Below, in pieces: positions 1 to 64,000 of a DNA stretch of 64,000 bases. Below the pieces are notes generated by a model. That model did not search any database. It had not been told where the DNA came from and saw only the letters and a list, made by a program, of their open reading frames with translations. This stretch comes from Anadara kagoshimensis. Lineage: Eukaryota > Mollusca > Bivalvia > Arcoida > Arcidae. The position numbers were made by a program, and so were the translations under genes. The stretch's first letter is position 1, and each line of letters opens with the position of its first letter. The stretch lies in assembly GCA_021292105.1 (NCBI GenBank), contig CM037869.1, forward strand, positions 29,341,536 through 29,405,535, read 5' to 3'.

Positions 1-109
1 GTCCTGCCACCAACCACATCCTGCCACAATAATTGTGGACCAGCACAACCAAAGGAATATATCCAGATAAAAGCTATTAATCCGTATGTAAACGATGTCG
101 TAAATCCAC

Positions 110-470
110 CCTCCCGGGGTCCACTCACAACCTTATATCTGAAATACAGTAGAATCTGGTTATAGCAAAGTCTGTTATAACAAAATCAGGTTTATAACAA
201 AGTCCTTAAATTTCCCCAAGCATGTGGGTCCACTCACATACTTATATTTGAAATACAGTATACTCTGGTTATAGAAAGTATGTTATAACAAAATAAGGTT
301 TGTAACAAATCTTTAGATTTTCCAAAGCATGAGGGTCCACTCACACACTAAAGTCTGGTTAACGCTATAGCAAAGTTTGTTATAATCAAATCAGGCCTTA
401 ACAGTCCTTGGATTTATATATACTTATAACAAACTTTGGTTATAGAGAAGTAAATAAACGTTTTAGCATT
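110..470. repeat. Degenerate ~108-bp tandem repeat
   Basis: Three to four imperfect copies of a unit that carries ctggttatagcaaagt and gggtccactcacac-like segments follow each other. No coding potential is visible. The unit is AT-rich and each copy contains short self-complementary ttataac/gttataa stretches. The class is unknown. Confidence 0.6.
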
Positions 471-589
471 CTTATGAACAGACTACATGTACACTGTAAA
501 ATTTTGCGTTCACACGCCTAGGATTGGTTGTTCTGACTTTCTATTACCAAAAACGACGTGATATTCAGCTGAAATCTAAATAATTTGTT

Positions 590-1295
590 TGCAGTTATCA
601 CTACGTGTGCTTTCCATTTATAAAATGGATGTGTGACAGTTGCAGCAAACGATGGGACTCGGGCGTTAAGTTTGCAAACTTGGTAGTAAATGATTACAGA
701 TTGCGAAGAACCTTCTCTGGTTTTCCAGTATCTGACGGTCGACTTCGCAGCCGACAGCAACACGCGACACGTTATAATTAACCTATCTATGGCGATGAAT
801 ATATGAGCGAATTTCAAACGGTAACAGTTCCTGCAAATGGACAGAGCATTGTGTAGAATTTGTAGGCAAACTAACCCGGCGGTCTACCGGTACCCAACGG
901 TCGAAGTAGAAACGGATGGTAACACGTACAACATACTTTTGTCAATGATCTGTTTACAGTGAAAACGGTAACAATTCATGCAAATGGACGGAACACAGCG
1001 TTAAGTTTGAATACAACTGTACCCATCCACAAGTACCCGACAGTTGACGTAGCAGCTACAATAACAAGTGACACACTATAACTTACCTATCTATCGCAAT
1101 GATCATATGTGTGAATACGGTAACAGTTCCAGAAAATGGACGGAACACACCGTTAAGTTTGAATATAACTGTACCCATCCACCAATATCCGACAACCGAC
1201 TTAGCAGCCGACAGCAACACGTGACATACTCTAACTTACTGACCAATATGTGAATACGGTAACAGTTCCCGAAAATGGACGGAACACAGTGTTAA
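590..1295 (-). repeat. Decayed tandem copies of the GPCR exon 3' end
   Basis: About five imperfect copies, spaced mostly 139-152 bp, repeat the last ~140 bp of the GPCR exon at 3356-3747 together with the start of its intron. The landmark gtaacagtt recurs at 821, 968 (variant), 1120 and 1259, and again in the true exon at 3389 once the two inserted palindromes are subtracted. On the minus strand the copies still read as pieces of the third membrane segment ending in IAIDR. The copy near 1081 keeps an intact donor (ATAG|GTAAGT); the copies near 781 and 1235 have lost or weakened it. No acceptors are obvious, so they look like decayed exon-tail duplications inside intron 1 rather than working exons. 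Confidence 0.6.
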
Positions 1296-2282
1296 GGGTC
1301 ATCTAAGTAGGAAAATTCAAGTGAAAACCATTTCGTTGAAAAGCGTAAATTAGGGGTATAATTATGAAATTACCTACACAAGTGTGGAGATTTTTAAATA
1401 AAAATACAGAAGGAATTGATAATTTAAGAAATTTTAAAATATTTGTTGCATGTTTTTATAAAAATTGTGCACAAATACACGTGTTGGGGAAAATAGCTTA
1501 CACCTTGTATAACGAATTGATTTTAAAAAATGAAAAGATATTAAGATAGTCAACGTCATAGAGCAGTGCAAAGGGGCCAGAGTTTGTTAAAGAAATACGA
1601 GGTTTTTGAAAACTCGACAATTTACGGTTGAGGTTATCTACGATTTTTTTTCCTTTTAAAAATGCGTGTACCAGGCGTGATATTTATATTCTAAGACCAC
1701 CACTAATCCAAATACAACACGTCACTAAAAGTGCACGGTCACACAATACTGTTCTATTTAAATCGAGGTAAATATTGTTTGTTTTCAACAACGTTGAACT
1801 ATATAAAGTCGAATATGCCTCAGCAATAATCAAGTAATATGCAAACTTAGCTTTTATAATCTTCCCTTGGATCGTTGGTAGCCTTAGAATATGAACTATC
1901 ACGCCTGGTACACGCATTTTTAAAAGGAAAACAAAACATAAAAAACCTCAACCGTAAACTGTCGAGTTTTCAAAAACCACGTATTTCTTTAACAAACTCT
2001 ACCCCCTTTGCACTGCTCTATGACGTCGACTATCTTAATATCTTTTCATTTTTTAAAATCAATTCGTTATACAAGGTGTAAGCTATTTTCCCCAACACGT
2101 GTATTTTTGCACAATTTTCTTTAAAAAATGCAACAAATATTTTAAAATTTCTTAAATTATCAATTCCTACTTATTTTTATTTATAAATCTTTACACTTTT
2201 GTAGGTAATTTCATAATTATAACCCTCTTTCACGCTTTTCAACCAAATGGTTTTCATATAAATTTTCCTACTTAAATGACCC
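1296..2282. mobile_element. Palindromic foldback element 1 (TTAA target)
   Basis: This 987-bp element consists of two long inverted arms (about 1296-1700 and 1880-2282) around a ~180-bp spacer. It begins GGGTCATCTAAGTAGG and ends with the near-complement CCTACTTAAATGACCC, and TTAA lies on both sides (1292-1295 and 2283-2286). A TTAA duplication is the hallmark of piggyBac-type transposition. No transposase is encoded; the short open frames inside are mirror images of each other and not genes. It sits in the GPCR exon-tail array, whose uninterrupted copies read gcgttaagtttg at the same spot, so the empty site is visible. Confidence 0.75.
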
Positions 2283-2286
2283 TTAA

Positions 2287-3274
2287 GGGTCATCTAAGTA
2301 GGAAAATTCAAGTAAAAACAATTTCGTTGAAAAGCGTGAAATAGGGGTATAATCATGAAATTACTTACACAAGTGTGGAGATTTTTAAATAAAAATACAG
2401 AAGGAATTGATAATTTAAGAAATTTTAAAATATCTGTTGCATGTTTTTATAAAAATTGTACAAAAATACACGTGTTGGGGAAAATAGCTTACACCTTGTA
2501 TAACGAATTGATTTTAAAAAATGAAAAGATATTAAGATAGTCAACGTCATAGAGCAGTGCAAAGGGGCCAGAGTTTGTTAAAGAAATACGAGGTTTTTGA
2601 AAACTCGACAATTTACGGTTGAGGTTATCTACGATTTATTTTCCTTTTAAAATGCGTGTACCAGGCGTGATATTTATATTCTAAGGCCACTACTAATCCA
2701 AAATACAAGAAGTCACTAAAAGTGCACGGTCACACAATACTGTTCTATTTAAATTGAGGTAAATATTGTTTGGTTTCAACAATGTTGAACTATATAAAGC
2801 CGAATATGCCTCAGCAATAATCAAGTAATATTCAAACTTAGCTTTTATAATCTTCCCTTGGATCGTTGGTAGCCTTAGAATATGAACTATCACGCCTGGT
2901 ACACGCATTTTTAAAAGGAAAACAAAACATAAAAAACCTCAACCGTAAATTGTCGAGTTTTCAAAAACCTCGTATTTCTTTAACAAACTCTACCCCCTTT
3001 GCACTGCTTTATGAGGTTGACTATCTTAATATCTTTTCATTTTTTAAAATCAATTCGTTATACAAGGTGTGAGCTATTTTCCCCAACACGTGTATTTTGG
3101 CACAATTTTCTTTAAAAAATGCAACAAATATTTTAAAATTTCTTAAATTATCAATTCCTACTTTATTTTTATTTATAAATCTTTACACTTTTGTAGGTAA
3201 TTTCATAATTATAACCCTCTTTCACGCTTTTCAACCAAATGGTTTTCACTTGAATTTTCCTACTTAAATGACCC
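2287..3274. mobile_element. Palindromic foldback element 2, tandem partner of element 1
   Basis: This is a 988-bp, nearly identical, same-orientation copy of the preceding element. The two share a single TTAA (2283-2286), and a third TTAA closes the pair at 3275-3278. The arms and spacer match element 1 with few substitutions, so the tandem pair is young. Either a second copy inserted into the TTAA at the edge of the first, or the first was duplicated by recombination or replication slippage. Confidence 0.75.
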
Positions 3275-3355
3275 TTAAGTTTGCAGACAATTGTACCCGT
3301 CCGACAATATCCAACGGTCAAGTTAGCAGCCGAAAGTAACACGCAACAAACTTAC

Positions 3356-3747
3356 CTATCTATGGCAATGACCATATGTGTGAACACGGTAACAGTTCCC
3401 GAAAATGGACGGAATACAGCGCCGAGTTTGCAGACAACTCTACCCATCCACCAGTATCCAACAGCCGACTTGCCAACCGACGGTAACAACAAAAACAGCA
3501 CAGACAACAAATCCAGGAAAGCTAGGGATAATATCAAACATTTCCACGATTTTTTGGTTCCTTTAAGTCTACAACAAATGATGATGAATGTTGTAACGTT
3601 CCCTATAAGGAACCATAGCATTAATATAACCAGGAATACCCCTGCTACACTTAACTCTATCTGAAAATCCACATTTAGAAAATTGACTAAATGAGACTTC
3701 TTACACAAAAATGATTCATTGGCGACACTCATATTTCTCAATGACAT
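3356..3747 (-). CDS. Rhodopsin-family (class A) GPCR, first coding exon, partial gene
   Basis: The exon encodes the first 131 residues of a seven-helix receptor. The extracellular N-terminus has two N-glycosylation sequons (Asn5, Asn10). TM1 spans about residues 31-58 with the Gly-Asn pair at 49-50. TM2 spans about 69-90 with the LAFLD motif and conserved Asp79. Extracellular loop 1 has a WWMG motif, followed by Cys106, the usual disulfide partner, and TM3 ends in IAIDR, the start of the DR(Y) motif. The exon stops inside that Arg codon at a good donor (GATAG|GTAAGT), so the remaining helices must lie in exons to the left of this window. The ATG at 3747 is the first in frame. The ligand class cannot be told from this fragment. 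The intron side carries decayed copies of this exon's end. Confidence 0.6.
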
Positions 3748-3956
3748 TCGCTTCGTCTAATTTTCTGACTTCGTTCCAAATTTTTAATCTCGAATAAGAT
3801 TTCACAAAATTCGGTTCCAAGTTCCAACACAATCGAATATTGACAAGCTCAGAAAAAATTGTATGGTCTTCATGCTTCAGCACTTCATTACAAAGTCAAA
3901 ATATTTCTAATGTTTGTAAACTTCCTTAAATTTGATCCACAAAAGGCAGTCAATAC

Positions 3957-4235
3957 CATTTACAATCACGGGGAAATACACATTTTTATCGTTACTGAAC
4001 GAGTATCATTTACAATCACGGGGAAATACACATTTTTATCGTTACCGGACGAGTACCATTTACAATCACGAGGAAATACACATTTTTATCGTTACCGGAC
4101 GAGTACCATTTACAATCACGAGGAAATACACATTTTTATCGTTACCGGACGAGTATCATTTACAATCACGGGGAAATACACATTTTTATCGTTACCGGAC
4201 GAGTACCATTTACAATCACGAGGAAATGTACCCAT
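3957..4235. repeat. 50-bp tandem repeat, about 5.5 copies
   Basis: Units run head to tail with exact 50-bp period (tttacaatcacg, gggaaatacaca, gttaccggac are constant blocks) and differ at only a few positions, so the array is young. It lies about 210-490 bp upstream of the GPCR start codon on the minus strand, where a promoter or 5' UTR would be. Long open frames through it are repeat artefacts. Confidence 0.85.
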
Positions 4236-4339
4236 TATTCGCTTCTCCTCATATGGTTAGCATATTTATGGTTTCTTTAGGAAAACTTCAATTAAGATAT
4301 CACCAATTCCGTTTTCCGTATCAGTTGAGGTTATAGTTT

Positions 4340-5040
4340 GTAAACTCCGTGTGAAATTCGTGTGACAGATGACGCCATTTTAAATCACGAGGAAGATTGT
4401 GTAAACCACAAAACTATACAGTATCTTCATTACACTTTATACGCCGGTTTAATTTGTGATAAACAATTCCAACATCACAAAATATCCATGTTGAAAATAT
4501 TATTGCCTTGGCTCGGTAAAATTCTCGTTACAGACGATGTAATTTCAAATCACGAGGAAACAGGTTATACAAACCTAATCGCTATATGATGACCTAATAT
4601 CACTTTGTAAATTGTCTGAATTTGAGTTTAATTATTCTGACAATTTATCCATGCCAAACATATCATTGTTATGGCTCAAAGTATAAAATTCGAGTTACGG
4701 ATGATATAGTCACGAGGAAACAAACGAGGTTATACAAACCCAATCACTATAAGATACCATTAATATAACTTCATCTGAATTAGTGATGAATTATTCCGAC
4801 ATTAGACAGTAGCCATGTCGAATATATTATTGCCTTGCTTTGTAACATTCGAGTTCCAGGCGATGCAATGGCTCAAAGTGTAAAATTCAAGTTACGGATG
4901 ATATAATCACGAGGACACAAAGAAGGTTATACAAATCCCAATCACTATAAGATAGCCTAATATCACTTTATAAATTGTCTGAATTTGTGATGAATTATTC
5001 TGACATTACACACTATCCATGTTGGACATCTCACCGTCTT
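4340..5040. repeat. Degenerate ~200-bp repeats sharing the tcacgaggaaa block
   Basis: Three or four diverged segments each contain a variant of aatcacgaggaaa, then ggttatacaaaccc and a cactataagat block. The tcacgaggaaa word is shared with the 50-bp array next door, so the array may have grown from one of these. No gene is seen. Confidence 0.5.
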
Positions 5041-5325
5041 TGTTAAAAGTTTGTGTTATTAATTTACATTCAAATCGACATATGTGTTTTTAAATAATCT
5101 GTAATAGTCCTTTTGTAATAGACGGCTTAAAATGCTTCCGGCGGGCTCCATGGCTATATAGTGGCAGGTGGCTGAAGTATAGATCACCGTTCTAAGCCAC
5201 CTGTTCAGCAATACCGCGGAGGAAGTAAAAACCTGTAGTTTACTTAGAAACAAATCAAATTAAATTCATACTATCAATAAACACGGATTTATATCATTGT
5301 TGATATCAATGATAATTAAATAAAG

Positions 5326-5535
5326 TCAAACAATACTGACCTGTCCGCTTGACCTTTTATAAGGGATATTCATGTAGTAGGCTCTAACCAATACATGAGT
5401 AGTGTTAGGGTTGACAGTTAATACATATACAATACACATTGCCACGATGTGGCCGAAATAGCCACACGTGTTCCCTATACTTGTCCATAATAAATATTTA
5501 AATTAAAGGTCAAGTGGACAGATCAATGTTGTTTA
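5326..5535. mobile_element. Short inverted-repeat element (MITE), copy 1
   Basis: A ~210-bp element has complementary ends: caatactgacctgtccgctt on the left and a matching aagtggacagatcaatgttg on the right. A second copy with the same ends and a related middle (an aatacatg block) lies at 35672-35895 inside a PELP1 intron. It is non-coding; the superfamily is not determined. Confidence 0.6.
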
Positions 5536-5921
5536 CTTATACAAGTTCCATGGTAACAGAATCTTGTCATTAAGTGCAATAATTATAAACAATACCAGAA
5601 CTGGACAGAATCAATAAACCACGATGTATCAATTATCAAGGGCATTGGTCACTCTAACAAGCGGTCAAGAAATCGCCAATCCTGTAAAATGTCAATATTA
5701 TAATCATAAATGGACAATGAAATTGGACATAATTAATAAATCACAGAGCTATTGATCATGTCAAGATACAAAGAGAAAATTAGATGGCGGTTATGTAATA
5801 TCAGAACTATTGATTGCACATTATACAACGAAGCAAGCTGCTTACGAATAACTTGTTGACGTAAAGATCTTTCAAGTCTAGGCTTATCAAGGCCCTCAAA
5901 AAGTTGTATAATCGTCATCAC

Positions 5922-6150
5922 AATATTGTTGATAAATATAATGTGTCTGTATCCAAAATTACCCTGGATATATTTAACGTCCCATAGTTCATTAGGCAGT
6001 TGTAGCTAGCTAAACAGGAGGTACTTGCTCTTCCGGAGCACCCGACCTCATTTCCCTGGTGAAGTGCACGTGTTTAACTTAATGTGACAGTTTCAAAGTT
6101 TTTATTTTGCTTTGGGATTGTTGTTTGGACATGGGTTTGTGTGTTTGTTT
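5922..6150 (+). repeat. Dispersed ~220-bp repeat (family R), copy 1
   Basis: This segment recurs at 8763-9060, 11215-11335 (part), 32715-32962 and 58955-59155. Shared blocks include a gtagctagctaaaca block, ccggagcacccgacctca, ggtggaagttcac and tttcaaagtttttactttgc. It has no open frame and no clear termini. It may be the tail of a larger retroelement. Confidence 0.55.
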
Positions 6151-6151
6151 T

Positions 6152-8493
6152 TAGCTCACCTGACCGAAGGTCATGTGAGCTTATGGCATAGCGCAGCGTG
6201 TGTATGTGCGTGCGTGTGTGCGTGTGTGCGTGTGTGCGTGCGTGCGTGTGTGCGTCGTTAACACCTATTTTCGACTTCTCCTCTAAAACTACTGGACAGT
6301 TTTTAATGAAACTTTGTCAGAAGTATATATGGGCCGGTGCAATTCAGATTTGTTCGTGGCGTTGCTATGGCTACCATAACTAGGTCAAGGTGACCTAGGG
6401 GTGCAAAAATCTTAAAAAATCTTCTTCTCCGAAAGTACTGATTGGAGAAAAAATCTGAAGTGATATTTGGCTTCTCTAGGGTCTTAAGCCTATAGTTTGT
6501 TCATTTTGTAAAATTCGGATAAAAAATAGGTTACGCGTTTTTGCGTTTAATTTTGAAAAAATCGTAAAATAGCTTCAAATTGTTATAACTTGACTATTTG
6601 ACCAGATAATGACATGGGGTTTTCAGTTTTGACATCTTCTTGTTAGTATCTTCAAAATGAGGTCAAGGTCAATTGTGAAGGTCGTGACCTAATTTTTTTT
6701 ACCTCTGATTATAATTATTATCTCGAAAACTATAAACTTTTTGTATAGGCATGTATATTAGAATGTTGTAGGTATCGATACAATGATAATTTTTATGTAT
6801 AGAAAAAGGTCATGCGTTCAAAGGTCAAGGTCACAGATGCGAAACAATACCGAAATGGTTAATTATCTCGAAAACTATAAACATTTTGTATAGGCATGTA
6901 TATTAGAATGTTGTAGGTATTGATACAACGATCATTTTGATGTATAGAAAAAGGTCATGGGTTCAAAGGTCAAGGTCAGAGATGTGAAACAATACTGAAA
7001 TGGTTAATTATCTCGAAAACTATAAACGTGTTGTATAGGCATGCATATTAGAATGTTGTAGGTATTGATACAAGGATCATTTTGATGTATGGAAAATAGT
7101 CATGGGTTCAAAGGTCAAGGTCACAGATGCGAAACGATATCGAAATGGTTAATTATCTCAAAAACTATAAACTTTTTGTATAGGCATGTATATTAGAATG
7201 TTGTAGGTATTGATACAACGATCATTTTGATGTATACAAAAAGGTCATGGGTTCAAAGGTCAAGGTCACAGATGCAAAACAATACTGAAATGGTTAATTA
7301 TCTCGAAAACTATAAACTTTTTGTATAGGCATGTATATCAGAATGTGTAGGTATTGATACAACTATCATTTTGATGTATACTAAAAGGTCATGGGTTCAA
7401 AGGTCAAGGTCACAGATGTGAAACAATACTGAAATGGTTAATTATCTCAAAATCTATAAATTTTTTGTATAGGCATGTATATTAGAATGTTGTAGGTATT
7501 GATACAACTATCATTTTGATGTATACTAAAAGGTCATGGGTTCAAAGGTCAAGGTCACAGATGTGAAACAATACTGAAATGGTTAATTATCTCAAAATCT
7601 ATAAATTTTTTGTATAGGCATGTATATTAGAATGTTGTAGGTATTGATACAACGATCATTTTGATGTATAGAAAAAGGTCATGGGTTCAAAGGTCAAGGT
7701 CACAGATGCAAAACAATACCGAAATGGTTAATTATCTCGAAATCTATAAACTTTTTGTATTGGCATGTATATAAGAATGTTGTAGGTATTGATACAAGGA
7801 TCATTTTGATGTATAGAAAAAGGTTATGGGTTCAAAGGTCAAGGTCACAGATGTTAAACAATACCGAAATGGTTAATTATCTCGAAATCTATAAACTTTT
7901 TGTATAGGCATGTATATCGGAATGTTGTAGGTATCGATACAACGATCATTTTGATGTATAGATAAAGGTCATGGGTTCAAAGGTCAAGGTCACAGATGCA
8001 AAACAATACCGAAATGGTTAATTATCTCGAAAACTATAAACCTTCTGTATAGGCATTTATATTAGAATGTTGTAGGTATTGATACAACAATCATTTTGAT
8101 GTATAGAAAAAGGTTATTGGTTTAAAGGTCAAGGTCACATATGCAAAACAATACCGAAATGTTTTATTATCACGAAAACTATAAACTTTTTGTATAGGCA
8201 TGTATATTAGAATGTTGTAGGTATCGATACAACAATCATTTTAATGTATAGAAAAAGGTCATGGGTTCAAAGGTCAAGGTCACATATTTGAAACAATACT
8301 GAAATGGTTAATTATCTTGAAAACTATTAACTTTTTGTATAGGCATGTATATTAGAATGTTGTATGTATTGATACAATGATTATCATGATGTAAAGAAAA
8401 AAGTCATTGGGGTTTAGTATTTATGTTTTCTTTAAATCTATCAGCTAGCCATTAGTTATCAGGTGAGCGTATCAGGCCCATGGGCCTCTTGTT
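6152..8493 (-). mobile_element. Hairpin-ended element with 11 copies of a ~145-bp core (pearl/Helentron-like)
   Basis: One end is a hairpin (agctcacctgaccgaaggtc continuing to tgtgagct) followed by a (GTGC)n-type simple repeat. The other end carries ggtgagcg and the palindrome aggcccatgggcct followed by cttgt. Between them lie about eleven head-to-tail ~145-bp units, each holding ggttcaaaggtcaaggtcac and ttaattatctcgaaaact. The plan (short conserved ends, subterminal hairpin, variable tandem core) is that of molluscan pearl elements and Helentron-associated non-autonomous elements; that assignment is inference. A relative in the opposite orientation lies at about 23890-25433. Confidence 0.6.
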
Positions 8494-8539
8494 TTTTTAT
8501 TCCATCTAATATATTACGAGACAAAAGAACAACTGCAGT

Positions 8540-8760
8540 ATAGTCTAGTTGGTAGATTGCTGGCATCATATGTGTGAGGTAGTGGGTTCGAAACCCAGCC
8601 TCGGTCTGGCCAAGACTTAGAAATATATATTGGCTGTTCTTTCGCCTAGGCGTGACATTTAAATTTGAAAGTCAAGAGATCCTTAAAACCGATCCCCCAT
8701 CAAGGTCACGGCAGACATTACCAAGTGTCGCAAGACCCTCTGAAAAGATTTTAGCACGGT
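8540..8760 (+). mobile_element. tRNA-headed SINE fragment (family A)
   Basis: A tRNA-like head with A-box-like tctagttggtagattgct and B-box gggttcgaaacccagc leads into the body seen in other family A copies (ggctgttctttcgcctaggc). The 3' part is missing; the copy runs directly into a family R repeat at about 8763. Confidence 0.55.
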
Positions 8761-8762
8761 CG

Positions 8763-9060
8763 TCACAATATTGTTGATAAATATGATGCCTCTGTATCCA
8801 AAATCACCCTGGACGTATTTGACGTCTCATAGTTCCACGTTTCTTTCATCAGTTCATTCCAAATTTTGTTACACACGTGGAGGGTGTAGTAGTACTACAC
8901 TAGCTAAACAGCCGGGATAATCACAGATGCTTATACCATTCCGGAGCACCCGACCTCTGACCTAATTCCTTGGTGGAAGTTCACGTGTTTAACCTAATTT
9001 GCCAGCTTTAAGCTTTAAAGTTTTTACTTTGCTTTGGAATTGTGACAAAACCGGTGCAAT
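8763..9060 (+). repeat. Dispersed repeat family R, copy 2
   Basis: This copy shares ttgttgataaatat, the ggacgtatttgacgtctcat block, gctagctaaacag and the gtggaagttcacgtgttta block with the copy at 5922-6150, plus an insertion of about 40 bp in the middle. It is non-coding. Confidence 0.55.
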
Positions 9061-9640
9061 TTGGTCCTAACTGCTGAATATGGAAGATTGAACTCCCACG
9101 TGAGATTTGCTGGGACATTGTCCTCAGGTGAGCGTTTAAGGCCAATGCGGTTCTTGTTTAAAATTTTATAGACATGTGGTTTAGCTCATTTTCTGTTACA
9201 CATGGTTCTTCTACTTTGAGTGGATAGATAAACATGTTTTACAAAAACTAGTAACTACTGAGATGATAAAGTCCAGGTAAAGGGAAATAACTCGTGTTTA
9301 CCATGTTGCAATAACATTTGCCTTGTTTAATTTCCCGTTTTCCCACTGCCGGGTAAGTTACAGTACTTTTTATGCATGTGTCATGATGTGAGAAGCGGCG
9401 TATTTATAACACGTGTTATAACACTCATATAATATCGCTTATTATAGATGTAAGCAACAAGATTTTAATTCCGTTTTTTTTTATTTCCCGCGAATTTCAA
9501 ATTACAGGAAAATTTTGCTTTGTTCCAAACTGGGATATTGGGATACCACCGTTATCAGGTTATACAGATTTAATTAAACAAATAGCAAGAATAAGAACAT
9601 TTGTGAGTTCCACAAAAGTTTACAGATTAATTGGTAGTGT
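9061..9640. other. Intergenic, no gene seen
   Basis: AT-rich DNA. At 9120-9160 there is a short ggtgagcgtttaaggcc fragment that looks like an end of the hairpin-ended element family. A perfect 18-bp palindrome, ttataacacgtgttataa, lies near 9405. No exon or RNA gene was recognised. Confidence 0.4.
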
Positions 9641-10060
9641 AGCAGTCTGGGTAGGTCAGTTAGTCTTTTTAGTAGAGCACTCGCCTAGTCTCGGTCTGAT
9701 AGTGCTGGAGGTTCCGGGTTTGATCCCTAGTCATGCATTTCTCTCTCCTTCCTCCAGTTCCTCAAGTTTTACAATGGTTACATGTCCCAGTCAAGAATAT
9801 TACCTTTACATTACGCGTAGGAGCAGGGTGGGGGGGGGGCAATGTCAGGAAGGGGGGGGAGGCCCCCGCAATATATTGTGTGAAATTTTGTATCATGCTT
9901 AAAAAAAAAACTAAGAGCTTTAACAGAAAATGTACCAGGTGTACCACCTATGCGAGGGGTTTCGCACCCCTCTCATACTCTCCCCGTACCTGCGGCACGA
10001 CATAGACATAGCTTAGTTCGGTTTGGCCCCCCCCCCCCCAATATTAAAAACCCTCCTACG
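9640..10060 (+). repeat. tRNA-like SINE head followed by low-complexity G/C runs
   Basis: A tRNA-derived head (gtagagcactcgcctagtc, B-box ggttccgggtttgatccct) is followed by homopolymer-rich sequence (runs of G near 9830, A near 9900, C near 10027). Overlapping open frames here come from the low-complexity runs and are not genes. Confidence 0.45.
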
Positions 10061-10099
10061 CCTATGCATCAAGGAGTTACTAGCAGTTAATTACTGTGT

Positions 10100-10500
10100 A
10101 ACAGGAATGAGCTAGCCGTGGTGTTGCGTTGTACATAGTAGATATAATAGAGTGATTTACTGCCAGACTTTCTGGTCCGGATCTTTTAGCCTTGTGGTAG
10201 AACGCTCGCTTTTTACCCAGGAGGGCAGGGATCGATCATTAGCCATGGCACTCGGCGAGGAAGTGGATTTTTTTCAGGTGTTTCCTCCCTCCTGTTACAC
10301 GGGACTGAGCTAGCCTTGGGTGTTGTTTACTTGTTGTGTTGTATAAAGTAGATATTATAGAATGATTTACTGCCAGACTTCCTGGTCCGCATCTTTTAGC
10401 CTTGTGATAAAACGCTCGCTTTTCAGTTCGAGTCGGGTTGATCCACAGCCGGGACATTCGTGGAAGGTTTTTTTCAGGGTTGTTTCCTCCCTCCTGTTAC
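10100..10500 (+). repeat. Two direct copies of a ~200-bp tRNA-headed repeat
   Basis: The block from gagctagcc, through gatttactgccagactt, to ttttagccttgtg and aacgctcgctttt occurs twice (about 10105-10280 and 10308-10500). An inverted relative lies at 46040-46210. The gccttgtggtagaacgctcgc segment is tRNA A-box-like, so this is a SINE-type repeat rather than a gene. Confidence 0.5.
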
Positions 10501-10639
10501 AACTGAATATGATGGCCACATACAAAATTTGCCAAGTTTTGTCGTCTGCATCATGTACATACCAGCAATCCATGGTGGATAAGCAAGCCTTACCAGAAAT
10601 TACCATGGTTGATATCGGATATTGTTACTATTCCCTAGG

Positions 10640-10975
10640 TCTACCATCACTAAGCTATGGTAGAGTGCTCGCTTTGTATTTGAGTTTATTGGTTCAAACC
10701 CTGGTCAGTCTGACAAGACTTGAAAATATGTGGTGATTGTTCTTTTGCCAAGCGCTAGGCATTTAGAAATAAATGTAACATGGTCCTTCAGAAGAGAACC
10801 TTAAAAAACTGGCTGCAGGTGTGGCATGTTAAAGAACCCTTCCTGCACATTGTCCTTTAGGAGCTCGCTTCAAAGGTAAAAAATTCTGCCACTTCACTTA
10901 TACCTGGTGATGTCTCGATATAAATGAAATATTCTTGACTGGAAAATAAAACCCCATTCAATCAATCATGCAATC
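10640..10975 (+). mobile_element. Full-length tRNA-derived SINE, family A (RUDI/V-SINE-like)
   Basis: The head has A-box-like ctatggtagagtgctcgc and B-box ggttcaaaccctgg. The body has gttcttttgccaagcgct and catgttaaagaacccttcc. The conserved tail has gatgtctcgatataaatg and aaatattcttgactgg, ending in a (CAAT)n run. The tail motif and layout match V-SINE-type elements such as molluscan RUDI (recalled, not searched). It would be transcribed by RNA polymerase III and mobilised by a LINE. Confidence 0.65.
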
Positions 10976-11214
10976 TAAGACTTGTATATATATGGGTGCA
11001 TTTTCATCTGCAATGTATTGTACCTTATGTAACAAATCGTCGAATTTAAAACACTCGTGGTTGATCTTGACAGGGTGGTAATAGTATTGATTTGAAGCTT
11101 TTTAAAGTTTTCACATTCATAGTTTCTAATTGTACCGGTAAGCTATTCCAATGGGCCAGACTCTTTGTCCTAATAAATTCTTGCTTTAACCGTTTTGTTG
11201 ATCAATTGTCAAAC

Positions 11215-11335
11215 TTTCCTGGTGGAAGTTCAAATGTTTAACTCAATTTGCCAGTTTTCAAAGTTTTTAGTACTTTTTCAATAAATGTTTTTTTTTAATT
11301 GTGATTTGAACATGGACTGGTATGTTTGTTTTTGA
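11215..11335 (+). repeat. Dispersed repeat family R, partial copy 3
   Basis: Only the 3' half is present: a ggtggaagttcaaatgt block, an aatttgccagttttcaaag block and a gtgatttgaacatggactgg block. It is immediately upstream of the AUNIP-like gene and ends about 210 bp before its start codon. Confidence 0.5.
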
Positions 11336-11546
11336 TTCACAATGCCAAAACTTGACTCGTAGCAATTGATGGCAAGGAATCAAGGTTTAGCTAAAAATTT
11401 TTGTGGTCTTTCTAACTTCTACACATATAAAACTAGCTCCAAAACTAGCATTGGCCAATTGCTTGGCTCTTATATTTAAATGTCTAGGCCACTATATTGT
11501 TGATTTTTTATTTTGCATAGTTTTAGGGTGTCTGTAATGTTCGAGG

Positions 11547-14500
11547 ATGAAGAGGAAGTTCCAGGAAGAACAAGAAGATTCTGATGCTGGATGGCTGTCT
11601 ACAAGAAATAAACGAAAGGTAAACTAGGTTTTTCTCTATTGTATACCACAGGGGCCTTGGTGGCCTAGTTATCTAAAGTGTGCTCTTACGGACCACAGCA
11701 CCTCTCACCAACTCGGGTCCAATCCCATTTGAGCATATCCTAATGTCAAAAAATTTGTTGGTTTGCTTGCCAAAGGTCGGTGGTTTTCTCCAGGCACTCA
11801 GGTTTCCTCCACCATCCAAGAACTGACTGCCTTTATATAAGCGATTGAATCTTATCTGGTGTATAAAACATCATTAATTATATGTATATACATGTGACAA
11901 TGACATTGCAATTAAAAAAAAACCAGTCAAGCAATCCACTAGCAATCCTTGCACAAACTCACTTATACCAGGTTTTATTTTATCTGCCCAAGGAACCCCA
12001 CCATCTCTTATGCATGGGGCTTCAGTTGTCTAACGCACATTCATACTGATCACAGCCCCTTTCATTGCTTATAGGTTTGAATCCCACTTGGTACAGATCC
12101 TAGCATGAGAATTTTTTCAGTTTGCTTCCTGAAGGTTAGTGGTATTTTTCAGGCACTCTGGTTCCCTCCATCATCTCTAAACTGACCACCTCAATATAAG
12201 GAAACGAATCTTGACTTGGGTGTAAAACTCCATTACTCCACTCCATTTCTTTCTTTTAGTTATACATGTCATAAGCTTTGACCTGTGACCTCTCCACCAC
12301 ACAAACCCAATTTGTCTGCATTGTCAATGTAAAGAATCATGATCACCCATCTGAGCATTGAACATGGTCAATGTTGCTTAATTTGCAACATAAGGCATGA
12401 AACTCTACTGAATAAACTAAAGGTTAACCCATAGACCCATGCAGAAGAAGCAGTCCATATTTTTGCAGTTACTACAAAAGTGTGTGACTCTAGTCTTCAC
12501 TAGTTTAGCTTTCATGATATTTTCATTTTTTTTTTTTTTTGAAAAATTACCTGGTAGTGTGAACAAAGCGTTCTGTCCTATAGAAGTATGTTATTCTTAC
12601 ACTGTTACGAACAGAAAGCTTTGGACATACAGATACTTGTAGTTCTTTGTTTTATTATATGTTTGTATTTTTCCAGATTTCGCCAACAGTCCCACATCCC
12701 AGAAAACGTAAGAGTTTTAGTCGTCCAGTAAGACGTTCTTCTGATAACTATAGTAACCTAAGATTAACTCAGAACTCACCACCTCCCCCACAACTTAAAA
12801 CTGCGACAAAACAGACCAGTATAAGAAACTTCTTTGGAAATTCTACTCCTTCAGCATTAGAGGACCCTGCATCATCAGATTTAGAGGAGGATAACTTTGT
12901 ATACCCTGGTAAATATGACTATATCAAAGGAAAAAAACCACATATCATAAATACCCAACTTCCCTCATGAAGCAAAATGTCTGAATATTTATGAAAATCT
13001 TGACCACCTTTGTTCATATCCATACATGTTTATGAAATATAGGTGTCTAGCAATTATACATATTAAAGAGATTTCACCTTACCATTTTCCTTTGCCTTAT
13101 AATCAACAGACTATGCAAATTATGTGTAGAAATCATGAAAGTACTGTAAACATACATGTATTCATATTAAAATTGTGCTAATTGTAGCAATTTTTATGTC
13201 AATACAGTAGTGCTATTTTAAATCTACCACCAAATTAAAAAGATCATATTACACATGGTGTTCCATGAGATTCATACTAGTGCAAGTCCATGTGAATTTA
13301 TCCAAAATTATAATATTCACTCAAATTCATACACACCACTTTGGAAGCTCAGATGGTAGAGTGCTCACTTCGTAAGTGGGAAGTCGCGGGTTCGATCCCC
13401 GGCCAGATCTGACCCAAGACTTAAAAGTGGGTAGTGACTTCTTTTGCCAAGCACTCTGCATTACGAAATGAAAGCCATGGTTTTTTCATATGGGAACTTA
13501 AAATAAACGAGTTTACGTGTCACGTGGGCTTGGCACGCACAAGAACCCTGCTGCATAATGGCATTAATGCAATGCACATGCAAAATTTCAGCACTTTCGC
13601 CTTTAGCTGATGACGTCTCTATATAAGTGAAATATTCTTGACTGGGATGTTAAACACCATAACTTAACTCAACTCGAATTCATACATGCTAAAATTAATA
13701 TACATATTTACAGTATCTTATTTGATATTAATATGATTTCAATGAATTCTTTTCCAGATGCTGGGGCAAATATCAATGACCTTGAAGGTTGCCACAGTAA
13801 CAAGAAGGATAATGCATCCCCTAGACATATGAACGATGATCAAGTAGATACATCACCAGGTTATGTATCTAGTGGAAATGATATAGAAAATTCTGGTATA
13901 GAGAATTGTTTGGATAATAATAGTGATATAGAAAATCTTGTGGTTCAAAGTAGTAGCTGTAATCATATTAATACTTGTAATGACGATTTACTGGAAGATG
14001 GCAGAAGAGAAAAATGTAATGAACATGATTCCAATATAGAGAATTTTCAAATAAATCAATTTACAAGATCTAATATTCGGACATGTGTAGCTGCAGATTC
14101 CCAAGGTGAAATAAGTCGGTCATTATCATCTGCATCATTATCATCGTCATCATCATCTGACAGACAAGACTTGTGTGTAGTTGAAGACTCATATAAAATA
14201 AGACCATCATCATCTGACGTACAGAACTTGTGTCTGGCTGAAAACTCCCAACATAAAATAACTTCATCATCATCATCACCATCACCACCACCACTACCAC
14301 CATCATTATTTAGTCTACAGGACTCGTTGGTAGCTGAAAACTCCCAACATAAAATAACTTCATCATCACCATCACCACCACCATCATTATTTAGTCTACA
14401 GGGCTCGTTGGTAGCTGAAAACTCCCAACATAAAATGAGTCCTTCATCATCATCTTCACCAGACAGACTGGACTCTCAACAGAATTTTTATCCACATTTA

Positions 14501-14950
14501 CAGACAAAAGTCCCTTTGAGAGACAGAACAAACTTGTTAGACTCTGTTCAAGCTGACTTTGAATTAAACTCAATGTTACCTGTAACTGGTTGTGACTCGG
14601 AGATGTTTATATCACAGTCAGCCTGTATTACTGATCGTAAATATAGTGTGACTGATTGTAAATATAGTGCGACTGATTGTAAATATAGTGTGACTGATTG
14701 TAAATATAGTGCGACTGATTGTAAATATAACATCACTAGTCGTAAATATACAAGTTGTTATAAGGACACAAAAAGGAGTGATATTGATTATGATGAATTT
14801 AAACCAAGTACTAAATCCCATTGTTCAAAGGAAGGAAATGATTTTCAATTTTCTCAAAATTTTCATTATTTAAAAGACAGAAGCAGAAAAACTCTAATTG
14901 ATTCTGAAGATGCAGACTTGGAATTACAAGACTTTTCCTTGGAATGTTGA
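11547..14950 (+). CDS. AUNIP: AUNIP-like PIP-box protein (three exons, 498 aa)
   Basis: Exons are 11547-11618, 12677-12908 and 13758-14950, joined in phases 0 and 1 at consensus sites (AAAG|GTAAAC, TTTTTCCAG|ATT, CCTG|GTAAAT, TTTTCCAG|ATG). The N-terminus has a WLSTRNKRK block (16-24), a basic PRKRK patch (32-36) and QTSIRNFF at 70-77, an exact PIP-box (Q-x-x-I-x-x-F-F) for binding PCNA. Human AUNIP, as recalled, has the same order: a Trp-Leu next to a basic run near residue 15, then QRSIASFF near 62-69. The rest is Ser/Asn/Asp-rich and disordered with in-frame repeats. AUNIP binds Aurora A and ninein and helps DNA-end resection. The family call rests on the N-terminal 80 residues; another PCNA-binding disordered protein cannot be excluded. 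An acceptor-like ttttag at 11521-11526 may mark a 5' UTR intron. Confidence 0.6.
11653..11890 (+). mobile_element. tRNA-headed SINE, family B (intron 1 of the AUNIP-like gene)
   Basis: Family B is recognised by gtggcctagttatctaaag at the head, gcttgccaaaggtcggtgg, aggtttcctccaccatcc and a gtgtaaaac-like tail. Copies also lie at 12013-12247, 33570-33812, 43246-43468 (plus) and 20288-20492, 61160-61390 (minus). It is distinct in body from family A. Confidence 0.6.
12013..12247 (+). mobile_element. SINE family B, diverged copy
   Basis: It has the same block order as the copy at 11653 (ggtttgaatcccacttgg B-box region, caggcactctggttccctcc, tcttgacttgggtgtaaaac) with many substitutions, so it is older. 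It lies in the same intron of the AUNIP-like gene. Confidence 0.55.
13335..13675 (+). mobile_element. Full-length SINE family A copy in intron 2 of the AUNIP-like gene
   Basis: This has the best-preserved tRNA head in the window: gctcagatggtagagtgctc (A-box) and gcgggttcgatccccggcc (B-box). The family body (cttttgccaagcactctgca, gcactttcgcctttagctga) and tail (gtgaaatattcttgactggg) follow, ending before aactcaactcg. It ends only ~80 bp before the exon 3 acceptor. Confidence 0.7.
14250..14460 (+). repeat. In-frame coding repeats: Ser/Pro tract plus LVAENSQHK module
   Basis: Inside exon 3 of the AUNIP-like gene a module of roughly 28 codons repeats two to three times: a TCA/CCA codon run coding Ser/Pro, then SLFSLQ, then a LVAENSQHK block. 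The TCA repeats on the complementary strand give spurious Met/Val-rich open frames. The array is in frame and free of stops, so copy number can change without breaking the protein. Confidence 0.75.
14629..14750 (+). repeat. In-frame 21-bp coding repeat (TDCKYS-V/A)
   Basis: Five to six copies of a 21-bp unit encode the heptad TDCKYS followed by Val or Ala, alternating. The alternating V/A pattern suggests growth by duplication of a two-unit (42-bp) block. It lies in the disordered middle of the AUNIP-like protein and supplies evenly spaced Cys-Lys-Tyr. Confidence 0.8.
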
Positions 14951-15148
14951 GTTTACTCAATGGATTCACCCTTGACACTATTGTTTGAAATCTGGTGTTC
15001 ATAAATTAAGCTGGAATATTAAACTCAGGACCTTGGAATTTTTGGTTTATTTTTTTAGTTTAAAGTACATGTATACAGAATCTGCAGACTTAGAACTTTA
15101 CTGTAGGAACCACTCTGTTTGTGATAGTGAAATACTCTTTATATCCAT

Positions 15149-15530
15149 CGAAAATCAAATAAATTTGAATAAAGTTTGATGTTTTTCACTTACTTGTACC
15201 TAGTCGTAACAGGAAATCTGTATGGGCATCCGCGATTGTCATAAAGTATGTCTGTAGAAAGGAAAATCTTGGCGTTATGGGAATTTCACATGGCGAAAAT
15301 GACGATGTTTACACCGGAAATAATGTCCTTGGTGACATTTTACATCATATGCGCAACAGATTCCGCCATTTGCCAGGTTTTCAACATGTTAATTCCCCAT
15401 AGTGCCAAAGTTTTACCCTGCGCATATATATTCTGGGCTAATCGCGGTTGCATATAGATTTCCTGTCACAACTAGGTACAAATAAGTGAAAAATATTAAA
15501 CTTTATTCAATTTTTTTTGATTTTCTATGA
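15149..15530. repeat. ~380-bp imperfect palindrome holding the poly(A) signals of the AUNIP-like gene
   Basis: The left arm (15149-15240) and right arm (15438-15530) are complementary over about 90 bp with moderate mismatches; gtttttcacttacttgtacc on the left pairs with ggtacaaataagtgaaaaat on the right. The inner part also pairs in places (ggcgttatgggaatt against aattccccatagtgcc). AATAAA hexamers of the upstream gene lie at 15158-15163 and 15168-15173. The right arm carries the mirror-image signal for the other strand. It is a foldback element or an inverted duplication of the gene end. Confidence 0.65.
15158..15173 (+). terminator. Tandem AATAAA poly(A) signals
   Basis: Two overlapping-range hexamers, 15158-15163 and 15168-15173, lie about 210 bp past the stop codon of the AUNIP-like gene and are followed by a GT/T-rich stretch. 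They are the best candidate for its mRNA 3' end. Confidence 0.55.
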
Positions 15531-15533
15531 AAA

Positions 15534-18500
15534 CCAGAGGCTCAGTGTGGCTGAGCCTGTATCGCTCACCTGACTAAAATACTTTTAAAGCAAATTTGTA
15601 TTCCAGTGATGAAAAAATGCACTGTTTATATCAGACAGAATGGCTAAGGAAATCACTGTAGAACTATATGTACCATTCACAGTTTTTTCAATCTGATTAA
15701 AATCACATCTCTCACTTGCTCCCCCATTTTTGATATAGGCGCGGAGTGGGAGATCTGAGGAAACACCGTATAGGGGCACATGTGAATGAGCCATTGTTGT
15801 AACATTTATTGTCCAATGAAATTTCAGCTTCCGAGATTTTGAAAGTGTTTTGCCTTTATTGTAAATGAAATGGGCAATTTGAATTTGTCAATCTAAGTAA
15901 AGGACCTTCCATACATCATTCCCATAAAGTTTGGTTCAATTTGCTTCAGTAGCTTTAGAGGACATAGCAAATATATGCTATTCCCATAGGGTTAAACTAT
16001 GTTCTGTGCTGGCAGCCATCTTTTTTGGTGGATCAAAAAAATGTCCACAATCTAAGTAAAGAACCATCCATACATCATTCCTGTAAAGTTTGATTCAATT
16101 TGCTTTAGTAGCTTTAAAGGAAATAGCAAATATATGCTTTTCCCATAGGGTCCAATGTGAAACAATGTTCTCCACTGGCAGCCATGTTTTATGGCAGATC
16201 AGGAAAATTTTGGCAATCTATGTAAAGGACCTTCTATACATCATTCCTGTAAAGTTTGGTTCAATTTGCTTCAGTCATTTCTGAGGACATGGTCAAAAAT
16301 GCGTTTTTCCCATAAAGTCCAAAGTTAAACTATCTTTTGCGCTGACAGCCATGTTTTTTGGCAGATCAGAAAAATTTTGGCAATCTAAGTAAAGGACCTT
16401 TTATACATCATTCCTGTAAAGTTTGGTTCAATTTGCTTCACTAGCTTCAGAGGAGATAGCATATATATGCTTTTCCCATAGGGTCCAATGTGAAACTATG
16501 TTCTCCACTGGCAGCCAGGTTTTTTGGCGGATCAGAAAAATTTTGGCAATCTATGTAAAGGACCTTCTATACATCATTCCTGTAAAGTTTGGTTCAATTT
16601 GCTTCAGTCATTTCTGAGGACACAGTCAAAAATGTGTTTTTCCCATAGGGTCCAATGTTAAAATATCTTCTGCCCTGGCGGCCATTTTTTTTTGGTGGAT
16701 CAGACAAATTTTGGCAATCTAAGTAAAGGACCTTCTATACATCATTCCTGTAAAGTTTGGTTCAATTTGCTTCAGTCATTTCTGAGGACATAGTCAAAAA
16801 TGCGTTTTTCCCATAGGGTCCAATGTTAAACTACCTTTGGCGCTGGCAGCCATGTTTTTTGGCCAATCAGGAAAATTTTGGCAATCTATGTAAAGGACCT
16901 TCTATACATCATTCCTGTAAAGTTTGGTTCAATTTGCTTTCCAAGCTTCAAAGGAAATAGCATATATATGCTTTTCCCATAGGGTCCAATGTTAAACTAT
17001 CTTCTGCGCTGGCGGCCATGTTTTTTGGTGGATAAGAAAAATTTTGGCAATATAAGTAAAGGACCTTCTATACATCATTTCTGTAAAGTTTGGTTAAATT
17101 CGCTTCAGTCATTTCTGAGGAGATAGCCAAAATGCGTTTTTCCCATAGGGTCCCATGTTAAACTATCTTTTGCTCTGGCAGCCATGTTTTTTGGCCAATC
17201 AGAAAAATTTTTGGCAATCTATGTAAAGGACCTCCAATACATCATTCCTCTAAAGTTTGGTTAAGTTTGCTTCAATAGTTTCAGAGGAGATAGCCAAAAT
17301 GTGTTTTTCCCATAGGGTCCAATGTTAAACTATGTTCCACGCTGGCAGCCATATTTTTAGGCGGATCAGAAAAATTTCGGCAATCTTGCAAAAGACCTTC
17401 CATACATTATTCCTGTAAAGTTAAATTGAATTCGCTTCAGTCGTTTCAGAGGAGATAGCCAAAATGTGCGTTTTCCCATAGGGCCCAATGTTAAACTTTG
17501 TTTGGCCCTGGCGGCCATTTTTTTTAGGGGATCAGAAATATTTGGGCAATCTTAGTAAATGACCTTGCATACATTATTCCTGTAAAGTTTGGTTCAAATT
17601 GGCTCAGCGGTTTCAAAGAAGATAGCAAATACAGTGAAACCTCCCTAAACCGGACACTCTCTAAACTGACAACTCTCTATTCCGGACAAAATATTTGGTC
17701 CCGAATTTCTCCTTCTTTATTTCAATTAACAAAAACCTCCCTAAACCGGACACTCTCTATTCCGGACACCGGACAAACTTTTCAGTCCCAATTTGCTTAT
17801 GTCCTTAAAATTGAACCTCTCTAAACCGGACATTTGGATTTATTTTTTATTTCAATTACTTGCTTTTTCTTTTTTATAAATTAGTCTTAAACAGATAAAA
17901 ATATTTAATTATGTACACTTAAAAATATAATTTTTTAAAGTTTTTTTTATTTTTATTTAAAATATTTAGTATTTAATTACTTATGTTTTTTGTTTTTAAT
18001 CATTATCTTCTATATATTTTCTTCTGTTCTTTTTTTTGTGATTTGTGATTTTTCTTTATCAATTAAATCTGTTTACGTATTTATTAATTGACACAAGATA
18101 ATTACCACCAACCACTATTAAGTAGCTATAAGTGTTTTGTTAATTATTATCCAGTGACACCTTCTGAATCAAAGGGACAGGTAAAGTGTCAACACTATTG
18201 TTGTCCTGTCAGGGATTAATGGTAGTGTTAATTGCCTTCAGTACCCTAATAAGAATCATATTAAGACAGTAAATTAAAAGTGATTTAATACAAAACAGAT
18301 ATTTTACATGTACTTCTGTGATATTGACGTACCATTAACAGTGTTGTTGATTATGTCTTCTCTGAAATGTATCACATTTGAAAGTCCATTTCAAAATGCC
18401 AATTAACACTGGATAATTTATAATTAAATCAGATTAATTTCACTAAATTTCAAATGGACTATTAGGTTTTAGCTTTTTCAAACCAGTTTCATCACAGATA

Positions 18501-19318
18501 TATCTGGTTTCATTGATCCTTTATAACATTTAAGTTAGTCAGTTTAATTAATTAATTAGCACATAGAATGTATTGTTTTATACATAAGATAATGTTTAAA
18601 AGTTTTATATGGAGAAAAAAGACATAAATACAGTAAATATAAACATGGCTATTAATTAAATAAGCATTTGTTTAAAACTGTTTGTTGTTGGTAAATTTAA
18701 TAAGGTGATTACAATAAATGAAAGTAATAATAATTTACATGTTCTTTCTAGATTTATTTCGTTAAGGGGAGATAATCCAGGTTAAAAATGTCAAAACCTC
18801 CCTAAACCGGACACCGGACACCCGGACACCGGACACCCGGACAAAATCTATGGTCCGGAGCTTGTCCGGTTTGGAGAGGTTTTACTGTATATGCTTTTCC
18901 CATAGGGTCCAATGTTAAACTATCTTCTGCGCTGGCGGCCATGTTTTTTGACGGATCAGAAAAATTTTGGCAATCTAAGTAAAGGACTTTCCTTACACCA
19001 TTCCTGTAAAGTTTGGTTAAATTTGCTTCAGTCATTTCTGAGGAAATAGTCAAAAATGCATTTTTCCCATAGGGTCCAATGTTAAACTATCTTCTGCGCT
19101 GGCAGCCATGTTTTTTGGCGGATCAAAACAATTTCGGCAATCTAAGTAAAGAACCTTCCATACATCATTCCTGTAAAGTTTGGTTAAAATTGGTTTAGGG
19201 GTTTCAGAGGAGATAGCCAAAATGTGAAAAGTTTACAGACGGACTGACTGACAGACTGACGGACGACGGACGCCGAGTGATGGCAAAAGCTCACATGGCC
19301 TTTAGGCCAGGTGAGCTA
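15534..19318 (+). mobile_element. Hairpin-ended element with about 12 copies of a ~165-bp core
   Basis: The left end has ggctcagtgtggctgagcc and cgctcacctga. The right end has the characteristic gacggacgacgg run and the hairpin agctcacatggcctttaggc to ggtgagct. The core repeats a ~165-bp unit with cccatagggtccaatgtt, ggcggccatgttttttgg, aatctaagtaaaggacctt and cctgtaaagtttggttcaat. It shares its right-end hairpin with the elements at 6152, 23890, 25551 and 36181, but its core is unrelated to the 145-bp core. It is non-coding. A Tigger-like element (17632-18887) splits one core unit. Confidence 0.6.
17632..18887. mobile_element. Non-autonomous Tigger/pogo-like DNA transposon (1256 bp)
   Basis: Terminal inverted repeats begin cagtgaaacctccctaaacc on the left and are matched by ggtttggagaggttttactg on the right, flanked by TA on both sides. 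Subterminal ccggacac and ctctctaaaccgg blocks repeat several times. The interior is AT-rich without a transposase frame. Taking out the element and one TA restores the host core (gatagcaaatatatgctttt), matching intact neighbouring units, which proves a TA-target insertion. TA target and CAGT...ACTG ends fit the Tigger/pogo branch of Tc1/mariner. Confidence 0.8.
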
Positions 19319-20287
19319 ATGAAGAGTATTTCACTGTCACAGAGTGATTCCTACAGTAGGATTTTTTTTTGTAAATTTTAATTTATATTTGATAGTAAAT
19401 TTTAAAAAGATGTATAATGGTAATGTAATGGGCAGTTCACCCTTATATACAAGTTTATATATGGATAAAATTTTACTGGCTTTTACAAACAGGTGGTCCT
19501 TATATAGAGACAGGTTTGATTTCATATTTGTTGCAGTGTACAAAATACTTCAATTTGGCTCTAGACATCAAAATAACAATTTGAACAGCAAGTTGATCGG
19601 CTATTTCACAATCAAGTATACCTTTTTTTAACACAACTGTTACGGGTAAAAATATCTATGAGGATTAGTATGTCAGTTTCTCACACCTGTGACATGGAAA
19701 TCCCTTGTTTTTACCCATGTGGGATTTCCTTGTCTCACCCTAGGGTTGAGACAGGCTACACGCTAAATTTTCCACGTAGTGATACCTGCTCTGGATTTAT
19801 TGTTGAAAGGACTTAATAAATTGAGAAAAGTTCCGAAGTCGACCAACAATTTCTCAACGTCACAATCACTTACACACGCTAAATTAATGACGTCATAATC
19901 ATTTTACGTTATAACATCAACAAAAATTGATTACGTCATTTTCAGTGGGCACGGATGGTGATATGAAAACATTTGATGCAATTTTTTGTTTACAAATCGT
20001 TTTATATTGCAAATGTGTGAGAAAAAGAATCCTACACCAATAACAGGGTAAGACTGAGATATCTCAGTCTTACCCTGTTACCAGTGTAAGATTCTATTAG
20101 TCCGAGATTCACCAGCATGTCCACACCAGAAAACTGTGTGATCAATAACTACATAACTAGTATTTACCAATGGATATTAAATAAATTGATGTGTTTCAGG
20201 AATCTTCAGTGTAATTTTTTTTCTTTAAAATGTGGGGCACAAAGGCTTTGATCACATATGCTGGCAAACCCCATCCATCATATTCCA
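19319..20287. other. Intergenic, palindrome-rich, no gene seen
   Basis: Contains short hairpins at 19695-19730 (ggaaatccc paired with gggatttcc) and 19732-19757 (tgtctcaccctagggttgagaca), and the perfect 40-bp palindrome listed separately. The flanks agaatcctacacc and agtgtaagattct extend the symmetry imperfectly, so about 19630-20110 may be one foldback element. Confidence 0.45.
20041..20080. repeat. Perfect 40-bp palindrome
   Basis: Bases 20041-20060 (taacagggtaagactgagat) are followed directly by their exact reverse complement with no spacer. Weaker symmetry continues outward. Such a spacer-free palindrome can extrude as a cruciform and is usually unstable, so it is either young or the centre of a foldback element. 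Confidence 0.95.
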
Positions 20288-20492
20288 AATATCACATAGG
20301 TAGAGTGGAGTTTTACACTAGTCAAGATTTTTTCACTTATATGGAGGCAATCAGTTTGTGGATGGAGGAGGAAACCAGAGTGCCCATAGAAAACTACTGA
20401 CCTTTGGCAAGCGAAACTCCCACACACAAAGATCTGTCGTGAGTAGGGTTCAAACCTAGGTGGTGAGAGACATTGTGATCTGTAGGACATGG
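20288..20492 (-). mobile_element. SINE family B, minus-strand copy
   Basis: On the minus strand it reads the family B order: ggtttgaaccctactc, cttgccaaaggtcagtag, aggtttcctcctccatcc-like block, then a gtgaaaaaatcttgactag tail. Downstream of it, 20493-20640 holds no recognisable feature. Confidence 0.55.
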
Positions 20493-20644
20493 AATGGCAT
20501 AAGTTGTATGACGTTATTGTGGCATAGATGTGTACTAAAATGTGATACAGAAAGGTTATTGGACATTTATCACATGGTATACTGGTGAGCCCAAAAAAAT
20601 TTGCAGTAGAGGTTGATGTGTATCCAGTCAATGTCCACTTTTGA

Positions 20645-21045
20645 ATAAAAAGCTTTGGTGGTTCAGTGGTAGAGCATCCTCCTCAAGAGCAGGATGTTGT
20701 GGGTCCGAGCCGAGTCGGGTCAACAAAAACAAGACTTTCAAATTTGAGATATTGTTTCCTACCATGACTTTAGGTATTAAGAGGACAAATTATCAATTCT
20801 GGGTTCACCCAGTACCAGGATAATGTGACTGTGGGAGTGGCATGCTTGTTTGCCGCATACTAACTCTGAGCTAACACTTTAAAGTCGCCCTGAGTGCATG
20901 CCAGTACAAGGCAGACCATAAGACACTCACACTGACACACAAACTTGTTCTTATATTTATCCTAAGAGATAAATAAACTTCCTCTGTTCACGAATAGGTG
21001 AAATACTGCTGATGTAACCTTAAATAACATAACGACAACTTTTGT
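20645..21045 (+). mobile_element. tRNA-headed SINE, family C
   Basis: The head has tggtggttcagtggtagagc. The body shares gtgactgtgggagtggcatg, the taaagtcgccctgagtgc block and ctgttcacgaataggtgaaa with the copy at 28618-28970. It is a third SINE family, with a long body (~350-400 bp). It overlaps no host exon. Confidence 0.6.
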
Positions 21046-21544
21046 GCAAACTTAAAGGGACAGTTCCTACAGGGAATTTTAGGTCAATGTCTAATTTTGA
21101 GCAATTTAAAGGAACTGTTCTCTAGGTAACAACTGTAAAGAATCCCAGGTCCTCATTTCACAATCATTTCCTTGGCTCAGATTGTTTTTAACTTGCATTT
21201 AGCAAAGTTTGGTAATTTCTTTTTGGAACTAATAATGAATATTTTTGTCAGAACTATATGCAAATGTTTTATTTTGGAAGTGATTGTAAAAATGATACCT
21301 TAAATTCCTGAATATCACAAAAATTAACAAAATTATAATGATTTAAAATTTTGCCAGTATTAAGGAAAATTTTAGTTAAGGAATGATTGTGAAACTGAGG
21401 CCTGTTGCTGGTTCCCAGATTCTGGACAAAACCTATATCAGTGATGAAAAGTTTATAGATGTATGATATGTCATCGCAATAGGCAACCTTGAACTTTTGC
21501 TCGGGTGAGCTAGAAAATGAACAAAACTATAACACCAATAAATT
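21046..21544. other. Intergenic between SINE C and the PELP1 3' end
   Basis: AT-rich sequence with no exon recognised. A block near 21170-21400 (tttcacaatcatttccttgg ... aaggaatgattgtgaaact) is an inverted repeat with ~20-bp arms and ~200-bp spacing, so a short foldback element is likely. Confidence 0.4.
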
Positions 21545-21550
21545 TTTATT
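21545..21550 (-). terminator. PELP1 poly(A) signal
   Basis: AATAAA on the minus strand, about 40 bp past the PELP1 stop codon. It would give a very short 3' UTR. No competing hexamer nearer the stop was seen. Confidence 0.5.
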
Positions 21551-21589
21551 AAAATTTAATATTTTTGGAAATCAATCTAACAATTTATC

Positions 21590-24500
21590 TCAGGTGTCTG
21601 GATCTGTATCTTTAAAACTTGACAACATGGCACCTAATTCTTCATCCTGTGAAAACAAAAATAGAAATCAATATACCAGGTACACATAGTTTTCTGTCTC
21701 ATGCTAATCTAAAGTCAGAAGTTTATACATTGAAATTGGTGTGTTATAAATTTGCATATCTATGTACTAAAATGATTTTATATACCACATTCATGTTTTG
21801 GCTTGTGTATATCATGGTTGATACTGTATATATCGTGTTAATATCACTTTGATATCTCTGTTTGAACTAAATTAATAGATTGGAAATGGTGAAAAAATGC
21901 AATTTTTCAAAGTTTTTATTGGACCTGTGACCTTGACCTTGATGACCTCAATTTGGTACATAACACATCCTCTTTCCATGCTGTATATATATATATCTTT
22001 TTAATATCACTTCAATGTCTCTTTTTTACATAAGTTATAGAGCAGAAACAATCTTGGACCTATGTACATACGGACATGGATAACCATATATGTCCCTGCC
22101 ATATTCATGCTGGGGGCATAAAAATAATACATACACATAATATGTACTGGTTATATCTTGTACATTGGTTACCCAATACAAAATTGTATAAAAGCTTGCA
22201 AGCAAATTACAATATTCATTGTCATTCAACTACCTATGTTATTTTTCGATCTTTACAAAACAGAAATTGCGAAGTTAAAGAGACTTTTTAATATTTAACT
22301 TACATCAGATTTATTTTGTATATCTACTGTATCCATGGCAACCTTAGTGTCTTCTTGTTGTTCAAAGTTTCCTCCAGACTCTGGATCACCATCCTTGGTG
22401 TATTTGTCACTATGACCATCCATTTCCATCATATCATCCTCATTATCCATCCCTCTAGCACTAGTCGTATTGTTTTTGTCTACAGTACTATCAGACACAG
22501 GGTCACCTTTTCTATTAGGTTTAGCTAAAGAATTCCTATCCTCCACAATTTCTACCATGCTAGATGTACTAGTCATGGGATAATCTGTATCAATGTGTAA
22601 AACATTTGTAGAAAATCTGCTGTCATCACTTCCATGTCTTATTCCATCACCGGTTACCCTTTGTCTGTCTGGATTTTCAATATTTTCACCACTTTTAATC
22701 CCTAAATTAATCTGTGATGACAAATTTTCACTATTATCTTTCTTTGAAGGTTCTATACTAGAGACAGCAAAATTTTGGTTCTTAGAATGATCAAAATTTT
22801 CTATCACAGCTGACTGAGTTGTCCGAGTGGTATGTACATCTGTCTTATTAGGCCTGTATATATCAGCATCGTGGCTGCTTACTGCTGCCTCGTTAGTGGT
22901 ATATATATCAGACTGGTGGCAGTTTGATCCGTTCACATTAACTGTATCACTGCGAATAACAGGTGCCGTAAAACAGGGAGCTCTGGGATGAATCAGGACT
23001 TCACATACCCTCAGACATTCCTTACAGTAACTAGACACCTGTAAATATATCAGTATGGATGTAAATATACAGTAGAACATGTATAAATTGAACATGGAAT
23101 AGTAAAACAAACAAGCAGCAGTGTCGTAAAAAACATGGGTCAGGTTACATTTTAAAAATCGCTTACATGGAAATAAATTGAAAATTTAGTTACCCCACAA
23201 AACTGTACATCGTATTCATTTGTTTGTTGTCATTTTCATTAATACTAAACTCGCTTTGTTTAAAAATTGGTTAATTTGAAAGTTTATTCCAAGTCCTCTG
23301 AACACTGAGGTATTGTTTTGGAATAACAATTTAGTTAGGATTGAGTATATTTATACTTAAACAAATTATATTTTATTGCATTCTGTGAAATATAATTTGT
23401 TTAAGTAATCTGGTATGGTTGTACAAGTAGACATAAATGTCAACTTTCATCTCCAGAAGGATGCATATTTATAAAGAAGTTGGATTAGAAATGGTGTTAC
23501 AGCCCTTCTGTTTTTTCAAGGCCTGGGGCAAGATGACCCAATCAACAGCATTTCATTGTACTTCAAACAAAAATGCTGCTGGGCAGAGAAAGGTAAGATC
23601 ATTTACATTTTCGAAATGAAATTGTTAGTAAGATTGCAATGATGGCAAAGTACAAAGAAACATAAAAACATCAGTAGTAACAAATAAGAGGGAAACAAAA
23701 AGTAAGTCTCTTTAATGTTTTTGCTATTTATAGGAACTGGAGCCACCTTGGATTTTGGCCGATTTAATTGTTACTAAAGGACTTTTCATGCTGTATTGGG
23801 TTAGAATTGACCAATTCAGGAAAAAATTTCAATGATTTAGTTGAAACAAACATCTTATTTGTACACTGCCTAAAAGTTGGGTCAACAATTTTTTTTTCAG
23901 GAAAGGTAAAACATTAGGTCATAACCTTCACAATTGACCTTGACCTCATTTTGAAGGTAATTACAAGAATATTTCAAAACTGAAAACCCCATGTCATTAT
24001 CTGATCAAATAGTGAAGATATAACCATTTCAGCAATTTTTTGCATCTGTGACCTTGGCCTTTGAACCCATAACCTTTTTCTATACATCAAAGTAGTACTG
24101 GTATTTGAATTATATCTACAACATTCTAATATATATGCCTATAGAAAAAGTTAATAGTTTTCAAGATAATTAACTATTTCAGTATTATTTCGTATCTGTG
24201 ACCTTGACCTTTATACCCCTGACCTTAATCTATATATCACAATGATCCTTGTATCAATATCTACAACATTCTAATATACATGCCTATACAGAAAGTTAAT
24301 AGTTTTCGAGATAATAAACTATTTTGGTATTGTTTAGCACCTGTGACCTTGACCTTTGAACCCATAACCTTTTTCTATACATCAAAATGATCGTTGTATC
24401 AATACCTACAACATTCTAATATACAAGCCTATACAAAAAGTTAATAGTTTTAGTGATAATTAAATTTGGTATTGTTTCACATCTGTGACCTTGACCTTTG

Positions 24501-27500
24501 AACCCATGACCTTTTTCTATACATCATAATGATCGTTGTATCAATACCTACAACATTCTAATATACATGCCTATACAAAAAGTTAATAGTTTTCGAGATA
24601 ATAAACTATTTCGGTATTGTTTAGCACCCGTGACCATGACCTTTGAACCCATGACCTTTTTCTATACATCAAAATGATTGTTGTATGAATACCTACAACA
24701 TTCTAATATACATGCCTATACAAAAAGTTTATAGTTTTCAAGATAATTAACCATTTCAGTATTGTTTAGCATCTGTGAACTTGACCTTTGAACTCATGAC
24801 CTTTTTCTATACATCAAAATGATTGTTGTATCAATACCTACAACATTCTAATATACATGCCTATACAAAAAGTTTATAGTTTTCCAAATAATAATTATAA
24901 TCAAAGGTAAAAAAAAATAGGTCACGACCTTAACAATTGACCTTGACCTCATTTTGAAGATACTAACAAGAAGATGTCAAAACTGAAAACCCCATGCCAT
25001 TATCTGGTCAAATAGTCAAGTTATAACAATTTGAAGCTATTTTACAATTTTTTCAAAATTAAACGTAAAAATGCATAACCCATTTTTTGTCCGAATTTCA
25101 CAAAATGAACAAACTATAGGCTTAAGACCCTAGAGAAGCCAAATATCACATCAGATTTTTTCTCCAATCAATTCTTTCGGAGGAGAAGATTTTTTAAGAT
25201 TTTTGCACCCCTAGGTCACCTTGACCTAGTTATTGTAGCCATGGCAATGCCAGGAACAAATCTGAATTGCACCGGCCCATATATACTTCTCACCAAGTTT
25301 CATTGAAATCTGTGTCGTAGTTTCAGAGGAGATGTCGAAAATAGGTGTTAACGACGCACACACGCACCCACGCATGCACACACGCTGCGCTATGCCATAA
25401 GCTCACATGACCTTTCGGTCAGGTGAGCTAAAAAACTATTGTTAGACTCTGTCAAGGACCTTCCACAACAAATTTGGTTTCAATTGGCCCAGTAGTTTCG
25501 GAGAAGAAGATTAAAGTTTACTGACGCACGCCTTTGGCCAGGTGAGCTATAAACTACTCCTCTGCCAGCATTTTCACAATATTTATGTGTCACAAAAGTT
25601 TAATTTTATTTTTAAACTAGACATCTTCGTTCTAAATCTCAAATTTGAACTAAATCGGTCCAAAAATAAACATGTAACGACCATTTATAGGTTTTTTGCT
25701 ATTTATGACAATGGCAGCCATCTTGGATGATGCAGGAAGTTGATTTGTACAAACTTTATTCTACTCCACCTAGGGACTTTCCACACCAAATTTGGCATCA
25801 TTTGGGTATGTGGTTTCAGAGAAGAAGATTTTCAAAGAATTGCCTAAATTTAGCATCTAATTTGCATATTCCGCTAATTACGAGCAAACAGAAAAAGTAA
25901 CAGAAAAATTTGTTGCATATATTAAATGCCTAGACATCTACTTTCTAAATCTCAAATTTGAACTGAATCGGTCCAAAAATAAAAATATGTAACGACCATT
26001 TATAGGTTTTTGCTATTTATAGCAATGGCGGCCATCTTGGATGCCCCATGAAATTGATTTGTACAAACTTTAATCTACTCCACCTAGGTACTTTCCACAA
26101 CAAATTTGGCATCATTTGGGTATGTGGTTTCAGAGAAGAAGATTTTCAAAGAATTGCCTAAATTTAGCATCTAATTTGCATATTCCGCTAATTACGAGCA
26201 AACAGAAAAAGTTACAAAAAAACCCATTACATATATTAAATGGCTAGACATCTACTTTCTAAATCTCAAATTTGAACTAAATCGGTCCATAAATAAACAT
26301 GTAATGACCATTTATAGGTTTTTCCTATTTATAGCAATGGCGGCCATCTTGGATGCTGCACGAAGTTGATTTGTACAAACTTTAATCTACTCCACCTAGG
26401 GACTTTCCACACTATATTTGGCATCATTTGGGTATGGTGTTTCAGAGAAGAAGATTTTCAAAGAATCGACTAAATTTAGCATCTAATTTGCATATTCCGC
26501 TAATTACGAGCAAACAGAAAAAGTTACAGAAAAACCTGTTACATATTAAATGGCTAGACATCTACTTTCTAAATCTCAAATTTGAACTAAATCGGTCCAA
26601 AAATAAACTTGTAATGACCATTTATAGGTTTTTGCTATTTATAGCAATGGCGGCCATCTTGGATGCCGCAGGAATATAATTTGTACAAACTTTAATCTAC
26701 TCCACCTAGGGACTTTCCACACCAAATTTGGTTCCAATTGGCCAAGTGGTTTCAGAGGAGAAGATTAAAGTTTACGCACGGACGCACGCACGCACGCACA
26801 CACGCTTCACCATGGCATAAGTTCAGCATAAGTTTAGCTGGCTATAGCCAGTTGAGCTAAAAACATGATTAATATTTCAAAGGGGCACAACTCTTTAGAC
26901 AGAAATATAATATTCCCTGACAATTCCCAGACAATTCCTTGATTTTTTAAATTCTGTGACATTTTTTGGAACTCTTGACAATTCCTCTCTGACCTTGAAG
27001 AAAATACAAATTTCATGACTTTTCCCAGACCATATAAGAAATTGACGTATCGCCGGTCATGACTATTATGTTCCTACACTGACCGCCATCATGGCGACAA
27101 AGCAGCGTCATGGCAACTAATGACATATTAATGTCAGTGATGTCATCAAAGGGAACAATTCAGACCAAGTTCTTTTTGTGTGTAATTCAAGCATACCGGG
27201 CCTTTGTCAGAACATTGTGGGCGTGACCGGCGATCCGTCAATTGGACAAGTACTTACATTGTTATCTCGGTCCTGTATTCCCATTCTGTAAATTGATAAA
27301 ACACATCTGAGTGGACAAGGTGCTTCAGTATGTGGTATCAATACACATGCTTGCAAAACTTTATACAGACTATGTCGACAGTTGCTATGGTGATAAGGTA
27401 TCCCAGGGTTCCCTCGTTGTTGGTTTATCATCAATGAAGTAGATATAACAAAATCTTGAATTGCCTGAAAAAATAGTTTCATGTATTTCAAAACCAAAAA

Positions 27501-30500
27501 TCCAGAATTTTAACATGTTTACATTTTTTTTAATTAATATATCTCAGGATTTTTATTGACTTCTGTCTTTCTTTATGTTTGGCATTATTTATTATTTTTA
27601 GAAAATGTGAAAAGGTTTGATAATTTTCATTAATTCTGAGTCCCTAGCCCTACATTAGCAGGTTGCATTGTACAGTGGTATGGTAAAGATCATACCCGAG
27701 TCCACATGGGTAAATTAGAACACATACAAATCAAATGTATTCAACAGCCATGCAGATCAATCGTACATGACAAATAAGGCAAAAAAGAATGACTATTGTG
27801 TTCAAAATACAGGATGCATGCCAAAATTGTGATTGAGGCAGGACGATTGCTATTCAAATATGTCCGACTGGAAGTAGTTCCAAATCTAAACTAATGATAC
27901 ATGTACATTGAAAATAAGTACTTAATTTTGTTTGTTCGTTGAAAATAAGTACTTAATTTTGTTTGTTCATTGAAAATAAGTACTTAATTTTGTTTGTACA
28001 TTTAAAATAAGTACTTAATTTTGTTTGTAAATTGAAAATAAGTACTTAATTTTGTTTGTTCATTGAAAATAAGTACTTAATTTTGTTTGTTCATTGAAAA
28101 TAAGTACTTAATTTTGTTTGTAAATTGAAAATAAGTACTTAATTTTGTTTGTTCATTGAAAATAAGTACTTAATTTTGTGTGTACATTGAAAATAAGTAC
28201 TTAATTTTGTTTGTTCATTGAAAATAAGTACTTAATTTTGTTTGTACATTGAAAATAAGTACTTAATTTTGCTTAAGTAACAGTGTTCACTGTTGTAAAA
28301 ACTTGAAATGGGGAAATTGAATATAAGCAGTTCATGGAAGATACGGAGCAGATAGATATGGGCCAGATGGACATGGCTACTCCTATAAACATCCCTAAAC
28401 TTTGCTTGCAGGGGATTTAGATATTACCTTTATTGATCTCAACTGCATTGTCTCCCCTACAGATGTCAACAGCCAGTATAGCACTGTAATAGATAAAAAC
28501 AAGATCTTATTATAAAACTGACCAAACGGGACATAAAACTGACCAAACAGGACATAAAACAAACATAAACTATCTCAGTAGTACTTCTAGTCCTTAAAAA
28601 AGTCTCCTAATGAATGACTCGGAGGCCGTGGTGGTCTATTGGATAAGATGTCAGTCTACAAATCCAGGGTCTCTCACTGCTGTGAAAAGCATGTGGGAAA
28701 GTGAATTTTCCTTGCCACTTGCCTTTACTGGTTCAAGCGGTGTTAGTGTAATGTGACTGGGGGAGTGGTATGCCTGTCTGCTGCATAGTGACTCGCTGAG
28801 CTAGCACAATAAAGTCGCCCCGAGTGCGCGCTAGTAAAAGGCAGACTCTCACTTCACATACATACACAAAATGGTTCATAGATTAATCCATAGAGATGAA
28901 TAAAATAGTTCTTGTCGCGAATAACTGAAAAATTGATGATGCGACAATAGGCAACATTCACCCAACCAACCAATGAAGGACTGATGCTCATGTTGATACT
29001 AACACACTAATACTGATACATTGTATTTGTGTTACAGTAATTATTTTATTTTATTTTGTTTAAGCCAAAACTACCTGTTTAATTTAATTGGACCAAAATT
29101 ATCCCTAAAGGTACCTCTAAAAATCAATAAGTGTCAATCTTTATATGTCCAGTTCATCTATTGTCCAGTAATCATTTTGTTAGGTCATTTGTACTTTTAT
29201 CTAATAGTTTAACTTGTCCATGTGAAGTTCAGTTTTCATGTTGTCAATAAAATAGTTTAAGTGTGTGAGTGCATGAATTTTTGATGATGCATTGATATTT
29301 TCTCTGAATTGGGAACAACATCTTGTTCATTTACAATTATTTTTGGATCGATTGCGTAGTGAAAATATCACAGCTCGACCTTCAAAGGTTTCTATTGGGT
29401 TTACTACTATTGAATTTCTGGGTCATGTTGTTGGTGAAGGCTGTATACGCCCTGCTGATTCAAAAATTGACAAAGTCTTAAATATGTCTGTTCCAGTTAC
29501 AAAGAAGGAAGTCCGCAGTCTTATTGGGTTTTGTTCATATTACAGACACTTTGTATCAAAGTTTGCTACTTTACTTGCTCCACTCACAGATTTAACTAAA
29601 AAGGGAAAATCTTCAATTGTCAAATGGACTCCTGATTGTCAGTTAGCTTTTGAAGCCATTCAAAGAATCCTATCTTCCAAGCCTATATTAATTCTTCCTG
29701 ATTTTGATTTGGAATTTGTATTAAGGACAGATGCTTCAAATAAAGGTGTAGGGGCTGTTTTACTACAAGATTTTAATGCTTTGTATCACCCAGTTCGTTA
29801 CATTAGTCGAAAGTTGTTGGATAGGGAACAGAATTATTCCATCATTGAAAAGGAATGTCTGAGTATCGTCTGGGCAGTTGACAAGTTGTCAAAGTATTTG
29901 TATGGCCGTACTTTTATCCTCGAGACGGACCACAAACCTCTTGTTTTCTTGAACACCGCACGGTTCAAAAATCCGCGTATTACTAGGTGGGCTTTATTTC
30001 TACAGCAATTTTCGTTTCACACGCGTTCGATTACAGGCATCAATAATTTAGGAGCTGATATACTTTCTAGGTGTCCGACTTTGTAGAACTGATGGGTCAG
30101 TTCATAAGGAGGGGGGATGTGTTACAGTAATTATTTTATTTTATTTTGTTTAAGCCAAAACTACCTGTTTAATTTAATTGGACCAAAATTATCCCTAAAG
30201 GTACCTCTAAAAATCAATAAGTGTCAATCTTTATATGTCCAGTTCATCTATTGTCCAGTAATCATTTTGTTAGGTCATTTGTACTTTTATCTTATAGTTT
30301 AACTTGTCCATGTGAAGTTCAGTTTTCATGTTGTCAATAAAATAGTTTAAGTGTGTGAGTGCATGAATTTTTGATGGATGAATGATTTTGAAGGTATAAA
30401 AGAAGGTGTGAAAGTTAACTTGGAGGGAGTATGATATGATCAGAAAGAATGACAGAGGTGATATATTTTAAAGGAATTTTTGAAGATATGGGTAGTGTGA

Positions 30501-33500
30501 GTACCTATTTTACTTATTTTAAATAAAAAAAACAGTTTAGCACTTGCTATACTTAAATTCATTAAAGAAAGTAATTACATTATAATTTAAAAATTTTAAA
30601 TCTGCAAATTCAGCACTGGGTGCTATAATGAGTAATTGTAAAATAATGTGATGCAATTGTGAAATAATGAGATGTAAAATAATGAGATGTAAAATAATGA
30701 GATGTAAAATATGAGATGTGAAATAATGAGATGTATTTGTGAAATACTGAGATATATTTTGGTGAGATTTTCGTGATTTAGTAATGACGTCATATTACAT
30801 AATTAATGGGGAACTACCGTATTATAATTATTGTGTTAATTGAGCACCATATTAGGCACCTTTTGTTTTATTTGGAAATTTAAAATAATTTAGTCATTTT
30901 AAAATCTCAAATTTCTTACAAATTGTTTGTTTCTGATAATTTTAGTTTGGCTTGATACCTTGAGCAGAAGAAAAGTCAAAAATAATTATTGTGGAATTGT
31001 TTGCACATAGAAAATTTATGTGATGTATTGGTGAACTGAAAATTGAAGAATTGAATTATGTAAAAAGAACTGAATAATTCTGTGTAAATGCAGATAATTT
31101 AATTGATATTGAAGTTGTTTGTGTTGAATTGATTTTGATGAACTGAAATGTGAAATGATTCAGTGAATTTATTAAACTGTTGTGTGGAAAACGAACTGAA
31201 ATGAATTGTAATATTGAGATACAGTGAAATTATTGAACTGTGGAGTGAAAAACGAACTGAATTGAATTGATGTAATATAGTGAATCAGACATTGAGAAGA
31301 GTAAATTTGTTCTGAAGATGAACTCTGATGGATTTGACAATCTATATTTGAAGTTTTGAGTATTTTGATGAATGTAGTTTAAAAATTGAAATTCCTGAAT
31401 AATTATGAACATTTTGTATATGTGTGTTGGTTTTTTTCTTTTAAAAAAAAAATTAAGTTGTTGCCAATCTGCCGAGCCGTTGGTAACAATTTGTTAACAA
31501 TATTTGAAGTGATATACATGTATATACATGTTTTTGTATATCAACATTCAAATACTCAGATGGTAGAGTGCTCGCTCCCTAAGTTGGAGATGATGAATTC
31601 GAACCCTGATCAGGTCTGACCCTAGACTTGAAAGTGGGTAGTAATTGTTCTTTTGCCAAGCGCTCAGCATTACAAAATGAAAGTCATGGTTCTTTCAGAT
31701 GGGAACTTAATGAGGTCCAGCATCACAGTTGGCTTGGCATGATATGCCTGCTGTATGATGCTCTTAGCACAACATACAGGAAAAATTTCTGCACCTTCGC
31801 CTATAGCTGGCAAGGTCTCAATATTAGTGAAATGTTATTGACTTGAACGTTAATAACTATTACTCAACTCAAAACATTATTGAAATAGACTGATAATAAC
31901 AACAGTGCATACTTAGAAACCAGAGTATAAAACATCTACATCTATGGCCAAAATTGTGATGTGAAAATTCTCTTGGCTATAATAACTATAACAGATACTC
32001 TGTAGTTTGGTTCACCCTAAGACACCGCTGAAGAAGAATAAAAACCTTTTTACTGCTAAAGAGGATGCTTTCTACTATGTATCTGTATTCAATATTATCC
32101 GGGATAGTTAAGAATTAACTGTCATTTTTTCCTGGTTCATCAAGTAATGAACCAGATTTTAAAACTAGCAAATCTGATGAACTGCAAAGCAGTTCATTTT
32201 AGCTTTGCTTGTTTTAAAATCTGGTTCATTACTTGATGAACCAGAAAAAAATGACAGTCAATTCTTATATTTACAATTTATTCTTTCTTTACGAGGGCAA
32301 AATTGCAAATTCCGTTGAATGAAATAAATTCCAATGTTTTGAAAGAGAATTTTTAATGGCGGACGTGACCTGGACATGGAACAGCTGTTCAGAAACATTA
32401 AGCCCCGCCCATTTGACGTCATGTCCGTAAGAAACAAAATAGGTCATCAATCTTGGATAATATTTCAAACAAATTTTATTTCAGTCAATGACAAAAATTA
32501 CATATTCATATTTATGGTCAAGTTACAGTTATTGAAGGAAGAGCTTGTTAAAAAACCAGACTTAATAGATGAAAGAGTGCTCGACATCTGGACTTGCGGA
32601 TTGGTATTCGACTCGGGAGTATTGGTATTCATGCGCGATGTGAAAAACTGATGTTTATGCGAATCTTGAAAAAAGAAATCAAACTGGGTTCAACGTAGAA
32701 GTTATTTTTCTATTGTAAATATATATATTTGACGTTCCATAGTTCCATGTTCCTTTCACTCTCAAATTTGATTTCACATGTACACATGTAGTTGGTGCAG
32801 CTAGCAAACAAGGAGGTACTTACCAGTACCATTCTGGAGCTGACCTCACTTCCCGGGTAGAAGTTCACATGTTTAACTTAATTTGCTTGTTTCAAAGTTT
32901 TTACTGTTATTTGGTATTGTGGTTTTGACAGGGATTGGTGTTTTTGTTTTTGATTATTAATATGAAAGTGTGTAGATAAGGTTTCCACAAAACAAAAAAT
33001 TGGGACACATTACCATCACTATACATAAGGTAGGGTATATAATTATAAACTTACTGTTAAGTGCTGCTGTTGTCAAGGTATGGTCAGCTTCATTATCTAT
33101 TTTCCTCTGTGTACTTATCCCATGACTAATCTCCTGGTAGCCACCTTTCTTTTTCTTCTTCACTGGTGGTGGTTCTGTAGCTTCATTTACTGTGGGTCCG
33201 TGTTTGTCTATCTAAAATTAGCAAAATCAAAATTATTGGAATCGAAATCTTCTTTATCTTGAGTACAGTAAAACACTTATATAACCTACATGCTTACAAT
33301 AACTACTTGGGTAGTATGAAGTGAAATATTGAACCTGACTGCTCCTCTATATAAGTCTATTTATAACAACATAACGAAGTCAAAAATAGATACCCTAAGG
33401 CTTCATTATAAATGTTATTTACTATAAATGTAACTCAAACACAGTCTATTAAATAATCATTCAAAAATGATAAACAGTATACATATAGCCAATTAATATT

Positions 33501-36500
33501 AAGTTCATCAAAAATAATTTCAACTAAAAATAAATCATTCAAAAATTGGATTCAACATTCACACAATAAGCTCTTCCACATATTGGTGGCCCGATGGTCT
33601 AAAAGCTGCACTTATAGATCATTGGGCTTCTCATCGCCTAGGTTTGAATCCCACTCTGCAGATGCCTGTGTGAGAAAGTGTCAGTTTGCTTGCCAAAGGT
33701 CGGGGGTTTTCTACTTGCACTTTAGTTTTCTTCACCATCCAAGAACTGATCGCCTTAATACAAGTGAAGGAATCTTGACTGGGGCATAACACAATATGAC
33801 TCCACTTTTCTACTGATCATGGATACTATACAAATATACTCCAAATTAAACATCCGTACCATGTTTTTTTTCTTTCTATATCTAAATCCAAAACCAGTAA
33901 TTCTGGTTTCCCATGTACAATTCTTACTTTGCTCAGTTTGTTTCATTCTTTTCTAGTTGTAAGCATCCTCTGTAGCGACCACAGGTGGCCTAATCTTTTT
34001 TTTAACTCTACAGAGGCATCTTTAGAGTGCACTGAGACACAAGACCACAATTTTGAGTCTCATCTGAAAGACTACTCCAGTAATGAGCTTTTTGCAGCTC
34101 TAGTATAGGCAGGAGATGAAAATCATCTCAGAAAATTTCATGAGTTAGGTTTCAATGCACAACCCTGGACTTTGAAAGCCAGTGATAGTATCACACATCC
34201 ATGGCAATCCATTGTTTTCATCTATTTGAATAGTGTTTAATGCTGTAGTTATTAACAAATCTAACCTTGACTGTGTCCTGGTGAGGTTTAACATCATGTA
34301 TAATAGCATTAATTAAATCTTCTTCTTCTGATGTTGAATCAACTAAAACACCAACATTCTGGAACCATGTGGTCAACGTATCATACACACATGTCCTTAA
34401 TGCACTACAGAAAAAAATATATGATAAGTTTTGTAAATTTGTGATTTATAGTTGTGGAGAACTATTTCGGACTAGAAGTAGGCTGGATGGACAGACCAAT
34501 AGATAGACAGATAAAACTTCAAATTTAATATCCCCCTCTCTTTGAAAGGAGGGGGTAAAAAATTATTATTAATGATCAATCTGTCTTGTCTACTAAAACA
34601 ACAAAGTTCTATAACCACAAGTTGGCTAACATTGAAGCCATCTTGAATCTATCGTCGTCAAGGTGACAACCATTCGAAACTAATTTGAATTTGGCCATAT
34701 GAAAATGAAGAAGACTGAGAATTGCTACTTGGAAATCTAAAATACGTAATTTACAACTGGTTTCCCATGCCAGTTGATTGTTAGTTTCATATTGATCAAT
34801 AGAAGTAAGCAAACAATTCATTCTAAAAACCGAGTGGTTAATGAAAACGAATCTAACCGGAATTTCCATTTTTACGATAATTGCTGATACCTTTGCTGCA
34901 ATACCTTAGTAAAATTGTAATAATTATGGAGAATCTATAATAGTTGGCATCTCTGCAAAATGCAAGTGACAAATTACAATCATATAAACTGTATCTGATC
35001 TATAATATTTCATGTCCTTACCTGTAAGGTCTACCTTGACCATACTGGACAGGTGTTGTGGTCCATACAAGTTCTTGTATTAACATGTTTAAGATCTGTT
35101 TTGTGTGTGGAAGTAATAGATTTTTACAGCTGCAAACAAATACAAACACTAAAACAGTGGGATGCCATTTCAAAAGTATAAGCAAAACCAACCCCAACAC
35201 TGAAAAGTGACGGACAAAATGTTGTCAAACGAAATGGAGTTAACACTATATGCCTCCCAATTTGTTTGGGGGCAAATAATGAACCAACTTGAATTAAATA
35301 TCACAGTGAAAACATAGATGATTGCCCTTTCTTAAATTTGAAGTATTTTAAATACATGTACAGTTAAACCTTATTCTAATGTGCCAAAAAAAAACTAAAC
35401 ATCTCGCTTTAGACCACAAAATTTTGAAGGTAGAAAAACTGTATCTTGTTGTGTTTTCTTTGAAAGCTTCATTTGATTTATCGCCAGACTCCTTTATAAT
35501 GTTTTAATTTTATCAAACAAAAGTTGGCAATGGATTGAGGCCTATGTTTAAAATATGCCTTGTTGTATATACATGTACATTTGAATTTTCATCTTAAAAT
35601 TTATCAGAAAAAAACCCATGCAAAATGTTATAATTTCTCATTAGCAAAAACCCAGATTTAAGTATAACCTCAAACAACATTAACCTGTTCACTTGACCTT
35701 TCATTAAGAATATTCACACAGGATGACCCATCCAATACATGGGTATTGATTTAGGATTTGCAGTTTAAACATAAAAAATGCACATTTACTATGATGTAAA
35801 CAAAAATTCACCTGTGGTCTCAATAAACAAAGGTACTGGTCCATAACAAATATTTAAATTAGAGGTCAAGCAGACAGGTCAATGTTGTTTGGCTATACAG
35901 GGTAGTACCTGTTAGTTAGTCCTCTAATAATCTGTACAGCAGATTTATGTATAGTTGGTAACTGTGTAAACAAACTCAGTCTCTCTGTTGTAGTCTTGTT
36001 TTTCTGAAAAAATATATACACATAATAGAAAAAAATGGAAACAAGTTGCATAATTTCAAATTAAACACTTTAAATAAAATTGTATTTCTGAGTGGAGAGC
36101 TCACTCTCCCTAAGAATGCTACATCTCAAATATCTAAGGTCTAACTCATGTAACTATTGTACAAACCATTTATATTTAAAACAAGAGGCCCATGGGCCTT
36201 AACGCTCACCTGTGACTTTGACCTTTGAACCCATAACCCTCATTGATATATCAAAATGATCATTAGGCCAATACCTACAATATTCTAACATACATGCCTA
36301 TAAAAAATATTTATAGTTTTCAAGATAATTAACCAATTCAGTATTAATTTGCATCTGTGACCTTGACCTTTGAACTCATGACCTTTATTTATATATCCAA
36401 ATTATCATTAGACCAATACCTACAATATTCCAATATATACAATATATATGCCTATACAAGGAGTTTATAGTTTTTGAGATAATCAACCATTTCAGTACTT

Positions 36501-39500
36501 ACTTGCATTTGTGACTTTGACCTTTGAACCCATGACCTTCATTCATATATCAAAATGACTGTTAGGCCAATATCTACAATATTCTAATATGTACAGTTTA
36601 TATTTTTTTTTTGATAATTTACCATTTCAGTACTTGTTTGCATCTGTGACCTTGACCTTTGAACCCATGACCTTTATTAATATATCAAAATGGCCATTGT
36701 GCCATTACCTACAATATTCTAATATGTATGTCTATATAAAAAGTTAATAGTTTTGCAGATAATCAACTATAACAGTAATAGTTGTGCATCTTTGACCTTG
36801 ACCTTTGAACCCATGACCTTGATCTATGTATCAAAATGATCGTCATGTCAATACCTACAATTAACTGAAAATCCCATGCCATTATCACCTAAAATGTTTA
36901 AAAAATAGCATTTTTTATCAAAGGTCAAAAACAGGGACATGACCTCGACCTTTGACATCTTTTGGAAGAAAATAGCAAGACAAGATCAACAGTGAAAACT
37001 CCATACAATTATCTTCAGCTGTTATTGAATTATAACAATAAATGTCTCATTTTTAAAATTACATAACTTTACGCAAAAAACGCGTAACCTATTTGTCGTT
37101 CAATTTTCATGAAAAACATAATTTTAATGTTCCCAGGTATGCTGAATCCAAATATCCATTCAAAATTTGCCTGCAATTTTTGGATTCAGAGAAGATTTTT
37201 TTGTCTTTTTGCTATTTTTAGTAACAGCAGCCATCTTGTTGGGCGTGGCCAAACCCCGAACACAATTTTCAAAGGCATGATAATCACCAAGTTTCATCAA
37301 ATTTGGCCCAGTACTTTTGGAGGAGAAGATTAAAATGTAAAGTTTACGCACGACGGACGACGCACGACGGACGGTGATAGATTGCAATAGCTCATCTGAG
37401 CCTTTGGCTCAGGTGAGCTAAAAAATTTTTTACAGATATACCTCTCTTAATTTCCAACATTTTTGTAAATAAAGTCCTTTTTAAAGTATTTTCTCCAACC
37501 TTGAGAAATATGTTACTTTTTTTTAAAGATCTTCTAAGAGAATTGTAGCAAATAGTGATTTTGGCTACCAGGAATGGAAACATAGTGCTTAGTTTCCCCA
37601 TTTGGGACCATAAAGCCAAGATTTGTTCAAATTATGACCCACATGCCCTAAGAATAAGATATCTAAGGTCTAGCACTTTTGAAGACTTTCACTAGTTCCT
37701 CCTTCATCGAGCCAATAGGTGACATAACTCCTTCATTTGTGTAAATCCAAACACAATATTCACCTATGCATGATTAAGGCAAAGTTTCACCAAAATTACT
37801 TCAGTAGTTTCATAAAAGATTAAAATGTAAAAGTTTGACTTAATGCAAGAAAACGACAAACAACAAATAATGAACTACCTCGGGTGAGCTAAAAGGTCCA
37901 AGTGACCTACAGGCTTGATATTAATTTCTCCCATATCAGACTTGATAATCCTGTGTTTCCAAATGATAAGATTTTTCTGTCTTACCCTTGAATAAAGACA
38001 TGCTACACAAACTATTACATCACAACAGCATTTCGGTTGTGACGTCAACAATTTAGATTGTGAAATCATTAGTTGCAAATAAAAACATTATACTTTTTGT
38101 GTACTGTTAGTTTCAGGATGATTTTTACCATAAAACCTTTATAAAACCAGAATATATTTGATATGGGAGAAAAAAATCAACCCGTTCTGTAGTGAAGACA
38201 TGGAAATCTCAATTTTTGGGATGAGAATTTCTGTCTTCACTTCAAAGAAGGAGTATATTCCATTGCTCATACCAGTATTTTACTGTTAACAGATAAAGCT
38301 TGTGATACTATATCAATGATGTCACCAACTGAAACTTTTACTGTCACTGAGAATGACTCGCTGAAATAACAAAATAATACAAGACATTATGCATTAATCA
38401 AAACCTGAACATACACTTTTCGAAAGACAATCTACTCTATTATCTTTGAATATCTCATTATAACACCCCTTTATTTCATTAGTTTAAAGAGGTCCCTGAT
38501 TTCCTTACCATATACCTTTGAGAATTTTTCTGGGAATTCTAAGAACTAGCACCCCTTGATAGATGTGAACTAATCTTGAAGGCGGCACAAGTTAGATTGA
38601 CTGTTAAAACCTAACCACAAATTTTAAGTTTTCTCTGGTAGCTCCAGTTTCCTCGTCATACTCAAAGAACCAATTATTTTTTTTACTTAACACTGATAAT
38701 CAGATTCTGATAAAGTGAATATTATACATACCTAATTAAAGCTTCCAAACAGGAGGACAACATCTCAAATCTTTTAGCCAGACAATTCATTCTATCTGGG
38801 TACTTATCTGTTACAGGACTGAGTGGTAGTGATGATGTGTATCTGTTTTGGTTCGCTGAACCTACAAATCATAGTAAGTGTACAGTAAACATAGTTATAA
38901 TGTCAATCTATACATGAACACCGAGTGATAGCCATGATGTGTATCTGTTTTGGCTGAGTGAACCTACAAACTGTTTTTGTCATAATAAGTGTATTGCCCC
39001 AGTTTCAAAATCATTCTTTGGCTAAGATTTTCCCTAAACTTAAATCTGGCAAAATTTCAAATCTTTATTTTTGGTAATTTTTTTAAAATATATTCTGGAA
39101 TTTAAGATGTCATGTAGTTCCAAAAGGATTAACACAATTTGTTAACATTAAGTTCAGGAAAATCTTAAGTAAGGATCAGTTATGTAAGGGGTCCAATAAA
39201 ACCTAGTTATAATGTTACTTTATATTGGTACACATCATTCTGTAATATCATCTCCTGCCTGCACCGTCATTCTGTCTCAAGTAAAGTCATTTTACTAATT
39301 GAAAACGTTCCCATGTGTAACAGGAAGTAAAAAAATTTCAAGGGTTTGACAGGAGCTCAAAGCAGTGATCTTCTGCACTACTGAGCTACGAATTGGCAGA
39401 AAGCTATATTTTTACTGTGTTTCTTGTGTTTATTAGTCTTGCAAGTTGAAAACTTCAACAAAGTGCTCTTGCATAGACTTTATATGGCAAGCAATTGCAA

Positions 39501-42500
39501 GACCCCCAACTTCCAAGGGCCACACTGGCAACCAAATGGTAAGGATGTCACTAGTAAAATATATGCACTAACGAAGTTATTACAGGAGTTCAATATTATG
39601 ATTTGTAATGGAAGATTCAGGACCTTTTGCCATTATTTTTGGGAGGTCCAAGATAAAGTTCTGTAAGTCCAATATCAATATTGAAAGGTCAATGTGCAAT
39701 TATGTTATATAGAAAAGAGAAAGTAGCATTATCATTGTAAAAAGCTACCTTTACACAAGAACTGTCTCATGAAAGCGAAGTACCCCCCCCCAATTATGCA
39801 CATAAATTTCGTCTCATCTCATGTTTGTTTACATTTGTGCTAAGTTTGATCAAATTTTATCCATAGATATGGAAGATATGGAGTGGACAGTGTATTGGGA
39901 TGGACAACCAGACAGGCAGACAGGGTGATTCCTATTTACCGCCCTAAACTTCGTTTGCGAGGGGAATAATTTGTTTGCTGGGGTATAATTAAGGGGCCCA
40001 ATGTGAAACCAATAGGTTCTGGACCTTGGACCCAGGGAATTCTGAACCGCTGTTGTTGGGCTAATGAGCTTTGAACAAATGGATCCTGGATGTTCACTTA
40101 CCAGCTAGTTGCAGTCCTTCATAAAGGTCAGTGACGGTCATCTGTAGACTGCCCAGTAGTTTATTACACTGATTTGACCAGATTTACTTACCAGCTAGTT
40201 GCAGTCCTTCATAAAGGTAAGTGACGGTCATCTGTAGACTGCCCAGTAGTTTATTACACTGATTTGACCAGATTTACTTACCAGCTAGTTGCAGTCCTTC
40301 ATAAAGGTAAGTGACGGTCATCTGTAGACTGCCCAGTAGTTTATTACACTGATTTGACCAGATTTACTTACCAGCTAGTTGCAGTCCTTCATAAAGGTCA
40401 GTGATGGTCATCTGTAGACTGCCCAGTAGTTTATTACACTGATTTGACCAGATTTACTTACCAGCTAGTTGCAGTCCTTCATAAAGGTCAGTAATGGTCA
40501 TCTGTAGACTGCCCAGTAGTTTATTACACTGATTTGACCAGCCTTCTGTATGTTTTATACCTAAGTTACCACTACCGCCACACCTGGCTACCACAGCGTA
40601 ACATCTAACTGCCTCCTGTAATGACAAGATATAGTCAACTCTATAATACATGTAAAATATAGGGTTATTGAACTGATATAGTGAAACATTGTCCAAAGAT
40701 GACTCCACATTTGCACGAGCAAAGTCAAAAAGGGACACTAGAAGTATTTAATCAAGTGAAATAAAAAAGAAAAAGTACTTTTTTATAACAATTTGCTACC
40801 CAGCTACAAAATTCATTAAGTGACATGAAGGTCGGTCAATACAAGCTGTAAGCTTTCCTTGGACTGGTGTCCAACAAGTAATCCAGTAAGTTAATATCAG
40901 TTCAATAATCCTTTTATTACATAACAAAATAATTTCTTTATTTCCCTCTAGTGTTTCATCTCAAAATATCATTTTGTCTCACAAAACATAAATATTGCAC
41001 TAGTTCTTGTACATGTATAAGAATATAAGAACTAGTGTGATATGACAACAACACAATGGTGGTGTCTTCAGCCATGTTTCAACTGTTGGATGAGGTCACA
41101 AATGACAGTAGTGTCACATAACAAAGTGTACAATATAAAAGATTAGTTTGGGAAACACCAAACAGGAAATAAAAGTTTTTGTCAACTCTGGATTTATCTT
41201 TTATGGTGGGCTGGACTCGATAGGTGGCAAGGTAGCTCAGTGGGTAGAGCATTCCACTAGTATTGGGAAGGTCCTGGGTTCGAGTGCCAATTTGACCACT
41301 GCACCTTTTCCTTTTCCTGTTACAGTTAATTTCTATGGAAGTAAATATTGCTATATAACTAAATATCTTATTAACTCCTGTTTATAACATTGCATACTTC
41401 CATAAAACATTTTATTATGCCTCTGTGATATCTTACTCATGTTAGTGAAATTGTAATGAGGTTAAACAACCAAGATAAACAGGTGTTTGGGTAGATCAAT
41501 TGGAGAGTCAAGGGTTCAAATTCTATGTGAGTTGTGTCGTCTTTCTTCAATTTCTTGTTACATACAGGTAAAAATTTTAAGATGGTTTTCTACAAACCTT
41601 GTTTACCAATCCTTTGTCTAATTCTTGTACAACAAAATTTTCTATTTTACCCTGAAATATAAAATAACAGAGAAATTCATAGTTGTGATAACTAGAACTT
41701 TAATTTGATTGTCCGATCTTGTTTTCATAAAAATTTATAGCTGTTGTAACTCGAATTTAATTTGATCGTTCGATCTTGTTTTCATAGAAATTTATAGTTG
41801 TTGTACGGTAACTCGAATTTAATTTGATTGTCTGATCTTGTTTTTATAGAAATTTATAGCTGTTATAACTTCACTCCTAATACAGGCTACACAGGTTTAC
41901 CATGCCTAAGGTTAAACATACAACTACATCAGCTTAGTTGGTAGAGTGTTCACTTCACATGTGGAAGGTTGTGGGTTCAGACCTTGTTAGGGGTCTGGCC
42001 AGGACTTGAAAATAAGAAGTGAGTATTGTTTTGCCAAGCACTTGGCATTTAGAAATTAAAGTTAGAGGGGCCTATGAAAGAGACATTAAAAACGAATGCC
42101 ACGTGTCATGGCAAGCATGGCACGTTAAAGAACCCTCCCTGCACACTGCCCTGAGCGCACTGCAAAGGTAAAAATTTCTGCAAATTTACCTATAGCTGGT
42201 GACATCTTGATATGAGTGAAATATTCTTGACTGGGATGTAAAACCCCATTCAATCAACTGAGAAGAGTAGATGCAATAATTTTGGTATTTCTTGTTTTCT
42301 GCCCATAGTTTCTGCCTACCAAAAAAGGAACCTATCATTATTCAATCAAGTGCTTAAAACTGGTTATAATTGCTCATTGACACATCACTAGTATCAGATA
42401 CAATTTTTAGAGTTGCATACCTTGAATGTTCCACAGGAACCAGGAAAATTGTCTATACAGGATATGATACATTTCAGAGCTTCTTCTTTCCACTGTAATA

Positions 42501-45500
42501 AAACAACAATAAATATCTTTATATTGGTAAATACTGTTTAATAGAGTCCCAGTCAAGAATATTTCACTTATATTGAGACGTCGCTAGCAATAGGCAAAGG
42601 GGCAAAAATTTTGCCTGTGCGCAGCGCTAATGGAATTATACAGCAGGGTTCTTTATCCTGCCACACCTGCTGTGACACAGGACCTTGTTTATTTTAAGTT
42701 CCCATTCAAAAGAACCATGACTTTCATTTTGTAATGCTGAGTGCTTGACGAAAGAACAGTCACTACACACTTTCAAGTCTTGGGTCAGACCCAGTCAGGG
42801 TTTGAACCCACAGCCTCCCACTTATGGAGCGAGCACTCTACCAACTGAGCTACCGCAGTGGAGGAGTAGTTCTCATAAGGCTAGGGATGGGAATCGGTTG
42901 GATTTTCACAATCAATGATAGGAACTTCTCAAGTAACTTATAATCAGAACAATATATAATTCAGATCTAAATTTTTAAATTCCCATCTGAAAGAACAGTG
43001 ACATTCATTTTGTAATGCTGTGTGCTTGGCGAAAGAATAGTCACTACCCACTTTCAAGTCTTGGGTCAGACCTGGTTGGGGTAACATCCCTCCCCCCCCT
43101 CCTCTGAATAAAAAAGAAGCTATTCCTCAGAGGGTCAATTTTAGGTAGAATGATTTTAATCAAAATACATTTCAAATCTATGAACCTTTATTTATACATG
43201 TAGGCAGACCAAATTTATTTCTTTACACAAGTCAAAAGAGTAGAATGGGTCTCGTTGACTTTGTGGTCTAAAGCATGCTTACAGATCACACCGTTTCATT
43301 TCAAATCCTACTTGGGCAGAACCTAGTGTGAGAAAGTTTGTCAGATCACTTGGTGGAGGTTGTTTTTCTCTGGGTACTTCAGTTTCCTCCACTATCTCAA
43401 AACTGACTGCCTCTATGTAAGTGAAAGAATCCTGACTTAAACGTAAAAAAAATCATGACTCCACTCAACTTCAAACAGATAGCCAAGATACTGTAAATGT
43501 ATTTAATTTCGCATGTATTTATTTTCGATGTAGAAGAAATTTAGACATATTTAAATTTTCATGTTTTTAAAATATGCATTATAGCACAATAAGCATAATA
43601 TAATTTCTGCCCAGTATTAATTTTCGCGCAAAACAAACAACCCCAAAATTTGCTAAAATTAGTACACCATGAAAATAAATATGTTTACAGTTTTTGAAAA
43701 CTTGTGTAAAACCCAAATACCTGATACATAAAAAACCTACCTGATCTGAGCTGGATATTAACACAGGTAACAACTGTGGAACTAATGAAGAAATGTCTCG
43801 ACTTAAGACAGTGAAAGTTGAGGCCTGGTCCAGAATTCTACAGCAGACATGACAAGATAACTTCTGTATATAAACAGGATCATGTGACTACAATATAAAG
43901 GATCATGTGACTACAATAAATACAATAAAAAGGATCATGTGACTGTGTTATAAAGGATCATGTGACTGTGTTATAAAGGATCATGTGACTACAATATAAA
44001 GTATTGTTTGACTACAATATAAAGAATCATGTGACTACAATATAAAAATCATGTGACTACAATATAAAGGATCATGTGACTACAATATAAAGGATCATGT
44101 GACCATGTGACTCAAAAATAAATGATCATGTGACTATAATATAAAGGATCATGCGACTACAATATAAAGGATCATGTGACTACAATATAAATGATCATGT
44201 GACTATAATATAAAGGATCATGCGACTACGATATAAAGGATCGTGTGACTACAATATAAAGGATCATGTGATCATGTGACTATAATATAAAGGATCATGT
44301 GACTATAATATAAAGGATCATGTGACTACAATATAAAGGATCATGTGACTACAATATAAAGGATCATGTGACTACAATATAAAGGATCATGTGACTACAA
44401 TATAAAGGATCATGCGACTACAATATAAAGGATCATGCGACTACAATATAAAGAATCATGTGACTACAATATAAAGGATCATGTGACTACAATATAAAGG
44501 ATCATGTGACCATGTGACTCAAAAATAAATGATCATGTGACTATAATATAAAGGATCATGCGACTACAATATAAAGGATCATGTGACTACAATATAAAGG
44601 ATCATGTGACTAAATATTAAGAATCTAGTAATGCCTTATAACTTTGAAATAGTTAAAATCAATTTAAAGATAAAACAATGATTTATATTTTTTGAGATAT
44701 CATTTTTATGTGGTTTAATAATTTTTCATACCTGCAAAATCTGTAAAATAAAGCGTAGCCATACAAGTGCATTCTGGGTAAACACATCTGTGACACATTG
44801 TTCTACCAATCTCTCTAACAGTAAAAGTCCTTCTAACCTGTGTAATAAACAAAAGTTGTTAAAACTGACTATACTTCTTGGTCTTAATTGTCAAACATAT
44901 GACAGAATACAAGTTAGGTTCACGATCTCGGTCGCCAAAATAGCCATTGATGATTAAATTGAAATTTGGCGATTAATTTTCGAAAATTTACAATTTTGAC
45001 AATTAATTATTTTCACAAAGAAAATTAGTAAATTGCCAATCATTCAAAGAAAACTAGTAAACTGCTGTAACAAGCTACATACTGATTGTTTCAGTACTCA
45101 CAGTAACAATATCAAAATTATCAAAATTACTGAAATGAAGATTACTATGGCAACTGTGAAAACCTCCAAATTTATTAAAAGGTATCATGTACTGTAGTTT
45201 TAAATAGTCATATATAATCTTAATTTTCAAGCCCATTTTTTAAACTCATTTTATCTATAGTAGGCAAAGTATTGATATACCTTATGTTAGTGAAATTTTC
45301 TTGACTAGAATTTCAGTTTCAAATTAAATTTGACTCTAAATCATGTAATTTTTAAATAATTATAATTTTCAAGCCTAAAAAGTTGGTTTTTTTTCTGAAC
45401 AAATTTATACTATAGTAGGTAAAGTATTTATATACAATATGGTAGTGAAATTTTATTGACTAGAATTTGAGTTTCAAATTAAATTGAATCTGAATCATGT

Positions 45501-48390
45501 AGTATTTTCAAGCCTAAAATGTTTGTTCTTCTTCAACACATTAAAACTATGGTAAGCAAAGTATTTGTATACCTTATCTATGTTTCCATTTCTGGTAGCC
45601 AAAATTGCCATTGGCTACTAATTTCTGAGGAATTCTTTCAAAAAGTACCGTAACCTATTTTAGCAAATTTGTGGAAAAATACTTTAAAAAAGACTATATT
45701 TTCTCAAATTTTGGAAATTTGGCTACTAATTATTTTAAATTTGTGGAAACCCAGCCTTATATTAGTAAAATGTTCTTGACTAGATTAAATTGACTCTGAA
45801 GTGTTACCTTTGTTTTGAAGAATTCAAACAACTGTGTATGTGACTTATTATGTCCTGTATATTACCAGTTTTCTGTAATAAAAATAAATACAAATCAAAA
45901 TCTAATTCAATGATGTAAAACCACTGCTATAGCTCAGTTGGTAAAGTGCTCACTTCGTATTTGGGAGCTAGGTCCTGGGGAATTTACCTTTATCAATAGT
46001 AATTTTTGGCAAACAAAATCTCTGAATTGAAACCACTTAGTTTCACCCTGGGACCATTTAAACCATTTCCTCACCGAGTGCCATGACTGGGGATCAAACC
46101 TGGCCCTCCTTGGTTAAAAGCGAGCATTCTACTACAAGGCTAAAAGATTCAGACCAGAAAGTCTGACAGTAAATCACTCTATTATATCTAGATTTATATA
46201 CAACACAACTAGGGATAGCACAATATAACAGTATACCGATATACCGGTCGATGGGCTACTCCTGACGATAATCAATACTTATCTAACATTAGACTAGTTT
46301 TTCTATCTGATTTGACGAAATACAAGTTTTCTCGAACACGTATGATACAGGATCTTGTATCACCACAGTGATAGATTTTTGGTGGTATTCGAATGCTAAA
46401 TTGGTATTCGAATATTCGTTCCTATAGGAAAACATGTGGTTAAAAAATAATTATGATGAAAGAATTCAACTTATATTTCGTCTGGAAGTATAAATATGTG
46501 ACACAGCAAAAACCTACTTTCAGATACTTCCTTTCTTTCTTCATGTTTATTAATAAAAAACTTTTATTAATCCAAACAGTCACCAGAAAGTCGGGAAAGA
46601 CTCCACAATCTGACAGAGACTGTTTACTTCCTGTCATTACATCATATCATGATTATGTCCCTTTAAATTCATTAAACATGTTATAATTGTTATTCAAGGT
46701 AGCAAAGTCGGTAACGACTATTTATCGGGTTAACGTAAAATATGGCTGTCACATGTTTTACTCCTTACATGGTCTTTATCATTAAATCTGGGTTTATTTA
46801 GAATATTAAAGAGATCATGATTTTATCATCATTATACAGCCTTCCTATGAATAAGTAATGAATAATAAGGTGATTTTTTCATCTGTTTCATGCATTCCAA
46901 ATCATTTCCATCCATAAATACATAGCTGTGTTTCAGAAAAGATGCAAAGTTTCTGTTTGGTGCCAAATATTCGAATAGGATTCAAATAACAGCCCACGAA
47001 TATTCGAATCCTAAATTTGGTATTTGTTTCAGCTCTACATTAAGGTATGTCATCAATTCTTGGGCACCTCTGAAAGGATGCGAAATCCTCCAGATGCTTG
47101 AGCACACCTTATTACAGTAAGAAGTACTGCAAGCGTATGCATTATTAAGATAGGCTTCAGTCTTTTAAGCCTCTAGCTTACATTGTTATGCACATGGTAA
47201 TTAGAAAATGCTTCATATGACATGATTTTAGGGAGTTAGATACGATGTATCAAGACTTTTCTCCATACAAATTATTTTTCTGATATGAATTGATAGTTAT
47301 CGGCATGAAAAGAACAATAATTGATATTGAATTTCAGCAGGGATAATGAGATACATTTGGAGGGAAACAGTATCAGGACCGCATCTTGTGTGCAGAACAG
47401 TGAATTACCACACACTGTTCACATTTCTATGTTGATTACGTCACTGATAACACCATTTACGTCACAATGTCTTCGGTTTTCCGGGAAGCATATTTCTTAA
47501 AAATTCATGCGTAAACAGTAAAAATTTATCTGGATCTTATAATTTTAATCTTAAATTATAAGATCTAGATACATCTTTTGATTGGTGTTATCGGTGACGT
47601 AATCAACAATGAAATATTAACAGTCTGTGGCAATTCGCTGCCCCGCAGACGCGAAGCGGTCCTGATACTGTTTCCCGCCATATGTATCTCATTAGCCCTA
47701 AACACAACAATACCATGGCTAGCTCAGTCCCACTACATCATTATAATTATCTATGCATCTTTAACAAAAATGACTGATTGACTGAATGGGGTTTATGTCC
47801 CAGTCAAGGATATTTCATTTATATTGAGATGTCACCAGTTAAATTTAAAGTGGCAGAAAGTAACCTTTACAGTGCGCTAAGGCCAATGTGCAGGGAGGGT
47901 TCTTTAACGGGCATGCCAGGCATTTGATTTTAAGATCTTTTCTAAAAGACTGTTTGACTTTCATTTCTAAATGTTGAATGCTTGGCGAAAGACCCCACAA
48001 CATCCCACATATGAAGCGAGCACTCTACCACTACAGTAATCGAGTTTATATCATAGTGGCCTTGAACACAGGCACTTGTAATGTCTGTGACAGTCCCCAA
48101 AAAATATTTAGGGGAGATTTTGTTATTTCGGGCATTGTGACAGTCATTACAAGTGCCTGTGGTTTTGCACAAAATTGGAAATTAATCAACAGCTGATCAA
48201 GTGGCCGAATACTACACCCTGATCGAATATACTCCCGCGGTGCCTCTAATTTGTATATGTTCACCTGTTGTCTTAAGACTTGAAGTTGATCTAAAACGTG
48301 TAAATGATGTATCGTGTCGTTCAATTCGTTGGTTTTGTCACAGATGTTTGAAGCCAAATGCAAAACCACGTTATCCATGGAAGCAGCCAT
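21590..48390 (-). CDS. PELP1: PELP1 (proline-, glutamate- and leucine-rich protein 1), complete, 17 exons, 823 aa
   Basis: Exons in transcript order: 48390-48265, 45872-45808, 44837-44732, 43863-43741, 42492-42421, 41651-41598, 40615-40462, 38861-38732, 38360-38273, 36003-35909, 35129-35022, 34404-34266, 33211-33055, 28483-28428, 27464-27258, 23038-22304, 21646-21590. All junctions are GT-AG and phases agree throughout. Resemblance to human PELP1, as recalled, is clear: GIKHTEGW (human GLKHTESW), NCRHSLYKVLQACVL, and YCKECLRVCEVLIHPRAPCF (human SFCSEALVTCAALTHPRVPP). Residues 1-560 form the RIX1-type helical repeats; 561-805 are disordered; the end DEELGAMLSSF matches the human DDTAAMLADF. 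LxxLL motifs occur at 65-69 (LEGLL) and 474-478; a KKKKK signal at 438-442. PELP1 scaffolds TEX10, WDR18 and SENP3 in 60S maturation and coregulates nuclear receptors. The long Glu tract of mammals is absent. Exon 14 is the least certain. Confidence 0.88.
22304..23038 (-). CDS. PELP1: PELP1 exon 16: end of the helical repeat and disordered acidic tail
   Basis: This large 735-bp exon begins after TTTACAG with VSSYCKECLRVCEV, the last conserved helical segment. It then encodes about 220 Ser/Asn/Asp-rich residues with a short acidic NEDDMMEMD stretch. The frame runs on into a stop two codons past the donor, but GAT|GTAAGT at 22304/22303 is a strong donor in phase 0. The next exon (21646-21590) restores the conserved C-terminus, so splicing here is favoured over termination. 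Read-through would remove only the 18-residue tail. Confidence 0.85.
23354..23406. repeat. Perfect 19-bp inverted repeat hairpin
   Basis: acttaaacaaattatattt is followed by a 14-15-bp loop and then its exact reverse complement, in PELP1 intron 15. AT-rich; function unknown. Confidence 0.8.
23890..25433 (+). mobile_element. Hairpin-ended element with ~145-bp core, opposite orientation to 6152-8493
   Basis: The core (about seven units) is the reverse complement of the 6152-8493 core: gtgaccttgacctttgaaccc-like blocks alternate with ctacaacattctaatatac. The right end has the simple repeat (CGCACACA) and the hairpin agctcacatgacctttcggtc to ggtgagct. The left aggcccatgggcct end is not seen, so the left boundary is approximate. 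It lies in PELP1 intron 15 and has no coding capacity. Confidence 0.55.
25434..26865 (+). mobile_element. Hairpin-ended element(s) with ~305-bp core
   Basis: A first short copy ends at about 25550 with cgcctttggccaggtgagct. A longer one (25551-26865) has about four ~300-bp units with aatttgaactaaatcggtcc, ggcggccatcttggatgc, a gtacaaactttaatctactc block and ctaatttgcatattccgct. It ends in a (CGCA)n run and the hairpin tagctggctatagccagttg. Same tail logic as the elements at 6152 and 15534, with a third, unrelated core. In PELP1 intron 15; non-coding. Confidence 0.55.
27043..27241. mobile_element. ~200-bp MITE next to the PELP1 exon 15 donor
   Basis: Ends are inverted: a left attgacgtatcgccggtcat against a right gaccggcgatccgtcaat. 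The interior has short GC-richer blocks (gaccgccatcatggcgacaa). It ends 17 bp from the last base of exon 15 (27258), so it forms the start of intron 15. Confidence 0.65.
27905..28271. repeat. 31-bp minisatellite, 12 copies
   Basis: Twelve near-identical units built from attgaaaataagtacttaat and tttgtttgtt(c/a) repeat with constant 31-bp period. It lies in PELP1 intron 14, ~155 bp from the exon 14 donor. Very low divergence suggests recent or ongoing length change. Confidence 0.9.
28618..28970 (+). mobile_element. SINE family C, copy 2
   Basis: The head has ggccgtggtggtctattgga. The body shares gtgactgggggagtggtatg, the taaagtcgccccgagtgcg block and tgtcgcgaataactgaaaa with 20645-21045. It is inserted in PELP1 intron 13, antisense to the gene. 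Confidence 0.6.
29030..31488 (+). mobile_element. Ty3/Gypsy LTR retrotransposon remnant
   Basis: A fossil LTR element in PELP1 intron 13, antisense to the gene. It is bounded by 5-bp direct repeats ATTTG (29025-29029 and 31489-31493). Parts: a partial 5' LTR (29030 to about 29286), a short pol remnant carrying the end of reverse transcriptase and RNase H (29292-30086), a purine-rich tract just before 30120, and a complete 3' LTR (30120-31488). The element is broken: gag, protease, most of reverse transcriptase and integrase are absent. The shared LTR stretch is almost identical between the two ends, so the insertion is young. Family call from the RT/RNase H type. Confidence 0.85.
30120..31488 (+). 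repeat. 3' LTR of the Ty3/Gypsy remnant (1.37 kb)
   Basis: It starts TGTTAC and ends GTAACA, the usual inverted LTR ends. A TATA-like ggtataaaag lies near 30395, and short gagatgtaaaataat tandem repeats lie near 30660-30730. The right boundary is fixed by the ATTTG target duplication at 31489-31493. Confidence 0.8.
31545..31870 (+). mobile_element. SINE family A copy
   Basis: tRNA head ctcagatggtagagtgctcg with B-box gaattcgaaccctgatc, then family body cttttgccaagcgctcagca, and a diverged tail gtgaaatgttattgacttg. In PELP1 intron 13, just right of the LTR element. Confidence 0.6.
32105..32272. repeat. Foldback element, ~56-bp arms
   Basis: The arm with gttcatcaagtaatgaacca and agattttaaaac is answered by its near-exact complement about 50 bp later; the arms themselves contain smaller palindromes. 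Located in PELP1 intron 13. No coding sequence. The stretch 32273-32715 to its right has no recognised feature. Confidence 0.75.
32715..32962 (+). repeat. Dispersed repeat family R, copy 4
   Basis: Blocks tgacgttccatagttccatg, gcagctagcaaacaaggagg, a ggtagaagttcacatgttta block and tttgacagggattggtg match the other R copies. It ends ~90 bp before the exon 13 donor of PELP1. Confidence 0.55.
33570..33812 (+). mobile_element. SINE family B copy in PELP1 intron 12
   Basis: Head tggcccgatggtctaaaagc, then gcttgccaaaggtcgggggt, a ttcttcaccatccaagaact block and tcttgactggggcataacac, matching the copies at 11653 and 43246. Antisense to PELP1. Confidence 0.6.
35672..35895. mobile_element. Short inverted-repeat element (MITE), copy 2
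   Basis: Same ends as 5326-5535: caacattaacctgttcactt on the left and agcagacaggtcaatgttg on the right, with the aatacatg block inside. It ends 14 bp from the last base of PELP1 exon 10 (35909), so the donor region of intron 10 is element sequence. Confidence 0.65.
36181..37421 (+). mobile_element. Hairpin-ended element with diverged ~145-bp core
   Basis: The most complete pair of ends in this window: it starts acaagaggcccatgggcctt then aacgctcacctg, and ends with gacggacgacgcacgacgg, then agctcatctgagcctttggc to ggtgagcta. The core has about five diverged units with gaccttgacctttgaaccca and cctacaatattctaa, related to the cores at 6152 and 23890 but older. It lies in PELP1 intron 9. A further worn tail follows at 37422-37892, ending in cgggtgagctaaaagg. 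Confidence 0.6.
37893..38272. other. Intronic, no gene seen
   Basis: PELP1 intron 9, next to the exon 9 donor. It contains an inverted pair: cataaaacc and ggttttat type words around 38130, and gaagacatggaaatctcaat near 38200 answered by attgagattt-like words; the symmetry is weak. Nothing coding. Confidence 0.35.
38861..38985 (-). repeat. Duplicate of the PELP1 exon 8 acceptor region
   Basis: The segment around the exon 8 acceptor (tgatgtgtatctgttttgg, then gaacctacaaa, then ataataagtgt-like sequence) occurs again at about 38935-38985, ~85 bp further into intron 7. The second copy keeps a TAG|GTTCA acceptor-like motif and part of the exon coding sequence. It looks like a local tandem duplication with about 15% divergence. 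Confidence 0.6.
39850..39970 (+). repeat. Worn element tail in PELP1 intron 7
   Basis: The acagacaggcagacagggtg-type run followed by ccgccctaaacttcg and gcgaggggaataa resembles tails at 28340-28420, 34480-34560 and 61045-61130, which end in a purine/pyrimidine hairpin. These look like 3' ends of another hairpin-tailed molluscan repeat. No gene. Confidence 0.4.
40096..40551 (-). repeat. 90-bp tandem array carrying five copies of the PELP1 exon 7 donor
   Basis: The donor-containing word cttaccagctagttgcag starts at 40097, 40187, 40277, 40367 and 40457, exactly 90 bp apart. The copy at 40457 is the true end of exon 7; the other four lie in intron 7 and repeat the last ~76 bp of the exon plus the first ~14 bp of the intron. 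The copies differ at only a few positions. On the mRNA strand each reads CTG|GTAAGT. Reading past the first donor gives Gly-Lys-stop (GGTAAGTAA), so use of any downstream donor would truncate PELP1 near residue 234. Confidence 0.95.
41215..41295 (+). mobile_element. tRNA-like SINE head
   Basis: ggtagctcagtgggtagagc (A-box) and gtcctgggttcgagtgcc (B-box) are well preserved over ~75 bp. The acceptor stem does not pair convincingly and the following sequence lacks a known SINE body, so it is called a SINE head rather than a tRNA gene. Confidence 0.45.
41925..42260 (+). mobile_element. Full-length SINE family A copy in PELP1 intron 5
   Basis: Head cttagttggtagagtgttca and gtgggttcagaccttg, body ttgttttgccaagcacttgg and a cacgttaaagaaccctccct block, tail tgagtgaaatattcttgact with (CAAT)n end. 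Antisense to PELP1. Confidence 0.65.
42545..42865 (-). mobile_element. Full-length SINE family A copy, minus strand
   Basis: On the minus strand it reads A-box gctcagttggtagagtgctc, B-box gtgggttcaaaccctgac, body and tail as in other A copies. It starts ~50 bp upstream of the PELP1 exon 5 acceptor region and is in sense with the gene. Confidence 0.65.
42884..43082 (-). mobile_element. hAT-like end fragment plus truncated SINE A
   Basis: ctagggatgggaatcggtt at 42884 is a typical hAT-type terminal word. From 42970 a partial minus-strand family A SINE (ccatctgaaagaacagtgac, gcttggcgaaagaatagtca) follows, stopping in the B-box region. Confidence 0.4.
43246..43468 (+). mobile_element. SINE family B copy in PELP1 intron 4
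   Basis: Blocks gactttgtggtctaaagcat, caaatcctacttgggcaga, cagtttcctccactatctc and aatcctgacttaaacgtaaa match family B. Antisense to PELP1. Confidence 0.55.
43875..44615. repeat. 22-bp minisatellite (about 33 copies) abutting the PELP1 exon 4 acceptor
   Basis: Unit aaggatcatgtgactacaat plus at repeats through almost the whole of intron 3, with a few irregular joints. Each unit contains TCATGTGAC, an M-box-type E-box recognised by MITF/TFE proteins. On the mRNA strand each unit contains ATATTGTAG|T, an acceptor-like word, and the last unit runs to within ~12 bp of the true acceptor at 43863/43864. Because introns need a pyrimidine tract and branch point there, the array supplies them. Confidence 0.9.
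44838..45807. other. PELP1 intron 2, no gene seen
   Basis: Contains three to four diverged repeats of ~250 bp near 45180-45790 (gtaggcaaagtattgatata, gaaattttcttgactagaat, tttcaagccta). The recurring ttgactagaat word suggests worn SINE tails. Nothing coding. Confidence 0.4.
45925..46210. mobile_element. Truncated SINE head (+) and inverted tRNA-headed repeat (-)
   Basis: 45925-45985 is a family A head (tagctcagttggtaaagtgc). 46040-46210 on the minus strand matches the duplicated repeat at 10100-10500 (aaaagcgagcattctactac, aagtctgacagtaaatcact). Both lie in PELP1 intron 1. Confidence 0.5.
46220..47035. mobile_element. Possible foldback/hAT-like element with attcgaat ends
   Basis: tggtattcgaatgctaaatt near 46380 is mirrored by gaatcctaaatttggtattt near 47005, with aatattcg words at both ends and ~580 bp between. 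No transposase. The boundaries are uncertain. Confidence 0.35.
47338..47697. mobile_element. ~360-bp foldback element in PELP1 intron 1
   Basis: Outer arms pair (agggataatgagatacattt against atgtatctcattagccct; gggaaacagtatcaggaccg against cggtcctgatactgtttccc). Inner arms pair (gttgattacgtcactgataa against ttatcggtgacgtaatcaac). Even the centre is symmetric (cttataattttaa). The whole element is one long imperfect palindrome. Confidence 0.75.
47775..48045 (-). mobile_element. SINE family A copy, minus strand
   Basis: Minus-strand family A body and tail (tgaaatatccttgactggga tail, a gcgcactgtaaaggttac block, a cccgttaaagaaccctccc block) with a damaged head ending in agtggtagagtgctcgct. It lies in PELP1 intron 1, in sense. 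Confidence 0.6.
48061..48170. repeat. Inverted repeat (aggcacttgtaatg arms) near PELP1 exon 1
   Basis: acaggcacttgtaatg at about 48068 is mirrored by cattacaagtgcctgt at about 48146, with gacagtc words beside both. This ~110-bp hairpin lies ~95 bp into intron 1. It creates a false open frame continuing past the exon 1 donor. Confidence 0.65.
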
Positions 48391-48879
48391 ATTGCAGTTC
48401 CGCACGGAATGTCGTCAAATTTTTACCACTAATGCCGCGGTAAAATAACTAATCGATGTTTTGTTTGATTCAGATATTTTTCTAAAATTAGTTGTTATAG
48501 TTTCATGTAAAGTGTTGTCTAAATAACATTATAAATTCAAAGTAGACTATTTTAACATCCGGGACCTTCAACATGGCGCCTTCCATACGACATGTTCACA
48601 ATTCAAAACATTAATCGAAGTTAGAATTGTACAAGGTTAAGTCACACATACTCTTGAGTAGAAATGTCTTAATATTTTATAGCCCTTTGTCTATAGTAAT
48701 TTATTTATGCATGACAATTAACTTGTAGACTGGTGTGGTGAAGATGGTGGGGGTGGGTGGGCTTGGAGGTCTTCTTAAATCTTCTTTTTCTTCTTCTATT
48801 CGTATTATCCCTCACTTTTTGGGTCACCATAACACTTAGTATACATATGTAATTACATATTATACTAGTTTTAATTTTA
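48391..48879. other. PELP1 upstream region, no further gene seen
   Basis: Sequence 5' of the PELP1 ATG. GC content rises near 48395-48440 and 48555-48590 (ggaccttcaacatggcgcc), where a promoter is plausible, but no TATA box or initiator could be fixed. The first ATG in frame is at 48390; upstream frame extension has only GTG. Confidence 0.4.
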
Positions 48880-49180
48880 CAGCACTAGACGGCCGTTTCT
48901 AAATACAATTCCTCATCAGTAGTGCTTGGACCAAAATTTTTTGAAGATGTTGAAAATTTTAAGCTACCCAAAGGACCGAAATATATTTTACCAAATTAAG
49001 CTCAGGAAATACTTTGCATGAGGGAGTATACCTTAGTTTTTGAGAAATTTCAAATTTTAACTTGCAGGAAATTTAGGCAATTTAGTATATTTCTGACAAT
49101 AATAGGAAATTATTGCCTACTTAGTTTGTGATATCCTCTGGCCACCAGCAGAGATATCGGCCCAGGGGTTTAGATTACAT
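48880..49180 (-). repeat. Older inverted copy of the 53.7-kb repeat unit
   Basis: On the minus strand it matches the unit at 53705-54000 (gaattgtatttagaaacggc, ctcaaaaactaaggtata, tcagaaatatactaaattg) with clear divergence. So the unit is dispersed, and this copy predates the tandem pair to the right. Confidence 0.7.
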
Positions 49181-49334
49181 ATAATATACCAATGTAAGTT
49201 AGTAACTGTAAAAGTTTTACAAAAAGAAACTTCAAATATATAATCTAGTCAGTTAGTCATTTATACACTTTGCCAATAAATTCTAATTGATGTTGTAGCG
49301 GTCTGGGTAGCTCAGTGGTAGAGGACTCGCTAGT

Positions 49335-49738
49335 AATGGGAATCAGTTGCATTTTCATAATCGATTAATCAGTAATAATCTGAAGATGATTTCGATCGAT
49401 TTTTCCTTTATAATCGGTTAATAAATTGAAGCGGAAATTACAAAGTTAATAGATTAAATTTTAATTTTTAGTCTTGATAATATCTGCAAGATATTTGTAT
49501 CTCAGTTAAGACTTAAAATATCCTCCATTTTCTGATCATTTACTCTTCCTTGCATTTGTTTTAGTTTTTTTCCAAGTACGCTTATTTCAGCTACAATTTC
49601 ATACTTATTTTATAAGAGAAATTCATCTCAGTCAGTGTGGAATCAAACAAACCGTTCCGTTTTACCATAAACAAACTTCAGTAAATAATCGAAATCGATT
49701 AGATATCAATTAAATTGATTAATCGATCCAACACTAGC
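49335..49738. mobile_element. hAT-like MITE (~400 bp)
   Basis: Left end tagtaatgggaatc and right end gatccaacacta are loosely inverted, with mirrored gattaatcgat blocks inside. It interrupts a tRNA-like SINE head (ctgggtagctcagtggtaga at 49305); flanking ggactcgc and gcactcac could be a worn 8-bp target duplication, as hAT elements make. Confidence 0.45.
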
Positions 49739-49746
49739 ACTCACTC

Positions 49747-49887
49747 ATCACCAACTCAGTAGGCAATAATTTCGTATTATTGTCAGAAATATACTATATT
49801 TGTCTAAATTTCCTGCAAGTTAAAATTTGAAATTTCTCAAAAACTAAGGTATATTCCCTCATGCAAAGTATTTCCTTAGCTTAATTT
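49747..49887 (+). repeat. Repeat unit copy A, left part (split by the LINE)
   Basis: Nearly identical to 53707-53850. Its continuation resumes at 53495 after the LINE (53495-53660). The 13-bp word cttagcttaattt at 49875-49887 is the target site, repeated at 53495-53507. Confidence 0.85.
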
Positions 49888-49901
49888 ACTTACTTACTTA
49901 C

Positions 49902-50891
49902 TTAGTCCTCTTCGTGCGTATGTGCACATAAGGCCACCACCAGCTCTCTCCACAACTGCCTGTCCTTAGCCTTTTTTTCCGCTTCCTTCCATCCCATCCC
50001 CATCTCTTTCAGCTCTTTCTCTACTGTCCGCCTCCATGTTTCCTTCGGCCTTCCCCGCTTCCTCTTCCCATCTGGTGTCCATTTTAGTGAGACTCTGGTG
50101 GTACTGTTGTTATCTTGTCTCATCACATGTCCAATCCACCGCCATCTTCGTTGTTTTATTTCTGTTCTGATATCCTTCTGGGCACAGATTTCATGTAGTC
50201 TCTTGTTACTTATTTTTCTTGGCCAGTAGATCTTGCATATCCTTCTGAGGCAGGTGTTATGGAATGCGGCCAGTTTTTGAAAATCAGTCTGGGTAACTCT
50301 CCAGCATTCTGAACCATACAATAGCACAGATTTCACATTGCTATTGTAGATTCTTAGTTTGGTGGTTTTGGAAAGCATTCCTGATTTCCAGATGGAGTGT
50401 AGTTGTCTAAAGGCTGATCTTGCTTTACCTATCCTAGATTTGATGTCTTTGGATGCTCCATTGTCATTGCTGATGGTGCTGCCCAGATATGTGAAGTCCT
50501 CTGTTTCTTCGATTATTCCATTGTTTATCTGTATCGGTGTTCCAGTTGTGTTCTCATTGATAGACATGACTTTTGTTTTACTGGTGTTGATCTTCAATCC
50601 CACCTTAGCTGTTACTGCGCATATCTTGTCGGTCTTTATCTGCATGTGCCTTCTGTTGTTGGATATGAGACAAATATCATCTGCGAAGTCTAGATCTTCG
50701 AGGAATGTACTGAGTGTCCATCTTATTCCTGTGTTTTGGTTGCCGAGTGTTGTTCGCATGCACCAGTCGATGACAACAAGAAAGAGTAACGGTGAAATAA
50801 CACAACCCTGTCTCACTCCCGTCTGTATTTCGAACCACTCGGACAGCTGACCTTGGTGTAATACACTGCATTTGTAGTTGTCATAAAACAT
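49902..50891 (-). CDS. RTE-like LINE: C-terminal reverse transcriptase and tail domain
   Basis: This is the frame that continues the polymerase after the break. TGVRQGCVISPLLF and LDFADDICLI are RT blocks; FADD holds the catalytic aspartates. Then comes a thumb (DFTYLGSTISNDNG) and the C-terminal RRWRWIGHVMRQ and KRGRPKETWRRTVEKELK region usual for these LINEs. The Met used as start is internal to the polymerase; in the intact element it would not be a separate protein. Upstream, 50892-51020 continues the same frame with KASDSVNR, where most relatives have KAFDSVNR. Confidence 0.8.
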   Translation of the reverse strand: MFYDNYKCSVLHQGQLSEWFEIQTGVRQGCVISPLLFLVVIDWCMRTTLGNQNTGIRWTLSTFLEDLDFADDICLISNNRRHMQIKTDKICAVTAKVGLKINTSKTKVMSINENTTGTPIQINNGIIEETEDFTYLGSTISNDNGASKDIKSRIGKARSAFRQLHSIWKSGMLSKTTKLRIYNSNVKSVLLYGSECWRVTQTDFQKLAAFHNTCLRRICKIYWPRKISNKRLHEICAQKDIRTEIKQRRWRWIGHVMRQDNNSTTRVSLKWTPDGKRKRGRPKETWRRTVEKELKEMGMGWKEAEKKAKDRQLWRELVVALCAHTHEED

Positions 50892-51001
50892 CTTGATTAT
50901 CTGTATTATTTTTGGTGGTAGCCCGTATGCCAGTAATATTTTCCAGATAGATCCCCTGTTGACACTGTCGGATGCTTTATGGAAGTCAATGAAGTTTAGA
51001 A

Positions 51002-52903
51002 TTAATTTGTTCTGCCATTCGATACTTTGCTCAATGATGTTTCTGATAGCAATATATGGTCTATGCAGCTTTTGTTGGCTCTGAATCCAGCTTGCTCATT
51101 GCGTAATTTTTTATCGATGGCTGCAGATATCCTGTTGGCAATAACTCTAAGGAATACTTTACTAGGGACTGATAACAGAGAAATCCCTCGCCAGTTATTA
51201 CAATTCTTTAGATCACCTTTTTTAGGGAGTGGTATTATGACTCCTTTGGTCCAGTCTTCAGGTATTTCTTCCCTAATCCAGATGCTCCTAAATAGCTCTA
51301 CTAGCATTTTAGATGTCATATCAATGTCTGTTTTTAGGAGTTCTGCTGGTATGTTATCGAGACCTGCAGCTTTACCATTTTTTAGTTTTAGGATGGCCTT
51401 TTTTATCTCTGCTTCACTAATGGGGTTTATGTTGATGTCTATTTCATCTCCAATAGGTTGTATGTGGAGGTCTTTATCTATTATATTTGTATTCAGGATA
51501 TCTCTGAAATGTTCCGCCCAACGTTTTAGTTTGTCTTCATCTGATGTTAGTGTCTGTCCTTCCTTGTTCAACAGTGGTTTATCGCTACTTATTGTCTTTC
51601 CACTTAGCTGTCTGCTGATCTTATACACCGTACTGAGTTCTCCTTTCTTAGCTGCTGTTTCTGCTTCTCCTGCCAATTCTTCCATATATCTCCTTTTATC
51701 AAGCTTGGCCCTATTCTTAACCTCTTTGTCTAGTTTTTTGTATTCTTCGTGTAGTTTATGCTTTAGTCTCTCAGATTTTGCATTTTCAAATTTGATTTTT
51801 ACACCTTTCCTTTCCTCAACTGTCTTCCAGGTGTTGTCAGTCATCCAAATTTTCCTCTTTCTGTTCTTAAACCCTAGTATTTTCTCTGATGTCATTGTGT
51901 ATGCTTCTTTCACTATCTCCCAGTTTGTAGTAATTTCATCTAGATTGTTTTCATGTAGACTATTTAACAGTTGGTATCGGTTTCTTAATTCTACACTGAA
52001 CTTCTGTCTTACTTGCTGGTCTTTCAGTTTGCTAGTGTCATATATTTTCCTTTTCATTTCATTCTGTTTTGGTGCCTTTTTCAGTTTCAATCTTATTTTA
52101 CCAATGAGCAGTTGATGGTCACTGTTACAGTCTGCCCCTCTCATTGCTCTTACATCAAAAAGGGAGCTTTTCCATCTCCCATTTATCATCAAATGGTCTA
52201 TTTGACTTTTGTCCCGTCTGTTTGGCGAGTTCCATGTTATTTTGTGAATTTCTTTATGTTGGAATAAAGTCCCACCAATAACTAGATCGTTGGCACCACA
52301 AAAGTCTATGAGCATTTCTCCATTCTCATTGCAAATTCCACTTCCATGTCTTCCCATAATTTGTTCTACTCCTTCGTTATTTGTTCCAACTTTTGCATTT
52401 AGGTCTCCGTTAACTATGATGACATCGTGTTCTGGCACCTCACTAATAACACTTTGCAGTTTTTCGTAGAAGTCTGATTTCTGTTCTTCATCAGCTTCAT
52501 TCGTTGGAGAGTAGCATTGTATGAGTGTTAATTTTGCAAATTTTGAGTAAAACCTCGCTGTTATAATTCTTTGGTCTACTGGTTTCCAAGCAAGGAGTGA
52601 TGACTTAACTGCTTTGCTCAAGATGATAGCCACTCCTTCGTGGTGTTTGTTATCACTTCTTCCCGAGTATAGTATTCTTTCTCCTGTGGCTGTTGTAATT
52701 GCCCCGCATCCTGTCCATCTGCATTCGCTTACACCCAATATGTCGATCTTATACCTCTGCATTTCTCTTATAACTTGTGCAGTCTTTCCTACTTCATACA
52801 TAGTGCGAACATTCCATCCGCCTACTCGAATCAGGGATTTAGGTCCCAGAAGCCCATTCTTCATGTCGCCAGCTTCCCAACGGCTTTCACTGGTAACATT
52901 CAT
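51002..52903 (-). CDS. RTE-like LINE: apurinic-type endonuclease and N-terminal reverse transcriptase
   Basis: Starts MNVTSESRWEAG; residues ~28-270 are an exonuclease-endonuclease-phosphatase domain with GGWNVRTM, a SECRW block, a GDLNAKVG motif, and SDHQLL near the end, containing the catalytic Asn, Asp and His positions. A Lys/Glu-rich linker follows (~275-460). The reverse transcriptase begins with KAAGLDNIPAELLK and NWRGISLLS. The frame ends at a stop soon after CIDHILL. Compared with the family, a one-base change of frame lies close to 51030-51050, because the expected continuation (IIEQSIEWQNK) is readable in the next frame. These proteins are often annotated as craniofacial development protein 2-like in invertebrate genomes. 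Confidence 0.8.
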   Translation of the reverse strand: MNVTSESRWEAGDMKNGLLGPKSLIRVGGWNVRTMYEVGKTAQVIREMQRYKIDILGVSECRWTGCGAITTATGERILYSGRSDNKHHEGVAIILSKAVKSSLLAWKPVDQRIITARFYSKFAKLTLIQCYSPTNEADEEQKSDFYEKLQSVISEVPEHDVIIVNGDLNAKVGTNNEGVEQIMGRHGSGICNENGEMLIDFCGANDLVIGGTLFQHKEIHKITWNSPNRRDKSQIDHLMINGRWKSSLFDVRAMRGADCNSDHQLLIGKIRLKLKKAPKQNEMKRKIYDTSKLKDQQVRQKFSVELRNRYQLLNSLHENNLDEITTNWEIVKEAYTMTSEKILGFKNRKRKIWMTDNTWKTVEERKGVKIKFENAKSERLKHKLHEEYKKLDKEVKNRAKLDKRRYMEELAGEAETAAKKGELSTVYKISRQLSGKTISSDKPLLNKEGQTLTSDEDKLKRWAEHFRDILNTNIIDKDLHIQPIGDEIDININPISEAEIKKAILKLKNGKAAGLDNIPAELLKTDIDMTSKMLVELFRSIWIREEIPEDWTKGVIIPLPKKGDLKNCNNWRGISLLSVPSKVFLRVIANRISAAIDKKLRNEQAGFRANKSCIDHILLSETSLSKVSNGRTN

Positions 52904-53494
52904 ATATTCACCTTGGTGTTGAATGTCTCCTGGAATGCCTCTACAATTATATTGATTTGCTGATGTGGTTTCCGTAGCAATTTATATTTTCCATGACTGG
53001 GCTGCTAACCCTGTGCAAAACCCCCAACCTGGAGGACCAGGGAATTTGTGTTCAGGTTTCCATCCTTTATCTCAGTTGCCTGCCACAGCTGACGAGTCTG
53101 ATCTACCCGGACTTTGAGTTTGGAGTTTGTCTTCTCCTAGATAGATTGCCTTGCTAGGCTAACGGCCCTATCTGGCCGGCTATTAACCCATAGCTGGGAC
53201 AAGGTTGATGAGTGCCAGGGCGTGTCCACGCGCCGGTGGGCCTGCACACTGCATCTCTAGGGCCCTTGCTGCTCCGAGATCCTCTACTATTTAGCCTGAA
53301 GTCGCATGACCTCAGTATCCGTGTGTTGCCACGGGGAGGCACAGTAGAAGTCTTGATGGTGTAGAGGTTGTGCACTGGCGGAAAGACTTACGCACTCGGC
53401 TTTCTTTTCGCTATAAATAGCTAGCCAGTGGTAGTAGACCGGATCTACTACTTCACATACACCGCCCTGTGACCTGGGAGCGATCACCAACACA

Positions 53495-54000
53495 CTTAGC
53501 TTAATTTGGTAAAATATATATTTGGTCCTTTGGATAGCTTTTCAACATCTTTAAAATAATTTTGGTTTCATAACTTTGGTCCAAGCACTACTGATGAGGA
53601 ATTGTATTCCGAAACGGCCGTCTAGTGTTGTAAAATTCAAACTGGTATAATATGTAATTTAAACCCCTGAGCTGATATCTCTGCTGGTGGCTGGTGCCCC
53701 GAGGATATCACCAACTCAGTAGGCAATAATTTCGTATTATTGTCAGAAATATACTATATTTGTCTAAATTTCCTGCAAGTTAAAATTTGAAATTTCTCAA
53801 AAACTAAGGTATATTCCCTCATGCAAAGTATTTCCTTAGCTTAATTTGGTAAAATATATATTTGGTCCTTTGGATAGCTTTTCAACATCTTTAAAATAAT
53901 TTTGGTTTCATAACTTTGGTCCAAGCACTACTGATGAGGAATTGTATTCCGAAACGGCCGTCTAGTGTTGTAAAATTCAAACTGGTATAATATGTAATTA
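53495..54000 (+). repeat. Repeat unit copy A (right part) and tandem copy B
   Basis: 53495-53660 finishes copy A begun at 49747. 53661-53706 is a short junction (ctgatatctctgctggtggc). 53707-54000 is copy B, nearly identical to copy A as joined across the LINE. The duplication therefore came before the LINE insertion. Both contain ccgaaacggccgtctagtgt and atactatatttgtctaaatt. It is non-coding and of unknown class. Confidence 0.85.
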
Positions 54001-54536
54001 TAGTACGGTAGGTCCTGGGTGTGATCCTTGGTATGACTCTGCATTTTTCTCCTTCTTATATAAAGCTTTGTGTCCCAGGCAATTGCAGGCCCTGTATAAA
54101 CCCCATCAAAGTTATTAACTTGCATTTATAGGCCAATATAGGGCCGGAGGTGCCTGTTTGACTGGGCTTTTTTTCTCCTTCAAGTTGAAGCATAATTCTC
54201 TACTGATATAGTCAATACTGTTAAGTATGGTAACTTTCTTTGTTGTTTGGTTGTTGATGTTTTTTTTTTTGTCTAGAATTGTCACAAGATTGTCGTACAG
54301 TAATTTATGTGGTTTCTGTTTGTTTGCAGGTGTGAAATTAATTTATTAAAGATTTACAGACAAAAAAAAAAATGCAACATTGCCATGGTTATGATGGTGT
54401 ATTTACAACAAAAAAACAATAAAGGCTTAAAAAATACCACATCAAAATCAACTTAATGATGAGTAAATAAGGGTACACTGTATCTTAAAGATACATGTTA
54501 GCTTGATATAACAAAATTTAAGACTAAATAACAAAA
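54001..54536. other. Upstream region of WRAP53
   Basis: Starts with a worn tRNA-like piece (gtcctgggtgtgatccttgg). TTTGTTTGCAG|GTGTG at about 54320-54335 is a good acceptor and may join a 5' UTR exon to the start exon. No TATA box was identified. Confidence 0.4.
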
Positions 54537-57500
54537 ATGGATCCTGGTGCAGGTGTTGTATCACCTGATGACCAAACCTCCTCTGAAGCAGATATACCAG
54601 TAACAGTAACAGACACTGTAACAAATAATCCTGGAACATCTGAACATGTCTGTCAAAACATAAAAAGTTTTGCAGACCATGTTGATGTATCAGAGATGAC
54701 AGACATTAGTGATAAACATTCAAGTGATCTTGATGAAAACTCCATAAAAAATATAGGCAAAGTTCAAAAGACAGAAAATATTGAAAAAGATAATGATGAC
54801 TCAAATTCAATAAAATCTCTTTCTACTCGGGATTCGTCTGTTGAACCAGTTGTACAAGTATCTGCATCCACGAACTCACAAAGAATGTCTCAAGAGACTG
54901 CATTTATAGGGCCGGTCATACCTAAAACAGTAATTCAAAACACTGAGAAAAATAAGGGTGAAAGTGAACATTTTACTGGTAATAGAACTAGTGAAAATGT
55001 CTCTGAAGATACAGTAACTTGTAAATATACAGGATCAAATGTCAGAGAACCTGTAAATAAGAAAATGAGATATGAGACGAGATACGAGGAATCACAAGAC
55101 TTAGATGAGATGTGTCAGCAGGTGCTTGATGACTCAAGTTTTGATTTATCTAGTAAAGGACAGAGTGATACATCACAAGAAGATAGAACCCAAAGTCAGT
55201 CATGTGGGAGTAAGAGGTACTCATACACATAACAGACACATTGACACACATAATATAACACATGTGCACACACTTATAACATACACACACACACAGAGAA
55301 AAAAAACATGGACGCACATAACACGTGCATAAAACAACATGGACACACATAATACATGGACATGTTGACATGCATGGACATGTTGACACACATAATGCAT
55401 GGACATGTTGACACACACATAATGCATAGACATGTTGACACATGCATAAAACAAGGACATGGTGACACACACATAACACATGGACACATGCATGACACAT
55501 GTGCATGTTGACATATGCATAAAACATGGACACATATGACACATGAACACACAACACATTCACACACATACAGCACAGACACATAACATATGGGGACACA
55601 CATGGACACAGCATATGAGCATGTACACATAGCACACACACATAACACATGAACATTCACATTTATAACACACACACACACACTTACACTGCTACATTAG
55701 TAACTTTAGAACCAAAAATAGGTAACTCAGCAAGGATCTAACTTTAGCAAATTTGACCCCATTCCCAATGCAATAAAGTATTTTTTTTCTCCAACGGATA
55801 ATGGTAATGCTCCCAAATTATTCGTATGTTGTGTTTACATAAAAATGGTATGTTTTCCAAATCGATTTATAAACCTTCATCTCTCACAGACACACATCTA
55901 GAAAATGCTGTAAATAAATTCAGAGGCATGAAAAAGACAAATGGAATTCTAATTTGCATTTAATTATATTTTATGACTAGTAAAAGTCTGAAAGTAATAT
56001 TTTAATAATAAAAAATAGCTGAATTTTCCCAAAATGAGTCAAAATGCCGTTAATTTTCCAAATTCCAGGGGCCCCAGCGCCATTCACAAAAAAGAGTGAA
56101 AGACCCCTGCTCAGGGTGTCATGCTTTGAGGGGTTGTTGAAGCCACATGTTACAGTTACAACTTTGTATGTGAAATTTTGTGAAAAATATTTGATTAATT
56201 AAGCAATGCTTTATAAATGATATATTTTAGTATTGGAGACATGGATATGATACACAATCCAGTGTTTGTAACTTGGTCGTCGTCAGAGTTCCAGACACCA
56301 GCTAATGATAACTATCTCAGAGGCTGTAAATGGTAAGATACTGACATTAATTAGGTTGCTGGTTGTAATGTTGTTTAATTTTAACTTACAGTTGTATACT
56401 GCTTCTTATTAACAATATAAATTGTTTGGCTTTACATTTAAACAGATACGTGTACATGTATCATAAAAATAGTTCCTTTTACACAAGATACAAAATTTTT
56501 ACTAACCATGTATATTTGGTTAGGCTTACAGAATTTTTGACAACCAGACCCTAAGTACAAGAAAACGAAAATATTTGACGTAGTTTATATACAATTATTA
56601 TATGTATTTTTTTATCTGTAGGTCACCTGATGGGACCTGTTTATTAACAAACTCTAACGACAACAAACTACGGCTGTTTGATCTACCAGCACCAATGTAT
56701 GAAGAAAAACTTCAGGACATTCCAGAAATGGTAGATCAATTTATTCTTACATTTTAATTCCCAAAAACTAAAAAATTACAGTGATTGTTAAAAAATTAAC
56801 AGTGTAGATAAAAAAATAGTATTTTATAATACTTATCTTGAAAACAAGACAGTAAATGAACAAGTATTTATTTTTAAAAAAAACTTTTATCGAAAAAGTT
56901 TATGAAAATTTATTCATTTATAACTTTAAGCAAAACATTGAAAAAGCTGAGAAAATCTCTTGAAATTCTTTCAAAACTCAAAGAATAATGTTCTTATGAG
57001 AGTAGAGACATTTGAAATTTCAAGTCTATTGCAGTTATAACAAGCAAGATATTAGTTATCAGTTAGTTGGAATCACACCTGTTTATTTCTCACTGAAAAT
57101 GTAACTGGTTAATAACTCAGTGTTGAGATATGGTAATACATGTATATAAATATTACATTTCCAATAGGGTGACAGTTCATATTGTCACCCCGAAAAATTT
57201 GTCAACCGAGGTGAAATCGAGGTTGACAATGAATTTCGAAGGGTGACAATATGGACTGTCGCTCCTATCAGAAATGTAATATTTATTTTATTATACCAAT
57301 TGTTGGTGTTTATTATGCTGTGCAACCAAAGTATATTGGATTGAAAACCATGATAGTCAGCAGTCGTCCGTAAGCAACTTGTGAGATGCTTGTAACATTA
57401 ATCATATTTAACATTACTTTAGAAAAGTGTTTTACTGATTTAGAAGACGATTGTCTTTGAACTGCATACACAATTTTTCTGCACATGTGACATTTTTCTT

Positions 57501-60500
57501 AGTGTCAACCGCTCACTTAACGTCACCCTGTAATGTCAGATTTTCTGAAATCCTAAGTTGACCTTAAATTTACCCAAGAAACATTCGCAAAGAAAAATAT
57601 TCACAATTTTCATGATGACTCTTGTACCCCCAATATATCTTCTTGGCTAAAAATTCCTTTTTCACTCTTACATTTTCAATACAATCGGAACTGTGGAAAT
57701 TACTTATCCTGAAATTGGTTAGAAGATCAAAATCGTGGCAGTTTCCTACCACTGATGTTTCTTCTAATACAGTAACTTAGAGCTTTTCCATGCAAACAGA
57801 TTAACATACTATTGGTTTGTTTCTGTCTATTTAGAGATCAGTTTTACAGATAAAGGAATCTGACACTATATATGATTATTGCTGGTATCCACAAATGAAA
57901 TCAAAAGATCCAGAAACAAGCTGGTATGTACAGTAAAAAGAAAAAAAAACACATGAATAATAATGTACATGACTATGTCTATGACTCAATATGGAAATCT
58001 ATGAAAAAATAACAGGTATTCTGTATGAAACACAATTACTTGTGCACACTACATTGATGACTTTGTAATCATTTAATGCGAGAACGTCAACGAAATTGAT
58101 GACATACACTCAATTTGATATGCACTGGATTTTTCAGAAATCCGTGGTATATCATGTGGGATCAAATGGTCATGTGTAACCATTTTAGCCAATTATAAAG
58201 ATGGAATGGATGAATTATATAATAAAATGAAATATCAACTTCTTCAATATTTGGGTTTGAGTGAACTTCAGAAGGTTAGTGGTTTATTGTGGTATATAGG
58301 AGATCATTGAAAAAGTAATCAGTCCTTCGGAAAAGTTACCAGTCTTAGACTGTTGGACTTGTTGTTATTTCATACACTGATACAAATCAAGTGAATTACT
58401 ATGTATTGAAATAAATTATTTGCAAACATTTTATTTTTGATTTTTTAACTCTCCTGAATTTTAAAGATGTAAAAAAAATTTACAGTTATCTATTGAGTAC
58501 AGTCAAACCTGCCTTAAAGGTCACCTGCTTTTAAGGGCCAGTAGAATTTTATCCCAATTTTTTATTCGTGTTATTTGAACCTGTATATAAAGGCCACCTG
58601 TCTGTAAAGGTCAATTTACTGGTTTCTTTAGGTGACCTTTATATACAGGTTTAACTGTATGTGTTATACATGTATATTTACAGTTTTGTGTCATCGTGTA
58701 AGGATAGTCCAGTGCATCTATGGGACGCCTTTACAGGACAGCTACGCTGCTCATACAGACCCTATAATCATGTTGTATGTATTGTTTTTAATGTTTAAAT
58801 TTTTTTATAGGTAATGTTACTATGCACCATCTCTCTTCTTTTTTTCTTTGAGAGGTTGTAGATTTGAACCAAGACTTGAAAATAGGTAGCATTAACACCA
58901 GTAATTATTCAGTCACCACACCAATACTGCATCTACCTCAGTAACACCATCCCATACATCCATGTTCCTTTCACACAATTTTGATTACACAAGTGGTGGG
59001 TGTAGCTAGCTAAACAGGAAGTGCTTACCCTTCCGGAGCACCCGGCCTCACTTCCCTGGTGGAAGTTCACATGTCTAACCTAACTTGTCAGTTCCAAAGT
59101 TTTTACTTTGCTTCTGGATTGTGATTTTGACATAGATTAGTATGTTTGTTTTGATTTGTGACTGTTCTTTTTCCAAGAACTTGGCATATAGAAATGAAAG
59201 TCAAGGGGTCCTTTGTAAGAGACCTTAAAAACTGATGTCTGAGTTACTGTAGGTGTGTCACCTTAAGAAACCCTCCCTGCACATTGCCGTGAGTGCACTG
59301 CAAAGGTAAAAATTTCTGCCACTTTACCTATAGCTAGTGACGTCTCAATATAAATGAAAACTTGATTAAATCCATCTATCTATATTATGTTTAATAAAAA
59401 GTAGATTTAGACCACTGGTGATTATATTTTTGTTATTATACCATATATACTTGTAAAAGTGATTTACCCGTTCTTGACTATTTCGCAACACATAAGGTAG
59501 AGCAAACATTATACATATTATTATAATTTGAGTTGAGTTGAGTAATGGTGGTTATTGTCACCACAAAGAATATTTCACTTGTATGGAGCCATCGCAAGCT
59601 ATAGGCCAAGGTGCAGAAATTTACCCAGTGCATTGCACTTATGGCATTATACAGCAAGGTTTTTTATTGTGCCCGTCTTACCATGACAATGAACCTCGTT
59701 ATTTCGAATTTCCATCCAAAAGAACCTTGATTTCATTCCATAAAGCTGAGTGTTTGGCATAAGAACAGTCACTTCCCACTTTCAAGTCTTGGGTCAGACC
59801 TGGGTGAGGTTTGAACCCACGACCTCCTACTTACGGAGCGATCACTCTGCCACAGTGTTATATTATTTGATGAGTGTGCACAATACAAAACATGTACTTC
59901 TGTTATCTAAGTACTTAGCCTGAACATAAGCATGCATTTGGCATTTAGAAATGAAAGTCCAATGTCCTTGATAAGAGACTTTAAAGACCAATATCCGATG
60001 TTCTTGCGAGCACAGCAAATAAAAGAACCCTCTCTGCCGTGAACACACTGCAAAAGTTAACATTTTAACTCAACATTTTAACTGTCATTTCAACTATAGT
60101 TGGTGACATCTCGATGTAAATGAAATATTCTTGACTGGTATGTAAAACCCAAATCAATCAATCAATCTTTTGTATTTTAAGGATGAGCTGACATCAACTT
60201 ACAGTCTTGGATTTAGCTGTGATGGACAGAAGTTATATTGTGGTGCAAATAAAATTATACGGATATTTGATGTCGATAAACCTGGCAGAGATTGTACAAC
60301 GATTCCAACATACAGTATGTAATACTAAATATACAACATTTGTGCTTGTGTGAAAAAAGGAAGAGAGATACAGTAGGGTAAACAGAGTGGTAATTTACCC
60401 CCAGTCCTGATGATGTCATATACAAAGAAACAGTCATTTCAGGAATGTTGGAGGTAAATGAGTGCCTTGATAATAATACAAACATTAGGCAAGCCGTTGC

Positions 60501-61952
60501 TGACATCTTATTTGATTTGACATCAAATCTAGATGTAGAGAGAAACCCTGATCAACAAGGCCACCAAGAGAGAGAGAGAGAGAGCGCTTTTTTGTAATAA
60601 TTAAAATAAATCAAAAAGGGCCACCTGCTTTTAAAGTCCAGTTAAATTTTATCCCAATTGCATTTTATTAATGTTATTTGAACCTGTATTAATTATAAGG
60701 TTATTATCTGACCATAAAGTTCCACTTATACTAGTCCCACCCCCCTTTTATAGACAGTTTTGACAGAACCTCAGCTTTTTTAGATCACAAATTTATTACT
60801 CAATGGATTCCCTCATATTTGATACTTATTGCCCATGATTGTTTACATACATGTGTATTTATTTATTTATTTAGGTAAACATTTTGGACAGTCTGGTATA
60901 ATATCATGTATTATACCTAACCCAGCTGATACAAGAATCATTGCTGCTGGATCATTTAACAGATCAAGTAAGTTTATAAATTTACAGTGTAAACTAGGCA
61001 ATGTTTGCTTTCTAATTTAACTGTGGCCTTACTGATCCTCACACTTTTTATGCTCCCTGAAGGGAGAGCATATTGTTGCCTCTTTGTCTGTCCGTCCTGT
61101 GCGTCCATCTGTGTGTGTGTGCTTCCAATACCAAAGTAAAAAAAAAGGTTCAGTAAGTGGAATAATAGTGTTTAATGCCCCAGTCATCAAGATTGTTTCA
61201 TTTATATTGAGAGGGTAAGTTCATTGATGGTAGAGAAAACTGGAGTACCCAGAGAAAACCTCCAACCTTTGGCAAAAGAATTGACAAATTTTCTCACACA
61301 AGGATCTGTCTAAATGGGGCTCAAACCCTAGGTGGTGAGAGGCATTCGATCAGTAAGTGTGCTCTTTATACCACTTGGTCATAGAGGACCTAAAATGTGC
61401 AATGATACATTAACTGTGTCACCTGCCATAGCAAACATCATCGCCCCTGCTTTATTATATCTCCTGCAAACTTATTTGAGGGGGGTGGGTTATATAGAAA
61501 TCACCATGTCTGTCCGTGTAAAATTGTGTCCGGGCCATATCTCATAATTGCTTTAGACAAACTGTTATAAAACTTCATAGGTCTAAAGGTCATGACCTTG
61601 AACTAAGGTTATATATCTGAAAGGTCAAGTTCACAAGAAAACATTAAACTCTTGTAGATCATGGGGCAGGGGAGTTTTGGCTCTCAAGAGACAGTTCTAG
61701 TTTATAATATTGTCACAATTAATTTGCGACATTCAACCTTTAAGTGGGTGTGGCTATTATCTATTGTGTATTGAAAAATCATAAAAACCAGAATTTGTCA
61801 TATTTAATTATATTTAAATGCTTTTGGTTTTAGTTGCCTTGTACAATCATGAAGCCAAGAATATGTTGTGTATGTTTGAAGGTCAGCAAGGGGGAGTTAC
61901 ACACATGGTATTCTCTCCTGATGGAACTAAACTATATAGTGGAGGTAGAAAG
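54537..61952 (+). CDS. WRAP53: WRAP53 / TCAB1, 5' eight coding exons (472 codons), 3' end outside the window
   Basis: Exons: 54537-55216, 56231-56332, 56622-56730, 57835-57923, 58684-58774, 60182-60314, 60875-60967, 61834-61952, all GT-AG and in phase. Residues 1-226 are disordered and acidic with [16 protein letters not shown] near the end. From ~245 the WD-propeller begins: [19 protein letters not shown] (human EFQTPENNFLRGCKWAPDG, as recalled), [51 protein letters not shown] and [12 protein letters not shown]. This family is unmistakable. TCAB1 binds the CAB box of telomerase RNA and scaRNAs, brings them to Cajal bodies and helps telomerase reach telomeres. The last exon here ends SGGRK|GTAAGT; the remaining blades and C-terminus must lie beyond 64000. 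Acceptor of exon 6 is a weak TTTTAAG. Head to head with PELP1. Confidence 0.93.
55222..55690. repeat. Imperfect (CA)-rich microsatellite beside the WRAP53 exon 1 donor
   Basis: ACACAT/CATGGACA words repeat irregularly over ~470 bp, starting 6 bp after the exon 1 donor. Long open frames on the opposite strand (Cys/Val/Met-rich) are artefacts. In RNA it would be a CA-rich tract, the known binding type of hnRNP L, which modulates nearby donors. Confidence 0.85.
55691..56230. other. WRAP53 intron 1, remainder
   Basis: AT-rich intron without recognised elements; a small GC-richer patch at 56065-56110 (aggggccccagcgccattc). Ends at the TATATTTTAG acceptor of exon 2. Confidence 0.4.
57147..57290. 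mobile_element. ~145-bp foldback element in WRAP53 intron 3
   Basis: taaatattacatttcc and gggtgacagttcatattgtc on the left are mirrored by gacaatatggactgtcgctc and gaaatgtaatattta on the right. It is non-coding. The rest of intron 3 (56731-57146 and 57291-57834) has no recognised feature. Confidence 0.75.
58500..58657. mobile_element. Tigger/pogo-like MITE (158 bp), TA target
   Basis: Ends cagtcaaacctgccttaaag and acctttatatacaggtttaactg-type complement, flanked by TA at 58498-58499 and 58658-58659. Relatives lie at about 60600-60700 (partial) and 62435-62595 (ends less clear), both with ttttatcccaatt and ttatttgaacctgtat. It lies 26 bp upstream of the WRAP53 exon 5 acceptor, so it supplies sequence close to the branch region. 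Confidence 0.75.
58955..59375 (+). repeat. Family R repeat fused to a 5'-truncated SINE A
   Basis: 58955-59155 matches family R (gtagctagctaaacaggaag, ccggagcacccggcctca). It runs straight into a SINE A body (ctttttccaagaacttggca, ctgagttactgtaggtgtg, tttacctatagctagtga). A short SINE head piece (gagaggttgtagatttgaac) lies at 58850-58890, so R may have inserted into a SINE. Confidence 0.55.
59528..59862 (-). mobile_element. Full-length SINE family A copy, minus strand
   Basis: Minus-strand reading: B-box gtgggttcaaacctcacc, body cttatgccaaacactcagct, tail ccatacaagtgaaatattct. In WRAP53 intron 5, antisense. Confidence 0.65.
59925..60170 (+). mobile_element. 5'-truncated SINE family A copy
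   Basis: Begins in the body (gcatttggcatttagaaatg) and runs through a ttggtgacatctcgatgtaa block and gaaatattcttgactggtat to a (CAAT)n end at 60170. It ends 12 bp before the WRAP53 exon 6 acceptor, which may explain that acceptor's poor pyrimidine tract. Confidence 0.65.
61045..61400. mobile_element. Hairpin-ended tail fragment and minus-strand SINE B
   Basis: 61045-61130 has tatgctccctgaagggagag then ctgtccgtcctgtgcgtcc, the usual start of a common molluscan repeat. 61160-61390 on the minus strand is SINE B (ggtttgagccccatttagac-like B-box, caaaggttggaggttttctc). WRAP53 intron 7. Confidence 0.5.
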
Positions 61953-62434
61953 GTAAGTCCAGGGTTGTCTCCCCTGAAGGTCAGCAAGGGGGTGTTTTAC
62001 TGGCAGGTCGTAATCTGATTACGAGATTACTGAACTGTTTGTTAATTACTAATCTTGAGTAACACTTGTAGTTCCAGATTAGTTGTATGGTTTCGCTCTC
62101 TAACTTTTGGTGAAATCTGTATCGTGGCTTCAGCTTGTGTTTTGTTTACAATGACTGGCCACATGTCATTCTGATAAAATTGTATTTGAGTGAAAGTAGT
62201 TGCATTTTCATTAAATTTAAACCTTTGAGAAATATTTATTGTTCCAGCGAGGGGGGGGGGGGGTATTCGAGCTATCACAGTTTAAGCGATAGAGGTTTAT
62301 TTTCATATGATTTAAAAGGGATTTGGTCTGGACTGGCAGAAGACTTCAAGTTATCCGGGGGATTCAAGGCATGGATGTTTGAGCAATTGAAGTTCTACTG
62401 TATGTGAAATTTTTGAAAATAAATATTGTTAATG

Positions 62435-62595
62435 CTAACCTGCCTTAAATGCCACCTCAGTATAAAGACTGGTAAACTTTTATCCCAATTGTTCTTTATA
62501 CATATTATTTGAACCTGTATATAAGGCCACCTGCCTATAAAGGCCACTTCTACTGGTTCCCGTTGGTGGCCTTTATAGACAGGTTTAACAGTACT
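62435..62595. mobile_element. Relative of the 158-bp Tigger/pogo-like MITE
   Basis: Shares acctgccttaaatgccacc, ttttatcccaattgttcttt, gaacctgtatataaggccac and tttatagacaggtttaacag with 58500-58657. The TA target is not clear at the left end. It lies in the WRAP53 intron that follows exon 8. Confidence 0.6.
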
Positions 62596-64000
62596 GTGAA
62601 ATTTTTGAGGTATCCAATTTTATACTTCAAAATGTTAGTGAAAAACATTTGTGAGATTGTTTATTTATGGTTTGTGGTTTTCTTTTAAGGTAACTTTGTA
62701 ATACTGTAAAGAGGATTATTTTCACAGGGTGAAAATTTGGTAATTTCTTAAATCTGGCATTTTGCCTGGCTGTAATTTTTCAGGCAACTAATATAAGTAG
62801 GTGTATATTCTATATATATTATGACATATTTACCTGTATGGTAGACATTTTCGCGAAGGTAAAATTTTCGCAGTGATTTTTTTAGCGCAAAATAAGCAAA
62901 AATTTTACCCATACAAAAATGTCCCCCTTTACATTATATACTGTTTTGTTCACATATAAATTTGTTGGTCAGGGTATCCATAAAAATATCAAAATTGGAA
63001 CACCTTCTGGATAGAAGTTTGGTTAGGATTAAACATGTTATTTTGATAAACAATATTCCTGGTAGGACATTGTCTAAATTAGGCAGGTGTTCAGTTCACA
63101 TAGGATTCTATTTTACAGGGTTTTTGTCGAGCCTGGCTTTGCCATAAGGCAAGACTTAGGTGTTACTTTTTCGGTGTCGGCGGCGGCGGCAGTGTGTCAA
63201 AATGTGAAAGTTTATGTTAAAGTCAGAAAACTTGATAAAAACCTAAAATTCCAAAGAAAAAAATTTGCAAGCTAAAACACATGTGTATGCATTTTTGTAA
63301 TTTTTTGGTGTAAAATATTTAATTTCCTTGTGAAAATTGCAGATTTTGAAAAAAAAATTGTGAAAGTTCAGTGTTAAAGTCAAGAAGTGAACATTTTAAC
63401 TTAGTATTCAAATAGAAATTAGCTGTAAAGTTAAGTCTTGCTTATTATTACATAGCAAATTAGTACTGTATGCAATGTTTTCATATTTTTGTAAAATATA
63501 TGCTTTCTATGTTGAAAAAATCTAGATTTTTGAAAAAAATGGCAAATTTTGAGAAAATGTATTGATGACTTGGTTATGTAAGATATTGGTTTGAAATTTG
63601 GTATTCAACATAAACATTATAAATCAACATAGTTCTTTTATATATGTTTCATGGTTTTATTTTATTTTGGGACGAAATATGCTTTTTTTTTGTTGAAAAA
63701 GTCTTAGAGTTTGAGAAAATGCTTTTATGACTTAATTATTTAAGATATTAATTTTAAATTTGGTATACAGCATCAGTCAATGACATTGTTAAATATCTGT
63801 AACATTTTACTGTACATTTTATGGTTTCCTGATTTTTGGATAAAAAGTGGTAAATTTTGAGAAAATGTATTGAAGAATTCCTTATTTAAGATATTGGTTT
63901 TAATTTGATATTGGTTTTAAATTTGATATAAAACATAAATATAACTAGGTCTTTCATATTATTCATAACATGGGGCAAAAAGTACAAATTTTGAAGAAAA
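62596..64000. other. WRAP53 intron 8 (incomplete), repeat-like from 63118
   Basis: No WRAP53 exon was recognised here. From 63118 a repeat begins with tcgagcctggctttgccata and ggtgtcggcggcggcggca, followed by degenerate ~150-200-bp units (ttttgagaaaatgtattga, taagatattggttttaaatt) to the window edge. It resembles another tandem-core repeat; its right end is not in view. Confidence 0.45.

What the first reader, a model, noticed from the sequence alone, without database searches (positions are those of the whole stretch)
40096..40551. Five 90-bp tandem copies of the PELP1 exon 7 5' splice site
Seen: the last ~76 bp of exon 7 plus the start of intron 7 are repeated with exact 90-bp period, every copy keeping CTG|GTAAGT. 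Known: U1 can bind any such donor, and donor choice in tandem sets follows strength and position. Inference: using a downstream copy adds an immediate in-frame stop (GGT AAG TAA), so the array could act as a donor-competition switch between full PELP1 and a ~234-residue or NMD product, or as a U1 sponge. The few differences between copies imply recent origin and likely copy-number variation.
Basis: partly seen in the sequence, partly recalled or inferred. Interest (0 to 1): 0.72.

Follow-up and report, generated by a model that had tools for sequence, protein, structure and literature searches.

The report
Repeated splice site in PELP1 gene
The end of one exon of an animal ribosome-assembly gene, with its splice signal, is stuttered five times in a row; only the first copy gives a working protein, so the rest most likely sit harmlessly in the intron as a length-variable repeat.

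Summary
Five 90-bp units (window 40092-40541, minus strand) each carry the last 80 bp of exon 7 plus 10 bp of intron 7, and all five keep CTG|GTAAGT. The gene is an animal PELP1. The assembly holds a second copy of the locus 1.6 Mb away on the same contig with only TWO units. Unit number therefore differs between two copies about 4% diverged, and the array is unlikely to be a one-off assembly error. Whether the second copy is an unmerged haplotype or a paralogue is open. Only donor 1 (40461) leaves the frame open. Donors 2-5 add a TAA 82-352 nt before the next exon junction, which predicts NMD. The intact donors are what chance allows (P = 0.47), and folding is unremarkable. Both flanking introns are long, and in human minigenes with identical donors in exon-defined exons the upstream donor was used exclusively (PMC9225289). 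Best reading: an ordinary minisatellite born at an exon-intron border and removed as intron by use of donor 1. A switch is possible but unsupported, and a U1 sponge is implausible. No RNA was examined. Two other splice sites of this gene also lie in or beside tandem copies of themselves.

The parts
40452..40541 (-). Unit A1: last 80 bp of PELP1 exon 7 with donor D1 (first intron base 40461), then GTAAGTAAAT
   Evidence: only donor of the five that keeps the frame open (306 aa over exons 1-9)
40362..40451 (-). Unit A2, donor D2 at 40371; 1 difference from A1
   Evidence: use gives stop after 235 aa, 82 nt before the next junction
40272..40361 (-). Unit A3, donor D3 at 40281; identical to A4
40182..40271 (-). 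Unit A4, donor D4 at 40191
40092..40181 (-). Unit A5, donor D5 at 40101, followed by unique intron sequence (GTAAGTGAAC type, shared with the last unit of the second locus)
40462..40615 (-). PELP1 exon 7 as used with D1 (154 nt)
   Evidence: open frame joining exons 6 and 8; alignment to PDB PELP1 chains runs across the junction
38273..48390 (-). PELP1 exons 1-9: 48390-48265, 45872-45808, 44837-44732, 43863-43741, 42492-42421, 41651-41598, 40615-40462, 38861-38732, 38360-38273
   Evidence: exon borders chosen by hand, introns between them GT-AG; RIX1 Pfam E 2e-14, PELP1 chains E 7.7e-33. Later exons not modelled; 2 of 10 ORFs scanned (34221-34445, 22298-23185) hit PELP1_HEAT below the gathering score
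38818..38970 (-). Duplicated acceptor region of exon 8: true acceptor 38861 and a decayed upstream copy at 38963 (102 bp apart, 84% over 51 nt)
   Evidence: a second match to the exon 8 acceptor region is also present at the second locus
43876..44625 (-). 23-bp minisatellite of acceptor-like units (..TTTATATTGTAG) reaching to the 3' splice site of exon 4, which reads like a last diverged unit
   Evidence: 25 unit cores here, 13 at the second locus

Best explanation
A tandem duplication whose unit spans the exon 7 / intron 7 border of PELP1 became a 90-bp minisatellite. The 5'-most unit is still joined to the intact front of exon 7, so splicing from donor 1 makes normal PELP1 and turns the further units into intron. 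Extra units are then nearly invisible to selection, and unit number drifts (5 here, 2 at the related locus). Long flanking introns (982 and 1600 nt) imply exon definition, which favours donor 1 (exon 154 nt) over donors 2-5 (244, 334, 424, 514 nt). Occasional use of donors 2-5 would give an NMD-type transcript and act at most as a small leak. Shown here: array, frame consequences, unit-number difference, no sign of constraint on the donors. Inferred: use of donor 1, neutrality, NMD.
For: Of the five donors only D1->exon 8 is open through exons 1-9 (306 aa). D2-D5 stop after 235 aa, 82/172/262/352 nt before the next junction. At the second locus D1 is likewise open and D2 stops after 235 aa. 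The alignment to solved PELP1 chains runs across the D1 junction. Both copies keep the frame: 11 of 918 nt differ, dN 0.0070, dS 0.0306, with GT-AG introns between the nine exons of the second copy. Seven units (5 + 2) vary at 7 of 90 columns, none in the 9-nt donor, P = 0.465 if variable columns fall at random. Donor 9-mers are identical, and folding z-scores lie between -0.59 and 0.29 for the 7 stretches folded. Minigenes with two identical CAG/guaagu donors in exon-defined exons used the upstream one exclusively (PMC9225289, section 8 read). Variable tandem repeats at exon-intron borders of near-identical loci are described in human (PMC2812944, passages).
Against: No RNA evidence at all. 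The classical intron-proximity rule of Reed and Maniatis (as reported in PMC9225289) and SRSF1 (PMC5585400, passages) favour the downstream donor, which here would mean mostly non-productive transcripts. The exon-definition data are human. Constraint downstream of the array is only weakly shown: exons 8-9 differ at 6 of 219 nt with 3 residue changes (dN 0.018, dS 0.062), against 5 of 699 nt with 2 residue changes in exons 1-7 (dN 0.0036, dS 0.0204), so somewhat faster evolution after the array is not excluded. No outgroup was available, so 2->5 versus 5->2 is not settled.
Confidence: 0.76

Rival explanations
1. Donor-competition switch: D1 gives PELP1, D2-D5 give a poison (PTC) transcript removed by NMD, and unit number tunes PELP1 output.
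For: The four extra donors have the same strong 9-mer and each gives a stop 82-352 nt upstream of a junction, the geometry of poison exons. Intron-proximal donors are favoured in classical assays (as reported in PMC9225289). Unit number differs between loci.
Against: No constraint detectable on the extra donors (P = 0.465). The exon-defined setting favours D1. Local accessibility of D3-D5 is lower than that of D1 and D2 in two of three settings, if anything against their use. Conservation outside this genome could not be tested.
Confidence: 0.13
2. Intron gain in progress: a donor of one unit pairs with an AG in the next, making new mini-introns or mini-exons.
For: Tandem duplications across or near exon-intron borders have created introns (PMC4974935, passages; PMC2891723, abstract; PMC2812944, passages).
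Against: Of 100 donor/AG/donor combinations tried (one mini-exon each, intron of at least 30 nt), 8 keep the frame and all 8 need mini-exons of 3 or 15 nt. No AGGT in 7 of 7 units. No pyrimidine tract in the unit (by eye).
Confidence: 0.03
3. Assembly artefact: the array or its unit number is a mis-assembly.
For: No reads could be examined. The two PELP1 loci may themselves be an unpurged haplotype pair: mostly collinear where sampled over about 190 kb, and other C13 stretches also have partners on C13 (28.6 with 26.69 Mb inverted, 10.0 with 8.34 Mb at 98%).
Against: Both loci carry the same duplication with the same junction and the same last-unit signature, with locus-specific substitutions; a stutter error would hardly give that.
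Confidence: 0.05
4. U1 sponge or a structural RNA element.
For: Five strong-core donors in a row; units A3 and A4 carry ACTTACC, complementary to GGTAAGT, and short 44-nt folds of A3 and A5 (-7.0, -7.4) are lower than those of A1 (-5.1), B1 (-5.2) and B2 (-4.8).
Against: Folding is no better than shuffles (7 stretches, z -0.59 to 0.29). Four extra sites in one transcript cannot titrate U1 (general knowledge, recalled).
Confidence: 0.01

Closest known systems
Variable internal tandem repeats at exon-intron boundaries of human genes in segmental duplications (PMC2812944; passages seen)
   Same: Minisatellite-sized units, copy number differing between near-identical loci, some at the exon-intron boundary
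   Different: Those were found through transcripts and lengthen exons or create introns. Here the unit carries a full donor and the extra copies are predicted to be intronic; no transcripts seen.
Fission-yeast genes with multiple tandem copies of a 24-bp AGGT segment, an intron spanning four or two copies (Zhu and Niu 2013, as reported in PMC4974935, passage)
   Same: Several tandem copies each carrying a potential donor, spliced out as intron
   Different: Exonic AGGT units supply both donor and acceptor of a new intron; here the unit is at an existing donor and the intron is old
[quoted passage not shown] Drosophila cases, PMC2891723, abstract)
   Same: A short tandem duplication, in potato spanning an exon-intron border
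   Different: In potato the duplicate spans the 3' (acceptor) side and yields a new spliced intron. Here it spans the donor side and lengthens the old intron.
Alternative 5' splice sites coupled to nonsense-mediated decay (general knowledge, recalled)
   Same: Each downstream donor adds a premature stop more than 50 nt before a junction
   Different: Use and regulation not shown; five identical tandem donors rather than one alternative site
Duplicated-donor minigenes (PMC9225289; abstract, section 8 and passages; Reed and Maniatis as reported there)
   Same: Identical competing donors in one exon
   Different: Engineered pairs in human cells, 52 nt apart, not a natural five-fold array

Membership tests
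Tandem repeat (minisatellite) at an exon-intron boundary | Two or more head-to-tail units covering the boundary | tested here: met
Tandem repeat (minisatellite) at an exon-intron boundary | Unit number varies between near-identical loci or alleles | tested here: met
   5 versus 2 units; variation between individuals not testable
Tandem repeat (minisatellite) at an exon-intron boundary | Transcripts show the effect on gene structure | not testable with these tools
   no RNA data; no processed copy seen in the assembly either (24 matches, 23 at the two loci exon by exon, 1 weak on C17; only the best candidates are scored)
Intron gain by AGGT tandem duplication | Duplicated segment carries AGGT supplying donor and acceptor | tested here: not met
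   AGGT in 0 of 7 units
Intron gain by AGGT tandem duplication | New intron can be removed leaving an open frame | tested here: inconclusive
   8 of 100 combinations open, all 8 with 3- or 15-nt mini-exons
Alternative 5' splice site coupled to NMD | Alternative site adds a stop more than 50-55 nt before a junction | tested here: met
   82, 172, 262, 352 nt for D2-D5; the 50-55 nt limit is recalled
Alternative 5' splice site coupled to NMD | Alternative site is used, regulated and conserved | not testable with these tools
   no transcripts and no related genomes held ('It has no relatives here')
PELP1 (Rix1-complex subunit) | RIX1 domain and sequence similarity to PELP1 | tested here: met
   PF08167 E 2e-14; solved PELP1 chains E 7.7e-33 over residues 49-304

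The most novel reading that the evidence does not exclude
In this gene splice sites themselves seed minisatellites. Three borders carry tandem copies of their own splice-site region (donor of exon 7: 5 vs 2 units; acceptor of exon 4: 25 vs 13 cores; acceptor of exon 8: 2 copies at both loci), so the splice junction, or RNA-DNA events there, may promote local duplication. Unit number could then set how much transcript is lost to non-productive splicing.
Probability: 0.07. Interest if true: 0.6.

Novelty: new member of a known kind. Interest (0 to 1): 0.3.

Why it matters
It is a clean natural test of donor choice: five identical donors, 90 nt apart, of which only one gives protein, and a second locus with two. 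Junction reads alone would show whether cross-exon proximity (donor 1) or intron proximity (donor 5) rules in this animal. If donor 1 is used exclusively, it also shows how an exon-border duplication becomes intron without harm.

Tried and rejected
RNA folding of units and donor accessibility: no structure beyond shuffles. P(unpaired) of the 9-mers is low for all donors. D3-D5 are lower than D1 and D2 in two of three settings, and in one (150/100) lower than the 8 other donors of the gene as well; in the other two settings they lie inside the range of those donors (no shuffle control). ACTTACC in A3/A4, complementary to the donor, was considered as a decoy-silencing hairpin and dropped: 60-nt folds of A1 and A3 have nearly equal energy (-10.6 and -10.7), though 44-nt folds differ more (A1 -5.1, A3 -7.0, A5 -7.4, B1 -5.2, B2 -4.8).

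Retrocopies that would reveal the donor used in germ cells: none seen. The protein search gave 24 matches, 23 exon-wise at the two loci and one weak on C17 (only the best candidates are scored).

Internal mini-exons and new introns: 100 combinations, 8 open, all 8 with 3- or 15-nt exons.

Haplotype versus paralogue for the second locus, tested by sampling. Stretches at 29.28 and 29.47 Mb have partners at 27.685 and 27.865 Mb, but the 29.47 stretch belongs to a local family with four further places at 29.51-29.69 Mb of nearly the same score, so it marks the end of the block only weakly. No partner of comparable length was listed on C13 for 29.9 or 27.5 Mb. 28.6 Mb has an inverted partner at 26.69 Mb (pieces of 85-96%). 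10.0 Mb has a 98% partner at 8.34 Mb over 3.5 kb (the first 2,470 bases of that query are N). 29.6 Mb lies in a local repeat family and its own place was not listed. C1:20.0 Mb has none. L043, L044, L049, L050 and L053 were fetched but not searched. I lean to an unmerged haplotype (about 0.6), but 4.3% substitutions and many indels also fit a segmental duplication. Each search scores about 40 candidates, so absence is weak.

In the dot-plot I kept 46 of 290 BLAST rows (at least 300 bp and 85%); 244 were dropped, 49 of them long but under 85% (recount). One kept row is inverted.

Literature: searches on tandem, VNTR or minisatellite splice sites and on competing donors (lists cut at 8-20 of up to 1,022 papers) showed no natural multi-copy array at an existing donor among the titles and abstract starts listed. 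The nearest is the fission-yeast case quoted in PMC4974935. The bivalve haplotig search was seen as a listing and not used. The PELP1/mollusc search was uninformative: 0 of the 8 papers listed contains 'PELP1'. Species not identified; a bivalve-like mollusc is my guess from repeat style and from contig numbers up to about C19 for long contigs in the hits (recalled, not tested).

Full report
The array. Tandem Repeats Finder places a 90-bp repeat with 5.0 copies, 98% matches and no indels at 40096-40541. Read on the minus strand, each unit is 80 bp of exon followed by the intron start GTAAGT and four more bases. The units run from A1 40541-40452 to A5 40181-40092, and the donors' first intron bases are 40461, 40371, 40281, 40191 and 40101. 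A 460-bp query over the array matches two places in the 1.115-Gb assembly: itself and C13:27771372-27771560.

The gene. Nine exons with GT-AG introns between them join into an open 306-codon frame starting at 48390. The product matches Pfam RIX1 (E 2e-14) and solved PELP1 chains (E 7.7e-33, residues 49-304). The alignment runs across the exon 7-exon 8 junction made with donor 1. Later exons were not modelled. Of ten ORFs scanned, two (34221-34445 and 22298-23185) give weak matches to the PELP1 middle domain, below the gathering score.

A second locus. A protein search lists 24 matches: 23 exon-wise at two places on C13, same strand, and one weak on C17. The second copy (C13 27,788,868-27,768,202) has all nine exons with GT-AG introns between them and two units instead of five. 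Comparing 104 kb around the window with 90 kb around the second copy, 46 of 290 BLAST rows pass 300 bp and 85%. They run collinearly apart from one inverted row and repeat-array rows, with identities of 86-98% and many insertions. Over the window, 25 chained blocks (35,480 aligned bases, blocks of at least 300 bp) give 4.3% substitutions. The first nine exons differ at 11 of 918 nt, giving 5 residue changes, dN 0.0070 and dS 0.0306. Samples at 29.28 and 29.47 Mb also find partners at 27.685 and 27.865 Mb, the latter within a local repeat family; stretches between the samples were not read. No comparable partner on C13 was listed for 29.9 or 27.5 Mb. Two other C13 samples have partners on C13, one inverted; 29.6 Mb was uninformative; a C1 sample has none. 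This fits haplotypes left unmerged and scaffolded side by side, but a large segmental duplication is not excluded.

History of the units. The seven units vary at 7 of 90 columns. The last units A5 and B2 share GTAAGTGAAC, and the five earlier ones share GTAAGTAAAT, so the common ancestor most simply had at least two units. Three were added in A, or lost in B, afterwards. A3 and A4 are identical. No variable column falls in the 9-nt donor, but chance alone gives this with P = 0.465, so there is no sign that the extra donors are kept by selection.

Consequences for splicing. Donor 1 to exon 8 is open. Donors 2-5 each read into GGT AAG TAA and stop after 235 residues, 82, 172, 262 and 352 nt before the next junction, beyond the usual 50-55 nt limit for NMD (limit recalled). 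The second locus behaves alike: D1 open, D2 stops after 235. Of 100 donor/AG/donor combinations inside the array 8 stay open, all with 3- or 15-nt mini-exons. The nine-base donors are identical, so position and context decide. Introns 6 and 7 are 982 and 1600 nt (from the coordinates), so exon definition is expected. In human minigenes with two identical strong donors in exon-defined exons, the upstream donor was used exclusively (PMC9225289, section 8). Under intron definition the downstream one is favoured (Reed and Maniatis as reported there). Donor 1 is therefore the likelier choice. Constraint on the protein beyond the array is compatible with this but weakly measured: exons 8-9 differ at 6 of 219 nt with 3 residue changes (dN 0.018, dS 0.062), exons 1-7 at 5 of 699 nt with 2 (dN 0.0036, dS 0.0204). 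Folding of 7 stretches is no better than shuffles. Accessibility is low at all donors and lower at D3-D5 than at D1 and D2 in two of three settings.

Other borders of the same gene. Intron 3 ends in a 23-bp minisatellite whose unit TCACATGATCCTTTATATTGTAG resembles the true acceptor TCACATGATCCTGTTTATATACAG of exon 4. It has 25 unit cores in the window and 13 at the second locus. The acceptor region of exon 8 has an upstream copy 102 bp away, 84% identical over 51 nt, with a like second match at the second locus; using it gives a stop. A 62-bp array ends 20 bp from exon 6. This clustering was not tested against a genome-wide expectation and may be chance in a region rich in tandem repeats (56 TRF rows in 64 kb, some overlapping).

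Verdict. A real, well-described array and a natural experiment in donor choice, but most likely a neutral minisatellite that became intron by virtue of donor 1. Variable repeats at exon-intron borders (PMC2812944, passages) and border-spanning tandem duplications (PMC4974935, passages) are known kinds.

Noticed in passing
window 43876-44625: 23-bp minisatellite of acceptor-like units reaching to the exon 4 acceptor of PELP1, which reads like a last diverged unit; 25 cores here versus 13 at the second locus.
   Followed up: partly
window 38818-38970: Exon 8 acceptor region duplicated 102 bp upstream (84% over 51 nt), with a like match at the second locus; the upstream copy leads to a stop.
   Followed up: partly
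window 40214 and 40304 (+ strand): The G-to-T change shared by units A3 and A4 creates AAGGTAAGT on the opposite strand, an antisense donor-like motif.
   Followed up: no
C13:27.685-27.865 Mb versus 29.28-29.47 Mb; also 28.60/26.69 Mb (inverted) and 10.00/8.34 Mb: Partners within C13, suggesting unmerged haplotypes or segmental duplications in this assembly.
   Followed up: partly
C13:29.47, 29.51, 29.57, 29.635, 29.69 Mb: A local cluster of 2-4 kb repeats, five places on this side; on the other side the listed matches lie at 27.864-27.870 Mb (capped list).
   Followed up: no
window 49902-52981 (-) and 29277-30086 (+): Long ORFs that look like a non-LTR reverse transcriptase/endonuclease element and a Gypsy-like pol fragment (by eye, not tested).
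   Followed up: no
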